DNA of 64,000 nucleotides from Zoroaster sp. YZ-2022. Its lineage: Eukaryota > Echinodermata > Asteroidea > Forcipulatida > Zoroasteridae. The DNA lies in contig CM055816.1 in the NCBI GenBank assembly GCA_029582265.1, forward strand, positions 98,921,039 through 98,985,038, given 5' to 3'. Made by a program: the position numbers and the translations under genes. This document shows positions 1-64,000 of this stretch, in pieces; within the stretch, counting starts at the first letter, position 1; the number at the start of each line of letters is the position of its first letter. The notes under the pieces were generated by a model. That model was not told the DNA's origin, made no database searches, and saw only the letters and a list, made by a program, of their open reading frames with translations.

Positions 1-478
1 TTGGGCAAACTGCTAACCAACCAGGGTTGATTAGCTTTTAACAAGTGGTTGGTCAAAAAGTTTAGCCAATTACTGGTTAACTGTACTTTACCCAACCTGT
101 TGTGTCATAAAAGTTGGGTATTATTTGGGAAAGGGTTGGGCAAAGTTTAACAATTAGTTGGTTATATACAAATGGTTGGACAATTCATTTCCACTAACTG
201 TCATTTAAATCTTAACCATCTGTTGGTTGAATTCTGTTTTATTTTACCCAATAACCAGTAATCATTTAACCAACTAATGGTTAATTCAGGGTCATACAAG
301 TTGGGCATTAATTGGGCAAGAGTTGGGCAAAGTTTAACCATTCGTTGGTTATATAAAAATGGTTGGGCAAATCGTTTCCACTAACCGTTTTTAAAATCTT
401 AACCACACGTTAGTTAAATTTTGTTTTAATACCCAATAAATAGTAAACATTTAACCAACTAATGGTTAATTCAGGATC
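1..478. repeat. tandem repeat, about 186-bp unit
   Basis: Two nearly complete units (about 106-290 and 291-475) and a degenerate first part follow each other. Each contains the same succession of GTTGGGCAAAGTTTAAC, TTGGTTATAT, TTTCCACTAAC, ACCCAATAA and AACCAACTAATGGTTAA blocks. Many blocks are small inverted repeats of AACCA and TGGTT. The array runs off the left edge of the window, so its full length is unknown. No coding potential is seen. Confidence 0.75.
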
Positions 479-1527
479 TCACCAAATAATTCTATTGGAA
501 ATGGATAAACACGTTTTTAATAAACACACTTAACTATTATAATTCTAGCAACAAGTTCTTTTATTTTTGAAACAACCTGTAACCAACTCCAAACATAAAG
601 CATTAAGCTCACAAGTCTCACAGTTGACGATAGCCTGTATTTAAATGCTTTTGCTATTACAATACATGTATGCCAAAATCCCTTTTTTTCCTCAAAGTAT
701 TTTGTCTAATTATGCAACACTGACAAATAGTTAAGAAATAAACTATTGCAATTACTGATAATAAAACCAGCCACAGATTCCTTACATGGGAATCCGAAAA
801 AACATTAATGTGGCAAATTGCACTTTGCATAAACAGATAGATCATATGGATCCCAATTAGGCAAGTTAAAATTAGGCCTTTCAATTAAGTTACCTATGGA
901 CTTGTTGGACTGGTGGCACTCAAAACGTAGCAGTCAAAGGTCACATAATAATTATATAATAACTGTTGAAGTCAACAAGGGGCCCCAACTTGACCTAAGT
1001 GTCCAAAAGAACACATTGTGTGTAAACAAATTCTGAAGTAAATAAATAAATTAATAATACAATTACAATTTATTATCGCCATAGTCTTTGATAGTCTTAA
1101 TTAGAATTACATTAGATGTTATATCAGTAAAGGCGAGAGAAGATTGACATTTTCCCCGTCTTCATCTTTTATAGATTTGATCATAAAATGCTGAGAGACC
1201 TTCAATGCCGTTTCCTCTTCCCTTCAACGACCTACTGAAATCGCACTTTCTCGATCTAAGTCAAATTTATCATAAAATCCACGTCACAGGTTTAACTGGA
1301 ATTGAACTTAATAATAACTTAACTGGAGCATACTACAAATCCCGAGTCGATGTTATCTGTACCTGGCTATAAAATGGAACTCAAATATCGTTCATCTAAA
1401 CAAGGTGCTGTCTTTATACCTACTACCGTACGAGAAATGATTTATCAACACATTCTAATTTTTTAAAATCAATTTTGATTGAAATTCAAGTTGAACATAA
1501 TTTATGAAAACAACTTCTTTGTTAAAT
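479..1527. other. non-coding, no gene recognised
   Basis: AT-rich sequence with stop codons in every frame. The short minus-strand reading frame at 657-884 has no recognisable domain or splice context. I see nothing that supports a gene, RNA or complete mobile element here. Confidence 0.5.
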
Positions 1528-1747
1528 GTCTTTCAGAAAGAAAGAATGTTGTAGAATGTTTTATTTGATTGTTTGCATTAATTGTATTTATTGATGAATA
1601 AGTTTGCAGACGAAAAACAAAACCTGCAATGCCTTTATGATTACTAAAATTATATTGCAGAACATGTTAACAAACCTACAATAAAATGATATCGCATAAA
1701 ACGTAGGTTACTTTGTCAATAATGCCCATATGTTTTAATGTTACCAA

Positions 1748-1800
1748 ATAAAAAAAAATAAAATAAAATAAAATATAAAAAAATAAAAAAATAAAAAAAT
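1748..1800. repeat. A-rich simple tract (AAAAT)n
   Basis: A run of AAAAT-like units lies within the first copy of the duplicated segment. The corresponding place in the second copy is much shorter. This is ordinary microsatellite expansion. Confidence 0.7.
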
Positions 1801-2560
1801 TCAACATTATCCACTATTATTTTAACATAATATGGTAGCAAATTATTTGTCTGGGTTCTGTAAAATATCAGTCGGATTTGGTAGCTGAGAGCATATTCTG
1901 AATAGTCATTATCATTTTCATGTTCGTGTAAGTAATACACCCACTAATTTATGACATCCAATAACCAATTTTATATGCAAGAAATATGGCAATTTAGTTC
2001 ATGAATTTCAGATCAAAATGCGCAACATATACTAGGCCGCAAATACCTTTTTACTTTTAATAGCTCTCAGAAAGAAATAATTTTGTAGAATGGTTTATTT
2101 GATTGTTTTAATTTGTATTAATTGTGTTTATTAATAAATTAATTTTGGTGCGTACGAAAAACAAAATCTGCAATGCCTTTATGATTACTAAAACTATATT
2201 GCAGAACATGTTAGCAAACGTAGGTTACTTTGTCAATGATTGAATGTATCATATTACAGGGTATCCCCCAAAATGTCCATATGTTTTAATGTTACCAAAA
2301 TAAAAAATACAACATTACCCACAGTTAGTTTACCATAAGAAGGCAGCAAATTTGTTAAGGATTTGTAAAATATAAGTCGGATTTGGCAGCCTTGTTTTGA
2401 AAATTAAGATAATAACATTTATAACACTATTGATATTTGCACCGAGCCAAGTTTCACAGTATGATCACTCATCACGCCCGAAAAAAGAAAAACAAATTAA
2501 ATACTCATGAGAGCATATTCTTAATATTCATTATCATTGTCAAGGTCGTGTAAGTAATAC

Positions 2561-2690
2561 TACGGAGCTCTTGAAGTGCCATCTGACTTGTTGAGATTCT
2601 GAGATAATTTATCTTAGGATGTCGTCATCCTGAGAAAAAATATCTCAGGATCTCAACAAGTCGGATGGCACTTCGTACCAGAGCTCCGTA
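2561..2690. mobile_element. hairpin MITE, 130 bp, with 6-bp target duplication
   Basis: The element begins TACGGAGCTC and ends GAGCTCCGTA. The two halves are inverted copies of each other for about 55 bp, with a small GGATG-TCGT-CATCC-like centre. TAATAC occurs directly on both sides (2555-2560 and 2691-2696). The paralogous duplicate near 1933-1950 carries the uninterrupted sequence with a single TAATAC. It has no coding capacity. The superfamily is not clear from a 6-bp duplication alone. Confidence 0.75.
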
Positions 2691-2875
2691 TAATACACCC
2701 AATACATTATGACATTCAATATCCCATTTGAAAGTCTATAATGCCATATGCAAGAAATATGGCAATTTCGTTAATTAATTTCAGTTCAAAATGCGCGTCT
2801 GATGATTTATAACTTGTCAATGAGTGGAGCGGATATAAGGCAGGAAACACCTATCATGTTTCTCGGAAAATTTCA

Positions 2876-2916
2876 CTGAAGACGATCAGATTCAGAGCAT
2901 ACTGATCGAAACCGTT
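2876..2916 (+). ncRNA. hammerhead-like CTGANGA-stem-GAAA motif, relic
   Basis: CTGAAGA (2876-2882) is followed by a 6-7 bp perfect stem (GATCAG with CTGATC) and then GAAA. This has the order of a hammerhead ribozyme core. One extra base separates CTGAAGA from the stem, as in the two related motifs at 14997 and 19080. The flanking stems are not convincing, so this is probably a transposon-tail relic rather than an active ribozyme. Confidence 0.3.
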
Positions 2917-3004
2917 AGTTTTTAACTGTACATAGATCCACATGAATAATATAATAAAGACAAATTATCAATAGTGGCTGTAAAAGAAATGTACTTCCGA
3001 TGGG

Positions 3005-3095
3005 CCGGACATAATGGACCTGTGAACAAAAAGGACCGGTCATAATGGGCATGCGGACACACTGGGCCGGACAAAATGGGTCTGCAGACATAAAT
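3005..3095. repeat. three short GGGCCGGACA-type repeats
   Basis: Three related units of about 30 bp each carry G-G-(G/A)-CCGG followed by an AATGG block and CTG. They start near 3002, 3033 and 3073. The function is unknown, and the small open frames over them look like chance. Confidence 0.45.
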
Positions 3096-3489
3096 CTCCA
3101 GTGTACACAAAACAAAACCAAAACAAACCAATCACAGTCGATTATCAATTGATTTAAGATTATTATCAAATGTTATTATTGTTATGAATTATTTATTAGT
3201 CAGGTCTTACATGCCTGTTACATCTTCTTATCACGTCTAAGTCTTTGTCTGTCATAGGGAATATTCAAAAGCATTGTTTCATTTCCCCCCTACATGTTGG
3301 TAATACTGTCAAGATTCAAAATGTATAAATTCAGTCAAAGTGTGATTTACACTTAATGTATTTACGGTTAACTGTGCTTAATACTGATAATAATGTCATG
3401 TACTCTTAAACTGTTATACTCAATATAGATTGAGTTGTTGGCAACATGGAAATAAAAGTATGACATTGTCACATTACACACGAAAACAA

Positions 3490-3562
3490 TTAATGTACAT
3501 ATACACTGATGTACATGTACATGTATACATACATGTACAATTGTGCATACATGTACAATTTG
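3490..3562. repeat. ACATGTACATGTA-type simple repeat
   Basis: Alternating ATGTAC and ATACATGT strings form local palindromes. The same motif is frequent elsewhere in the window (39385-39425, 59275-59390, 60640-60670, 62855-62890), so it is a genome-wide habit rather than a local signal. Confidence 0.7.
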
Positions 3563-3807
3563 CAGGGAGCACTAGCATGTGCACCACTTTTTCGGGGAAT
3601 GTCAAAAAGAGGAATTTGCTTTGAATAAATACATGTCGACTCGTATGAAGGTCAGTATCTAATAAAGATCGACCTTTGACACTTTTAGCCCTCCAAATGT
3701 TTTTACAAAATTAAACCGAAGACTTCAATTACTTTCAATTACGTACATGTGTGCACCCCGAAAATAGTGACCAAATTCATGCGCCGTGCTCTTTATCAAA
3801 ATTTGTA

Positions 3808-3840
3808 GAAGAAGAAGAAGAAGAAGAAGAAGAAGAAGAA
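3808..3840. repeat. (GAA)n microsatellite
   Basis: About eleven uninterrupted GAA triplets directly precede the third partial copy of the upstream duplicated segment. Confidence 0.85.
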
Positions 3841-3965
3841 TACACCCAATCAATTATGACTTTCAATAACCCATTTGAAAGTCTATAACGCCATATGCAA
3901 GTAATATGGCTATTTAGTTAATGAATTTCAGAATGGGCGCCTGGGGATTACCCTGTCAATGAGTG
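3840..3965. repeat. third partial copy of the upstream duplicated segment
   Basis: It matches about 2696-2825 with scattered substitutions. Shared pieces include ACCCAAT, CCATTTGAAAGTCTATAA and CCATATGCAAG, and a shared GTCAATGAGTGG end. It shows that this repeat is a dispersed or locally amplified family. Confidence 0.65.
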
Positions 3966-4153
3966 GGAAACGATGCCTTCCCTAGACTCAGCATCTGAGG
4001 ATGCCCAGTGGCACCTTCCGTGTCACGAACTCCGGGGAACAATACAGTTCCACTAAATACTGTGACGTCAGCCAGTTACAGTAATGTGTTGATTGGGCAC
4101 AGCGCTCCATATATCAACGTTGGTTGTTAATTCCATGCCATTATAACCATTAT

Positions 4154-5122
4154 TATACTCAGACAATAAAATTAGGGACCGACCAAATTTTGACATTTCC
4201 GCCACAGCTAAAAACTGCATTTATTTCTTTTCTTTTTTCACAACACAACCTTAACAAATGCAATCAAAGAAATTACCCTGGCAAGGAGCCGGATACCGAA
4301 CACAGGGCAAACCGGCTAAACAGACACACAAAACATCACATCATGGACTACCTCGCCCACTTACATAAATTATGGACTACCTCGCCCATTTAACATAAAT
4401 TATGGACTACCTCGCCCATAAACAAAAAGTGGCCACACCAAGGACTACCTCGCCCTTACCAACATATAACGGACTACCTCGCCCGATGGACTACCTCGCC
4501 CATAAAATTCACAACACAACACTTACATGAACATGCTGGGTCGCCCGACCCAGATACGGGTCATTTACATGACCTCCACAATATACATATACGCACCTTG
4601 CCTTAGTATTACTAATGTAAAAGTATGTAAATATACAAACATCAGTAGATTATATTAAGACCTATAAAATATTGGACTTTCCCCAAGTCGGAAAGTACAA
4701 GGGGACATGTACATGAAGCTAGCCCCCCCGAAACCGAGAGGCACTAGTGTTAAAAGGTTTACAACCCTAACAATACTAAAAGTGTAGAGTACCCTTTACC
4801 TAATTAAACATTGTAATTTTCCCCAAGTTGGAAAATACGAGGGGACAGATACAGGTAAGCTTGCCCTCCCGAAACCGAGAGGCACAGTGTTAAAAAGTGT
4901 AGAATATCATTTACCTAATAAAACCTTTGAATTTCCCCAAGTCGGAATGTACGTGGGGATAGGTAACCTAGCCCCTCCGAAACCGAAGGGCACTATATAA
5001 ATGTCCCGACCAATGGCTCTTAAAGTTAAACTACCTGATAAAACTAAACCTGCTACAATTGAAACTAGAGCTACATGTTTAAAGCGTTAAATTGTAACAT
5101 TGACTGTAATTTTTCTGCAAGA
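4154..5122 (-). repeat. Ngaro terminal repeat B2
   Basis: This is a direct copy of 5611-6582, with a few substitutions and a 2-3 base indel near 4455. It holds six copies of GGACTACCTCGCCC (about 4343-4503). Three repeated two-hairpin modules follow (about 4674-5000). The left edge, at TATACTCAGACAAT, is the 3' end of the retrotransposon. Confidence 0.85.
4674..5000 (-). ncRNA. three repeated stem-loop modules in repeat B2
   Basis: Each module has a first stem around a CCAAGT(C/T) loop. In module 1, ACTTTCC (4676-4682) pairs with GGAAAGT (4690-4696). In module 2, ATTTTCC (4816-4822) pairs with GGAAAAT (4830-4836), so one base pair has changed on both sides. Module 3 (4933-4947) keeps only the inner four pairs. 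A GGGG...CCCC element follows in each module (clearest at 4955-4975) and then a CCGAAACCGA(G/A)(A/G)GGC block. The same triplet recurs in B1 at about 6131-6457. Strand is given as that of the element. The function is unknown; a packaging, priming or circularisation signal is inference. Confidence 0.45.
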
Positions 5123-5191
5123 AAATTGTTACAGAACCCAGTAAAAATCTACTGAAAAAACGCTATGGAGGAGACCTGGGGAGGCGGTGGG

Positions 5192-5610
5192 TGAAAAGTG
5201 TTATCAAATAAAAGCTGTGACAAAGTGACGCTTAACCAAAAGTCTTCCCGCCAACACAAAGTTACCGATCCCCAGAAGTTCACTGTAAACCAATCAGAAA
5301 CAACCTGCCTGCCAGCCCTGCGCTGATTGGTTGCCGACCCACACAGTGGATCCCAAACCCCAGTATAAAAGGCTTGACAAGCACAACAAAACCCATAACA
5401 CAAAAGCACACACTACTGCCAACAACGAGCGTGAACAGAGCTCCAGCTTGTATGCATCGCATGAAACATATGCCCACACTGTACGCGTGTATAACACACG
5501 TAGGCAAATACACAAGCTGTACATGGCAGCAACAAGAATGCATTGCACCATCAAAATTGCAATGGAGTGCTAAGTATAAAGCATTTTGATCATTATTTGA
5601 TAAAATGAAT
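5192..5610 (-). repeat. Ngaro terminal repeat A2
   Basis: It matches A1 at 11773-12197 almost perfectly and lies directly against B1 at 5611. It begins TGAAAAGTGTTATC and ends near GATAAAATGAAT. It includes a promoter-like block on the opposite strand to the genes (see 5290-5370). The short frames inside it are conserved only because the DNA is repeated. Confidence 0.85.
5290..5370 (+). promoter_or_regulatory. antisense Pol II-like promoter in repeat A2
   Basis: On the plus strand, opposite to the element's genes, CCAAT (5290-5294) and an inverted ATTGG (5326-5330) precede TATAAAAGG (TATAAAA at 5364-5370) by the usual few tens of bases. Transcription from here would run rightward through B1 into the antisense of the coding region. 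The same block occurs in A1 (11872-11952) and in the second copy (24877-24883 for the TATA). No activity can be shown from sequence. Confidence 0.5.
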
Positions 5611-6582
5611 TATACTCAGACAATAAAATTAGGGACCGACCAAATTTTGACATTTCCGCCACAGCTAAAAACTGCATTTATTTCTTTTCTTTTTTCACAA
5701 CACAACCTTAACAAATGCAATCACAGAAATTACCCTGGCAAGGAGCCGGATACCGAACACAGGGCAAACCGGCTAAACAGACACACAAAACATCACATCA
5801 TGGACTACCTCGCCCACTTACATAAATTATGGACTACCTCGCCCATTTAACATAAATTATGGACTACCTCGCCCATAAACAAAAAGTGGCCACACCAAGG
5901 ACTACCTCGCCCTTTATACCAACATATAACGGACTACCTCGCCCGATGGACTACCTCGCCCATAAAATTCACAACACAACACTTACATGAACATGCTGGG
6001 TCGCCCGACCCAGATACGGGTCATTTACATGACCTCCACAATATACATATACGCACCTTGCCTTAGTATTACTAATGTAAAAGTATGTAAATATACAAAC
6101 ATCAGTAGATTATATTAAGACCTATAAAATATTGGACTTTCCCCAAGTCGGAAAGTACAAGGGGACATGTACATGAAGCTAGCCCCCCCGAAACCGAGAG
6201 GCACTAGTGTTAAAAGGTTTACAACCCTAACAATACTAAAAGTGTAGAGTACCCTTTACCTAATTAAACATTGTAATTTTCCCCAAGTTGGAAAATACGA
6301 GGGGACAGATACAGGTAAGCTTGCCCTCCCGAAACCGAGAGGCACAGTGTTAAAAAGTGTAGAATATCATTTACCTAATAAAACCTTTGAATTTCCCCAA
6401 GTCGGAATGTACGTGGGGATAGGTAACCTAGCCCCTCCGAAACCGAAGGGCACTATATAAATGTCCCGACCAATGGCTCTTAAAGTTAAACTACCTGATA
6501 AAACTAAACCTGCTACAATTGAAACTAGAGCTACATGTTTAAAGCGTTAAATTGTAACATTGACTGTCATTTTTCTGCAAAA
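5611..6582 (-). repeat. Ngaro terminal repeat B1
   Basis: This internal copy of B2 abuts A2 on its left and the SGNH gene end on its right. It carries the same six GGACTACCTCGCCC motifs (5803-5963) and three stem-loop modules (about 6131-6457). B1 and A2 lying head to tail are thought to template circle formation in this group. Confidence 0.85.
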
Positions 6583-6636
6583 AACTGCCAAACGCGCAAG
6601 AGCGCGCCCCAAGAAAAAGGACAAGCACAAGGAAAA

Positions 6637-7266
6637 TTACCTTGACAGGCCATTAATACAAGCAGCCATGTCACTACAAAAGACGGCATTGCCAGCTTCT
6701 GACAGATGTATGCCATCAAACCGGTAAAGGGACAAATCTGTCCAAGCAAACTGTGGATGGCTCAAAACCTGACACCCAATCCTACGACTACAAGCCCGAG
6801 CCCACCTGTTGATGACCTTGCGCTGCTGTTCCATGGCCTTCTGGGATCGGGCGCCAAAATAAAAAACCCGAGGCAAAATATCGGACCAGCAAATAATTGT
6901 GTCAGGAAATTGAGCCTTGAGGTCACCCATAAAAATGGAAATAGATTGCCGAACAGAAAAAACATCAATACTAAGTAAATCATTGGTACCCAAATGAACA
7001 ATTAAAACAGCAGGGGAAGGCGCATTGGCAGGCATTGACGAAATCAATGAACTGAGGTCAGACAAACGTGCCCCACTTCTCCCCCTCCACCACACTGGTA
7101 CAGATACACCCAACGGACGCTGGGCCCACCGGACCAGGGAATCGCCAACAATCCACACATCACCCGAATGGTTACCTGTAAAATCCAAATACAAATACCA
7201 TTTAATCCAAGGTAATGCCTGGCAAAGCACACAATGCCACAGGCCTAATGTAAGTAAGTGCAGCAT
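6637..7266 (-). CDS. SGNH/GDSL hydrolase-like protein of the Ngaro element
   Basis: A 209-residue reading frame from the ATG at 7266 carries the SGNH blocks in order: GDSLVRW with the candidate nucleophile Ser43, a glycine-rich GRSGARLSDL block, GTND (93-96), and DGIHLSEAGN with Asp184 and His187. These are the catalytic Ser, oxyanion Asn and Asp/His of a lipase/esterase-like fold. The open frame extends upstream to 7620, but that part is the antisense-free shadow of the recombinase gene, so I start at the in-frame ATG that overlaps the recombinase stop by about 65 bp. SGNH domains are known in several Ngaro-group elements; their role in the cycle is not established. The protein has no signal peptide. 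Confidence 0.75.
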   Translation of the reverse strand: MLHLLTLGLWHCVLCQALPWIKWYLYLDFTGNHSGDVWIVGDSLVRWAQRPLGVSVPVWWRGRSGARLSDLSSLISSMPANAPSPAVLIVHLGTNDLLSIDVFSVRQSISIFMGDLKAQFPDTIICWSDILPRVFYFGARSQKAMEQQRKVINRWARACSRRIGCQVLSHPQFAWTDLSLYRFDGIHLSEAGNAVFCSDMAACINGLSR

Positions 7267-8209
7267 CAGAACGCCACCGACCCATACGCTGGATATCAGA
7301 AAGAGGAACCCCCATGTCATGAGCCACAGTAGCCGCCCCAATGCGAAAAGAATGCGCACGAATGTGTAAATCCCCAAAACCACAAAACACCAGTGCCTTC
7401 TGCAATACCGCATTAAACTGATAGCGTGTGAGGGGCTCACTATTAAAGTGACAAAACAATGCCGCACACCCCATGGGGTGAACCTTAACAAACTCACGCA
7501 ATGCTGTAACAGGGCAAATATAAATATCAGCGGCACAAACCAACCTAATGACAAGAGGGATACCAGAGTGATTGGTCTTGCAAGTGCGAAATGAAATGAG
7601 CATGGACTCACAATCATCACCTAACTTGTCAAATGTAACATCAGACAACAAGAGGACCGATTCCTGAAGGGAGGTCTTAGTATCAGCCGTAAATTCACCC
7701 ACTCTCATGAAACCAAAAAACGCACACAACATTGCTGCTCTAAATAACAACTCCTCAAAACGGGATGCACAAATATGTGGTAAGGCTCCTAAAATACGAA
7801 TAAGAATGGGCACTGTTATAGGTGTCCGCTGATCAAAATTCCTACGATCCCGGCGACAACCTTCTAACAACTTAGAAACCACAAAATCATTGGTGGTATC
7901 TGGATGGCCATGCAACTTGTGATAAAACCCCACACCGGCAACATACGTGGCAATAGTGGATGGTGCCAAACCCCGCAAGGAAAGCCAAGCAATAAATTCG
8001 TGAATAACAGTGGAATGTACTGGCAATGTTGGAACCTCAAATCTCACCCTGGTGAATTGACAAAAAGCATTCCACCCAGTGGAATAAGTTCTAAACGAAT
8101 TCTTAGCAAAGGCTACCGATAGCAACCTACAAATCTCACCTGCTACCAAATGATCGGGAGTACCGGCAGTGGCGTCATTGCCGGCTCCGCGTCCGGTGCT
8201 GCGGCCCAA
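7202..8209 (-). CDS. tyrosine recombinase (integrase) of the Ngaro element
   Basis: About 335 residues. An N-terminal SAM-like core-binding region (about 25-125, with FRTYSTGW and a PSTIATYVAG helix) precedes the catalytic domain. The catalytic residues are all present: Arg169 (FMRVGEF), His286-x-x-Arg289 (AHSFRIGAAT), Trp312 (GRW, the H/W position) and Tyr320 (YIR). It joins the circular cDNA to the genome. It overlaps the RT frame by 67 bp, in the -1 frame relative to it. There is no ATG between the preceding in-frame stop and residue 160, so it is probably made by frameshift from the RT frame or by non-AUG initiation. The left limit given (8209) is a TTG, not a proven start. Confidence 0.9.
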   Translation of the reverse strand: MGRSTGRGAGNDATAGTPDHLVAGEICRLLSVAFAKNSFRTYSTGWNAFCQFTRVRFEVPTLPVHSTVIHEFIAWLSLRGLAPSTIATYVAGVGFYHKLHGHPDTTNDFVVSKLLEGCRRDRRNFDQRTPITVPILIRILGALPHICASRFEELLFRAAMLCAFFGFMRVGEFTADTKTSLQESVLLLSDVTFDKLGDDCESMLISFRTCKTNHSGIPLVIRLVCAADIYICPVTALREFVKVHPMGCAALFCHFNSEPLTRYQFNAVLQKALVFCGFGDLHIRAHSFRIGAATVAHDMGVPLSDIQRMGRWRSDAALTYIRPVALCALPGITLD

Positions 8210-9828
8210 AAGCGACCCATCTGAAAACGTGACAAAGAATCCGCCAAATCATTAGCTACCCCTGGAATATGCACCGCTTTGAAAACAATATTAAAGCGCA
8301 GACATTCTAACACAAACAACCGGACAAGATGCATAATCCTATCACACTGGGAAGTTTGGCTATTAATGATGTGAACCACCGCCGAGTTATCAGACCGAAA
8401 CTTGACCCGACGGTTCGACAGCAACGGCGCCCAGCACAATACGGCCACAAGCAATGGAAAAAATTCAAGAAATGCAATTGAAGGAGGATCCTCAAGTATG
8501 CCTGCTGGCCAGCGACCCTGCACCCATTTGCCTTGAAAAAATGCACCATACCCAACCGATGCCGCCGCATCCGTAAACAACTCCACTGGACTGTCCCACT
8601 CACCAATCAAGAAATGAGAAACACCATTAAAGTGTACCAAAAACTCTAGCCACATAAGCAAATCTAACCTTGCACCCGTAGAAATGCGTACCCTGTGGTG
8701 GGGTTTGGCCAACCCCTGTGAAAGTGCAATGAGGCGCCGCAAAAATGCCCTACCTGGCAAAATAGCCTTGCAAACAAAATTCAAGGAGCCAACAAGCGAT
8801 TGAATCTCCACCAAAGAAATTTTGTGCTTGCCTAACACAGTATGAATTTTATCACAAAGCACCTGCACTTTGTTTTCAGGCACTCGAACCTGTTGGGCAA
8901 GAGTGTCGATTTCCAACCCTAAATAGGTAATCACCTGAACCGGACCTACAGTCTTCTCTGTGGCAATTGGCACCCCCAACTCACGACATATACTGGCAAA
9001 AGCTGATAAGGCACATTTGCATGACGCAGAAGATGCATCAATAAACAAAAAATCATCAAGATAATGAATAACTGACTGAGAATCATGGATAACCTCTTTT
9101 ACCCTAAATTCTAGAAATGTACTAAACAATTCAAACAATGAACATGAAATCGCACAACCCATAGGCAAACATTTATCAAAAAAGTACCTATCATCAAACT
9201 TAAAACCTAACAGTTCATAATCCAAAGGGTGCACAGGAAGCAGCCTAAACGCCGATTTGATGTCAGATTTAGCTAACCAAGCGCCCGCACCCGCCCGCAA
9301 AACCAGGTCAACGGCATTGTCAAACGATGCATAATGTACCACACACTTATCCCTATCAATAAAAGCATTAATGGAATCACCGGCCGGATATGACAAGTGG
9401 TGAATGAGACGAAAAACGCCCGGTTCATGCTTAGGCACGAGGCCGATAGGTGAACACTGCAAACCCGACAAAGGCCGGACTGCAAATGGCCCTGCAATAC
9501 GTCCCAAACTCGCCTCTTTAATGAGCTTATCGCGCACAACCTGCGGGCGTTGAGCAGCAGACGGAAGGCACTCTGAATCCCTGCACACCCTTGGTCCTAC
9601 ATAACCAATACGAAACCCAACAGTAAAACCATTAAGCAAAATAGACGCTGCACGTCTATCCGGATACCTTTGCAACCAACACCCTAAAACACGCAATTTA
9701 ATTGGCGTAGGAAGCACAAAAATTGCTAGGCTTACCAGGAAGCACAGATTTTGCTGCGGCTGGATGCAGCCGCTGCACTGCCTGCGAATGTGACTGCGCA
9801 GCTGTAGCGAGCTGTCGAGCACCGCCAA
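8143..9828 (-). CDS. reverse transcriptase-RNase H of the Ngaro element
   Basis: About 561 residues, without stops. The RT domain spans roughly residues 45-350, with LAKSDIKSAFR (motif A, 185-195), LPMGCAISCS (motif B, 221-230) and YLDD (motif C, 256-259). RNase H follows with TDAA (419-422), Glu455 in FLEFFPLL, SDN (479-481) and the final Asp in ANDLADSLSR (525-534). The arrangement is that of DIRS/Ngaro Pol. It overlaps the end of gag by about 130 bp in the +1 frame. No in-frame ATG occurs before residue 223, so synthesis as a Gag-Pol product by recoding or splicing is likely. The right limit is a TTG and only marks the overlap. Confidence 0.92.
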   Translation of the reverse strand: MAVLDSSLQLRSHIRRQCSGCIQPQQNLCFLVSLAIFVLPTPIKLRVLGCWLQRYPDRRAASILLNGFTVGFRIGYVGPRVCRDSECLPSAAQRPQVVRDKLIKEASLGRIAGPFAVRPLSGLQCSPIGLVPKHEPGVFRLIHHLSYPAGDSINAFIDRDKCVVHYASFDNAVDLVLRAGAGAWLAKSDIKSAFRLLPVHPLDYELLGFKFDDRYFFDKCLPMGCAISCSLFELFSTFLEFRVKEVIHDSQSVIHYLDDFLFIDASSASCKCALSAFASICRELGVPIATEKTVGPVQVITYLGLEIDTLAQQVRVPENKVQVLCDKIHTVLGKHKISLVEIQSLVGSLNFVCKAILPGRAFLRRLIALSQGLAKPHHRVRISTGARLDLLMWLEFLVHFNGVSHFLIGEWDSPVELFTDAAASVGYGAFFQGKWVQGRWPAGILEDPPSIAFLEFFPLLVAVLCWAPLLSNRRVKFRSDNSAVVHIINSQTSQCDRIMHLVRLFVLECLRFNIVFKAVHIPGVANDLADSLSRFQMGRFWAAAPDAEPAMTPLPVLPIIW

Positions 9829-11218
9829 ATGCCTGCGTAGCAGGCGCCCGCCGACTGTTAAACCGCCTCACCACAGGCGGCCGGTCACCAGCCAAAGATA
9901 GCGCAGTGCCAAGGCCAAACTGCCCGCGCGCATTGCTATTGCCAACCAACATACGGCATGATAATGCATTGTGCCCAACACGTGAACAGACACTACACCT
10001 GTGGGCAAATCTACACAAAGCAAAGCGGCAGCCCTGTGCCTTGTTAAATGCAAAACAAACGCCCCCGCCGGAGCGATTACCGGTAGAAAATGGACCACCA
10101 TTGGCAACGCTAGCATGAGCAATGTTATTATTAGTAACAATGTTACCGTGCAAATTAGACACCTGCCGCGGGCCGTATCCCACAGTCGCAGCCGCCGCAA
10201 CCGTGACCCACAATTCGACATCCATTTCCCCCCAACTACTGGATGGGTCAGCCGCACGGCGCAAACGAAACTGCTCATCATATGCCCGCCAACCAAACCC
10301 AGAGAATTGAATGGAGGCTAACCGGATGGTTTCTGCGTACTTAAGCAGTTCCGCTGCCCTTGAAGGGTGTTTTTCCAGAAAAATGGCCATAAACACATGG
10401 AATGCAGACAGCCATTTATCCAGGTTATCTATTTTCTTCTTGGGCTGCGCCGCCGGGCGAATAACCATTTGGCCCCCTTCAACAGCAAAAACCAATTCCG
10501 ATTGCTGCTGCTGGGAATGCGCCAACAGTTGAATGGAATTGTCGCTCAGCAATTGTGAAAAATCCACGAATTCCCCGTCCCAAATCTTTTGTTTGATTAG
10601 CGCAGGGACTGCAAAACCTAATGCACCCCCCCTTTTTGCGAAACTGGCAACTGCATTGGGCTGACCAATTTGGGCAGGTAGCCCCAAACTGACCATAACT
10701 GGCTGTTGGCTAGTATGCCCGCTGCACATGCCGTTCGCTTGGGACGACAAAGGCAAACTAACGTTAGGCCTCACATTAACGTCAGGCCCAGAAAGTGAAC
10801 CCAAATTAACGCAATCCCCAGTAGGGCTAGGCCTAACGTTAACCCCGTTAGAATGAACATCAACCTGATCAATAACGTTAGGCCTAACAAAAACAGAGTT
10901 GTCAATGTCATAATTAACGTTAACGTTAGAGCAACTTGACTCACCACCCGCTGAGTCGGAGCTAACAATAGTAGGCCTAGGCCCACTAGAGCCAGCCCCA
11001 GCTGCAGGCATCCCTGGCGAAGCCATCCCACTCGCCGCCATGGTGGTTGTAACGGGGCTTGCAGCACCGACGTTAACGTTAGTTGCACTCGTCGTAGGTG
11101 CCTCCGTACGAGTTGGCGGTGCAACGTTAGGCCGAGACCTTGGCCGCTTCCTCGGCGGGGGCTGAGCGCTCTCCGCAAGGCGTGCTGGCGGTTGAATCGC
11201 ACGCTTCGAGCGTGGCAT
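9698..11218 (-). CDS. Gag-like nucleocapsid protein of the Ngaro element
   Basis: About 506 residues from the ATG at 11218 (the frame opens three codons earlier at a GTG). A basic, proline-rich start (RSKRA...RKRPRSRP) is followed by a low-complexity stretch rich in Asn-Val, encoded by repeated AACGTTA motifs. A conserved central part follows (about 205-340: IWDGEFVDF, DKWLSAFHVFM, FGWRAYDEQFR, ELW). Two zinc-binding motifs come next: CCCH (Cys388, Cys397, Cys402, His406) and CCHC (Cys408, Cys411, His416, Cys421). Such fingers bind the genomic RNA. The second element copy has the same gene interrupted by piggyBac. Confidence 0.85.
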   Translation of the reverse strand: MPRSKRAIQPPARLAESAQPPPRKRPRSRPNVAPPTRTEAPTTSATNVNVGAASPVTTTMAASGMASPGMPAAGAGSSGPRPTIVSSDSAGGESSCSNVNVNYDIDNSVFVRPNVIDQVDVHSNGVNVRPSPTGDCVNLGSLSGPDVNVRPNVSLPLSSQANGMCSGHTSQQPVMVSLGLPAQIGQPNAVASFAKRGGALGFAVPALIKQKIWDGEFVDFSQLLSDNSIQLLAHSQQQQSELVFAVEGGQMVIRPAAQPKKKIDNLDKWLSAFHVFMAIFLEKHPSRAAELLKYAETIRLASIQFSGFGWRAYDEQFRLRRAADPSSSWGEMDVELWVTVAAAATVGYGPRQVSNLHGNIVTNNNIAHASVANGGPFSTGNRSGGGVCFAFNKAQGCRFALCRFAHRCSVCSRVGHNALSCRMLVGNSNARGQFGLGTALSLAGDRPPVVRRFNSRRAPATQAFGGARQLATAAQSHSQAVQRLHPAAAKSVLPGKPSNFCASYAN

Positions 11219-11772
11219 GATCCACACGTACAGTTTTAGGCTTCAGCCTATTTAAAGTTCGCGAACGCAGAGAGTGAGTCGAACAATTGATGACAATTAA
11301 AACGTCCCACGAAGAAAAGTTCCCGCCAAAGCTGAATAAACACAGTTCAACGAAAGACGACAATAAGAAAAAGTTCCCTTGGTCCAAGTAAGCTAGCTGA
11401 AACAATGAATCGATGGGTGACGACAAAATATAAAAGTTCCCACCAAAGTGCGCCGGAAAAAGGTTCGACGGGTGACGACGCTAATAAAATAGCCTCCTCC
11501 AAAGTCAGCTGAACTGGTTCACGGAGACACGGATGACACGATAAGAAAAAATGTCCCTCCAAACTGAAGAACGATGACGGCGACGACGATGTACCACGCT
11601 TTCTTTACACCAACCTCCAAACAGCCAAATAAGAACACTAAAATTGTGTTCGAAAGTCGACAACGAAAATCTCCGAAGCAGTAATTAACCCCCGACGATC
11701 AGGTATAGCATAAACTTCCTTCTGAAAAGTGTTATCAAATAAAAGCTGTGATCAATTTGCCAGAGCAAATTG
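11219..11772 (-). repeat. Ngaro 5' leader with imperfect tandem repeats
   Basis: Between A1 and the gag ATG, a unit of roughly 80-90 bp recurs four to five times (about 11270-11570). Each unit contains a GACGA(C) start, an A-rich TAANAAAA stretch and a GTTCCC-N-CCAAAG end. The array is conserved in the second element copy (24166-24500). Upstream minor frames cross it, but I do not call them genes. A 34-bp duplication of the A edge lies at 11726-11772 (AAAAGTGTTATC...AAAGCTGTGA). Confidence 0.6.
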
Positions 11773-12197
11773 TTGAAAAGTGTTATCAAATAAAAGCTGT
11801 GACAAAGTGACGCTTAACCAAAAGTCTTCCCGCCAACACAAAGTTACCGATCCCCAGAAGTTCACTGTAAACCAATCAGAAACAACCAGCCTGCCAGCCC
11901 TGCGCTGATTGGTTGCCGACCCACACAGTGGATCCCAAACCCCAGTATAAAAGGCTTGACAAGCACAACAAAACCCATAACACAAAAGCACACACTACTG
12001 CCAACAACGAGCATGAACAGAGCTCCAGCTTGTATGCATCGCATGAAACATATGCCCACACTGTACGCGTGTATAACACACGTAGGCAAATACACAAGCT
12101 GTACATGGCAGCAACAAGAATGCATTGCACCATCAAAATTGCAATGGAGTGCTAAGTATAAAGCATTTTGATCATTATTTGATAAAATGAATTATAT
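11773..12197 (-). repeat. Ngaro terminal repeat A1 (5' end of element)
   Basis: It is a near-identical copy of 5192-5610 and carries the same opposite-strand promoter-like block (CCAAT 11872-11876, ATTGG 11908-11912, TATAAAA 11946-11952). The right edge, at AAAATGAAT, is where identity with A2 ends and is taken as the element's 5' boundary. Confidence 0.85.
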
Positions 12198-12259
12198 CAG
12201 AGGTTCGTACGGACAACTAACTACATCTGAATTACATGCGGAATACTATAGACTACTAA

Positions 12260-14899
12260 AGCTGCAATCACACCTTGCCGGATAGCGTTAACGGACGTCC
12301 GACGGAGAGCAACATTTTCAATCCGTTCGTCTCCGTTCGCATGCGTTTCTTGTCCGTTTCTCGTTTGGCGAATGCGTTCCTTGTCAGGCGAGGTCCGTTC
12401 AATCCGGCGGAAAGTTTTGTGCATGCACAAAACTTGGAACGGACTCTACCGGGCAAAGGCGTCCGCTGGTTGTACGTTTGTTGTTCGCTGGGCAATGCGT
12501 TTTGTTCAGAACTCGTGCGTTCCTCGTCCTGTACTTGTCAGTTCGCATCCGTTGATGTACGGTGGACCTGACTCGCGGCCGGACTACTACCTGACATGCA
12601 ACGGGTGAACCGGAGGTGTGCCGGACATAGACCGCATGTTCAGCGGACGATTACTGACAAGGAAGGCATGGGAACTGATGAATAACGGATGTGTAACGGG
12701 GGTCCACAGGACAAAACTGACGACTTCAGGATAAGTACAGTATAACTACCGTACATGTAACGGGCAGCTGTTGTTGATGAAGGAGTTGGAGCTGGCCTGG
12801 AGACTGGCACCACAGCAGAAACTGTAAATGGAGGCTGGGATGGAGATGGAGCTGCCCACTGCTGATGGTAATGCTGCTGATACTGCTGGCAAGCAGGAGG
12901 GTTGAAGAGGGGCTGCTGCGTATATGCCTGCATGTACTCTGAAGACTGGCTCTGCCACGGAGATGCATCCTGAAGATGTGGAGGCGGCATTCTCCATTGG
13001 CTGGGCATGGGCTGGAAATCGCCACACTCCGGAGTTGGTGATGGACCGATGCTGGAAGATGATGCGCAGAGTGACATCTGTGCCGAACGCTGCTGCTGCT
13101 TGTCATACAGCTTCCATCTGGCCTGCATCTGGATGAAGTTTGTCTGGAACTCGGTGAATTGGTCATCAGAGGCGTTTTTGCAGACTTGACGCACCCAGTC
13201 CAGGAAGGCAGTGCGCTCAGTGACAGGTTCAGCATCAGCGAGGGCATCCTTCACAGACGTCAGCTGTGCCTGGGCATCAGCGAACTTCTTCCGCATCTCC
13301 GCCAGGACGGGGTCTTCAACATCTTTCTTCTGCTTCTTGGGCTTGGAACTTATGGCAGGCTCCTCAGCAGCAGCAGGTCCCTCCACAGCATCCTCGTCAG
13401 CTGCAGGAATGGCCAGTCTGTCCTCGGCAGCAATTCTCTCTGCCTCGTCCAGGTCCCCGCGGGCTATGGCAAGAGCCTCCTTCACGTGCAAATACAGAAA
13501 AATAAAACATCATAAATAAAATGTTCACAATAATAAAATGCATGTAAAAATGTGAAGAAAAGACCTTTTTGCATGATCTCTATTAAGTTGACTATTTTGC
13601 ATGATATTTAAGTTGACTATTTTGCATGATATTAACGTTTACCTTTTTGTGTGAAACTTAATGAAAAAGAAAAATATATTTTAATACTTACACTCTTGAC
13701 TGGAGCCCTGCGGTGGCGAATTGTGGATCTCAGAAACATAAAGCGGTCCATCACCCATCTCTCCCGTTCTGTGAACTCCTTCTGCCCATCCCCAGACCGT
13801 TGGGCATGCAGCTTGGTGTTCCAGTCCCTCAAGTCAGTATACCAGGTCTTCAAGCTCTCCACTGAAAATACAGAAAAAATGAGAAAATGTTAAGTAATAC
13901 ATGCTACAAATTTGTGCAAAAATTTCTGCAAAAATGTACAAGACTTTAAGAGAATTAGAATTATGAAGACAATAATAAAATTTAGTGAAAATATTATTTT
14001 AAACTTACCATCATAGCCCAGCTCATTAGCCTTGTCCTCCCAGAGGCGGTCCTTCTTGGCCTTGTTTTTGAAGTCCTTGTTCTTCGAATTCCAAAGGCAG
14101 GGATGCTCCTCAACCCATTCCAGGACTTGGCTTTCTTCCTGCTCATCTTGGAGGCGGCAAGACTTCTTGGCCTTCTTCTTTGACTTTGATTTACTTGACT
14201 TGTGAGTTGACTGTGATGAAACTGATGAATGACTGGGACTGGGAGAGGCTGCCCTTGCAGGGATCTCTGAGGCTGCCCTTGCAGGGATCTCTTCAGGCTC
14301 AGAAAGGGCTTCTTCCTGTGGCTCATCATGGGCTTCTCGGACTTCTGCAGGTGCAACTTCTTCTGGGACTGTAACTGCCTCTGGGGCGGCCAGTTCTACC
14401 CCACTGTCGCCACTGGCAGAGGGAGGACAGGAGGACCTGGCAGCCTTCCTCCGTGCCTTGGCCTTGCCCTTCCCGGCATTCCCGGACTTCACCTTGGGCA
14501 TCTTGGAGAGAGGTGATGTGGAGATGTTGAGCAAACTCGAGCCTGAAGATATGTGCGTTCAGTGTTCGATTTACCGGAATATTTATACCCGTTTTGTCTG
14601 TCACATGTCCTGTACAAATACGTTCGAAGAACGTTTTGTCAGTTTCTCATGCGTTCCGCTTTCGTTTTGCCCGGTTCTTGTCCGTTACTCGTACGGTGGT
14701 GTCTGTTACATTGGCTGGTAATTGTCCTGTACTTGTCCGGTTATTGTGCGGTCATTGTGCATTTTATCCGCTCCATACTCCATTCGTGAGAGCCTCGAGC
14801 AGCAACGGAGACGCCTTTCACCACCGGATAATTCTTTTTCGCAAAGTTTCTATCCGTCGGACGTTCGTTTACGCTATCCGGCAAGGTGTGACTGCAGCT
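12260..14899 (-). mobile_element. PIF/Harbinger-like DNA transposon carrying only a MADF gene
   Basis: About 45-bp terminal inverted repeats begin AGCTGCA(A/G)TCACACC on both ends and share GCCGGATAGCGT(T/A)AACG. They are flanked by TAA direct repeats (12257-12259 and 14900-14902). A TWA-type 3-bp duplication plus a Myb/SANT-like accessory gene fits the PIF/Harbinger superfamily. No DDE transposase frame is present. Subterminal regions on both sides hold many degenerate TTGTCCGTT/CGTTC-type repeats (12320-12560 and 14600-14770). It probably depends on a transposase supplied elsewhere. Confidence 0.7.
12640..14501 (-). CDS. MADF/Myb-SANT-like DNA-binding protein, three exons
   Basis: Exon 1 runs from the ATG at 14501 to 14009, exon 2 from 13861 to 13692, exon 3 from about 13479 to the stop at 12640. 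Introns have GTAAGT donors; the first acceptor (TTTTCAG) is good, the second (GTGAAG) is weak. The joined phases keep the frame. A basic KGKAKARRKAARS start and an acidic/Ser-rich linker precede a MADF domain that begins VLEWVEEHPCLW in exon 1. The domain ends with the ERERWVMDRFMFLR block in exon 2. Exon 3 is coiled and acidic, then has an LDWVRQVCK segment (BESS-like at best) and a Gln/Pro-rich tail. Its likely job is to bind the transposon ends. The last 40 residues run into subterminal repeat DNA and may be spurious. Confidence 0.65.
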
Positions 14900-14984
14900 T
14901 AACCGGAATAGGTTAAACACCTTACATCCTACCACTTCATCCAGCCGGTCATCCAGCTCCAAGAAGTAGCAACATTTCACAGAG

Positions 14985-15165
14985 TCTGGAATTCTCCTGA
15001 GGACGATCAGAGCATACCTATCGAAACGTTGTAACCTCCAGTTCTTTTCAGAACTAATTACTACTCAATAGAGATTTTAACACGGTGTCACCGCAATTAG
15101 TCTTACTTATCTTACCTCTTGGTGATTCTTGAAGCAGAATTTCGACAGTTTCAAGGTAAGTGGGT
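14985..15165. repeat. repeat shared with the palindrome at 60310-60550
   Basis: The stretch containing CAGTTCTTTTCAGAACTAA, TTACTACTCAAT and GGTGTCACC(G/A)CAATTAGTCTTA recurs in both orientations at 60310-60550. A hammerhead-like motif sits at its left end (14997-15030). It looks like the tail of a dispersed element. Confidence 0.6.
14997..15030 (+). ncRNA. hammerhead-like motif, relic
   Basis: CTGAGGA is followed by an imperfect GATCAG...CTATC stem and GAAACGTT. ACGT after the GAA core is self-complementary, as in short-stem-III hammerheads that act as dimers. One extra base lies before stem II. No cleavage-competent stem I is evident. Confidence 0.3.
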
Positions 15166-16014
15166 AATTATTATTATTATATAGGTTTTTTGGCCAAATT
15201 CGCCAATCGAGCGTTCGCATTCGTTTTCATGCCTTCGTATTAAATTAATTTTGCTAATCCGGTTGCTACCAGGGTTTGAATTCAATTTCGTCACGGAAAG
15301 TTTTGTGGTGCACAATCCGTAATTCTATTTCGCCAGATTGGCTTGAATGAGGATATGCACTTGAGTTTTATTTTCAATTTAGTTTACAGGCAATCAATTT
15401 CGCACAATGGCGAAATTGAATACTATTGGTGACCCAATGAATGAAGCTAAAACATTCACAAACAGGAATCTCTTGATTTTGTTTTAATATTTATATTGGT
15501 GTATTACACAATTTAAATGCAAACGGTGCAGATCAGTTTTTACAGTGCAAAACTTCTGAGATGTGTTTGTTCTCGAAATATGAGTGTTTTAAATGATTGC
15601 GTTCAAAAAGAACGTGCAAACAGAAATGCGTTATGATCTGAATTTAGAGAAAATTGGAAAACAAAATTATTCACCCCCAAATTACCACGAATCTAGAGTA
15701 TACTTGCTGTGATAAACATAATTGTACTTTAAGTCACAAGCTATATGCCGGATATACATACGTACACTTATCCAACTTGTTTTTATCTTCTGAATATTTC
15801 AACAGGAAACTTCCGCAAAGCAAACTGTTTTCTATATAATGGTTCGTGGTTCCCAAATATACCCAGGCCAATATTTCGACATTAAAATCATTGTTGGAAA
15901 AAATACTTATAATAAATGAGATCTTTCCCCCAAAATAATAGGGCAACATTAATAGTAAAGAATGATGGTGCAATCCCATTCAGTGACTGACACTCAATCT
16001 TTGTTCACTTTTTA
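15166..16014. other. non-coding, no gene recognised
   Basis: AT-rich DNA with an (ATT)n patch near 15163-15180. The short reading frames at 15654-15979 lack domains, and I see no element ends. Confidence 0.5.
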
Positions 16015-16135
16015 GGTGTTCGAGCGACAGCGCGCGAACACCTCTTGATATTGTTCGTTTTTTTTTTTAGGTGTTCGAGCTATAGCTCGAGCACCTCTTG
16101 ATATTGTTCGGTGTTTTTTTTAGGTGTACGAGCCT
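16015..16135. repeat. tandem hairpins of the AGGTGTTCGAGC family
   Basis: Two and a half units of about 58 bp each carry AGGTGTTCGAGC and its inverted partner GC..GAACACCT around a short GC-rich centre, then CTTGATATTGTTCG. The same hairpins occur inverted at 33798-33860, and related ends occur near 26390 and 28965. They seem to mark ends of a satellite-bearing repeat family. Confidence 0.65.
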
Positions 16136-16136
16136 T

Positions 16137-16137
16137 G

Positions 16138-16169
<32 letters not shown>

Positions 16170-16174
16170 CTATA

Positions 16175-16220
<46 letters not shown>
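16137..16220. repeat. (TA)n tract
   Basis: Nearly pure alternating TA lies at the left boundary of the large inverted repeat. Similar tracts occur at 17027-17118 and 19129-19162. Confidence 0.9.
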
Positions 16221-16222
<2 letters not shown>

Positions 16223-16275
16223 TCAGGTATAGTTCACTGCGGGACCAAGATAGTGCTCTACATTGAAGGAGCGGA

Positions 16276-17025
16276 ATAAGTAAGTAGATAGACAAACTAC
16301 TCGGTGGGTGAGAACATATGGGTCTTAATACAAATTTGTTTCGTAGGCCGACATGATGTCGATCCACTCATCAGTTAATCACCATATACACTGAAGCATC
16401 AGGTGTGGTTTACAAGTATACGTGTGTGTGTTTAGTGATGCATATCTAATTGTATCTCAGGATGTGTTTTCGTTGATGTCTGCAAGTTGATATAAGTTCA
16501 TTACGTTTATTTAACGTTGCCATGTGCGGTTTGGTAATAATTAAGTGTTTCTCGGTAATGCATAAATTGCATCTCTTCGTGAGGTTAGTGTAGGGTTTAG
16601 CCTTGGCGATGATTTTCCACGTAATTGAATATTCTTTTTGTTTGTCTCTTAACTGCCACAGGTATTTGCTGAGTTCTGTATCGTTCTTCCGTTTTTCGTG
16701 TGTAAATGACGTCTTGTGGTTCCTCCATCTGGTCTTAAATTCAGTTGCTGTCAGTCCTTAATTATTACCAAACCGCACATGGCAACGTTAAATAAACGTA
16801 ATGAACTTATATCAACTTGCAGACATCAACGAAAACACATCCTGAGATACAATTAGATATGCATCACTAAACACACACACATACGTATACTTGTAAACCA
16901 CACCTGATGCTTCAGTGTATATGGTGATTAACTGATGAGTGGATCGACATCATGTCGGCCTACGAAACAAATTTGTATTAAGACCCATATGTTCTCACCC
17001 ACCGAGTAGTTTGTCTATCTACTTA

Positions 17026-17026
<1 letters not shown>
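16276..17026. repeat. inverted repeat, two 269-bp arms around 213 bp
   Basis: The left arm 16276-16544 and right arm 16758-17026 are near-perfect inverted copies, differing by a 4-base indel in a GT run and very few substitutions. The 213-bp loop (16545-16757) is unique. The structure sits between (TA)n tracts directly upstream of the Penelope-like element and is probably part of it, as these elements often carry inverted 5' copies. Confidence 0.8.

Positions 17027-17118
<92 letters not shown>
17027..17118. repeat. (TA)n tract
   Basis: About 90 bp of alternating TA separate the inverted repeat from the truncated Penelope-like reading frame. Its length is likely to be variable and hard to assemble. 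Confidence 0.9.
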
Positions 17119-17121
<3 letters not shown>

Positions 17122-17316
17122 ACTCTGGATGTTTCACTCCTTATATACAAACATCCCCCATGGTGAAGAGCATAAGTGCATGTGCCAATGCTCTCAGATC
17201 CAACAACCAAACCAAACCTTCAGTGAGACACCTCACAGATCTTATCCGACATAATACTGACCAAAAACAATTTCACGTTCCTAGACAGAAACTTTCTCCA
17301 GGTTCAAGGTACAGCG

Positions 17317-18504
17317 ATGGGCACTAAGATGGCACCATCATACGCTAATCTGTTTATGTCTGACCTTGAAGACAGATTGCTATCTTCTGCCCCCCACCGT
17401 CCTCTAGTATGGTGGAGATTTATTGACGATATATTCTGCATTTGGTGTGGTGGCCAAGATAGCCTAGGTGAATTCATCAACTACATTAATTCATTCCACG
17501 CCACCATCAAGTTCACTGCTAACTACTCTACCAATAGCGTGAACTTCCTAGACGTCACCATCAACAAATCCCCCCATGGCATCTCGACTGATGTCTATTG
17601 TAAACCCACTGACACTCATCAATACCTGCTTTCTGACAGCTGCCACCCCAAGCACTGCAAAGAGGCCATCGCCTACAGTCAAGCGCTCCGTATAAGACGT
17701 ATCTGTTCCACCGATACCTTATACAGGAAACGGTCGTCTGAACTGAGGCAACACCTTGTATCCCGGGGTCATAGCAAACGCAGGGTCCAACTAGCCATCA
17801 ACAGGGCCCTCTGTACCCCCCGTAGCACCCTCTTGGCTACCCAGGGTAATGACAAGAAAACCCTTCCTAACAGAGTCCCCCTGGTCACGACTTATCACCC
17901 CAGATTACCCAGACTTTCATCTATCGTAAATGATAACATGACTATTTTACACTCCTCCGACAGGTTACGCTCAGCCATCCCTGAGCCCCCTTTGATTGCT
18001 TTCCGTCGCCCCCGTAACCTCGGTGATATATTGGTTCGGGCTAGGCTCCCTAGCACCAACATTGACCTTAACGTCACTGATCAGGGGTGCTCCAAGTGTA
18101 ACCGCTCGAGATGCAAAACCTGTTTGTATCTCAAACCTGCTCAGAAGGTGAAAAGCCACAGTACTGGTCTCACCTACACAATCAGAACTAAATCACAGTG
18201 TGACACACCTAATGTTGTATATGTGATCTCATGTAAAAGATGTGGTATACAATATGTAGGGGAGACAAAGACCAAATTGTGTCTCCGCTTTGCCAACCAT
18301 GTTTCCTCTGTGAAAACTAAAAAACCCTACCCTGTGGCTATCCATTTTAACAACCCTAATCATAGGATTAATGATGTTGAACTCATTGTAATTGAAGCCT
18401 GCACTAGCAATGATACACATCGCAAACTTAGGGAGTCACACTGGATACATCAACTGAAAACATTGCAACCCTATGGCCTAAATATCAACACAGGTATCAA
18501 ATAA
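17317..18504 (+). CDS. Penelope-like reverse transcriptase-GIY-YIG protein, partial
   Basis: 395 residues from the first ATG. Homology continues upstream (about 17255-17316: FTFLDRNFLQVQGTA), so the protein is N-terminally incomplete. It shows GTKMAPSYANLFM, the FIDD catalytic motif (35-38), VNFLDV (77-82), a four-cysteine linker (Cys258, 261, 266, 269), and a GIY-YIG domain with VYVISC (301-306) and QYVGET (312-317). The GIY-YIG domain also has a conserved Arg near 324 and a distal Glu in LRESHW. RT copies the RNA; GIY-YIG nicks the target. The retained frame is free of stops, suggesting recent origin. A full family member would be roughly twice this length. Confidence 0.88.
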   Translation: MGTKMAPSYANLFMSDLEDRLLSSAPHRPLVWWRFIDDIFCIWCGGQDSLGEFINYINSFHATIKFTANYSTNSVNFLDVTINKSPHGISTDVYCKPTDTHQYLLSDSCHPKHCKEAIAYSQALRIRRICSTDTLYRKRSSELRQHLVSRGHSKRRVQLAINRALCTPRSTLLATQGNDKKTLPNRVPLVTTYHPRLPRLSSIVNDNMTILHSSDRLRSAIPEPPLIAFRRPRNLGDILVRARLPSTNIDLNVTDQGCSKCNRSRCKTCLYLKPAQKVKSHSTGLTYTIRTKSQCDTPNVVYVISCKRCGIQYVGETKTKLCLRFANHVSSVKTKKPYPVAIHFNNPNHRINDVELIVIEACTSNDTHRKLRESHWIHQLKTLQPYGLNINTGIK

Positions 18505-18518
18505 CCCAGTTACCTTTA

Positions 18519-18668
18519 CCTATTTCCAGGTATTTGTTGTAACCTTTCATCTTTCAGGTATTTGTTTTAATCTGTATTCTATTTTCAGGTATTTGTTTTA
18601 ACCTGTTACTTTTCAGGTCTTTGTCCCAACCTGTTACTTTTCTAGGTATTTGCTTTAACCTGTTGCCT
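18519..18668 (+). repeat. tandem repeats in the Penelope-like 3' region
   Basis: About five units of 30-40 bp share TTTCAGGTATTTG and TAACCTGTTAC. Just downstream, two about 70-bp units with AGCTTCAC and AAGCTGCCAC(A/C)TCTAC repeat (18805-18920). Confidence 0.65.
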
Positions 18669-19079
18669 TATCTTATCTTGTATACGTTTACATTTTTTCA
18701 AACTGTCTCTCATAGAACTCCCACGCATCAACTCCTCAATTTGTAAGGCTAAAAAAAAAACCTCTTTTGTTGTCCTATCCCTTTGTGTATTGTCCTATGT
18801 TTATGCCAGCTTCACTACAAGCTGCCACCTCTACCTATTGTGTGGCTCAATAATCCCTCTTTTACCGTAGCTTCACCATAAGCTGCCACATCTACTTATT
18901 GAGTGGCTCAATAATTCCCCTTTTGTTCACTTCTGATACTCCTATTGGCTTTTTCTCGACTGATGCTTATCTTTAATTGGTCACTATTTTCCCGCCTTTT
19001 TTGGATCCCGCCCCATGATCCTTTGCTTCCCTTTTCCCTATAAATGGATGAGTTTTTATGTTGTACTTTGTCAAAGCCT

Positions 19080-19112
19080 CTGATGAAGGTCCGGATTGGA
19101 TCGAAAGCTAAG
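19080..19112 (+). ncRNA. hammerhead-like motif at the Penelope-like element 3' end
   Basis: CTGATGA (19080-19086), one extra A, a five-pair stem (GGTCC with GGATC, one G-U) and GAAA (19103-19106) are followed by AGCTA and AGGC. AGGC can pair with GCCT immediately before the core, giving a short stem I. AGCT is self-complementary, as expected if stem III forms in a dimer. Penelope-like elements are known to carry hammerheads; the extra base makes activity uncertain. Confidence 0.45.
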
Positions 19113-19128
19113 GCCACCCTCCCGATTT

Positions 19129-19129
19129 A

Positions 19130-19162
<33 letters not shown>
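19129..19162. repeat. (TA)n tract
   Basis: This tract forms the 3' flank of the Penelope-like element and may include a duplicated target. Confidence 0.85.
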
Positions 19163-19166
<4 letters not shown>

Positions 19167-19269
19167 TTGGTACTTTTTCTTCTCAGTGAAACATATCCAG
19201 AGACAAAAACATAGTTGCAGAGTTCACAGAACCTTAAAACTTCACACATAGTTAGAACTTGTAGTGACG

Positions 19270-19560
19270 TCATAGTGAGGTCATCAGAATTACACTAAAT
19301 CAAAGTTTAATATTTTCAACAAATCATATCTCATGAACCACAAACGATATTTTCACAATCTTTGCACCATGTTATAGATCTTTAATTATGTGATTTTTCG
19401 TACACAGACGTGACCCCAATCCGACCTCTCCTTCTTGAAACCGGAAGTTGAATATTTCAAAAAATCATATCTCATGAACCACAGAAGATATTTTCACAAT
19501 CTTTGCATCATCTTAAAGACCTTGAACTATGTCACATTTCGTACACAAGATGCATATACA
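19270..19560. repeat. about 130-bp satellite units, CCGGAAG family
   Basis: Two units share ATCATATCTCATGAACCACA, ATATTTTCACAATCTTTGCA and a CCGGAAGT end. The same family occurs inverted at 33310-33625, and a related family is at 26455-27272. No coding potential. Confidence 0.7.
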
Positions 19561-19878
19561 GTGTGTGCATATGCCTTGTAAACACATTCACTGTTACACT
19601 GCAGTATCTATTTAGAATATAATACCTTCGTTTCAACACAGTTTACGGTAATTTCACTGTTGTCCTTTATTTCAAGCTGTCATTTTTGTACACAGTTTTG
19701 GAATGGTTAACGCGTGTTCTAAATCTAAGTGTGAGTTCTAAAAGATCGTTTATTGGCATTTATGACTTCAATTACCTCATCGTGAAATATGATGTTTCGC
19801 ATCTTTTCGCGATTGATGCAATCAAATTAATGATGCGCAGAAGATTTTTTAAGAATTGATTTGTTATTGTTACTTTCA

Positions 19879-20378
19879 NNNNNNNNNNNNNNNNNNNNNN
19901 NNNNNNNNNNNNNNNNNNNNNNNNNNNNNNNNNNNNNNNNNNNNNNNNNNNNNNNNNNNNNNNNNNNNNNNNNNNNNNNNNNNNNNNNNNNNNNNNNNNN
20001 NNNNNNNNNNNNNNNNNNNNNNNNNNNNNNNNNNNNNNNNNNNNNNNNNNNNNNNNNNNNNNNNNNNNNNNNNNNNNNNNNNNNNNNNNNNNNNNNNNNN
20101 NNNNNNNNNNNNNNNNNNNNNNNNNNNNNNNNNNNNNNNNNNNNNNNNNNNNNNNNNNNNNNNNNNNNNNNNNNNNNNNNNNNNNNNNNNNNNNNNNNNN
20201 NNNNNNNNNNNNNNNNNNNNNNNNNNNNNNNNNNNNNNNNNNNNNNNNNNNNNNNNNNNNNNNNNNNNNNNNNNNNNNNNNNNNNNNNNNNNNNNNNNNN
20301 NNNNNNNNNNNNNNNNNNNNNNNNNNNNNNNNNNNNNNNNNNNNNNNNNNNNNNNNNNNNNNNNNNNNNNNNNNNNNN
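19879..20378. other. assembly gap, 500 N
   Basis: Exactly 500 unknown bases. The left side is not Ngaro sequence, while the right side starts inside gag of the second Ngaro copy. The gap therefore hides either a truncation point or the whole 3' half of that copy. Confidence 1.
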
Positions 20379-21171
20379 AAAAATCCACGAATTCCCCGTC
20401 CCAAATCTTTTGTTTGATTAGCGCAGGGACTGCAAAACCTAATGCACCCCCCCTTTTTGCGAAACTGGCAACTGCATTGGGCTGACCAATTTGGGCAGGT
20501 AGCCCCAAACTGACCATAACTGGCTGTTGGCTAGTATGCCCGCTGCACATGCCGTTCGCTTGGGACGACAAAGGCAAACTAACGTTAGGCCTCACATTAA
20601 CCCTTTCAATACCAACAGATATTTGTCACTAATGCATTGGTTACCACACTGTTGTCAGTGAAATGACTCTCTTGTTTACCAGAGGTATTTTTACTAAGTT
20701 TGTGTGTTTAGCGCCCTCGCATGACAATGGATTGAAAGGCAGTTATTAGTCTTTCAGGTGATATGAAATACTGTATGGGCAGGGTCACAGAAGAGTACTT
20801 TTACAAGCAACTTAGAGGCAACTAATGGTACTGCAGGCTAACAAAATGCTCGGGATGCACATTTTTCTGACAGTGTAAAAACATTACAATGAAAAAGAAG
20901 CGAATATATAAATGTTAGTATTTTATTGTCTTGCAGATTGCCTGGAACTGATTGCCTGTGCATTGACTCATGTGACACTGCCTCTTTCAATGTCCATTAA
21001 AAGAAGTGTACAATAACAGATAAATAGTACAATTATCATGGCCAATATATGAAATCAGTAATAATATATGCACATATAAGAGCTGTCAAATCACTTCAAG
21101 TTGGATGGAGTTACAAGTGCACGTAATCTCTCCTTTCCTTACCCCTCTTCAATGTTGAGTTGGGTTTGCGG

Positions 21172-21905
21172 TGCGTCCAACATTGTAGAGGGGGAGGGGG
21201 GCAGAGATTGCAAGGGAATGAACTTGAATCATTGGCTGTGAAATTTCGAAGCATATGGCACTACACACATTGGCTTATTACAATGTTTACATATCATACG
21301 AGTTTGTGTTCTCTTAAACTTTGTACAGCTGTGCTTCTCCCGACGTTTCTCGTAAAGGTCTGGCCGATAAAGTTGTTACTGCGTTTGAAACATGTGGCAT
21401 CGCACGGGTACATGTACTTCAATGGGCGTGTTCTCAAGAATTTCACACCGATTGCGGGCTGCATCATCACACGTCGTTGAAACTTGACAGAACTCAGCGG
21501 TGGTTAAAGGTCTGCGTAATTATTTCTAGCTCACCACAACTATTACAGTGCATGGAAATATGTCACTAAAACTGATCAAGCGAACAAACCGTCCCAGGCC
21601 CAACCAGAATTAACCATCTGATCGTTTGCACCCCTCACTAATGTTGCATCTAAGGCTGTTGTCCAGGCCACTCACACATGGGTAAATTCAGGGCTGTTAA
21701 TGGAGGGCGAGTTGGCTTGCAGTGTTTACATATCATACGAGTGCGTCCAACATTGAAGAGGGGGAGGTGGAGGGAGGGCAGAGATTGCAAGGGGAATGAA
21801 CTTGAATCATTGGCTGTGAAATTTCTCGAAGCATGGCACTACACACATTGGCTTATGACAATGTTTACATATCATAACGAGTTTGTCTTCTCTTAAACTT
21901 TGTAC
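21172..21905. repeat. about 165-bp direct duplication inside piggyBac
   Basis: 21172-21330 and 21743-21905 share GTGCGTCCAACATTG, a GA-rich patch, CAGAGATTGCAAGG, GGCTGTGAAATTTC and TCTTAAACTTTGTA in the same order with a few small indels. The span between them is unique. It lies in the non-coding 3' part of the transposon. Confidence 0.75.
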
Positions 21906-22249
21906 TGCATACAACACAGTTCCGTTTCTTGCGACTGCGTCCAGGAAAGTGTGGATGTTGACTTGAAGGCCTGAACTCGCGAGTTGATTTGCATGCTGTG
22001 CTGGGTTATACTTCCAGGTGGAAAGGAGACCTCTATCACCTTCACCCGGAATTCCAAACCCGACAAGCGACTGTTTGTAGGATGCTATTGTAGACGATAG
22101 TAGCATTCAATAAACAAATGTCTAGCATGGTGACGAATAATCTTTCCACCATTTTAGTGTTCGGTGATTGTGCGCATAATCATTTGCATAATTACCTGCT
22201 AGATCACACCCTCCCATGTATTTATTATAATCATTGACTATGGATGGTT

Positions 22250-23457
22250 TTTTTGCTCACGATATCCAGTCGAACTCTTCCTGCTGCGAATCTGTTTTGT
22301 GGTGACACTGCAATCACCATAGTTTGTCAGGAGAGTGACACGCTTCGTATCCTGCCATACGACGGCTAGTTGGCCTGCTTTTGATAAAACTGGGGATCAG
22401 CATCTCTTGTCATGTGGTGTTTTTTGGGGTTTGCAAAATCTGAATGCCTCGTGTGGTGTATCGCACAGTTCCACAAGCTCCAAATCCTAGCTGTGACAAC
22501 TTGATACCAGAGCCGGACTATTGAACCAATTATCCATATAGATGCAATGTCCCTTATGTTCTAGTCCTTTCAGTAGATTCAAGACTATTTTGCCTTGTGC
22601 GGAAGATTGGGTGGATGGTGCGTTGCAGCATAAGCAATGGTGGTTTTACTTGGTGGCGACATGGGTTGAGACCCCGTGAACAAGCTCCATGCACAAGTGT
22701 ACCCGGTTTCCGACTCGTTCAAAGAAAAAGTATTTCAATCCCCATTTGGCAGCTTTTCGTGGCATGTACTGTTTGAAGCCGATTCGTCCATTGAATTTTA
22801 CCATAGTCTCGTCCGGTGAGAGGTTTCTTCCAGGCTTATAGATCCGAAGAAAGGATGGCAGTACAATGTCCAGTAGAGGGCGAACTTTGAAAAGTTTGTC
22901 AGGGGGATTTGTCTTCAGCTTGGTTGTTGGCGAGGTGCAAAATCGAAGGATTGCCGTGAATCTATTACGAGCCATGGTCGACGAATACAGGGACTTCGCA
23001 GGACCTTCGGACGTGGACCAATGCATGCTGTATCGGGGTCTTTTGTTGATGCCTATGGATAGAAGTAATGCGACGAAAGCCATCATTTCGGGAACATTTG
23101 TCGTGAGTCCAAGCACCAGGCGGATTGGCTGTGTCTGCAGACAAAGTTTGGGCTGCATAACGATTGGTCTCTCTTCTACCATCAATTCCCATACTGCTTG
23201 ACAAATGTACAGTTGCAAGATTTGGAGGGGTGAGAACTTACTGTAATCTTGAGTACAACCGTGTGTTCTGTAAATTGCACGGGCGGTCGCTTACGCTTAT
23301 AGTCCGGGGCACTTGCTGCACGCCATCCAGACCGGAAATTCTGCTTTTCCGATGAAGATGATGAGGTTGGATGCTCCTCATCACTGTCTTCCGACGTAGG
23401 TGGGGAAGATTCGTCTGAGGACATGTCAGACCCGCTATCAGCAAAGATTTCTTCCAA
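22250..23457 (-). pseudogene. piggyBac transposase, decayed
   Basis: An acidic, Ser-rich start (DSGSDMSSDESSPP, from about 23445) is followed, after a frame change near 23200, by the catalytic domain. LSPDETMVKFNGRIGF holds the first catalytic Asp, and YMPRKAAKWGLKYFF follows it. After the stop at 22646 the similarity continues in broken frames, with a MDNWFNSPAL block (second Asp, about 22530) and a VVWQDTKRVTLLT block (about 22340). The third Asp and the C-terminal Cys-rich region are not clear. At least one frameshift and two stops make it inactive. Confidence 0.8.
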
Positions 23458-25125
23458 AATATGTTATCTCTCATCGTCGTCCATGTCTGATCGTGAAGGG
23501 ACGCGTTGTGGTAACTATTTAAACCCACGCGCGCGTGCCTTTTGTAACCGCACTGCCAAAAGAGGGCGCTGTTGACATAGTGATTACCACCAAGATGGCC
23601 ATAGTGCCATTTGGCACTGCGGGGACCAAGGGACCTGCACTTTTGTGTGCAAAAAATACTCCATGGTATCCAACTGGAATGTAACTTTGAGCCAATTTGG
23701 CACAATGGGATTGAAAGGGTTAACGTCAGGCCCAGAAAGTGAACCCAAATTAACGCAATCCCCAGTAGGGCTAGGCCTAACGTTAACCCCGTTAGAATGA
23801 ACATCAACCTGATCAATAACGTTAGGCCTAACAAAAACAGAGTTGTCATAATTAACGTTAACGTTAGAGCAACTTGACTCACCACCCGCTGAGTCGGAGC
23901 TAACAATAGTAGGCCTAGGCCCACTAGAGCCAGCCCCAGCTGCAGGCATCCCTGGCGAAGCCATCCCACTCGCCGCCATGGTGGTTGTAACGGGGCTTGC
24001 AGCACCGACGTTAACGTTAGTTGCACTCGTCGTAGGTGCCTCCGTACGAGTTGGCGATGCAACGTTAGGCCGAGACCGTGGCCGCTTCCTCGGCGGGGGC
24101 TGAGCGCTCTCCGCAAGGCGTGCTGGCGGTCGAATCGCACGCTTCGAGCGTGGCATGATCCACACGTACAGTTAGGCTTCAGCCTATTTAAAGTTCGCGA
24201 ACGCAGACAGTGAGTCGAACAACTGATGACAATTAAAACGTCCCACGAAGAAAAGTTCCCGCCAAAGCTGAATAAACACAGTTCAACGAAAGACGACAAT
24301 AAGAAAAAGTTCCCTTGGTCCAAGTAAGCGAGCTGAAACAATGAATCGATGGGTGACGACAAAATATAAAAGTTCCCACCAAAGTGCGCCGGAAAAAGGT
24401 TCGACGGGTGACGACGCTAATAAAATAGCCTCCTCCAAAGTCAGCTGAACTGGTTCACGGAGACACGGATGACACGATAAGAAAAAATGTCCCTCCAAAC
24501 TGAAGAACGATGACGGCGACGACGATGTACCACGCTTTCTTTACACCAACCTCCAAACAGCCAAATAAGAACACTAAAATTGTGTTCGAAAGTCGACAAC
24601 GAAAATCTCCGAAGCAGTAATTAACCCCGACGATCAGGTATAGCATAAACTTCCTTCTGAAAAGTGTTATCAACAAAGGTGATCAATTTGCCAGAGCAAA
24701 TTGTTGAAAAGTGTTATCAAATAAAAGCTGTGACAAAGTGACGCTTAACCAAAAGTCTTCCCGCCAACACAAAGTTACCGATCCCCAGAAGTTCACTGTA
24801 AACCAATCAGAAACAACCTGCCTGCCAGCCCTGCGCTGATTGGTTGCCGACCCACACAGTGGATCCCAAACCCCAGTATAAAAGGCTTGACAAGCACAAC
24901 AAAACCCATAACACAAAAGCACACACTACTGCCAACAACGAGCGTGAACAGAGCTCCAGCTTGTATGCATCGCATGAAACATATGCCCACACTGTACGCG
25001 TGTATAACACACGTAGGCAAATACACAAGCTGTACATGGCAGCAACAAGAATGCACTGCACCATCAAAATTGCAATGGAGTGCTAAGTATAAAGCATTTT
25101 GATCATTATTTGATCAAATGAAATA

Positions 25126-25671
25126 GTACAAAATTGCAACGAAGTGTTCGATGAAAACGAACACAGGGGTTTCGGCTACATGTATATTGATAATTATTGG
25201 GACACTGAGTTCTTTGTTTAGTATTTACGATTATATATGAACTTAAAACGCATGAACTGTAATCATTGTACACACAAATTTCATTGTTTGTCCCACAGAC
25301 ATTTAAGACAATTTGTATGTGGATAAATGCAAAAGATGTAACGAATCAAGTTAATGCCCTTCCATTAAATGTATGCAACGATTCTCAAATGATTCAAACA
25401 TACGAAACGAAGAACATCGTATTGTAGAATCAATTCCATGTGTACAAACCCTGTAGCTTGCACTATATACAAACACTACGTCGTCACGTAATCATACCAC
25501 AACGTGTACAGTCCCTATGGAAATGTCCCTTTCTGCAAAACCACCACCGACAAGAGTCAACAGAATGTGCACTATTTTTATTGCTATCGTGATAAAGGGT
25601 GAGAAAGGATGATCCCACATTCTACCCATAGTTGGTAAATAAAATTTCGAAGTTTATATTGACTACATCAT
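25126..25671. other. non-coding, no gene recognised
   Basis: No domain, element end or splice structure is recognisable. A short GTGTTCG...CGAACAC inverted repeat lies at 25144-25164. Confidence 0.5.
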
Positions 25672-26310
25672 AATCTTCGCAGATTAGACAAAAAATATTT
25701 ACTGACGTCATGATGACGTAATTGTTTTAGAAACTAAGTCACATTATGGGCTTTCACATGGTGCATGTTTTGTATAAATTTATGCAAAACTGCTAAGTAC
25801 GACAACTCGTGGGTCGAGTTTTGTTTAGGTTGAGTTTTCACAAGGGTCAAGATGTCTTAATCCCCCGCAGGGTCACACTATTTGTTTAGGTCGACTGATC
25901 CGTTCTCGCCAATCTATACATCCCGCAGATTAGACTAAAATGTTGATAAAATTACTGACGTAATGATGAGGTAATTGGTTCTACAAACTGAGTCACATTA
26001 CGAGCTTTCATGCTGCATGTATTGTATGTGAAAATGCGAAGTATGACAACTCGTGGGTTGTGTTTTGCGTAGGTCGAGTTGTCACAAGGCTCGAATGCTG
26101 TCGTGGATCCTAGTTGTTCGTGTCGAGTTGTCACGAGGGTCAAGACGTCTTAACCCCCCGCAGCGTCACACTAAAATGTGATAACAATGATATTTACTGA
26201 CGTTATGATGACGTACTTTGTTTTAGACACTAATTCACGTCACAGGCTTTCATATGGTGCATGTTTTGTATTGATGTGACGATGCTTAGTATGACATCAT
26301 CCATCGACAA
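25672..26310. repeat. tandem repeat, about 245-bp unit, three copies
   Basis: Units start near 25672, 25922 and 26158. Each has CGCAGATTAGAC or a variant, TTTACTGACGT(C/A/T)ATGATGA, GTCAC(A)TTA, a GGTGCATGTTTTGTAT block and, in the first two, a GACAACTCGTGGGT block. The third is shorter. Divergence between copies is moderate. Confidence 0.7.
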
Positions 26311-26454
26311 CTTTCACGTGTTAAACCTATGGGGTTTTGGCAGAAACAAGAAGAAAACTAGAATCCAGTGTTTGTGATATTACAAACACATAGGTGTTCG
26401 AGTTTTGTCAGGGCAGTGATGATGACGTCATAATGTTTTTAAAGCAACTTTGCA

Positions 26455-27272
26455 TCATTATTTTTTTTAATATTAAACTTGACTCGGTTTAGACAGGAAG
26501 TAAAGGTCAAATTGGGGTCATGTTTTTGTAAACATTTTTGACAATTAACAATCTGTACAATAGTGCAAAAACTGTGAATTTACCTCTTGTGGTTGCTGAG
26601 ATATGATTTTTTTTTAAATATTAAACTTTGACTTCCGGTTTGGACAGGAAGTAAGGTCAAATTGGGTCACCCTTGTGTAAATATTTTTCGACAATTAACA
26701 GTCTACAATGGTGCAAAATGTCAATTTACCTCCTGTGGTTGTTGAGATATGATTTTCTAAAATATTAAACTTTGACTTCCGGTTTGGACAGGAAGTAAGG
26801 TCAAATTGGGGTCACCTTTTTGTAAATATTTTTTGACAATTAACGATCTGTACAATGGTACAACAATTGTGAATTTACCTCTTGTGGTTTTTGAGATGTG
26901 TTTTTGTTTAAATATTAAACTTTGACTTCCGGTTTGGATAGGAAGTAAGGTCAAATTGGGGTCACCTTTTTGTAAAATTGTTTTGACAAATAACGATCTG
27001 TACAATGGTGTAAAGATTGTGAATTTACCTCTTGTGGAAGATTTTGTTTTAAATATTAAACTTTGACTTCCGGTTTAGACAGGAAGTAAAGGTCAAATTG
27101 GGGTCACCTTTCTGTAAAATTGTTTTGACAATTAACAATCTGTACAATGGTACAAACATTTTGAATTTACCTCTTGTGGTTGTTGAGATATGATTTTTTT
27201 AAATATTAAACTTTGACTTCCGGTTTGGACAGGAAGTAAGGTCAAATTGGGGGTCACTTTTTTGTAAATATT
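26455..27272. repeat. about 145-bp satellite array, roughly six units
   Basis: Each unit has TTAAACTTTGACTTCCGG, GACAGGAAGTAAGGTCAAAT, GGGGTCACC, TTGACAATTAACGATCTGTA and GAATTTACCTCTTGTGG. The array is interrupted at 27273 by an insertion and resumes at 28644-28785. Open minus-strand frames here (26757-27005, 27199-27447) are just the repeat read in one frame. Confidence 0.85.
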
Positions 27273-28643
27273 GTAGGTCCCGCCCCGGAGGGGTGGGTTG
27301 ATTCTGATAAAAGGAGCAAAAAGGAGAACACATCAGTATTTGTTGACTGGAGGATGTGGAAACGATGTTTATTGTTTCACTGCTCACATAAGAATGACTT
27401 GCGGCAATGATGCAATCACTCATTGATTGCATTAACACAATTAACAATAAAACTCAACTTAAATCAATCAACTTTACAATTAAATTTAAAAAGGCATTTG
27501 ATCAATAATATCACTAAATAATCAAATCAACTTAATTTCTACCTCCATGGTTTAACTTACTTAAATGACCAAACCAAATTCTGCAATGAGTAAACATTCA
27601 CTTGGCTAGTACAAGTCTAATCTAGAGGATTAAGTCATTGTTTATCTCATGACAACTCTCTGGCCAAGTCATCACTAATCCACAGCAGGACCTTTCCTGT
27701 GCCATGTACTAAAGTATAGGTATCCATAACCACTTGTCCGCATCTCATTATAAAATGGTCAAACTGTACCAAGTTTTATAAGAATTTAGCTTAAGTGCAG
27801 TGGCTATGGGGAACAATTAATTCACATTACCCATAGTTCAGAATGAGTGGAAAAGTTACTAATTTATACCTTCTTGCGTATTCTATGATCAGATGAATTA
27901 AATGTTTGAGTAACTACTCACAACATAATCTATCTGCATCTTCTAGAATAAAACCTATTTCCAAACTTCTTTCTTGAACAAAATCAGCACAAACCCCTAG
28001 AAAAACCTAACACTTCCTTCTAAAAACTAAATCTGTAAACTGTATTTAAAGTCTTCACTTCTCCTGTTTCAAGTGAAACAAAGACTGAGAAGTTTCAAAG
28101 AAACAAAATAAAAATTCTACAATGTTAACTTGCTCAGCTTTCTGATTTCAAGCTAAATGGGAAAGCATGAATTTAAAGTAGAAAGAAACACTTGTCTCTT
28201 TTAAATACAATCAAATATAATAATATTCCTAATAAAACAATGCCAATCAAATACAATGGAGTCTGAAATGTGAGATAAATAAATGAAATGAACATACCTG
28301 ATAAAAGGAGCAAAAAGGAGAACACATCAGTATTTGTTGACTGGAGGATGTGGAAACGATGTTTATTGTTTCACTGCATGCTCACATAAGAATGACAGCA
28401 ATGAAACCTACTGGGATAAGGTTGCATTTCCTACTGGGTGCCTTAACCAATCAGAAGGAAGTGACCATGGCAACTGGTTCACACCCAAACCAATCAGCTG
28501 TGTGGGCTACCAGGAGTGCCACATGGACATTCTTGGAGGATTGCCACATGTACACTCTTGGACCTTGGAAATGGGAACTTGTATTTTTTTAGGGGGGTGG
28601 TATTTACTAACTCCTTTTGAGAGGTCTCTGGGAGGGGCACTAC
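27273..28643. mobile_element. 1.37-kb unclassified element inserted in the satellite
   Basis: AATATT is duplicated on both sides (27267-27272 and 28644-28649), whereas intact satellite units have it once. The ends GTAGGTCCCGCC and, inverted, GTAGTGCCCCTCC are imperfect terminal repeats. An about 85-bp internal direct repeat (27298-27385 and 28299-28385) begins GATAAAAGGAGCAAAAAGGA. No coding region is convincing; the frame at 28334-28672 is not domain-like. The superfamily is unknown. Confidence 0.65.
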
Positions 28644-28985
28644 AATATTTTTTGACAATTAACGATCTGTAGAATGGTACAAAAATTGTGAATTTACCTC
28701 TTGTGGTTGTTGAGATATGATTTTTTTAAATATTAAACTTTGACTTCCGGTTTGGACTGGAAGTAAGGTCAAATTGGGGTCACTCACAACTCGTGTTTCA
28801 TCTACTTGTTAAGTTCTAAGTACATGCCAAGTTTCAAGTTCATGTGAAGTTTGCAAGTATGTGTTTGTTACCGGACAGCCGCGGGGGAGAAGAAGAAGTA
28901 AAAAAAAAAATTAAAAAAAACGAAAAAAAACTAGAGCTTAAGTGTTTGTTAGAACAAACACACGGTGTTCGAGTCCACTTCCGGT
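28644..28985. repeat. satellite end and AGGTGTTCGAG-type terminus
   Basis: One resumed satellite unit is followed by a unique tail with a (GAA)n/A-rich patch (28890-28930). A TGTTTGTTAGAACAAACA hairpin then leads into GTGTTCGAG. The order satellite, GAAGAAGAA, hairpin is the same as at 33310-33865, so both are copies of one composite repeat. Confidence 0.55.
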
Positions 28986-31900
28986 TCAATCAAATTTTCA
29001 ACGATGATGTAAATATTATATTGTGCAAGGGTTTGTCATCTTTTATAATAACTATCAATTTCATATTCAAAAGACATATCAATTTTGCGTTAGAATGTGT
29101 TGAATTTGAACTTACTGTTTGGACAGGAAGTAAAGGTCAGCTTAGGTGGTTTGAAGGTCATATATGACCTCCTCATGATTATGAAAAAATAACAAATTTG
29201 TCAACTTATACATCAAATTAAAGCTATGAGATATGACCTTTTAAAATTTGTAAAATCGTTACTTCGTGTGCCACTAATTGGACCATTGGCAAAGCATTTA
29301 TGATAAGTCATTTCACAAGAATTACAACGGCTATTAATGTAAGGAATTCAATTGTGTTTTTTGTTTTCTAATATGTCATTTAGTTCTTGAGATATTGGCT
29401 GTTGAACTTGAAAAAGTTGTGAGATTTAAGCAATAAATTAGAAATTAACAAGTGTGACTTGGAACACTGTTTTTTATTTTAAATATTGATACTAGCCCAA
29501 CACATACTTTTCAAAAACCATGCTAGATGATAAATCAACATTAAAAATCACTCATATGAAAATAGTTTGCCAGGGTTGTAGGCAGCCAGATCAACCTATT
29601 CAGCATTATTATGGGCATAAAGTCACAAAGTTGATTTAGCGTAGAAGGGGACTACATGTATAGTAACTGGATTAAACTTGGCTGCAAATTCAAAGAGCAG
29701 GAAGTGTGGGTTAAATTGTTTGGGGGAGCTGAGGGTTGCTTGTATGGATATCAGCTAATTAGCCTTTCATTAGAAAACAAGCTTATAACTACTACATGAT
29801 AAAGTTGGAACAAAGCTTGCATCCGTGCTTTCCATCTTCCCCTGCCCCACGCAAAAAGTAAATAATTCCCAATTCAAACAAAATTAAATGTAATTATATC
29901 CATTGGATCAAATTTGATAATTGCTTGCCCTTTTCATTTTTTTATGGAGAAACCTTTCAATTCTAGATTTAAATGAAGCCAACATTGGTGTTTATGTCTT
30001 GGTATTAAGTCTTGTACAAAAATTAATTTAATTGATGGACTGCATGTTGTTATACTGAGAGTGATCTTTATTTATAATATACTTCACTTTTAGGTCAAGT
30101 TTATAACAAAAATATAATGATATATTGACAATGATAGTGACACTGTAATCAAGCATCTCCTTATTGTGACATGCTTATAAATTGTCTTTGTTTTCACCTA
30201 ATCTGCAAATAATTTAAAAATAATTCATAACATTTGAAAACAAATTCTACATTGATTTTTACATTTTCAAGGTTGTACACATGATTGGCAAAATGTCTGT
30301 AGCTGCATCCATACTACAGAATTACAACCTAAAGATCAGATGTCATTTTGTACATACATTTTTAGACACTGAAATAATCAAAGAGTTGTATGGGTGCTTG
30401 TAAATTGCTAATAAAACAATGAAATACATATTTATTTTAACTGTCTGTTGGGTTTCATGACTTGACTTTGTGGTTCCAATATTTCCTCCCCACAATCAAT
30501 TGAAACCACTTTGTTGACCTGTTTAACCTACTTGTAACCAATCTAGAAATGAGTGTACATGGTCTTACACATGCAACAAGTGAAATGACTTCAGTGTAAA
30601 TGAACCCAACCATGATCCTTTGTTAACAAGAAAACAGAAACAATCTGCATTTAAAATAAATGTACACTCTGTATGTACGATTTAGTGAGTTCAGAATGGG
30701 TGACATTCAGGGGTTGTCATTGGAATCGGTAATTTTGGAATAAAATGCCTGCCCCCTCCCACAAGTTCTTGGTGATGGCATGTACTGCCACTGGTGATGA
30801 ACCAACACATTTGTTTTCTAAAATTCTTTGGTCTATCATTGCAGCACTATAGAATCCAAGAACTAGGGAAGGGGAGGGGCAAACAAGCAATACAAGTATA
30901 AGGGGGCCCCCTTATACTAGTGCTTTAATTGGGTGATCTGGCAAAAGGTATTCCAAGGCTGACACACCCATGCAATGAAGATTGGGGGATACGTTTACTA
31001 TGTTTATATGGCCCAACTGCCAGGGATTCACTGTCAGCAATATACATTTTACTAGATCACCAACAGATATTGCTTAATAACTACATTTGTGAGGATGTTT
31101 GGGTCCAGTCAAAAAATAATAAGAATTCCTCAGTACTATTTTTGTTCTAACATGTTAAAGAAATTCTAGAAAGACCTAGATGTGTCTTGATGTCCTGAAA
31201 ACAATTCCTTTGAGGGTAAGACTGCCACAGATAGGATAAGTCCATATAAAATAATTTGAATCATACATTAACTCCTTTGATGAATGGATAAACTTCAAAT
31301 GCTGGCCATTGGATCACAAAGTTACACAGACTCTGACACACCTTGTAGCAGTAGCACAAATGGATACCGTTGATCTGACATATAAACGAAATGTTTTCAA
31401 AAGAGGGACGAAGAATAATGCGTCATGCTAACAAAACACACATAACTTAGAATGCCCTCATATGTTATTATCAGGATGATACAACTTTACAAAATTATAC
31501 AACTTTACAAAAATGATCCCTTCAGAACAATGCCTTTTGTTAGGTTTTACAATGAATAGAAAGTTACATGTGACGTCTTCCTTCCTCCATGATGTGACGA
31601 TTTCATTATCTCAATAAAGGTGCTGATATTTGTTTCTGGTCTACTTAGTGAGAAAATTATGCGTTATTATCAAGTAAACTGCAATGCAGCCATCACCACA
31701 CAAGACATAAGCACTACTAGTATTATGAGGAACTTACAGACACTATAGTGTAGCTAAATTAACTTATACTTCTACCAACTCGTACTCCACCGGATGTCAA
31801 CCCATACACATGCTAGTAAATATTCAGTAATAAATATGTTTACGGGTCGAGTTGACCAAAATGAGGCGAGTTGGTAAACTACGAGTTGGCACGCATACGA

Positions 31901-33309
31901 GTTGACCTGTTTTCACTGGGAAAGAATACAACATTGTGGGATAAAGTTTAAAAGAATTGCTTTTTTGAAAATAAAAATCACAATCTTCAATGTAGGTTGT
32001 GGGGTCATGTGAGTGGATCATAGGCAGTCAGGAGGAATGCAATCATACACACACACACATTTACAATAATTGTACCACAGATTTATTGGTTACCTTGGGG
32101 CTTGGTTTTAGATGCTTTCTAGGCTGTTGAACTGATTCTCACTGATGCCAGCCATTGCATCTAATTCCAATTACTCAGCATACTGGAGAGCTAAAATACA
32201 AAATATAAAGAAATGTTCAAATGATTCTGTGAAAAATAAATTCTGAATGGGAAAGGCCAACATGTATTACTCCAGTAAGAGAATGTCCTCTATAATTGCA
32301 AAAACAACCTTCATCACCTCCACCTCATTTGCATTTTCCATCCTGAATTTTGGTGTACACATGTTGTCCACCAACACACCTGCATGTTTATTTTCCAAGT
32401 AAAACTCATATTAACTCGTCCCTCTGCAGCTTTTTCTTCATTTATTAGTTTTCTTTTTTATGCAGGTCTTCATCTTTTTATGTTATAAGACCTGACCTTT
32501 CTTTAAAGCATAGAGGACATACTTTTATGCTTAATAATAACAAAAACAACAAATGTAACCTAGCTCAGAAAACAGGTGCCCTATGACAATTTTGTGGCTA
32601 CTACTAGCAGACTAATCAAGTAAAAGCATCTCTTTAGGTTGAGTTAGGATATATTTCATTGACACGAAGAACATGCAGAATTGCAGAAGAGACAACAACA
32701 CACGAACATGTATATATTTACATGGATTTGCATACATGTACTGGATATGTTACACAATGAAGTATTTTCCAACGATGCTCTTTTGACTTTGACTGCATGG
32801 CACAGTTTTTAAACTTTTTCTGGACAATATATAGCATCTATCCATGCTCAGTCATTATCCTTAGTTAAAATGCAAACTTAAAATCATGTAGGCACACTGC
32901 AAAAACAGGAAAGAGTAGACTCAATATAGTTTTTACGAAATAGGTGCAGTACAACAACAGTTTCGTCCGTCACTAACCTCCATTGGATTGTGCATGCAAT
33001 AATTATGTTCACGATAGGCCTACTTTACAAACGCACATTTTAGGCCAATAAACCTCTAAATAATGTCTACTACTTACCTCTTAATAATGCAATTATATTT
33101 TCTTCTTTCTCGGAAACCCATTTTAATGCCACACAGGGCAATCTCCGAGCAATCTCATTGCCAGCAACTTTTATTGCTTGAAAATTGCCCGAAAATTGCC
33201 CCCGTGACAAGGCCTTTATGTTGTAGGCCAATATTAAACTCCGTATATTGCTGTGTACGTATTCTATGCACGCGCGATATGGGCTATTCGTACATACAGG
33301 GATCAGCAT
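28986..33309. other. AT-rich non-coding DNA, no gene recognised
   Basis: No long reading frame with a domain, RNA gene or element boundary is visible. A cluster of CGAGTTG motifs lies at 31850-31910 and a short (CA)n at 32047-32060. It may be intergenic or intronic. Confidence 0.5.
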
Positions 33310-33625
33310 ATCACTTAACCTTCCGGTTTCGACCGGAAGGAAAGGTCAGATTGTGGTCACGTCTGAAAACGAAATGTGACATAGTTCAAGATCTTTAAGA
33401 TGATAAAAAGATTGTGAAAATATCTTCTATGGTTCATGAGATATGATTTTTTGAAATTTTCAACTTCCGGTTTCGACCGGAAGGAGAGGTCAAATTGCAG
33501 TAACGTCGAAAAACGAAAAATCACATAATTCAAGATCTTTCAGATGATGCAAATATTGTGAAAAATATCATTTGTAGTTCATGAGATATAATTTTTTGAA
33601 ATATTAAACTTTGATTTAGCGTAAT
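33310..33625. repeat. two CCGGAAG-family satellite units
   Basis: Two units of about 130-140 bp share ACTTCCGGTTTCGACCGGAAG, AGGTCA(G/A)ATTG, ACATAGTTCAAGATCTTTA and GTTCATGAGATATGA or their variants. They are the inverted counterparts of 19270-19560. Confidence 0.7.
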
Positions 33626-33797
33626 TCGACACCTGATGACGTAATCATGACGTCACAGCAAACGGTTTCGTCAGCTTGATATGTTCTGTTCATGTGTTAA
33701 GTTTGAAAACTGTAAATGCTCAGCAAGGATGCCTTTGTTGCTGGACAAGCGCCACTGAGAAGAAGAAGAAGAAGAAAATAAAAACAGTACAAAACAA

Positions 33798-33860
33798 TAG
33801 GTGTTCGAGGCTGCGCGATCGAACACCTAACAAGAGGTGTTCGCGCTGTCGCTCGAACCC
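33798..33860. repeat. double hairpin of the AGGTGTTCGAG family
   Basis: AGGTGTTCGAGG pairs with the inverted CGATCGAACACCT, followed by AACAAG and AGGTGTTCGCGC with an inverted GCTCGAAC. It ends a composite repeat that starts with the satellite at 33310. Confidence 0.65.
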
Positions 33861-36289
33861 TAAATAATCAATAGGTTTTCGGCGACCAGGCTAAACACCA
33901 TAACACCATGGTGTTACCAGGTGACCAATGCAAGTGACCACAGATTGATGAAACTTGGTATAAAGTTGATGATGTTATCGAACATCCTTTGTAATATTTC
34001 TATATGAGGTGCTCTCATTTTAGTACAATTAGAACAATTATTTTGCAAATTTTTCTTTTTCATTGAAAAACTGCTATTTTATAGAGAAGAGAATACAAAT
34101 GCTTTTAAAATGACACGTTTCTGAAAATACATGTAAATGTGAGAAACATGGTTTTACAGTAAATATTAGACTGAAATGAATTTATGGTGGTTCGTAACAA
34201 ATGAGGGTATGAGTAACCGTGAGTAACCAGCATTTTTCTCTGAGACATGTAGCGTATGTACAGTACATGTACGTATAGCAAATTTCTTAAATTATTATTT
34301 TCATGCTGAGTGAGTCTGGTTACAATGCAACTACATGTACTGTGAAAAAAATGGATGGCTGAAATATATCAAAATTGCATTAACCCCTGTGCGGGTTCTT
34401 TTTCCCACACACGTTAATGGAAGCTTCCCAAAGCGTGTGGCCACGTCTTCCGAGCATGTCACCGCACACGCGTGGCTCAACCGGGCATTCATACCAATAT
34501 ATTGCAGTTTCCTATGGCGTGTTTAGACGCTCTCTGATCCGTGGTGCAACATAAATTTGCTGTATACACGGCCTCTGACGCGAACTGGTTAAGAATGGGC
34601 CCAATACCTCAAAAATGTAACGTGAGTAACCATGGAATTGCCATACATGTAGCTTTGCAGTAAATATATTTTGGTGGGTCCTGTTATATATTAATTAGTG
34701 GCACAAATGTGTCTTGTTTTAAAGTATTTTATTTTCCTTTCTAAAAGGAGATCAGCAATGTTCCAATGAAAAAATTAAATTCTGAATATTGCTGGTAAAA
34801 CATGGGTGAAACATCTTTAGAACAAATATTTTTCTGGCCGTTATGTTCTTTTTGTTGTTATTATTTTTATTTACTGACATGTACAAACTGGTTAACAACA
34901 AATAAATTGGGACCTGTTAGTATGCATTCATTGTACAAATCATTGTACAAATATTTACACAGCCAATAATAAATTTACAATTATGTGCAACTTACTGGCA
35001 TGGAATGTTAATGTTGGGCAATTTGCCAAATCAAAGACCTTAAAACGTGTGAAATGCTACATGTGAAAAGGAAATTACATGTTGATTTTCCTGAGTCCTG
35101 TTATTATTATGTCTGCATAGGATGCTAATATTACCACTAGTCGTTCCCTCGTTTTTTCCCCTTTTCCAAATCACTTTTTGGACTTCTTTTGGTTCCCTAT
35201 AACCAATAAACGTAATGTAACAATGTAGTTGCCAATTAAATTTGGCTACCTCCATGTAGATAGTTCACAGCTGAAACTGCAGCCATACTGTCATTGTTAC
35301 TGTAGCTTGACTTCTTCTGCATACAATTAATGATTCTTTTAACAACATTGCCAAGACCATTTAAGCACACTTGCCATTTACGTTAACAGAGAGAGCCTAC
35401 TCCAGTGAATTATTAATTAATGGTTGTTACAAGTCCTCCTTCCTGAAGCACAAGTGATAGATGAACTTGAAGTATTAGAACCTCTCATGAAATTGATTTG
35501 TCCACTTGTTTAGCTACATATGTACCTAGTTTGCCCATGGTTTTAATCTCAGCCTGGCATGGCCACTGCTACAATTTCTTCATGTAATTTTTGCATAGCT
35601 GTCATTTGTGCATATATGTTTGTTGTTGTTATTCCAATATTATCAATACATCCGAAACCCCATGTCTGTGTTTTCATCAAAAGCTTAACCTGACTAAAAG
35701 TTTCCATCAGCTCGTGTTAAAGAGACAATATTGTTTCACGATCAACAGGGCATAGAATCAGAGTGCTAGTTTTAGATTAATCTTGGTGACTGAAAATAAT
35801 ACCCCACATGATTACCTGTACGTCACTACCATTGCTGCTGCATATAATGAGCTGGTAATTTCAGTCACTGTGTTCATCTTAAACCAGGGACACCGATTCC
35901 ATGCTCTGTTGAAAGTCTGCTCTGATCGTGACAATACTGCCCCTTTAATTATTTATCTGGCTGATCTTGTAGACATGTAACTAGTGCAGAACAATTTGAA
36001 GGCTCTTCCCCCCCACCCTGTAGAACCAAACAGCATGATCTGTCTCAAAGTCAAATAAAGACTCCTTCATCGGTCTATAGCGTGTTTCTTCCTCTGTGAC
36101 TGGAAATAAGCAACTTAATTATAAGAGTGATCCTTCATTTAAATGAAATGCCATACTGTACTCTCATCATGAGCTGTAGACCTCATATGAATTTCCTGTC
36201 ATTGCTTAGAACGAGGAAGTAACTTGATGGTATTATTATTCACTCATTGACATCATGCTGTATAGTTTTCAGCTCATCACAAACTAGTA
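33861..36289. other. non-coding, no gene recognised
   Basis: AT-rich DNA. A GC-richer island at 34380-34592 is bounded by TTAA and weak inverted ends and could be an old MITE. The other small frames have no recognisable domain. Confidence 0.45.
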
Positions 36290-36500
36290 CATTAAGCCTG
36301 CAAGCTTGCAGGGGTTCCAAAATGAAAATTAGGGCAAGCTTGCTGCAGACAAGATTGTAAGCTTGTTGCATCTGCAAGCTTGCATGAATATGCAAACTAA
36401 ACTTACAGACACCTTTCAGCTTAATAGAGCTTGCAGATATTTCTATTTGCCAAGATCTAAATATTAAGCTTGCACATAATATGCAAGCTTGCAAAAAGCT
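36290..36500. repeat. cluster of GCAAGCTTGC palindromes
   Basis: AAGCTT-centred palindromes such as TGCAAGCTTGCA recur at irregular spacing about eight times. The same motif is denser at 38588-38820. The frames crossing them are low complexity. Confidence 0.6.
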
Positions 36501-38587
36501 TAAATACAATTTTGTGTTGTAATTTGCTGACATACATGTATGCCGATCTACAAGCTTTCTGATGAAAACATCAGCTTTCCATAGGCTAACTTGTAGGTTA
36601 GTAAAATAAAACCACAGTAGCTATACATATCTGACATCTTTGGTGGATAATAATTGCTTGTATGTAGGCTAATCCTGAGGGATACATTTTGATTGTGACC
36701 ATGCAGGGAATCATTTTTATTGTAAATCAAATATGAATCATCGTTTGTTTTTGGCTAAATATTATCTTACATATGTGCAATAAATTTTTGAAATAATTAC
36801 AATAACAGTATAGCCAAAAGATAATAATACAACCATTTAAGTATGAACAATCAAAATTTAAATGTTCATGTTATGTCAGTGTATTTGTGCAACAGCATAT
36901 GAAGTATAATCTCTTTTTGGAAAATGTTGAAATGTTGTAACTTCATCAGGGAGATAGGCTGGTTGTCATCCCATCTTTGATCACAGTAGCAGCATCAGTC
37001 ATATGTAGTTTATCGTGGAACAACTTAGTTCAGGTCTTCAAAGAAAGGAGACAAATATTAGAAAAGCCAGATATTTCTCCTTTCACCAATTTAAATTTGA
37101 AATGTGACTATTATATATTTGCACAGATACAATTACATGCAGATATGCTCTTTCTATGATGTAAATCACCCCAAATTATTAGATTTTCGAAAAGGAACCT
37201 CCTGATGAGTTCTTAAATATAATGATAATGGATATGTACATGTAACTTCTTGTATATCCATCATGTGGATGTGACTGCAATATTTTCTAGAGCCATGCAG
37301 TATTTACAGTTCTAATTCTGGCGAATGTGCTTTTCAATCATCATTCAGTTAAAATTATTCCTGAATTACCATATATGATTACACCATGTAGTTGTTAATG
37401 AAATCATTACAATACAACATGAATAGCAAAATAATGAACACCATTTCAAAAGTAAAAAACTTTTGCACTCATAAGGTTTTGCAAAAATTCAATAGGTTGA
37501 CAGATCAATTCAAGACTGCATTCAGCATTTCTGTATTTGCAGCACTCAATAGCCCATAGTGTACAATTCACATTCACATGAAGTAAAATCATTCATACAG
37601 TTCATAAGACTGAAAAGTACAACTCATCTTACCATCATTAATCCCTATCCTGCATCACAAAACTTGCTTGAAATTTCACTGCTCCATTGAAAAACTGCTG
37701 TTTACTGTAGATCTGTTTCTTCCAGTTTGAATTTAGAGCATACTGCAGAGGCATATATAGCTTGACCATGAATGTCCAATGATTGGCCAGACAGCTATAA
37801 TACACAGTGTCAAGTTACACACACTACCCCACACAGTGACAGTATTACATAATCAATGCAAATTATGTGCACTGCACTAGAGGTATCAATTACAGCTTGC
37901 TTGCCTATAGTCTGTACGTAATTCAATGAGTGGGTTACACAGTCACAACAATAAACAACTTACTTAATGTATTTGGGTATGAGGAAAGTCATCATGGAGT
38001 TACATGTATAGTATTAATGTACACCTGTACATTTGATAAATATATGCTGCCTCCACAAATATACTCATCAGATCACAGGTTAGTAAAATGCAGGTTGTTT
38101 ATTTATTCTGCATGTATAGGCTAGAGAAAATTTCTGTCATGATGAAAACAAACTTAGTTGGTTCAAAATCTTTGGTAGCAATTAGAAATATGGTTCATTT
38201 CAAACATACTTTAGGCCTGAACAATATATGATTCTGCTATACATTAAAGGAGGCAGAAGGTATAGAACTTCTGTTCTTTTATTACTATAGATTTCATGAT
38301 TTGCCAAACAATATTGAGGAATTTAATATAATACATAAATTGAATATTATGTGTTATTTCAAATTGTACATACATAATTCAACATATGTATGTGTTTCTG
38401 AAAATAAATTACCTTTTGGACTATGAGTAATTCACTGAATTGAATAAAATATTTAATTGCATTAATTTTGTTAAATTTGTTATATATATTATAAGGTTTT
38501 GAGAATTGCATTGTAAAATGCAAGATGAAGTTTAATTACAGCTTTATACATGAAGAATAACATATAGTACAATATTATTAACAATCA
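36501..38587. other. non-coding, no gene recognised
   Basis: AT-rich DNA without recognisable reading frames, RNA genes or element ends. Confidence 0.5.
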
Positions 38588-38820
38588 AAAGCTTGCAAGA
38601 AGGCAAGCTTGTTGCAAACTTGGCAAGCTTGCCGCAACTTCGGCAAGTTTGCCACAAGCTTGGTAGTTACAGCAAGCTTGCACACAAACTTGCGGCAAGC
38701 TTGCAGCGAGTTAGTACTAACCGTGAGAAAATAGCGCAAGCTCATATAAGCTTGCGGCAAGCTCTTTATGATTGCGGCAAGCTTTGTGGCAAGCTCGTGG
38801 CAAGCTTGCGGCAAGCTTTA
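38588..38820. repeat. dense GCAAGCTTGC repeat cluster
   Basis: At least ten CAAGCTTGC, CAAGCTTGG or CAAGCTCG motifs occur in 230 bp, often joined by a CGGCAAG or TGCGGCAAG linker. The sequence can fold into many alternative hairpins. The reading frames on both strands are products of the repeat. Confidence 0.7.
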
Positions 38821-39958
38821 TTTTCTGTAAGGGTTACAACCAGTCATCTTTGTGTGCTGAAGATTCCATAAAGATCTAAACTATTGTATCGACATCGAAA
38901 TAGAAACAGAAAGTGATTTACTTTCATCAGTCAATGGACAAGCGTTAACATTGCAGATGTGTCAACCTTTTTGATGGATTTTCAAAGTTTACTGACTGCT
39001 GGAGTGTGGTTGGCTGTTGATTCAAGCCCATTGGCCTGTATGTTGTGCTAAAATCACCATATGGCATACGCAGTGTGTGTGTAATATTTGATAGTGGTCT
39101 GATTTGGCAATCAATGGTGCTCACCCTTTGCCCATCATATCTGGAAGAAAAGGAGAGTTAATTCACAACTTCTGATGATTTAACCAACTGTTCAGTATCC
39201 AGCATAAACTACATTGATGATTTCATTTGGTCAAGGACATTCACCATTGGAACACATGTGTACATTTAGTATTTAGTATTACACAGCTTGATGTGTGGTG
39301 TGTTTGACACAATTTGGAAGCATTCTGAAGCCGCCTGAAGTTATATTTCAGGGTGATTTTTTTTTACTTAAGGATACATAATACATGTACATGTATGCTT
39401 GTCCTGTACATGTACATGTATCCAACAGTTGAGTCCACAGTGATGATTGGATTGTGCTGATAATTTTTGAAATATTTCTGTTGAAATTATCGTCTCTGCA
39501 GGTACTGCATCATGATACTCTTTGTGACTAAAGGGATAACACTCCGTTTGCTGTGAGGCGTTCAAATAAAACTGTAAAATTACCTGGATTAAGTCTGATA
39601 TCTGTGACCTCAACAGCTGATGAGAGACTGAGACAACTTGAAGGAATTTTTGCATGGTCGGATTAACGCACGCAAAATTGTATGTGTTCACATTAGGGGA
39701 GGTATTTTGGTCAAAAACAAAATCAAAGGATACATTTCAGCCAGTGTACGTTTATCTACCACACATGATGTCCTGAGTGTTAATGATTCATCAGTGTGAC
39801 TGTGATGTGTTTGCGAAGAAGACGGGTTTCGTAACAAGTCATCATTCCTATTTGACGTGTTTCAACATCGACGCAGATTAACAGCCATACATGTAGATAT
39901 CCATGTGAGCTGCTGTAGTTGGCCTCTTGTTTAAGAACACCTGTGTAAATTGATCTAA
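38821..39958. other. non-coding DNA upstream of the first exon
   Basis: It presumably contains promoter and 5' UTR of the gene whose first coding exon is at 39959. No TATA box or CpG-rich stretch is convincing. An ATGTACATGT patch lies at 39385-39425. Confidence 0.4.
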
Positions 39959-40040
39959 ATGGCTCCTGTCCATAGATTGACAATTGCACTTTGTGCCCTG
40001 CTCTACTCAGGACTGTTCTGTCTTGTCACAGCTGGCAAAG
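39959..40040 (+). CDS. first coding exon of a secreted or membrane protein (signal peptide)
   Basis: ATG at 39959 opens 27 codons: MAPVHR, then a hydrophobic run (residues 7-23, LTIALCALLYSGLF...) ending in a small-residue TAGK cleavage-type region. This is a typical signal peptide. The frame meets a strong splice donor, AAAG/GTAAGG, at 40040/40041, leaving phase 1. No following exon can be named in the window, so the protein family is unknown. The 18.5-kb palindromic element begins 136 bp into the intron. A chance signal-like frame next to a donor cannot be excluded. Confidence 0.55.
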
Positions 40041-40175
40041 GTAAGGTGTACAATCTCATCAGGATTACATGTATTTGATCTGAAACTTTATATGGACATC
40101 ATCCATTCTTTGGTTTCTACTGACAAACCATGGGTGTGGGGGGGGGGGGGGCAAAGGGGAAGGCAAGTCCCCTTT

Positions 40176-40470
40176 AGTAGTATGTCAGATGCCGTAACTG
40201 ACTCACCTACCCCAAAAAATCGTTTTTTTAACAAATTCGCTGGGTAGTAGTAGGGAATTATCAAAAGTTAAAAAAACGATTTTTATAAAAAATCATTGAA
40301 AAAAAACGATTTTTATAAAAATCGCTGGGTAGTAGGGCGTTTTTGTTAAAAAACCGCGCCGCGTCTTTAAAGGCAAACTTAAGACTTCACGTTTTTTTAT
40401 AACGTACGAGCGCTCCATCTCATTTACTATTCGCTGAAAAGTAAATGACATTAGCTCATACGAAAATGTT
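40176..40470 (+). repeat. left terminal inverted repeat of the palindrome
   Basis: It matches 58350-58644 inverted. It contains two TGGGTAGTAG(TAG)GG motifs and runs of CGATTTTTATAAAAA, then GCGCCGCG and a CGTTTTTTTATAACGT block. It lies in the intron of the signal-peptide gene. Confidence 0.8.
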
Positions 40471-40489
40471 TAAGACTTTAAAAAGTGAG

Positions 40490-40625
40490 ATATTGATTTA
40501 ACATTTTAAGACTTTGATATTGATTTAACTTTTTAGGACTTAAAAAAGTGGGATATTGATTTAACATTTTGATACTTTAAAAAGTGATATATTGATTTAA
40601 TATTATCTAGATTTATAGTGAAGAA
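40490..40625 (+). repeat. subterminal GATATTGATTTAA iterons, left arm
   Basis: Four units of about 30-35 bp repeat AGTG(A/G)GATATTGATTTAA with AAGACTTT spacers and end in TATTATCTAGATTTATAGT. Inverted single-unit copies lie at 44895-44950 and, in the right half, at 49620-49675. The full array is mirrored at 58200-58340. Confidence 0.75.
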
Positions 40626-41039
40626 AGCATGGAATCAAGAAGATATTTATCAAAATGGACATTACCAGAATTGAAAACATTTACGCGAGAACACGAGTCA
40701 ATCGTGTTAGGCGAGGGTAAAATAAACAAACGTAGTTATTACAAGCCGTGAAAATTATATAAAAAGGCATAAACAAAAGCCACTGTATAAATTAAATTAA
40801 ACGAATTGAGAGGCGTATAACGAATGAACATATTGAGCTGCCTCAACGCGGCACGGGTAAATATGGTGGTTGTTGAGGCAAGACTACATCAACGCTATTA
40901 AAAGGTTTTACGGGCAAGAAACCGAGTTGAGATTTAATTACCGATCGACGGTGGAACTTATTTGCGCGAACGAAGAATGGTGGTTCCGCTGAATCACAGC
41001 AAAGAAAAAGATTTAAACATATTTTGGGAGGCGGTAAAA

Positions 41040-44000
41040 CCAAAGATTATCACTGTTGAATATAGATTCTGAAAGATTTTAAATCATTCAAGTTTATGAT
41101 TTACATACGCATTAAATTACTTAAAGAAAACTAAACGGTTCGATCGATGAAGCTGAACCAAATTTTCATAATAATAAGCAAATTGTTTTATTGAATTTAT
41201 ACAATATCGAAAATGTATTAGATGACGTTTTTCACAAATTCAAGAGGCTTTGAAAAATATACGCGAGAAGGTAGGATGGCATGATCGCATCGTTGAAATG
41301 AACGTTAGAATTAGCAAGTATCGACCTTGAGAGGCGGTAGTTATATAGAGCCATGCGATTATATAAGAAATAAAAAGCGTGCATCAACGTAAAAAAGAAA
41401 GACGACGATTGTTTGCGGTGGGCGATTCGTTGTTATAATAAACATAACGAAAAAAGCGATAGAAGAAAATGTCTCGATTGAAAAAGTAAATATAAAAAAT
41501 TCGGATAGACCCTCTGTTTATTCGACAAAAGACGGTTTAAATTTTAACAATATCGACGCTTCAACACCCATCAATCAAATTAAGCTCGTGGAGAAACAAA
41601 ATGATTTAGCGATAAACGTTTATGGTTGAAGGAAAATCGATACTAGCTTACGAGCTCAGCTTACAACCCGCGAAACTAAAACGTATAAATTTATTATTGT
41701 TTCATAAAGAAGAAGAAAATGGTGTTAGATCTCACTATGTTTGGATTAAAGACGTGAATAAATTACTTTTTGACCAAACGAAACACGAACATCATCAGCA
41801 TTTTGTTTGAGATGTTTACAAGGTTTTTTCAGCAAAAGCGTTTCTCGAAAATCACGTAAAATGTGTAAGGAATTAACGACAGACCGACAAAACCGTTTTA
41901 CCAATAAAGGGTAAAAACGACAAGTTAAAATTTTAAAATTTTCATAAAAAGATGAAAGCTCCATTCGTAATATACGCAGATTTTGAAAGCATTATTAAAA
42001 AGGTTGACGATGAAAGTTTCACTAATACGCACAAACTACAAGAACACGTCGTTTCAGGTTATTCATACGTAGTCGTGCGATGCGACGGGTCGACTCACAC
42101 CCCCGTTACGTATAGGGGAGAAGATGCGGCTAAACACTTTTTAACTGAATTAGAAAAAGAATCAAAACAAATTAACGAGATATTTAAAAATCCTCTTAAA
42201 ATAATAATGACCGAAGAAAATGTAAAAGATTATGACTTTGCGAGCGAGTGTTGGATATGCGAAAAGTTTTTAGCGAACGATAACGACAAGGTTAGAGATC
42301 ATTGTCACGTTACCGGTAAGTATAGAGGCGCGGCGCACAACTGTTGTAATTTAAAACTGAGTTTAAAACCTAATAAAACTTTTATTCCATTCGTGTTTCA
42401 TAACTTGAGAGGTTACGACTCTCATCTCATTATGCAAGCCGCGGGTTGCAGCGAGAGAAATATAACGTGTATAGCAAACAATATCGAAAAGTACATTTTT
42501 AATATCGGTCAATTACGATTTATCGACAGCGCTCAATTTTTACCGGCGTCGTTGGATAAGCTCGTGAAATCAAACAATTCTTTCCCAATCACAATCAAAC
42601 TCGAAACCAGATTTAGAAAAATTTAATCTATTAAAAGAAAGGGTATTTATCCTTACGAGTACATGGACTCTTTGAACGTTTTGAAGAAAAGAACTTCAAC
42701 GCAATAATTTTTATAGTAGTTCAAACGATAGTCGCATTACTGAAGAACAATACGAGCACGCAAAGAACGTTTACAACAAGTTTGATTGTAAACTTGGGTG
42801 AGTACCACGATTTATACGTGCGTACGGATACTTGCTTATTGGCGGATGTATTTGAAAACTTTCGCGTTACTTGTATACGAGAGTACGGTTTGGACCCGGC
42901 TAATTATTACACGAGTCCCGGGCTAAGTTGGGACGCTTTATTAAAACATTCGAAACAAACTTTAGATGTGTTTACAGATATTGACATGCATTTATTTATG
43001 GAGAGGGCATTAGAGGAGGAACGCATGGTGAGTAAACGATACGCGAAAGCGAATAATGTATATTTGCCTGATTACGACGAATCGAAACCGTCGAGTTACA
43101 TCATGTATTTGGACGCGAACAATTTATACGGATACGCGATGAGTCAACCTTACCTACGGGTAATTTTAATTGGTTGAGCGAAAACGAATAAAACGACTCG
43201 AGAGCGAGGGATTTAAAACAATAAAGGATACATTTTAGAAGTTGATTTAGAATATCCAACTAGTTTACACGACTCTCACAACTCGTTTCCACTCGCGCCA
43301 GAGTCGTTAAAAGTGCCGAAAGAATGGATGAGCGACTATCAAAAAGGGTTGCTAAAAGACAAACCGGCCCCAAACGTTGTAAAATTAGTTCCAAATTTAT
43401 ACGAAAAAAAAAACTACGTGATTCATTATCGTAACTTAGAATTGTATTTGCAACTCGGTATGAAACTAACTAAAATTCATAAAGTTTTAGAATTTGACGA
43501 ATCGTGTTGGATGAAATCGTACATTGATTTAAACACACAGCTCAGAAAAGAAGCAAAGAGTGATTTTGAAAAAGATTTGTTTAAACTTATGCACAATTCA
43601 GTTTTTGGCAAAACGATGGAAAATGTACGTAATCGTATTAACGTGAATATAAAGAGGCTAAATGACAAAAAGCAGAAAATCAAATTCGTTCGCTCATCGC
43701 GAAACCAAATTTTGCCGAGGCTAGGATTTTTGATAATGAATTAGTGGCGATTCACATGCATAAAAAGCAACTCGTTCTCAATAAACCAGTTTACGTAGGA
43801 ATGAGCATTCTGGATTTATCTAAACATTTAATGTACGATTTCTATTACAACCATTTAAAGCTAAAATATGGTAGCGAGTGCGAGTTGGCTTACACGGATA
43901 CGGATAGCTTGTTACTCGAGATTAAAACTCGTGACGTTTATAAAGATTTATATAAAAACAAACAATCGTACGACTTTTTCAAATTATAAACAAAATCATT

Positions 44001-44345
44001 TTTACATTCTGAAGCTAATAAAAAGTAATCCATGGGAGTACCTATAGCGGAAATTGTGGGTCTAAGACCAAAAATGTATTCGATACTTTTATCAAAATGA
44101 AGCTGAAATAAGAAAAGCTAAAGGTGTTAAAAACTAGTTTTAGAACGATATTAAACACGCTAGATATAAACAAGTTTTATCTCAAAATATTACGCTGCAT
44201 CACCCTATGAGTTTTATCAGGCACGAACAACATAGATTATATACAACGCGAGTAAATAAAATATCGCTATCTCCTTTAGACACAAAGAGACACATTTTAG
44301 AAAATGGAATAGATACTTGCGCCTACGGTCACTACAGCCTTAATG
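41040..44345 (+). pseudogene. Polinton-like family-B DNA polymerase, left arm, frameshifted
   Basis: Successive frames carry polymerase motifs in order. These are YADFES (exo I, about 41975), an endonuclease-VII-like zinc insert with Cys-x2-Cys and HCHVTGKYRGAAHNCC (about 42246-42350), and HNLRGYDSH (exo II, about 42400). TDTCLLADVFENF (exo III, about 42825) follows, then YLDANNLYGYAM (pol A, about 43107), NSVFGKTMEN (pol B, about 43598) and YTDTDSLLLE (pol C, about 43895). The C-terminus continues through IVGLRPKMYS to about 44345. An upstream part with HYVWIKDVN (41735) belongs to the same protein. At least six frame changes separate the pieces. Protein-primed polymerases of this type copy linear DNA with inverted ends. 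Confidence 0.85.
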
Positions 44346-44895
44346 TTTAATCGGCGTATCGTTAAAAACAATTTGCTTACAAATTACGAGCGTGAAGCTG
44401 ACGACGCAGGAGCAAACATAGTTTCAGTTTCACCAGGTGCTGGATGCTTACAGTTGGTAACGCAAAACTCAGAGCAAACAGGCTCTTACAAGAAAGCGTT
44501 GATTTTGTTTTAGCATCCTTTCAGCGTTGGTTTAGTGATTTTATAAAAAACTTGATGCTATCATTTACATCTTGTACATAATGGAGGTATCGTCTTTGGT
44601 GCCCATGTTACATTTTTTACACGCGAGAGGAATAGATTTTCCAACCTTTATACGACTCCGATGCAACCACAAAATGTTTCCCCACACACGCTAGATTTTG
44701 AACACGCGTTAGTTGAACCCACTAAAAGCCATTCACACGGAATGATCTTTTGGTTGGTAAAGCATTTAAATGTTTTTAATACTCAACAAGTAATCTTTTA
44801 TTCACCTTTGCTAGATGAGATCTCCATCGTTATGTTATCAGTTAACGTACTTTTCAGTTGCGCGACGGTCTTTATCCAACAATTTATCTTAGCCA
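44345..44895 (-). pseudogene. unidentified convergent frame remnant, left arm
   Basis: The region between the polymerase end and the inner inverted repeat matches 49680-50268 inverted. There a 94-residue frame (49874-50158, plus strand) is open, with a FVWLHRSRIKVGKS block. In the left arm the equivalent minus-strand frame is broken. I recognise no family; position next to the polymerase suggests a former element gene. Confidence 0.3.
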
Positions 44896-44950
44896 TCTTT
44901 ACTATAAATCTAGATAATATTAAATCAATATCTCACTTTTTTAAGTCAGA
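44895..44950 (-). repeat. inner inverted copy of the subterminal repeat, left arm
   Basis: About 48 bp (ACTATAAATCTAGATAATAT followed by TAAATCAATATCTCACTTTT) are the inverse of 40577-40625. The 4.8-kb polymerase unit is thus bracketed by its own inverted repeats. Confidence 0.75.
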
Positions 44951-45019
44951 TATTGCTTTCATCGAATGTAAGTAAACGGTAAAAAAAAGTGTCTTTTAGA
45001 GAATAAATGAAACAAAGTC

Positions 45020-45280
45020 ACGCTCCACACCGTGCTTTATTCAAATAAAGGTGTAATAAAAAGTCATCAAAAGTAACTTTAAAAAACGTTTTACTCGAGA
45101 GAAAAAACGTTGTATCAATGATATGAAATATATTAGAAATGATAAACATAATTTATACACTATAAACGTTTATAACAGATCGTTGGATCCGAAAGACGAC
45201 AAGAGACATATTTTACGAAACGAACAGACACTCGCGCATGGGTATTATAGCATCGCTCGGCGCAGTTGAACTAATGCTAG
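45020..45280 (+). pseudogene. C-terminal fragment of a second family-B DNA polymerase
   Basis: Broken frames read SLDPKDDKRHILRN and LAHGYYSI. They closely resemble the LSPLDTKRHILEN...AYGHYSL end of the adjacent polymerase but are clearly a different sequence. A KGV-type block occurs just upstream, as it does in the first copy. Only the last 70-80 residues are present. It is mirrored at 49260-49520. Confidence 0.6.
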
Positions 45281-45284
45281 TGTG

Positions 45285-46370
45285 TTTGTATGAAAGCTTG
45301 TTTGCGACTGATGCTCAATGTGTTTGCGACTGATGCTCAATGTGTTTGCGACTGATGCTCAATGTGTTTGTGACTAATGCTCAATGTGTGTTTGCGACTG
45401 ATGCTCAAATGTGTTTTGACTGATGCTCAATGTGTTTACGAAAGCGTGTTTGCGACTGATGCTCAATGTGCTTTACGAAAGCGTGTTTGCGACTGATGCT
45501 CAATGTGTGTTTGTGACTAATGCTAAATGTGTGTTTGCGACTGATGCTCAACGTGTGTTTACGAAAGCGTGTTTGCGACTGATGCTCAATGTGTTTGTGA
45601 CTAATGCTAAATGTGTTTAGGACTAATGCTCAATGTGTGTTTGTGATCACTAATGCTCAATGTGTTTGCAACTAATGCTCAATGTGTGTTTGCGACTAAT
45701 GCCAAATGTGTGTTTACATGAAAGTGTTTGCGACTGATGCTCAATGTGTGTTTACGAAAGCGTGTTTGCGACTGATGCTCAATGTGTGTTTGTGACTAAT
45801 GCTAAATGTGTTTGCGACTAATGCTAAATGTGTGTTTACGAAAGCGTGTTGCGACCGATGCTCAATGTTTGACGAAAGCGTGTTTGTGACTAATGCTAAT
45901 GTGTTTGCGAAAGCTTGTTTGCGACTAATGCTAAATGTGTGTTTACGACTAATGCTCAATGTGTGTTTACGAAAGCTAGCGTGTTTACAACTAATGCTCA
46001 ATGTGTGTTTACGAAAGCTAGCGTGTTTGCGACTAATGCTCAATGTGTGTTTACGACTAATGCTCAATGTTTGTACGAAAGCGTGTTTGCGACTAATGCT
46101 CAATGTGTGTTTACGAAAGTTTGTTTGCGACTGATGCCTCAATGTGTTTGTGATCAATGCTAAATGTGTTTGCGACTAATGCTAAATTGTGTTTACGAAA
46201 GCGTGTTTGACTGATGCTCAATGTTTGTACGAAAGCGTGTTTGTGACTAATGCTAAATGTGTTTGCGAAAGCTTGTTTGCGACTAATGCTAAATGTGTGT
46301 TTACGACTAATGCTCAATGTGCGTTTACGAAAGCGTGTTTGTGACTAATGCTAAATGTGTACTAATGCAG
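45285..46370. repeat. 22-24-bp tandem array, left mirror
   Basis: More than thirty units of TTTGCGACTGATGCTCAATGTG, alternating with a TTTACGAAAGCG unit, show many single-base changes. The inverse array (CATTGAGCATCAGTCGCAAA) lies at 47870-49260. Long translations here are artefacts of a repeat length divisible by three in places. Confidence 0.85.
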
Positions 46371-46574
46371 AATAGCTTTGATACCTTTTAGCTTCACTAA
46401 AGGCGTATAAACCAACGAGTCTAACGATTTTTTCTTGAAGGTCATTACCTAATGGGTGAGGCTAAGATAATTTTAATAAAGAGTTCTGATCTTTTAGTTG
46501 ATTTTGTTTGAATCTTTAGGTTTTGTAATCATTCGTTGTGTTACCCTTAGCGTTGCTACTACAACTTACGGGGA

Positions 46575-47440
46575 GTTTAATCGAAGGTTAAACCTTTCAA
46601 TTACTCATAGGTTACTCACAGGTCGTTAGCAATTACCTGGTTACCCACAGGTCATTAAGCAATTACCCATAGGTCGTTAGCAGTTACCCTTAGGTTACCA
46701 TAGGTTACCTACAGGTTACCCACAGGTCATTATAAGCACCCACCATAGGTCGTTGCAGTTACCACAGGTTGTTAGCAATTTACCCAGGTCGTTGAGCAGT
46801 TACTCACAGGTTACCATAGGTTACCTGGGTTACCCACAGGTTATTAAGCAATTACCCACAGGTCATTAAGCAATTACCCACAGGTCGTTGAGCAATTACC
46901 CAGGTCGTTAGCAGTTACTCACAGGTTACCTTAGGTTACCCACAGGTCATTAAGCAATACCCACAGGTTGATTAGTAGTACCACAGGTTACTCATAGGTC
47001 GTTGTACAATTACCCATAGGTCGTTAGCAATAACCCATAGGTCGTTGAGCAATTACCCATAGGTCGTTAAGCAGTTACCAGGTTACTACTCCACCTGTCG
47101 TTAGCAAGTACTCATAGCAGTCGTTAGCAATTACTCCCAGGTTACTCCATAGGTCGTTAGCAATTACTCATAGGTTTACTCACACGGAACTACTCACAGT
47201 GTCATATCCATAGGTCAAGTTGAGCAATTACACCATAGGTCATGTTGAGCAATTACCCATAGGTCGCGAGCAATACCTATAGGCTGGCTACAAGCACCAT
47301 AGGTTACCTACAGGTTACTCACAGGTTGGTACCTACAGGTTACTCACAGGTTACCCATAGTTGTTACTCGCAGGTTACCTGCACAGGCGCTTACTCTGGG
47401 TTACTCACATGTTAACACTCACAGGTTACTGATTGCTTAC
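46575..47440. repeat. central 23-24-bp tandem array (CAGGTCGTTAGCAATTACC)
   Basis: Roughly thirty units of (C/A)AGGT(C/T)(G/A)TTA(A)GCAATTACCC or shorter AGGTTACC units run in one direction only. The palindrome therefore has a directional, non-palindromic centre. Flanks at 46375-46560 and 47590-47840 retain weak inverted similarity (TGAATCTTTAGGTTT against AAACCTAAAGATTCA). Confidence 0.8.
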
Positions 47441-47869
47441 CTCCTCTTACTATAGCTTAGTATAGTAATTACTCTTATTTTGATTTGTATATAATACGAA
47501 TGAATTAACAAACGAGTAGCTTGCATAGCCGCTAAAAGCATAAAACCTCACCTCAACGTGTATTTGTAGCCCAGTTAAATACTGCTACAAAAGGCCCAGT
47601 ACAGTGTGAATGATTGCAAACCTAAAGATTCAAGCAAAAATCCCCTCACCAGTTAGCCTTTTGGGTGGGTTGAAGCGTTAGCGTTAATGATACCTCTAAA
47701 GAATACCGTCAAGTGCTCGTAAGTAGGTGTAATGGTTTTGGTGTCGCCTTGCGAAGTTGAAAGAAACGATTTGTAGCACCATTTGTATCATTTAAAAATC
47801 TGGTTCAACCCATAGTGATGTAGCTACTCACTACATTGAGTTATTGAAGTTGCAAAACACATTATAGCA

Positions 47870-49260
47870 CGGTCACAAACACACATTTACGAGCATCAGT
47901 CGCAAACACAGCTGTAAACACACATTAGAAGTATTGCATTAGTCGCGCAAACACACATTGAGCATTAGTTGCAAAACACATTGAGCATTAGTCTGCGCTT
48001 TCGTAAAACACACATTGAGTATTAGTCGCAAGCACAATATTTAGCATTAGGTATCGCAAGCGACAATGCAAACACATTTAGCATTAGTCACAAACACGCT
48101 TTCGTACAAACATTACATCAGTCGCATAAAAACGCTTTCGTAAACTGTAACATATTTACATTAGTCGCAAACACATTTAGCGTATTAGTCACAAAACACA
48201 CATTGGAGCATCAGTCGCAAAACACGCTTTCGTAATAATAATAATAATAATGTATAGATTTATATAGCGCAATGTGTCCACCAATCTGCGTGGCGCTCAA
48301 GGCGCATTATATTATTATCCCCCTCACAAGGGGCTCATGGGCGCATAAATCATTCCTGAAACCATCTCTAGCTCCTCAGAGGGAGTATACGAGCTCAATC
48401 AAGCTGCCACTTTCAGCGCATAGAGAGCAAACCATCTTCTGCCTTCACAGGTACCATTTAACCCCTGGGTGGAGAGAAGCAATTATGGCGTGCTGGCGGT
48501 GTCTTGCCTGGCGACATTACAGTGTCAGCGGCTGGGAAGGCCTCGAACCCACACTCCAGCTGCTGGCAACACACCAGAACTTGGAGTTCAGTGCGCGCTA
48601 GAATCCGCCGGCTACATGACAAATCCACTACATACCCATGTGCATTATACAACACACGGGACCTACGGCTTTACAGTCCTGAATCCGGAAGGACGAAGCA
48701 ATTATGGTTAAGTACCTTGCTCAAGGATACAAGTGTGTCACGACCGGGCTCGAACCCACACCCTTAAGCGTTGGCAACACCAGAACTTGAGTTCGGTGCG
48801 CTAGGACCGCTCGGCCATTACTACACTCCACAATATTGAGCATTAAGTTAAAACACGGCTCGTAAACACACACATTTAAAGTTAATAGTCGCAACACACA
48901 TTGAGTATTAGTTGTACCAACACATTGATATTAGTTTCACAAACACGGAGAGCATTAGTCCTAAACACACATTTACATTAGGTCACAAATACATATTGAG
49001 CATTAGTCCTAAACACATATTTAGCATAGTCACAAACACACATTGACCATCAGTCGCAAAACACGCTTGTCAAAACTTACACATTGAGCATCAGTCGCAA
49101 ACACACATTGAGCATCAGTCGCAAACACACATTGAGCATTAGTCACAAACACATTGAAGAATCAGTCGCAACACACATTGAGCATCAGTCGTAAAACACA
49201 TTGGAGTATCGTCGTAAACACATTGGAGCATCAGTCGCACCGACAAGTTTCATAAGCCAA
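47870..49260. repeat. 22-24-bp tandem array, right mirror, with SINE insertion
   Basis: Inverse units of the 45285-46370 array run 47870-48231 and 48829-49260. A tRNA-derived SINE sits between them. The shared motif is GAGCAT(C/T)AGTCGCAAACACA. Confidence 0.8.
48232..48828 (-). mobile_element. tRNA-derived SINE with internal 219-bp insertion
   Basis: Read on the minus strand it starts with a tRNA-like head: box A TGGCCGAGCGG and box B GGGTTCGAGCCC (at about 48815 and 48750). TATCCTTGAGCAAGG follows, then a body ending in GCGCTATATAAA and an (ATT)n tail at 48232-48250. The body matches the SINE at 59508. A 219-bp piece (48489-48707) is inserted and bounded by AGCAATTATGG repeats (48478-48488 and 48697-48707). 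It carries a second, degenerate tRNA-like head. Confidence 0.75.
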
Positions 49261-49520
49261 ACACTACGGCATTAGGTTCAACTGCGCCGAGCGCGATGCC
49301 ATACCATGCGCGAGAGTGTTCTGTTTCGTTTCGCAAAATATGTCTCTTAATGTCGTCTTTTCGATCCGATCCACGATTTTTTTTATAAACGTTTATAGTG
49401 TATAAATTATGTCGATTATCGCCTCTTCTAATACTATTTCATATCGTGAGTTACAAATTTTTTTTCTCGAGTAAAAAACGTTTTGAAGTTGTTAACTTTT
49501 GATGACTTGTTTTATTACAC
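49260..49520 (-). pseudogene. second polymerase C-terminal fragment, right mirror
   Basis: It is the inverse of 45020-45280 with scattered indels, and the same DPKDDK-type coding block is only partly readable. It lies at the same place relative to the right tandem array. Confidence 0.5.
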
Positions 49521-49619
49521 CTTATTTGAATAAAGCACGGTGTGAGCGTGACTTTGTTTCATTTATTCTCTAAAAGACACTTTTTTACCGTTTACTTACA
49601 TTCGATGAAAGCAAATATT

Positions 49620-49675
49620 CTGACGGTGAGATATTGATTTAATAATATTATCTAGATTTATAGTAAAAGATGGAA
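49620..49675 (+). repeat. inner subterminal repeat, right arm
   Basis: GGTGAGATATTGATTTAATA and ATATTATCTAGATTTATAGT mirror 44895-44950 and mark the inner end of the right polymerase unit. Confidence 0.7.
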
Positions 49676-49873
49676 AGATAAATTGTTGGATAAAGACCTG
49701 TCGCGCAAACTTTGAAAAGAGTAATGGTTAATGATAATAACATAACGATGGAGATCTCTATCTAGCAAGGTGAATAAAAAGAATACTTATGACGGGTAAA
49801 AGTATTTAAATGCTTTACTCAAATCCAAAAGATCATTCCGTGTGAATGGTATTTTAGTGGGTTCAACTAACGC

Positions 49874-50158
49874 GTGTTCAAAATCTCAGCGTGTGTGGGG
49901 AAACATTTTGTGTGGTTGCATCGGAGTCGTATAAAGGTTGGAAAATCCTATTCTTCTCGCGTGTATAAAATGCAATATGGGCACCAAGACGATACCTCCA
50001 TTATGGCGTACAAGATGGTAAATGATAGCATCGTTTTTTATAAAAATCTAAAACCAACGCGCCAGAAAGCGATGCTAAAACAAAATCAACGCCTTGTAGA
50101 GCCTGGTTGCTCTGAGTTTTGCGTTACCAACTGTATCCAGCGCAATTCCGGTAGTTGA
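49874..50158 (+). CDS. 94-residue hypothetical frame, right arm
   Basis: This is the best-preserved version of the frame convergent to the polymerase. It has FVWLHRSRIKVGKS, a DDTSIMAYKM block and a basic NLKPTRQKAMLKQNQR stretch, and ends in a Cys-rich GCSEFCVTNC. I do not recognise the family. Conservation between arms is partly just DNA identity, so coding is uncertain; it may be the tail of a longer element gene. Confidence 0.3.
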   Translation: MFKISACVGKHFVWLHRSRIKVGKSYSSRVYKMQYGHQDDTSIMAYKMVNDSIVFYKNLKPTRQKAMLKQNQRLVEPGCSEFCVTNCIQRNSGS

Positions 50159-50268
50159 AACTATGCTTTACCCTGCGTCGTCGGCTTCACCCTCGTAGTT
50201 TGTACAACTTTTTGGTTACCACCGTAAGCATCCGGCGCAATTACCATACGCCGTTTAAACATTAAGGC

Positions 50269-53200
50269 ACCCGCGTTTTTTCAGCTCAGCCTTTTAAAAA
50301 AATAATGTGTGGCCATTTTATTTACGTCAATAATCTTTGAGTATAATATAACATTTAGGTGTAAGGAAGGATGATAATGGCACCTTAGCCCTCAATATGA
50401 GATTAAAGACTATAATATAATGGTAATCTTTGGTTACTACCCCCCAAAATAAAGATGAGTCTAAGATCATAATTTTACTTTCAGCGATTTTTTGTTTCAT
50501 TGGCGATTTTGTACACATAAAGAGTTTGATAACCCTCATACCATCATCTGTGGAGAACTGGAATTTAGTTCTAAAACGATAAAATAGATTGCCACAATTA
50601 CGTCAATATTAATAATCCTCTTCTACAAAATAGGGTGTTAACTCTGTGTAGTGATCTTTGATCTTATTGACCCATGGCGTATTCATAATCCAGATGGTCG
50701 CAGGTATACGGAGGCAATACGCTACTTCTCAGCAATCTCAGGACTGGATTTTGTTTTAAATTTCTTCGAACTAAATTTCTAAATTTGTTTTTGCATGCTG
50801 ACATAAAGCCGGGATATCGTACTGACCATTCTTCGGTAGATAATTAAGTTTGATTTAAACTAAAATGGATATAGGGGGTAGGGTATTGGAAATTTAATAA
50901 TTCCTTCTATGCTTACTGGACAAAGTGTTTGTTTGACCAGGGTTAAAATATTATTGAGGAAACTCAGTGAAAACATATGCGGCCTCCTCCTTTTATTTAT
51001 CTTCCAGTCTGAAGGAGATACATGGGGATATCCAGTTTACAATTAACGACCGCTTTTTTTTTAGATGCTTTTAATGGAGGATTAGGTCTAAAACTATTTC
51101 CTATTCAGTTCAATGGAAAAGAAATATGCCCCAGTAAAGGTTTGGGAGTCGGTCTTGAAAATGAGATTGCGATTTAACTGATAAGGTATCTCAGGGAGAC
51201 TGCACCTTAGTGGACGATTTGCAATCTCCAAGCAGGCGGAGTTGGTAGATATCCGCAAAAATAAAATGGATGGTGTTTTAATAAGATCTAAAACTCGTTG
51301 GATTGAGAGCATGGCGAAAACCTTCCAAGTATTTTTTTGAATATGGAGGAAGCGTAATTGTGTTAACAAGACCAAGACCGTTGAAGGGTTGTGTTATTAA
51401 AGATGATAGTAACTGAATTGGAAGTCATCTAAGGATATTCTCCTTGAGGCTAGACATTTTTATAAAAAATTATAACTCCGTGTCCTGACACTAATAACCA
51501 ATATTGATTTGCAGTCTATTTTTAGAGAATTCAGACTCTCCAGTTTTATCTTAACACAACACGTGTATAACACCTGGAAGGTCCCGTGTTGCATCAGGAA
51601 TTTTAAAATGTTTTGAAGAAGACTAAAAAACGGGAAGTCTCCAGGGTCCTGACGGTTTCAGTTTTGAATTTTATAAATTGTTTTTCACTGATCTATCATG
51701 GTATTTTATTGCGTTCCTTAAATGCTGCCCAGTGAAACGGGGACACTTTCAGTTACTCAACAATATGGAATTATCACATTATTGCCTTCAAAGGATGTAA
51801 ACCACGTCAATTTTAAAAAACTGGCGGCCTATTTCGTTACTGAATACCTCTTTATAAATTGGCTTCTGCTTGTATTGCAGAGGAGACTTAAAACTTGTCT
51901 CTCATCTATTATGTCAGGCAGCAGAAAGGGATTTTTAAGCGGACGCTATATTGGGGAAAAAATATCCGGTTATCGTATGATTTAATTAAATTTTACGGGA
52001 AACTAAAAAACATTCCCGGTGTTTTTGTTAGCATTGATTTTGAGAAAGCCTTTGATTCTGTCTCCATAAATTTATTATGAATATTCTTTGATAAGTTTAA
52101 TTTTGGTCCCTTCAATCTCAAAATGGTTTCCTGACTTCTTTATAGTGGGGCTAAAACTTCCGTCGTTTTGATTAATGGATTTCTCGTCAGGAGTCGTTCC
52201 AAAATTGATGTGGGCTGTAGACACACACGGCTCTCGAGCCCGTATTGTGTCTTTGTGTGGCTAGAGGAGATTCTGGGCGCAAGATGGTTTTCGTAATGAC
52301 AGAATTTTGAAAGGGATCATATAGTTGAGGATGTGGAATATAGGCTTTCTCAATATGCAGACGACACCGTGTATTTTTAAATGGTTCAGAAATTTTCATT
52401 GGGACGAGTTTTCTTGGTTACTTGATGATGATTTAAGTTAAAATGTCCGGCTTAAAAGTCAATGTAGATAAAAATAAAATGTGCGTCTGGATTGTGGTAA
52501 TAGAAGGACCATCAAAAACTTGGCTATTAGTTAACTATTAATATTAACTGGATTGGTGTCCAAGATACGTTTAGAGCACCTTGGTATTGATTTTCCAATT
52601 AATCTTAATACCATGGTGAGGAGTTAACTTCATGATATAGGTTATTGTACAGTTAAATGTTTAATTGAACAATGGTCCTAAAAGAAAACTTCCACCTGTT
52701 CTTTTTGGAAGGTATATAATAGTTAAATCATTTACCATCCAAACTTACATTTCTTGCCTTTTGGACACTCCCTCAGACCCGGCTTGGCTATATGATTAAA
52801 GTGCTATTAGATCAAGTATGTTTGGACAAATTCATTTGGAAAATAAGGTGTCGATAGAATCATTCCCAGGAATCAGATGATTCAAGACTATAGTCAAGGG
52901 AGGTTTGAAAATGGTCGATAAGTGCGTTCTCTGCATTAATGCACTTAAAATTACTTGGATTCGTAGATATTAAATGTTGTTGACCTGGTGTGGGTCAACC
53001 TTTTTCCAAGATTACAAACAATTCAAAACTCCTTGTTCTGAGGAGGACATGCCACCATTGTCCAACCATTAAAAACGGCCCAATGCCCCAATTACTTTTG
53101 GATTGATGTTCTCAATGCCTGCCCTCCTTTGTGTCAATCCACGAACCAGACACATTGAACGACGTTTTAACGATTTTGTGGTATAATCATACTAGAGTTA

Positions 53201-54229
53201 CAAGAAAACAGTATTATAAATATAAACACTGGGCAACAACAAAGGTGTAAATTTTGTGTGCGATCTTCTTGATGAAAAGGGGGACTTTTTAACGTTGGAA
53301 AATTTTATGGTTCGATCTAACACAGAATCGAATTTTTTGAGTAATAGGGGGGCATGGTTAAAGCGGTTAAACATTATTTTCGTAATTGCTTTACTGGAAT
53401 AAAATGTAACATTGTTTTTTTTTTTTATCCTTTTAACCTGGAGTTGCTTTTCAGGATATAAAAAGGCTCGATACGTATTTACAATATTTTTACCGTGCAA
53501 ATAAAACGGTCTCAGTTTAAATTTATCAGTAAGTGGGATACAAAGTTGAATGCTTGACATTCCCATAACAAAATGGTTGGTCTTTTGTCGTCTTCCTTTG
53601 GTGTACTTTAGATACTAAATTACGTTGGTTTCAATATATAGGCCTGGGTCCATAGGGAACCTGGGAGTTAATTCTTTCTGGCTAAAAATTAAGGATCAAG
53701 AATAGTGATTTGTGTATTTTGCCAAGTCGAAAGTGAGATTCCCCTACCATCTGTTCCCAGCATACATATAAGATTACCCGTTCCTTTTGGGATCGAGTTA
53801 ATATATGGGTGACAGAGACAGTGAACATTAATGTCAATTTCGGACAATATGTGTATTCTCTCTTGGGGTGCTGAATTAGAGTTCGAGTGCCCGTAATTTG
53901 ATTAACTTTCTTATGTGTCGAGCCATATCTATAAAAATGAAAGATGAATGAGAAGTAAACCATCCTTTGAGCAGATAAAGAAGGATGATTAAACGATATT
54001 AAGTGTATTGGAGAAATTCATTTTCATGACAATGCGGTAATAGTGTTAAATTTTAATCAAAAATGGGATTAAGATTAAGGTTCGCTTGTAGAAGAGTAGC
54101 TCTTTATTTTTTTGATATGTATGTATTTATATTTTTATGTACCTGAACGATTGTGAAAATTGAGATAGAATAAATATTTTTCCTCCGAAAAAAAACAACA
54201 CATTACAAAAAAAAAAAAAAAAAAAAAAA
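50269..54229 (+). mobile_element. L1/Tx1-like LINE, degraded, inserted in the right arm
   Basis: AAGGC is duplicated at 50264-50268 and 54230-54234, and the left arm keeps the uninterrupted site near 44338. The 3' end has an A-tract (54207-54229). Frames carry an endonuclease C-terminal part (LIDPWRIHNPDGRRYT, KPGYRTDHS, about 50660-50840). RT blocks follow: GIITLLPSKD (51750), SGRYIGEKI (51937), VSIDFEKAFDSVS (52025) and YADDTVYF (52352). Many frameshifts and stops are present. It is 5' truncated. Confidence 0.8.
50640..52400 (+). pseudogene. LINE endonuclease-reverse transcriptase, decayed
   Basis: This is the coding part of the LINE just described. AP-type endonuclease remnants precede RT fingers and palm. 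The palm motif FEKAFDS supplies the first catalytic Asp region and YADD the second. No continuous frame longer than about 90 codons survives. Confidence 0.75.
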
Positions 54230-57200
54230 AAGGCTGTAGTGACCGTAAGCGCAAGTATCTATTCCATTTTCTAAAATGTGTCTTCTTGCAACTGTCTAAA
54301 GGATATAGCGATATTTTATTACTGCGCGTTGTATATAATCTATGTTTTTCGTGCCTGATAAAACTCATGGGGTGATGCAGCGTAATATTTTGAGATAAAA
54401 TTGTTTTATATCTAGCGTGTTTAATATCCCTGTTCTAAAACTTGTTTTTAACACCTTTAGCTTTCTTCTTATTCTTTCAGCTTCATTTGATAAAGAAGTA
54501 ATCGAATTACATTTTGGTCTTAGACACCACAATTTCCGCTCCATACAGGTACTCCCAAGTGGGTTTCGTCTTTCATTTTACCAATTACTTTTTTATTAGC
54601 TTCCAGAATGTAAAAATGATCTTGTTTATAATTTGAAAAAGTCGTACGAGTGTTTGTTTTATATAAATCTTTACATATAAACGTCTCGAGTTTTAATCTT
54701 CGAAAGTAACAAGCTATCAACACTCCGTGCAGCTAAGCAAATCGTCACTCGTTGCCGTAACTCTTTGTTTAAAATGATTTGTAATAAAAAATCGTACATT
54801 AAATGTTTAGATACATCCAGTATGCTCATTCCGGCCGTAAACCGGGCGGTTGAGAGCGAGTTAAGTTTATGTACGTGAATTCAAGTTACCTAAATCATTA
54901 TCGAAAATCCTAGCCTCCGGCAAATTTGGTTTCGCATGATGAGCGCCACAACTTGATTGTCCGCTTTTTTGCCGCATTCATAGCCTCTTTTATATTCACG
55001 TTAATACGATTAATATGTCCATTTTCCATCGTTTGCCAAAAACTACGAATTGTTCATAAGTTTAAACAAAATCTTTTTCAAAATCACTTTGCTTCTTTTT
55101 CTGAGCTGTGTGTTTAAATCAATGTAATGTCACTCTTTCATCCAAACACGATTCGTCAAATTCTAAAACTTTATGAATTTTAGATAGTTTCACATACTGA
55201 GTTGCAAATACAATTCTAAGTTACGATAATGAATCACGTAGTTTTTTTTTTATGGTATAAATTTGGAACTAATTTTACAAACGTTTGGGGCCGGTTTGTC
55301 TTTTAGCAAACCCTTTTTGAGTACTCGCTCATCCATATTCGCCAGCACTAATTTAACGACTCTGGCGCAGAGGTGAAACGCGTTGTGAGAGTCGTAAACT
55401 AGTTAAAAGGTATTATATAAATCTGACTTCAAATGTATCCTTTATTGTTTTTTAAATCCCTCGCCTCGGAGTCGTTTTATTCTGTTTTTCGCTCAACCAC
55501 TTAAAATTACCCGTAAGTAAAGGTTGACTCATCGCGTATCCGCATAAAATTGTTCGCGTGTTCCTCAAATACACATGATGTAATCTCGACGGTTTCTGAT
55601 CTCGTCGTAATCGGGTAAATATACATTATTCGCTTTCGCGCATCGTTTACTCACCATGCACGTTCCTCCTCTAATGCCCCTCTCCATAAATAATGCATGG
55701 CATGTCAATATCTGTAAACACATCTAAAAGTTTGTTTTCGAATGTTTTAACAAAGCGTCCCAACTTCTTAGCTCCCTGACTCGTGTAATAATTAGCTGGG
55801 TCCAAACCGTACTCCTCGTATACAAGTACGCGAAAGTTTTCAAACACATCCGCCAATAAGTATCCGTACGCACGTATAACCGTGGTAATCACCCAAGCGC
55901 TTTTTACAATCAAACTTGTTGTTAAACGTTCTTTGCGTGCCTTTTCCGTATTGTTCTTTCAGTAATGCGACTATCGTTTAGACTACTATAACAAAATTCT
56001 TAAAAGTTGGTGTTCTTTTCTCTCAAAACGTTCAAAAGAGCCCATGTTCTGCTAAGGATAAACATTCCCTTTCTTTTAATAAGATTACATTTTTTCTAAA
56101 TCTGGTTCGAGTTTGATTGTGATTGGGGAAAGAATTGTTTTGATTTTCACGAGCTTTATCCAACGACGCCGGTAAAAATTGAGCGCTGTCGATAAATCGT
56201 AATTGGACCGATATTAAAAGAAATGTTTTCGATATTGTTTACTATACAACGTTATATTTCTTCTCGCTGCAACCCGCGGCATATTAGTTGGTATAATGAG
56301 GATGAGAGTCGTAACCTCCTCAAGTTACAGGAACACGACTGAATAAAAAGAAGTTTTATTAGGTTTTAAACCTCAGTTTAACCATAACAGTTGTGTGGTT
56401 GCGCCTATACTTTACCGGTAACGTGACAATGATCTCTAACCTTGTCGTTATCGTTTGCCAAAACTTCTTCTTTCGCATATCCAACACTCGCTCGCAAAGT
56501 GTAATCTTTTACATTTCTCTCAGTGGGTCATTATTTTAAGAGGATTTTTTAAACATACTCGTTAATTTGTTTTGGATTCTTTCTTTCCAATTCAGTTAAA
56601 AAGTGGTTTAGCCGCATCTTCTCCCTATACGTAACGGTGTGTGAGTCGACCCGTCGCATCGCACGACTACGGATATTAATAACCGCAAACGACGGTTCTG
56701 TAGTTCTTGTGTAGTTTTGCGCATTAGCAGAGCTATCGTCAACCTTAATAATGCTTTAATGCTTAAAATCGGCGTATATTACGAATGGAACTCTTCATCT
56801 TTTTTTGAAAATTTATACCCTTAACTTGTCGTTTTACCCTTTATTGGTAAAACGGTTTTTGTCGGTCTGTCGTTAATTCCTTGCCAATATTTTTACGTGA
56901 TTTCGAGAAACGCTTCTGCTGAAAAACCTTGTAAACATCCTCAAACAAAAAATGCTTGATTGATGTTCAATGTTTGTGTTCATTTGTTTGGTCAAAAAAG
57001 CAATTTATTCATGTCTTTATCCAAAACATAGTGAGATCTAACACCATTTTCTTCTTTCTTTATGGAAACAATAATAATTTATAATGTTTTAGTTTCTTGC
57101 GGGTTTGAAGCTGAGCTCGTAAACTAGTATCGATTTTCCTTTCACAACCGAAAACGTGTAATCGCTATATTGTTTTGTTTTACTCCATGATGCTTAATTT

Positions 57201-57720
57201 CTGATTGATGGGTGAGAGGAGCGTTGATATACTACTAAATTTAAACCGTCTCCTTTTTGAATATGCAGAGGTCCGAATTTTTTATATTACTTTTTTCAAT
57301 CGGAAAGATTCTCTAGGGGTTCGTTTTCATTATGTTTACAACGGATTCCCACCAATCGCAAACAATCGTCGTCTTTATTTTACGTTGATGCATCGCTTTT
57401 TTATTTCTTATATAATCGCATAGCTCTCATATAACTACCGCGCTCTCAAAGGTCGATACTACAATTCTAACGTTCATTTCAACGAAATGCGACTCTATTA
57501 CCCATCCTACTACCTTCTCGCGTATATTTTTCTAAAGCCTCTTCTGAATTTCCCAGTGAAAAAACGTCATCTAATACATTTTCGATATTGTATAAATTCA
57601 ATAAAACAATTTGTTTATTATTATGAAAATTTGTTCAGCTTCATCGATCGGAACCTGTTTAGTTTTTCTTCTTTTAAGTAATTTAATGCGTATGGGGAAT
57701 CATAAACCTTAGTACCGGAT
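54230..57720 (-). pseudogene. Polinton-like DNA polymerase, right arm, heavily frameshifted
   Basis: It is the inverse of the left-arm gene with dense single-base indels. The longest readable frame (55671-55913) carries LLADVFENFR and EYGLDPANYY (exo III region). Polymerase blocks are readable only in scraps elsewhere. The C-terminus abuts the LINE. It is more broken than the left copy. Confidence 0.8.
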
Positions 57721-58199
57721 TTAAAATCTTTCGGGTCATATTCAACTTGGTGATAATCTTTGGTTTACCTCGCCGCTCCCAAAATATGTTTAAATATTTT
57801 TCTTCTTGTTGTGATCTCGGCGAACCACCATTCTTCGTTCGCGCAAATAAGTTCCACCGTCGATCGGTAAATTAAAATCTCAACTCGGTTTCTGCCCGTA
57901 AAACCTTTTAATAGCGTTGATGAAGTCTTGCCTCAACAACCCACCATACTTTTACCGCGCCGCGTTGAGGCAGCCTGCTATGTTCATTCGTTATACGCTC
58001 TTCTCAATTCGTTTAAATTTAATTTATACAGGTGGCTTTTGTTTATGCCTTTATATATATAATTTTCACGGCTTCGCATCATAACTACGTTTGTTTATTA
58101 TTTAATTCGCCCTAACACGATTGACTCGTGTTCCTCGCGTAAATGTTTCTTCAATTCTGGTAATGTCCATTTTGGATAAATATCTTCTGATTCCATGCT

Positions 58200-58340
58200 T
58201 TCTTTACTATAAATCTAGATAATATTAAATCAATATACACTTTTAAAGTATCAACATGTTAAATCAATATCCCACTTTTTTAAGTCCTAAAAGTTAAATC
58301 AATATCAAAGTCTCACTTTTAAAGTCTTAAACATTTTTCG
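58200..58340 (-). repeat. subterminal iterons, right arm
   Basis: These are inverse copies of the GATATTGATTTAA array at 40490-40625, in the same order, ending in ACTATAAATCTAGATAATAT. Confidence 0.75.
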
Positions 58341-58349
58341 TATGAGGCC

Positions 58350-58644
58350 AATGTCATTTACTTTTCAAAGTAATAGTATGAGATGGAGCGCCCGTAACGT
58401 TATAAAAAAACGTGAAGTCTTAAGTTTGCCTTTAAAGTTATCGCGGCGCGGTTTTTTAACAAAAACGCCCCACTACTACCTGCCGAGCGATTTTTATAAA
58501 AACTGTTTTTTTAAATGATTTTTTTATAAAAATCAAGATTTTTAAACTTTTGATAATTCCCCTACTACTACCCAGCGAATTTGTAAAAAACGATGTTTTT
58601 TGGTACGTAGGTGAGTCAGTTAACGGCATCTGACGCATACTACT
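58350..58644 (-). repeat. right terminal inverted repeat of the palindrome
   Basis: The inverse of 40176-40470, with several 1-2 base indels. It keeps CCTACTACTACCCAGCGAAT and the end CATACTACT. Confidence 0.8.
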
Positions 58645-59274
58645 CTTTCTTTTCATTATATAAGTGTTTTTTAATGTAAAGTGTGTCTACCAGACTTTTT
58701 TAAAATTTCATTAACCCTTACTTTCCCAAATCCTCCAAATCCTCTTTGCTAAAGTGAAGATTTGAAGGATTGTTATTACATGCTCTTTGCTAAAGTGAAG
58801 GATTTTGGAGGATTGAGGTTATTAGGCATACTTTTCCTTTCCATGGTACATGTACATCCATGATTGTTGTAGTGATTGCAAGGTCAGTGCTTGGCTCATT
58901 GGACACTGTTTATTGCTCCATGCATGCAGGGAGGGTCCCTGGCCATGTACATGTATCACAGATTAGAAACATATATGTCATGTGCTTGCTTTACTACTGA
59001 AGGATTTTGGAGGATTCAGGTTATGTGTAAATAAATGGGCCTAGGGAGTTAGAGTTAAACAATTTTGAGGGTAAAATATTGTCCAAAAATGAGGGTTTGA
59101 GATAGCAACAACAAAATGGGTCATGGTCAAAAAGTCTGAAATTCAGTCATACATATGTCTGGATTAACCCACATGGTCCATGATGATCAAAAGCATATTT
59201 GATTGAAACTGATGGAGTTACCTTATGTTGGTTTGTATAGTATTCTTGAATTTACTGTATTGTACAGTAAATAG
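58645..59274. other. non-coding, short AGGATTTTGGAGGATT repeats
   Basis: GAAGGATTTTGGAGGATT or its close variants occur at about 58795, 58998 and inverted at 58728. No gene is recognised. The intron of the 39959 gene presumably continues here. Confidence 0.45.
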
Positions 59275-59390
59275 TACATGTGTGTATATACATGTATTTG
59301 TATGTACATGTATGTTGTATAGTATACATACATGTGTACATTGTACATGTATGTATACAATACATACAAAATATACATGTATTTATCCCC
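59275..59390. repeat. TACATGTA-type simple repeat
   Basis: Irregular ATGTAC and GTATACA alternations form local palindromes. Short frames on both strands are repeat translations. Confidence 0.75.
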
Positions 59391-59394
59391 AACA

Positions 59395-59506
59395 AACCCC
59401 GCCTCACCCCTCCACACCCTTCCCCACCCCACCTCTCCATCCCCTCCCCCTCCCCCTCACACCAGCCCCTCCATCCCTAGACCCATCTAGACCCATCCCT
59501 AGACCC
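59395..59506. repeat. C-rich tract
   Basis: Pyrimidine-rich CCCCTCC, CCCCACC and TAGACCCAT repeats immediately precede the SINE head. Confidence 0.7.
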
Positions 59507-59507
59507 A

Positions 59508-59867
59508 GTGTCGTGGCCGAGCGGTCTAGCTTACCGGACTCAAGTTCTGGTGTTAGCAGCAGAATGTGGGTTCGAATCCCGGCCGTGACACTTGTGTCCT
59601 TGAGCAAGACACTTAACCATAATTGCTTCTCTCCACCCAGGGGTTAAATGGTGTACCTGTGAGGGCAGAGTTGGTTGATTAGCCCTATATGCGCTGTAAT
59701 GGCAGCAATTGAGCTGTATACTCCCCCAGGAGCTGAGATGGTTTCAGGAATGATTTATGAGCCTTATTTATCAGCAGGGGTAATGATATAATGCGCCTTG
59801 AGCACCACTTAGTTGGTGGATACGTGCGCTATATAAGTCCACACATTATTATTATTACATTATTATC
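59508..59867 (+). mobile_element. tRNA-derived SINE
   Basis: The head looks like a leucine/serine-type tRNA, with box A TGGCCGAGCGG (59513-59523) and box B GGGTTCGAATCCC (59569-59581). A conserved CTTGAGCAAGACACTTAACC block and a body shared with 48232-48828 follow. It ends GCGCTATATAAGTCC and an (ATT)n tail. Pol III could transcribe it from the internal boxes. It is not a functional tRNA gene: the arms past the head do not close properly and the body follows directly. Confidence 0.85.
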
Positions 59868-60262
59868 TCCCACCCACAAGCCCCCTCGCTCAGCCCCCCT
59901 CCCTCAGTCCCCCCTCCCTCAGCCCCCTCCCTCCCTAGCTCCTACTCCCTTCCCTATCCCCCACCCCCTCCATACCCCCTGCCTCCCCCATCACCCACCT
60001 CCATCCCCCTCCTCCACCTCCCCTCCCCAGCCCCTCCTCCCTCCCTAGCCCCACCTCCCTCTCCTCACCAGCCCTCCTTCCTATCCCCCACCCTCCCTAG
60101 CTCCCTCCCTAGCCCTACTCCTCCCTAGCTCCTACTCTCCTCCCTATCCCCGCTTCCCTCCTAGCTCCCTCCTCTTCCTATCCCCGCCTTCCTTCCCTAT
60201 CCTGCTTCCCTCCCGGCCTGTCCGCCTTCCCCAGCCTCCTCCCTATCTCCTACCCTCCCCCA
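59868..60262. repeat. CCCTCC-rich pyrimidine tract
   Basis: About 390 bp of CCCTCCCT, CCCCCAC and CCTAGCTCC units. The complementary strand is rich in GGGAGGG runs and could form G-quadruplexes. The long proline-rich frame over it is not a gene. Confidence 0.8.
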
Positions 60263-60309
60263 GAGTTGAATCATTCAGTTAATACATGTTTACAGATTAA
60301 GTAATGAGA

Positions 60310-60550
60310 CTAATTGCGGTGACACCATGTGAAATTCTCAATTGAGTAGTAATTAGTTCTGAAAAGAACTAGAGGTTACAACTCCAGTTGTTACAACTCC
60401 AGTTGTTACAACTCCAGTTGTTACAACTCCAGTTGTTACAACTCCAGTTGTTACAACTCCAGTTGTTACAACTCCAGTTGTTACAACTCCAGATCTTTTC
60501 AGAACTAATTACTACTCAATTGAGAATTTCACATGGTGTCACCACAATTA
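60310..60550. repeat. palindrome enclosing a 15-bp tandem repeat
   Basis: The arm GACTAATTGCGGTGACACC... (60310-60372) is mirrored by 60490-60550 (...GGTGTCACCACAATTAGTC). Between them are about eight TTACAACTCCAGTTG units. One arm plus one unit equals the repeat at 15036-15145, so this is two inverted copies of that repeat joined at the unit. The Leu/Gln-repeat frame across it is an artefact. Confidence 0.8.
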
Positions 60551-63055
60551 GTCTTACCATAGAGCAAGGACCTTATGGTCAGAAAGTTTGTTTCAAAGTA
60601 ACATTTGGGTGTGAGGCTACAATTTGTGCATGCCAGCCACTCTTACATGTACATGTGTACAGTACATGTATGTATGCAAATTGGTCTCATTGGTTTGCAC
60701 TGCGTACTACAAACCTAAAAGAGCTTCAAGGAAATAACTGGTATTTTTAGCAGGAATTCTGTGGTAATCTGTTCACAGATCCTGTTATCAGTGATCTGCT
60801 TCCTCCAGTTGTAGTTGCCTATGGCTTAAAGACATTTCCAATTTCCTATGCCAGTCTGCCTATCTTTTTAATTGGCCCCTCCCAATTCACTTCCTCATCA
60901 ATATAAACAAAGAAATGTTCTACATATACAGTGTACACAATTTTACATGTTGAGGACTGCTTTAAAAATAACCTTGCCAACTAAAAAAAGAATTATATTT
61001 CCTGGATAGGGACCAAGGTTATTTTGTGAAAGTGTTTGTTTTTAGTTTGAAATATTAACTTTTCCTAATTTAAGTTTACAACTTGTGTGCATACACTGCA
61101 TGCATACCAATTGTGTACAACATGTATACCAGATTATAACTTTATACATGTAACTCAAGTGAACATTTTAAATAAGCTGCTCAATGTACAATGTATGATG
61201 ATATACACTGCACATGTAAATCTACTCTATTCTTTAGACTCGGACTCGAACCCAGCAAAGATTAATTATTAGTCAATGTCAAGGAATTCCCTGGTAAATA
61301 TTTTTTTAAATTAATTAAATACAATGTTTTTAACATTATTATTTCTAATTACCACACACATCATAAAATCATAATGGGGGCAACATCTCCAATCCATGGT
61401 AATAAGTTCATCCTTCAGGCATTTTGATTCCTATCTATAATTTCACCTTTATTAGTTTTAAAGGACAATTGTGACTTCATGACTCGGTTGGACTTGAACT
61501 TAATGACTGAAGACTTAGACACAAAATCAACACCGAGGACAAGGAATCAAGGTTTGAGAACTCAAATATGTACAGTATACTATGTACATTGTACTGTCTG
61601 ATATGTACTGTAGAAATGTTATAAATCTTTTCAGCATAATGTATAATGTCTATTACCTGCTATAATCAATCCCACGGCATTGTACTCATGCACGTACATT
61701 ACAACGAGCATGGTTACGGGTTTTGCTCCCCCTGTCCAGACTAGCATGGGGCATCATGGAACAGGCGTTTACATTTGAAGCTAGTTCCCAGAGAACTACA
61801 CATACATGTAGACGCTACATGTATCTTAAACTAAATGCAGGCAAACCATATCTGTGTGGCGGTCACTGGCGGACAATGGGTGTGCGCAAGATACAGTTCT
61901 CTCATCAGGCCGGGTACATGTAAGTCTCCTACACCGCATATTGCTTCTTTTTGAGACCTTGCGCATCAGTTTGTGCTACAAAACATCACGAATGGGCCAA
62001 ATCCATTGTTCTTGGAGTATGCTATGGCACACTTCATGTACATGTAGGTAATAGACTTCTGATAATATTCATACAATGTACAAAACTGAGAGAAGTTAAA
62101 ATTAGTCAAAGCATACACTGTACCCGAGTATATGTACGTAAGTATTAAGAAGCATATCAAATAACAGGAAAATGAAACACTTCCATAATGACTAAGTTTA
62201 AACCTTGGCATGTTTATTGAATTATATGTCCTACTAGATTTCTGCCATTTCCCCCTGAGATTGGTCCAAGTATGACTAAAAGTCATACCAGGTGCCTGTG
62301 GATCAGCCATCTGGGTCCTGTATAATCTATTTTTAGGCTGAAACAGAAATTACATTCTACAGTACATTTGGCCACAGTATAAGGATTTGGAAATGATTGA
62401 ATTCTTGTTGTAACCCTCCTACTATAGCTGCACTTTATCGGCAAGTAGCTATTCGTACCGTGCATGAACAGGGCACATTGTGGGCGAAAGGGCAATGTTA
62501 GTGCGTCGCATTTTGCGTACACGATGTATTTTGCAGTTAATGTGCGTACGCACGAATATCTCTAGCGATCATTGGCTGGAAGAAGTATTACCATAACATA
62601 CGCACATAAAGTGTACGCACAATGCTCACATCACGACGCCAAAGTGGCTATCATCAAGACACTGGGTGCATGCAATTTCACCGATGTGCACTGAGTGGAT
62701 AGAGGTCAAAATCGGTCAACTGCCTGTTTTGACTGTTGACCCACACACAGGGGCATTTTAACCACCCTGATGAACAATACCAGACAATGCTTATTGTTCA
62801 CTTGAACCTGTAAATGTACTTACCGTACATACAAGTTTTGCTCATAGAATTTGTATGATGTACATACATGTACATATGTACATACATGTAATGTCCAGGG
62901 AAATTCCAGGGTTGAAAGGGGGCAAACTGCAAATAAAACTGGTTAATTACGTATACAATGCTAAAAAATGCTTGAGAGTGCACACCAAAGAAAAAGTAAA
63001 TATTGTAAATTGTTATGCATGATGCTTACATAAGCAAGTCCCTTGTCCATGATGA
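60551..63055. other. non-coding, no gene recognised
   Basis: AT-rich with TACATGTA patches. The frame at 61723-61923 starts just after a CTCCCCCTGTCCAG acceptor-like site and ends near GTAAGT, but has no recognisable domain, so I do not call it an exon. Confidence 0.45.
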
Positions 63056-63059
63056 TTTT

Positions 63060-63551
63060 TACTCCCCCCCCCACCAGGACCTGCCAATTTCAGATTAATG
63101 TAAAATTTAATTGTTTAAAGTGTTAGAAGGCACTTGTCCCATTAGACCCCCACCCCACCTCACTCCACCCCACTCCACCCCACCCCACTCCACCCCACTC
63201 CACTCCACCCCACTCCACCTGGACCCGCCAGTGATCTTTCAGACTAAATGGTAGAGAAATAATACAGCCACTGTATTATAAAGCTTCATTTTGCCACAAG
63301 ATTGGAAGGTAGGAAGGCACTTGTCCCATTAGAAACCCTACCCCCACCCCACCCCACCCCACCCCACCCAATCCCATTCCACCCCATCTCACCCCATCTC
63401 ACCCCACCCCACCCCACCCGGACCCGGACCCGCCAATGATCTTTCAGACTAAATGTTAAATCTACATACGTAATAGAGAAATAATACAGCCACTATATCA
63501 TAAAGCTGAGCTCCAAAAAACCTTAATTTTGCCAGGAGATTGGAATGCAGA
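63060..63551. repeat. about 230-bp tandem unit with (CCCCACT)n minisatellite
   Basis: Two clear units and one degenerate unit share AGGCACTTGTCCCATTAGA and a CCCCAC(T/C)CCA-rich minisatellite. CCGCCA(G/A)TGATCTTTCAGAC, AGAAATAATACAGCCACT and GATTGGAA follow. The third begins again at 63551. The G-rich complement has quadruplex potential. Confidence 0.75.
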
Positions 63552-64000
63552 GGCACTTGTCCCATTAGAACCCCTAATGTACGTCTACATGTAAATAAAC
63601 AACCACACCTTCAGCTAGGGGTATATGTAACTTTTATCAGTCATAGACGTGTTTCCTGTTTCCTGGGGTTTGTCTCATCTTTTTGAATAACAACACATGG
63701 GTAACATGACACTATATTTCCTTCTGACATTTATCTGTTTGTTTTCTATAAATCCTTGTTAAAAGGAAGTAAATTACTTGCTTATATTATTGAGTCATTT
63801 CAGGTAACTGACCAGAACATTGCCAAATACATGTAGCATAAATTTCATATACATACATGTAAATGGACAAATGAATTTATGACAAAGCTTGATAAACTTA
63901 TTGCCAGTCAAATAATGGCATCATTAATTATACATGTACTTCCCAGAAAAATAAAATTCGGAACTTTAAAAATTGTCAATGATATACACAATGTTTGAGG
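63552..64000. other. non-coding, no gene recognised
   Basis: AT-rich end of the window with no recognisable gene or element boundary. Confidence 0.5.

Follow-up and report, generated by a model that had tools for sequence, protein, structure and literature searches.

The locus raises the question of what kind of DNA forms an 18.5-kb palindrome at positions 40176-58644 of the window, that is, of the whole 64,000-nucleotide stretch analysed from Zoroaster sp. YZ-2022. The results showed that this region is a mirror-image mobile element, built from the DNA-polymerase end of a Polinton, which is present twice in opposite orientations. The left arm (40176..46360, + strand) comprises the terminal AGTAGTATG, a gene for family B DNA polymerase (PolB), a small cysteine-rich gene convergent to it, and a tandem array, array A. 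The right arm (47848..58644, − strand) is its inverted and noisy counterpart, carries two insertions, and terminates with CATACTACT (58636..58644, − strand), the inverse of the left end. The outer ends AGTAGTATG are exact at left and right and are of the Maverick type AGTAGT...ACTACT. In blastn comparisons, the inverted arms were 85.3% identical over 4,518 columns (40176-44341 against 58644-54230) and 82.8% identical over 1,364 columns (44378-45641 against 50204-48893), which confirmed the claim of an earlier note that the outer ends and the arms recur as inverted copies.

Comparison of the two window arms counted 278 indel events and 162 substitutions over 4,022 sites. Indel noise accounts for most of their divergence of about 15% (85% identity): a cleaner, collinear copy, of which the window locus is a noisy duplicate, lies 84 kb away (C1:98877201-98895209), and its arms are 1.09% apart. 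The left flank of the window palindrome is CCTTT (40171..40175, unstranded), and in the cleaner copy this 5-bp sequence is exactly repeated at both borders as a target duplication. The right arm additionally contains an unstranded 0.65-kb repeat (48236..48886) that is inserted in its array A and is related to positions 59541-59865, together with a 4.0-kb LINE with an A25 tail (50205..54229, + strand) that is absent from the left arm, and the arms are therefore unequal in length. In the cleaner copy, the LINE has clear endonuclease and reverse transcriptase domains (RVT_1, E=1.1e-36) and is flanked by the target duplication GGCTGTAGTG. The size of 18.5 kb given earlier is inflated by the LINE, which makes up 4.0 kb of it.

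As expected from the earlier note, PolB matches were found in each arm, with both gene copies broken by frameshifts. The left PolB gene, with frameshifts and stops, occupies 40557..44347 (+ strand); PolB-family matches span 41330-44347, and the N-terminal part was placed because its DNA matches the beginning of PolB in palindrome C13. The right copy (54230..57039, − strand) is heavily frame-shifted, mostly by extra bases. An endonuclease-VII-like insert, reported before for both arms, was recovered within the left PolB (42243..42356, + strand; PF02945, E=7.5e-6), and the broken right arm shows a fragment of it. This insert is an ordinary feature of such polymerases: it was also seen in other relatives, and an account of moth Mavericks notes it in their PolBs (PMC5803895). 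The convergent frame does recur inverted and encodes a small cysteine-rich, zinc-ribbon-like protein in both arms (core at 44580..44678, − strand, convergent to the left PolB; right-arm frame at 49871..50155, + strand, convergent to the right PolB), the zinc-ribbon label coming from a weak Pfam match to DZR (E=0.048, below its cut-off). The frame was also considered as an integrase and rejected, as it had no match with four integrase relatives. The inverted tandem arrays and the one-directional centre were both present as described: array A, with units of about 22 bp, lies at 45270..46360 (+ strand) in the left arm and at 47848..48235 and 48886-49239 (− strand) in the right arm, and the central array B lies at 46610..47380 (+ strand). 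In two full Polintons, the unit of array B also follows the ATPase gene.

The PolB of palindrome C8 was 39% identical to three relatives over 1,119-1,133 columns, and one of these relatives comes from a contig that also encodes an integrase and an A32-type ATPase. The ExoI, A, B and C polymerase motifs stand in an open PolB frame. A Pfam search at E 0.1 gave no polymerase domain in the frame of 1,307 codons, and a sequence search of PolB against solved structures returned nothing beyond one chance match (E 0.71). By sequence kinship, the palindrome PolB belongs to the Polinton family. The dN/dS of PolB was 0.09-0.22 in 27 of the 28 comparisons between palindromic loci and 0.32 in the remaining one, indicating purifying selection. 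The kinship of PolB and the trinucleotide repeated at the termini suggest that the palindromes may replicate by protein priming.

The palindromic layout was identified at no fewer than 16 independent loci in the 1.0-Gb genome, including six read with two long arms (C8, C13, C1a, C11, C1b and C7b), two with one reduced arm (C4 and C7a), and eight further loci known from paired inverted match coordinates only. The arms are 4.8-7.3 kb long. Among the matches listed, counting each arm once (40 of 61 rows in the first genome search and 40 of 48 in the second), the arm pairs within 20 kb were head-out inverted in 7/7 and 8/8 cases, and head-in or direct pairs numbered 0. At C10, three arm pairs share a common midpoint, and a different query gave the same midpoint. 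The centres of C8, C13, C1a and C1b match one another, so that the search for further loci with the same centre, proposed earlier as a check, found homologous centres elsewhere, and a junction artefact at the centre of the window palindrome is contradicted. Array A is common to C1a, C1b, C4, C7a and C7b; it was not found in the palindromes C8, C13 and C11, nor in the elements C10s, C13s and C1s, nor beyond PolB at 18 integrase-bearing loci. These results established that the palindrome is an element type and not a single accident.

Analysis of the element ends revealed an exact 5-bp target duplication flanking the whole palindrome at C8, C13 and C1b, i.e., at three of the four palindromes with both ends read, and therefore insertion happened as a palindrome. 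The earlier suggestion that the palindrome is itself the unit of a separate element type is accordingly upheld by the recurrence elsewhere, the homologous centres where compared and these duplications. Exact 5-bp duplications were also present at the non-palindromic C13s and C1s, giving 5/6 elements tested; C1a, of which both ends were read, had none. Inverted ends with the (AGT)2//(ACT)2 motif were present, one end of C8 being AGTGGT, and the element end of C7b was not found in the pieces read. In vertebrates, (AGT)2//(ACT)2 is given as the commonest Maverick end motif (PMC8097293), and target duplications of 5-6 bp are known from polinton-like viruses (PMC12220804).

Full Polintons with the same ends, C13s and C10s, were found in the same genome, and the Polinton kinship proposed earlier is confirmed by these full-length relatives. 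Integrase was present in C13s, C10s, C1s and 18/20 other loci; no integrase match was obtained in C8, C13, C1a, C1b, C4, C7a, C7b or the window, and C11 retains a 22-residue C-terminal integrase remnant. The ATPase (PF04665, 9.5e-12 in C13s) and the C13s capsid-region ORFs had no match in C8, C13, C1a, C1b, C4, C11, C7a, C7b or the window; these ORFs are named by position only, with no capsid match in Pfam and L001. With regard to a self-complementary genome derived from a single parental end, as in snapback forms, the element end, PolB and the integrase remnant fit one Polinton end, but the small cysteine-rich protein has its homologue close to the opposite end of the full Polintons. At other loci, 34 of 42 matches to the C1b PolB were 83-88% identical, about as close as that of palindrome C13 (86%), and at least three of those 34 matches lie in integrase-bearing copies. 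Three integrase-bearing copies split from the palindromes in one of two PolB blocks only, with support below the starred level. Since PolB elsewhere is similarly close and the split appears in one block, a single origin of the palindromes is not proven.

Within one copy, the arms differed by 0.20-1.53% in two PolB blocks, against 6.4-21.7% between different loci, and the arms of the same locus were sisters at 5/5 loci (ultrafast bootstrap 100). Most likely, the palindromes represent a capsid-less, integrase-less Polinton lineage with a palindromic genome and its own PolB, integrated in trans. It is probable, though well short of certain, that this Polinton/Maverick derivative is copied as a linear palindrome by a predicted protein-primed polymerase of its own, and that full Polintons supply the integrase for its insertion. 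Such a lineage could have begun with a shortened Polinton that retained its ends, PolB and the small gene and was fused tail to tail. The tail-to-tail dimer or replication product put forward earlier remains a fair account of the origin, because such a fusion would yield the observed arm order of end, PolB and convergent small gene. During replication, a displaced single strand would fold into a hairpin whose stem consists of the two arms, and the stem end would recreate the double-stranded start site for protein-primed initiation, from which PolB could copy through the loop, i.e., the centre. Mismatches between the arms would be repaired in the stem, leaving the arms nearly identical at each new insertion, and the integrase of full Polintons would insert the palindrome in trans. 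More tentatively, we propose a transposon lineage whose genome is a palindrome: a self-complementary linear DNA with its own polymerase, its arms copied anew or repaired from one another at each cycle, that is parasitic on full Polintons for integration. No transposable element with such a strategy of mutually backed-up palindromic arms was found in literature searches.

Alternatively, single-arm or full Polintons might have been turned palindromic where they lay, by chromosomal inverted duplication or by gap repair in which one end is copied over the other, with gene conversion in the chromosome keeping the arms alike. Two loci fit a chromosomal inverted duplication better: the arms of C1a carry on for 450 bp into inverted flanking sequence outside the element and lack a target duplication, and inverted flanking sequence of about 1 kb was also present at C4. 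Arm differences were clustered at 4/5 loci, as is also expected from gene conversion or local errors, and a comparable process has been proposed for the growth of the long inverted repeats of Galileo, one being copied over the other during repair (PMC3573991). Nevertheless, this origin is rather unlikely for the palindromes in general, because the target duplications around entire palindromes (C8, C13 and C1b), the homologous centres, and the array A shared by five palindromes and not found in C10s, C13s, C1s or beyond PolB at 18 integrase-bearing loci would all need repeating. The indel-rich arm differences in the window resemble raw long-read error, the window copy nearly duplicates another locus in noisy form, and C7b is gap-rich too, as would be expected if an inverted chimeric or unsplit long read had produced a false palindrome. 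We regard such an assembly artefact as highly improbable in view of the 5-bp target duplications at palindrome ends and of the LINE, which lies in a single arm and has a target duplication of its own; as an explanation of the palindrome type, an unsplit read is contradicted by the cleaner-armed palindromes of the same element on several chromosomes.

It was also considered that the palindromes are passive defective copies, namely snapback-like by-products of Polinton replication, made repeatedly and integrated by helper enzymes, which would not form a lineage. In favour of this reading, integrase, ATPase and capsid-region genes were not found in the palindromes examined, the PolBs of other copies are similarly close to C1b, and AAV is known to form snapback genomes that are self-complementary (PMC8235507). 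The homologous centres and the array A in five palindromes argue instead for common descent, and the loci are 6-22% apart with PolB under selection, a selection that could date from a full Polinton ancestor. On balance, we consider this explanation improbable.

Compared with known systems, the palindromes resemble Polinton/Maverick elements (adintovirus-like; Preplasmiviricota) in the (AGT)2//(ACT)2 motif of their ends, in a short target duplication and in the endonuclease-VII-like insert of PolB, and the genome also contains full relatives that encode integrase and A32-type ATPase. They differ in possessing two PolB genes, in the genes missing from the palindromes examined, and in a target duplication of 5 bp instead of the 6 bp of Mavericks; their arms also far exceed the inverted repeats of 46-1,447 bp reported for vertebrate Mavericks (PMC8097293). 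In the AAV snapback genomes described, one end of a linear genome is doubled in inverted orientation to give self-complementary molecules, either symmetric or with a loop (PMC8235507). Those forms are by-products in virus stocks, whereas the palindromes occur as insertions in the genome, share homologous centres across several loci and contain a polymerase gene formerly under selection. The foldback-like Galileo likewise has long, internally repetitive inverted repeats, 98-100% identical within one copy (PMC3573991); it has a P-element-type transposase, in contrast to the viral-type DNA polymerase and Maverick ends of the palindrome arms, and no such transposase was detected among the eight window frames of the element and two C8 frames scanned. 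Symmetric recombinants of adenovirus are comparable snapback-type forms. A mirrored lineage of ends, polymerase and one small gene would isolate a minimal replicon, serve as a natural record of arm-to-arm homogenisation, and show that Polintons shed satellite-like forms within animal genomes as viruses do. Palindromes of this kind may be garbled in long-read assemblies, the window being an example.

Beyond this genome, scans of viral contigs yielded one related contig, which had no inverted repeats of ≥30 bases in 13.4 kb. A scan of prokaryote contigs gave five related fragments in bins labelled bacterial; none had long inverted arms, L005 having a 76-bp inverted repeat, and they are probably contamination from eukaryotes or viruses. 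One related fragment comes from Elysia crispata.

The earlier note described an inverted palindrome in the window with a PolB gene in each arm, and self-comparison of the window bore out both points. An outer arm block at 40176-44341 pairs with 58644-54230 and an inner block at 44378-45641 with 50204-48893, both arms start with AGTAGTATG, and each arm matched the PolB of L001, a Polinton-like virus contig from IMG/VR, as well as other relatives. L001, which carries a PolB-endonuclease VII, a convergent rve integrase, an A32-type ATPase and a weak capsid match, was the sole relative found among viral contigs, and a search with its PolB gave 7,697 significant matches among 7,989 scored candidates. 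The endonuclease-VII-like insert claimed for PolB is present in the left window copy, but it is not unusual, since such an insert is also indicated in moth Maverick PolBs and diverse homing-endonuclease insertions are stated for polinton PolBs (available parts of PMC5803895 and PMC11071308, respectively).

A false palindrome was suspected at first, because the indels and frameshifts of the window arms resemble raw long-read error. The outer arms differ by 278 indel events (the right arm has 204 extra and 74 missing) versus 162 substitutions over 4,022 sites, and the inner arms, over 846 sites, by 65 versus 30. In other parts of the window, six repeat pairs sum to 36 indel events and 98 substitutions; their single ratios run from 0.11 to 2.0, and the two highest come from pairs that have 0 and 3 substitutions. 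For a seventh pair, one of whose copies lies within the right arm, the counts are 25 indel events and 28 substitutions. Compared with one relative, P0102, the left window PolB contains 16 frameshifts (14 being missing bases) and the right one 41 (31 being extra bases), and against three other relatives the counts are 15-21 and 29-37, respectively. The suspicion was dropped on the search of the genome (1.0 Gb, 616 contigs) and on a cleaner collinear copy, C1b (C1b:98877201-98895209). The window locus (37523-59428) is collinear with C1:98874500-98895976, including the flanks and a LINE; window 40149-47425 differs from the cleaner copy by 131 mismatches and 231 gap bases in 7,417 columns, and window 47426-56347 by 273 and 833 in 9,128 columns. 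Since the arms of C1b differ by just 1.09% (55 substitutions in 5,045 sites), the window copy is, judged from sequence, a noisy duplicate, which would stem either from segmental duplication with poor consensus or from false duplication in the assembly. A third copy, inverted and noisier, lies at ~98.83-98.85 Mb of C1.

The genome-wide search for the same palindrome, proposed as a check, revealed inverted arm pairs at at least 16 independent loci, with C1b and its duplicates taken as one; this number is a lower bound, because between 36 and 40 candidates out of 473 to 5,776 were scored per search. Tabulation, at one entry for each arm, took in 40 of 61 matches from the first search and 40 of 48 from the second (query: the C13 stretch from small gene to PolB start); those omitted are extra segments of the same arms, including, at C10, a second small-gene segment inside one arm, namely a direct repeat. 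Arm pairs within 20 kb were head-out inverted in 7/7 and 8/8 cases, respectively. Both long arms were read from sequence at C1b, C8 (C8:36699188-36714665, arms of 7.3 kb), C13 (C13:9058951-9071320, arms of 5.7 kb), C1a (C1a:17592546-17606120), C11 (C11:4316706-4327077, right end lost) and C7b (C7b:40324307-40337552, ends not found). At C4 (3.61 Mb) one arm is cut to about its outer 0.8 kb, and at C7a (5.55 Mb) most of PolB is gone from one arm. Paired inverted match coordinates alone define C14 (3.681 Mb), C5 (32.499 Mb), C10 (36.530 Mb), C1c (99.056 Mb), C1d (90.939 Mb), C1e (58.130 Mb) and C4b (40.677 Mb), as well as a candidate, C7c (11.7 kb in total), whose left match (C7:40164853) came from the first search and right match from the second. 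The palindrome is almost certainly a recurrent element type.

Within copies the arms are closely alike. In two PolB blocks, arms of one locus are 0.20-1.53% apart, and copies at separate loci 6.4-21.7% (86 pairs, one block) and 8.9-18.5% (73 pairs, the other); same-locus arms were sisters at 5/5 loci in both block trees, with ultrafast bootstrap of 100. Whole-arm divergence is 0.42% at C8, 0.65% at both C13 and C1a, 0.88% at C11 and 1.09% at C1b, while C7a shows 0.59% over its remaining 1.2 kb. C7b reaches 2.67% with 55 indel events, which suggests noise. At four of five loci the differences fall in clusters (variance/mean 2.1-6.2), as either tract-wise conversion or local errors would produce; at C1b they are evenly spread. 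One C1b arm holds a LINE that has a target duplication of its own.

An exact 5-bp target duplication was found in five of the six elements with both ends read, comprising the palindromes C8 (CGCCT), C13 (AGGGT) and C1b (CCTTT) and the non-palindromic relatives C13s (ATGCC) and C1s (GGTTT), and a 6-bp duplication in 0/6. At C8, C13 and C1b, the element was thus inserted as a palindrome. No target duplication was found at C1a, where the palindrome runs ~450 bp past both Maverick ends into inverted flank (17592097-17592545 and 17606121-17606564). An inverted flank of ~1 kb (94%) also surrounds the damaged C4 palindrome (3609531-3610583 and 3618406-3619405).

The palindromes read from sequence retain ends, PolB and a small cysteine-rich gene only. 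Integrase, ATPase and capsid-region genes gave no match at E 1e-4 in C8, C13, C1a, C1b, C4, the window, C7a and C7b, and the integrase trace in C11 amounts to 22 C-terminal residues. The arm order is end, small gene, PolB in C8, C13, C1a, C11, C7a and C7b, and end, PolB, convergent small gene in the window/C1b and C4. At ≤4 substitutions per unit, array A (~22-bp units) was present in C1a, C1b, C4, the window, C7a and C7b, and was not found in C8, C13 and C11 nor in C10s, C13s and C1s. The centres of C8, C13, C1a and C1b match one another, and those of C11 and C1b have 147 bp in common; a shared centre alone does not imply descent from one palindrome, because units of the central array B also occur in C10s and C13s. 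PolB is under selection in the palindromes: of 28 comparisons between loci, 27 gave a dN/dS of 0.09-0.22, and the remaining one, between the closely related C1b and C4, gave 0.32. One arm of C8 has an open PolB frame with the exonuclease and polymerase motifs, although Pfam did not recognise this frame.

Full Polintons exist in the same genome. C13s spans 16.6 kb (5837751-5854392), and its inverted ends measure ~279 bp. A PCNA-like sliding-clamp ORF lies near its left end (L034:1718-2404; PF00705, E=2.1e-10); C13s also has a small cysteine-rich ORF, a set of several ORFs at the position of capsid genes, an A32-type ATPase, array B, two small ORFs, a retroviral-type integrase and a convergent PolB. 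C10s, of which one end was found, matches C13s not just in PolB but in 15/15 further ORFs or parts of ORFs that were tried, and its match to the PCNA-like ORF is 74% identical. C1s, shortened to 6.7 kb, keeps PolB and integrase. Integrase lay within 2.5 kb beyond PolB at 18 of 20 further near loci, the other two being C7a and C7b; C1:34563220 and the left C7c match fall outside this survey.

The element ends carry a repeated trinucleotide similar to the sites at which adenovirus and phi29 initiate with sliding or jumping back, and replication would probably be protein-primed and start from these ends. The displaced strands would then fold back, with repair within the stem, and integration could be provided in trans by full Polintons, whose ends are the same. 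As a whole, this mechanism seems somewhat favoured. No palindromic Polinton appeared among the listed results of the literature searches, which covered few subscription papers and no repeat database, nor in the available parts of PMC5803895, PMC12721341, PMC11071296, PMC11071308, PMC2836005, PMC8097293 and PMC12220804; a named repeat family for this palindrome may already exist. The nearest analogues found were Galileo and AAV snapback genomes, as covered in the available parts of PMC3573991 and PMC8235507.

The window locus, a near-duplicate with indel-rich noise, may have been falsely duplicated in this chromosome-scale assembly. Elsewhere in the window lie a 500-N gap (19879-20378), a Penelope-type frame (17317-18504) with a GIY-YIG domain and a weak reverse transcriptase match, and a piggyBac-type transposase fragment (22646-23218; DDE_Tnp_1_7). 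DIRS-like retroelement frames with GDSL-lipase, phage-integrase-type and RT domains were located at 6637-11227 and 23720-25122, and the stretch 10776-12191 is repeated at 23720-25122 (98%).
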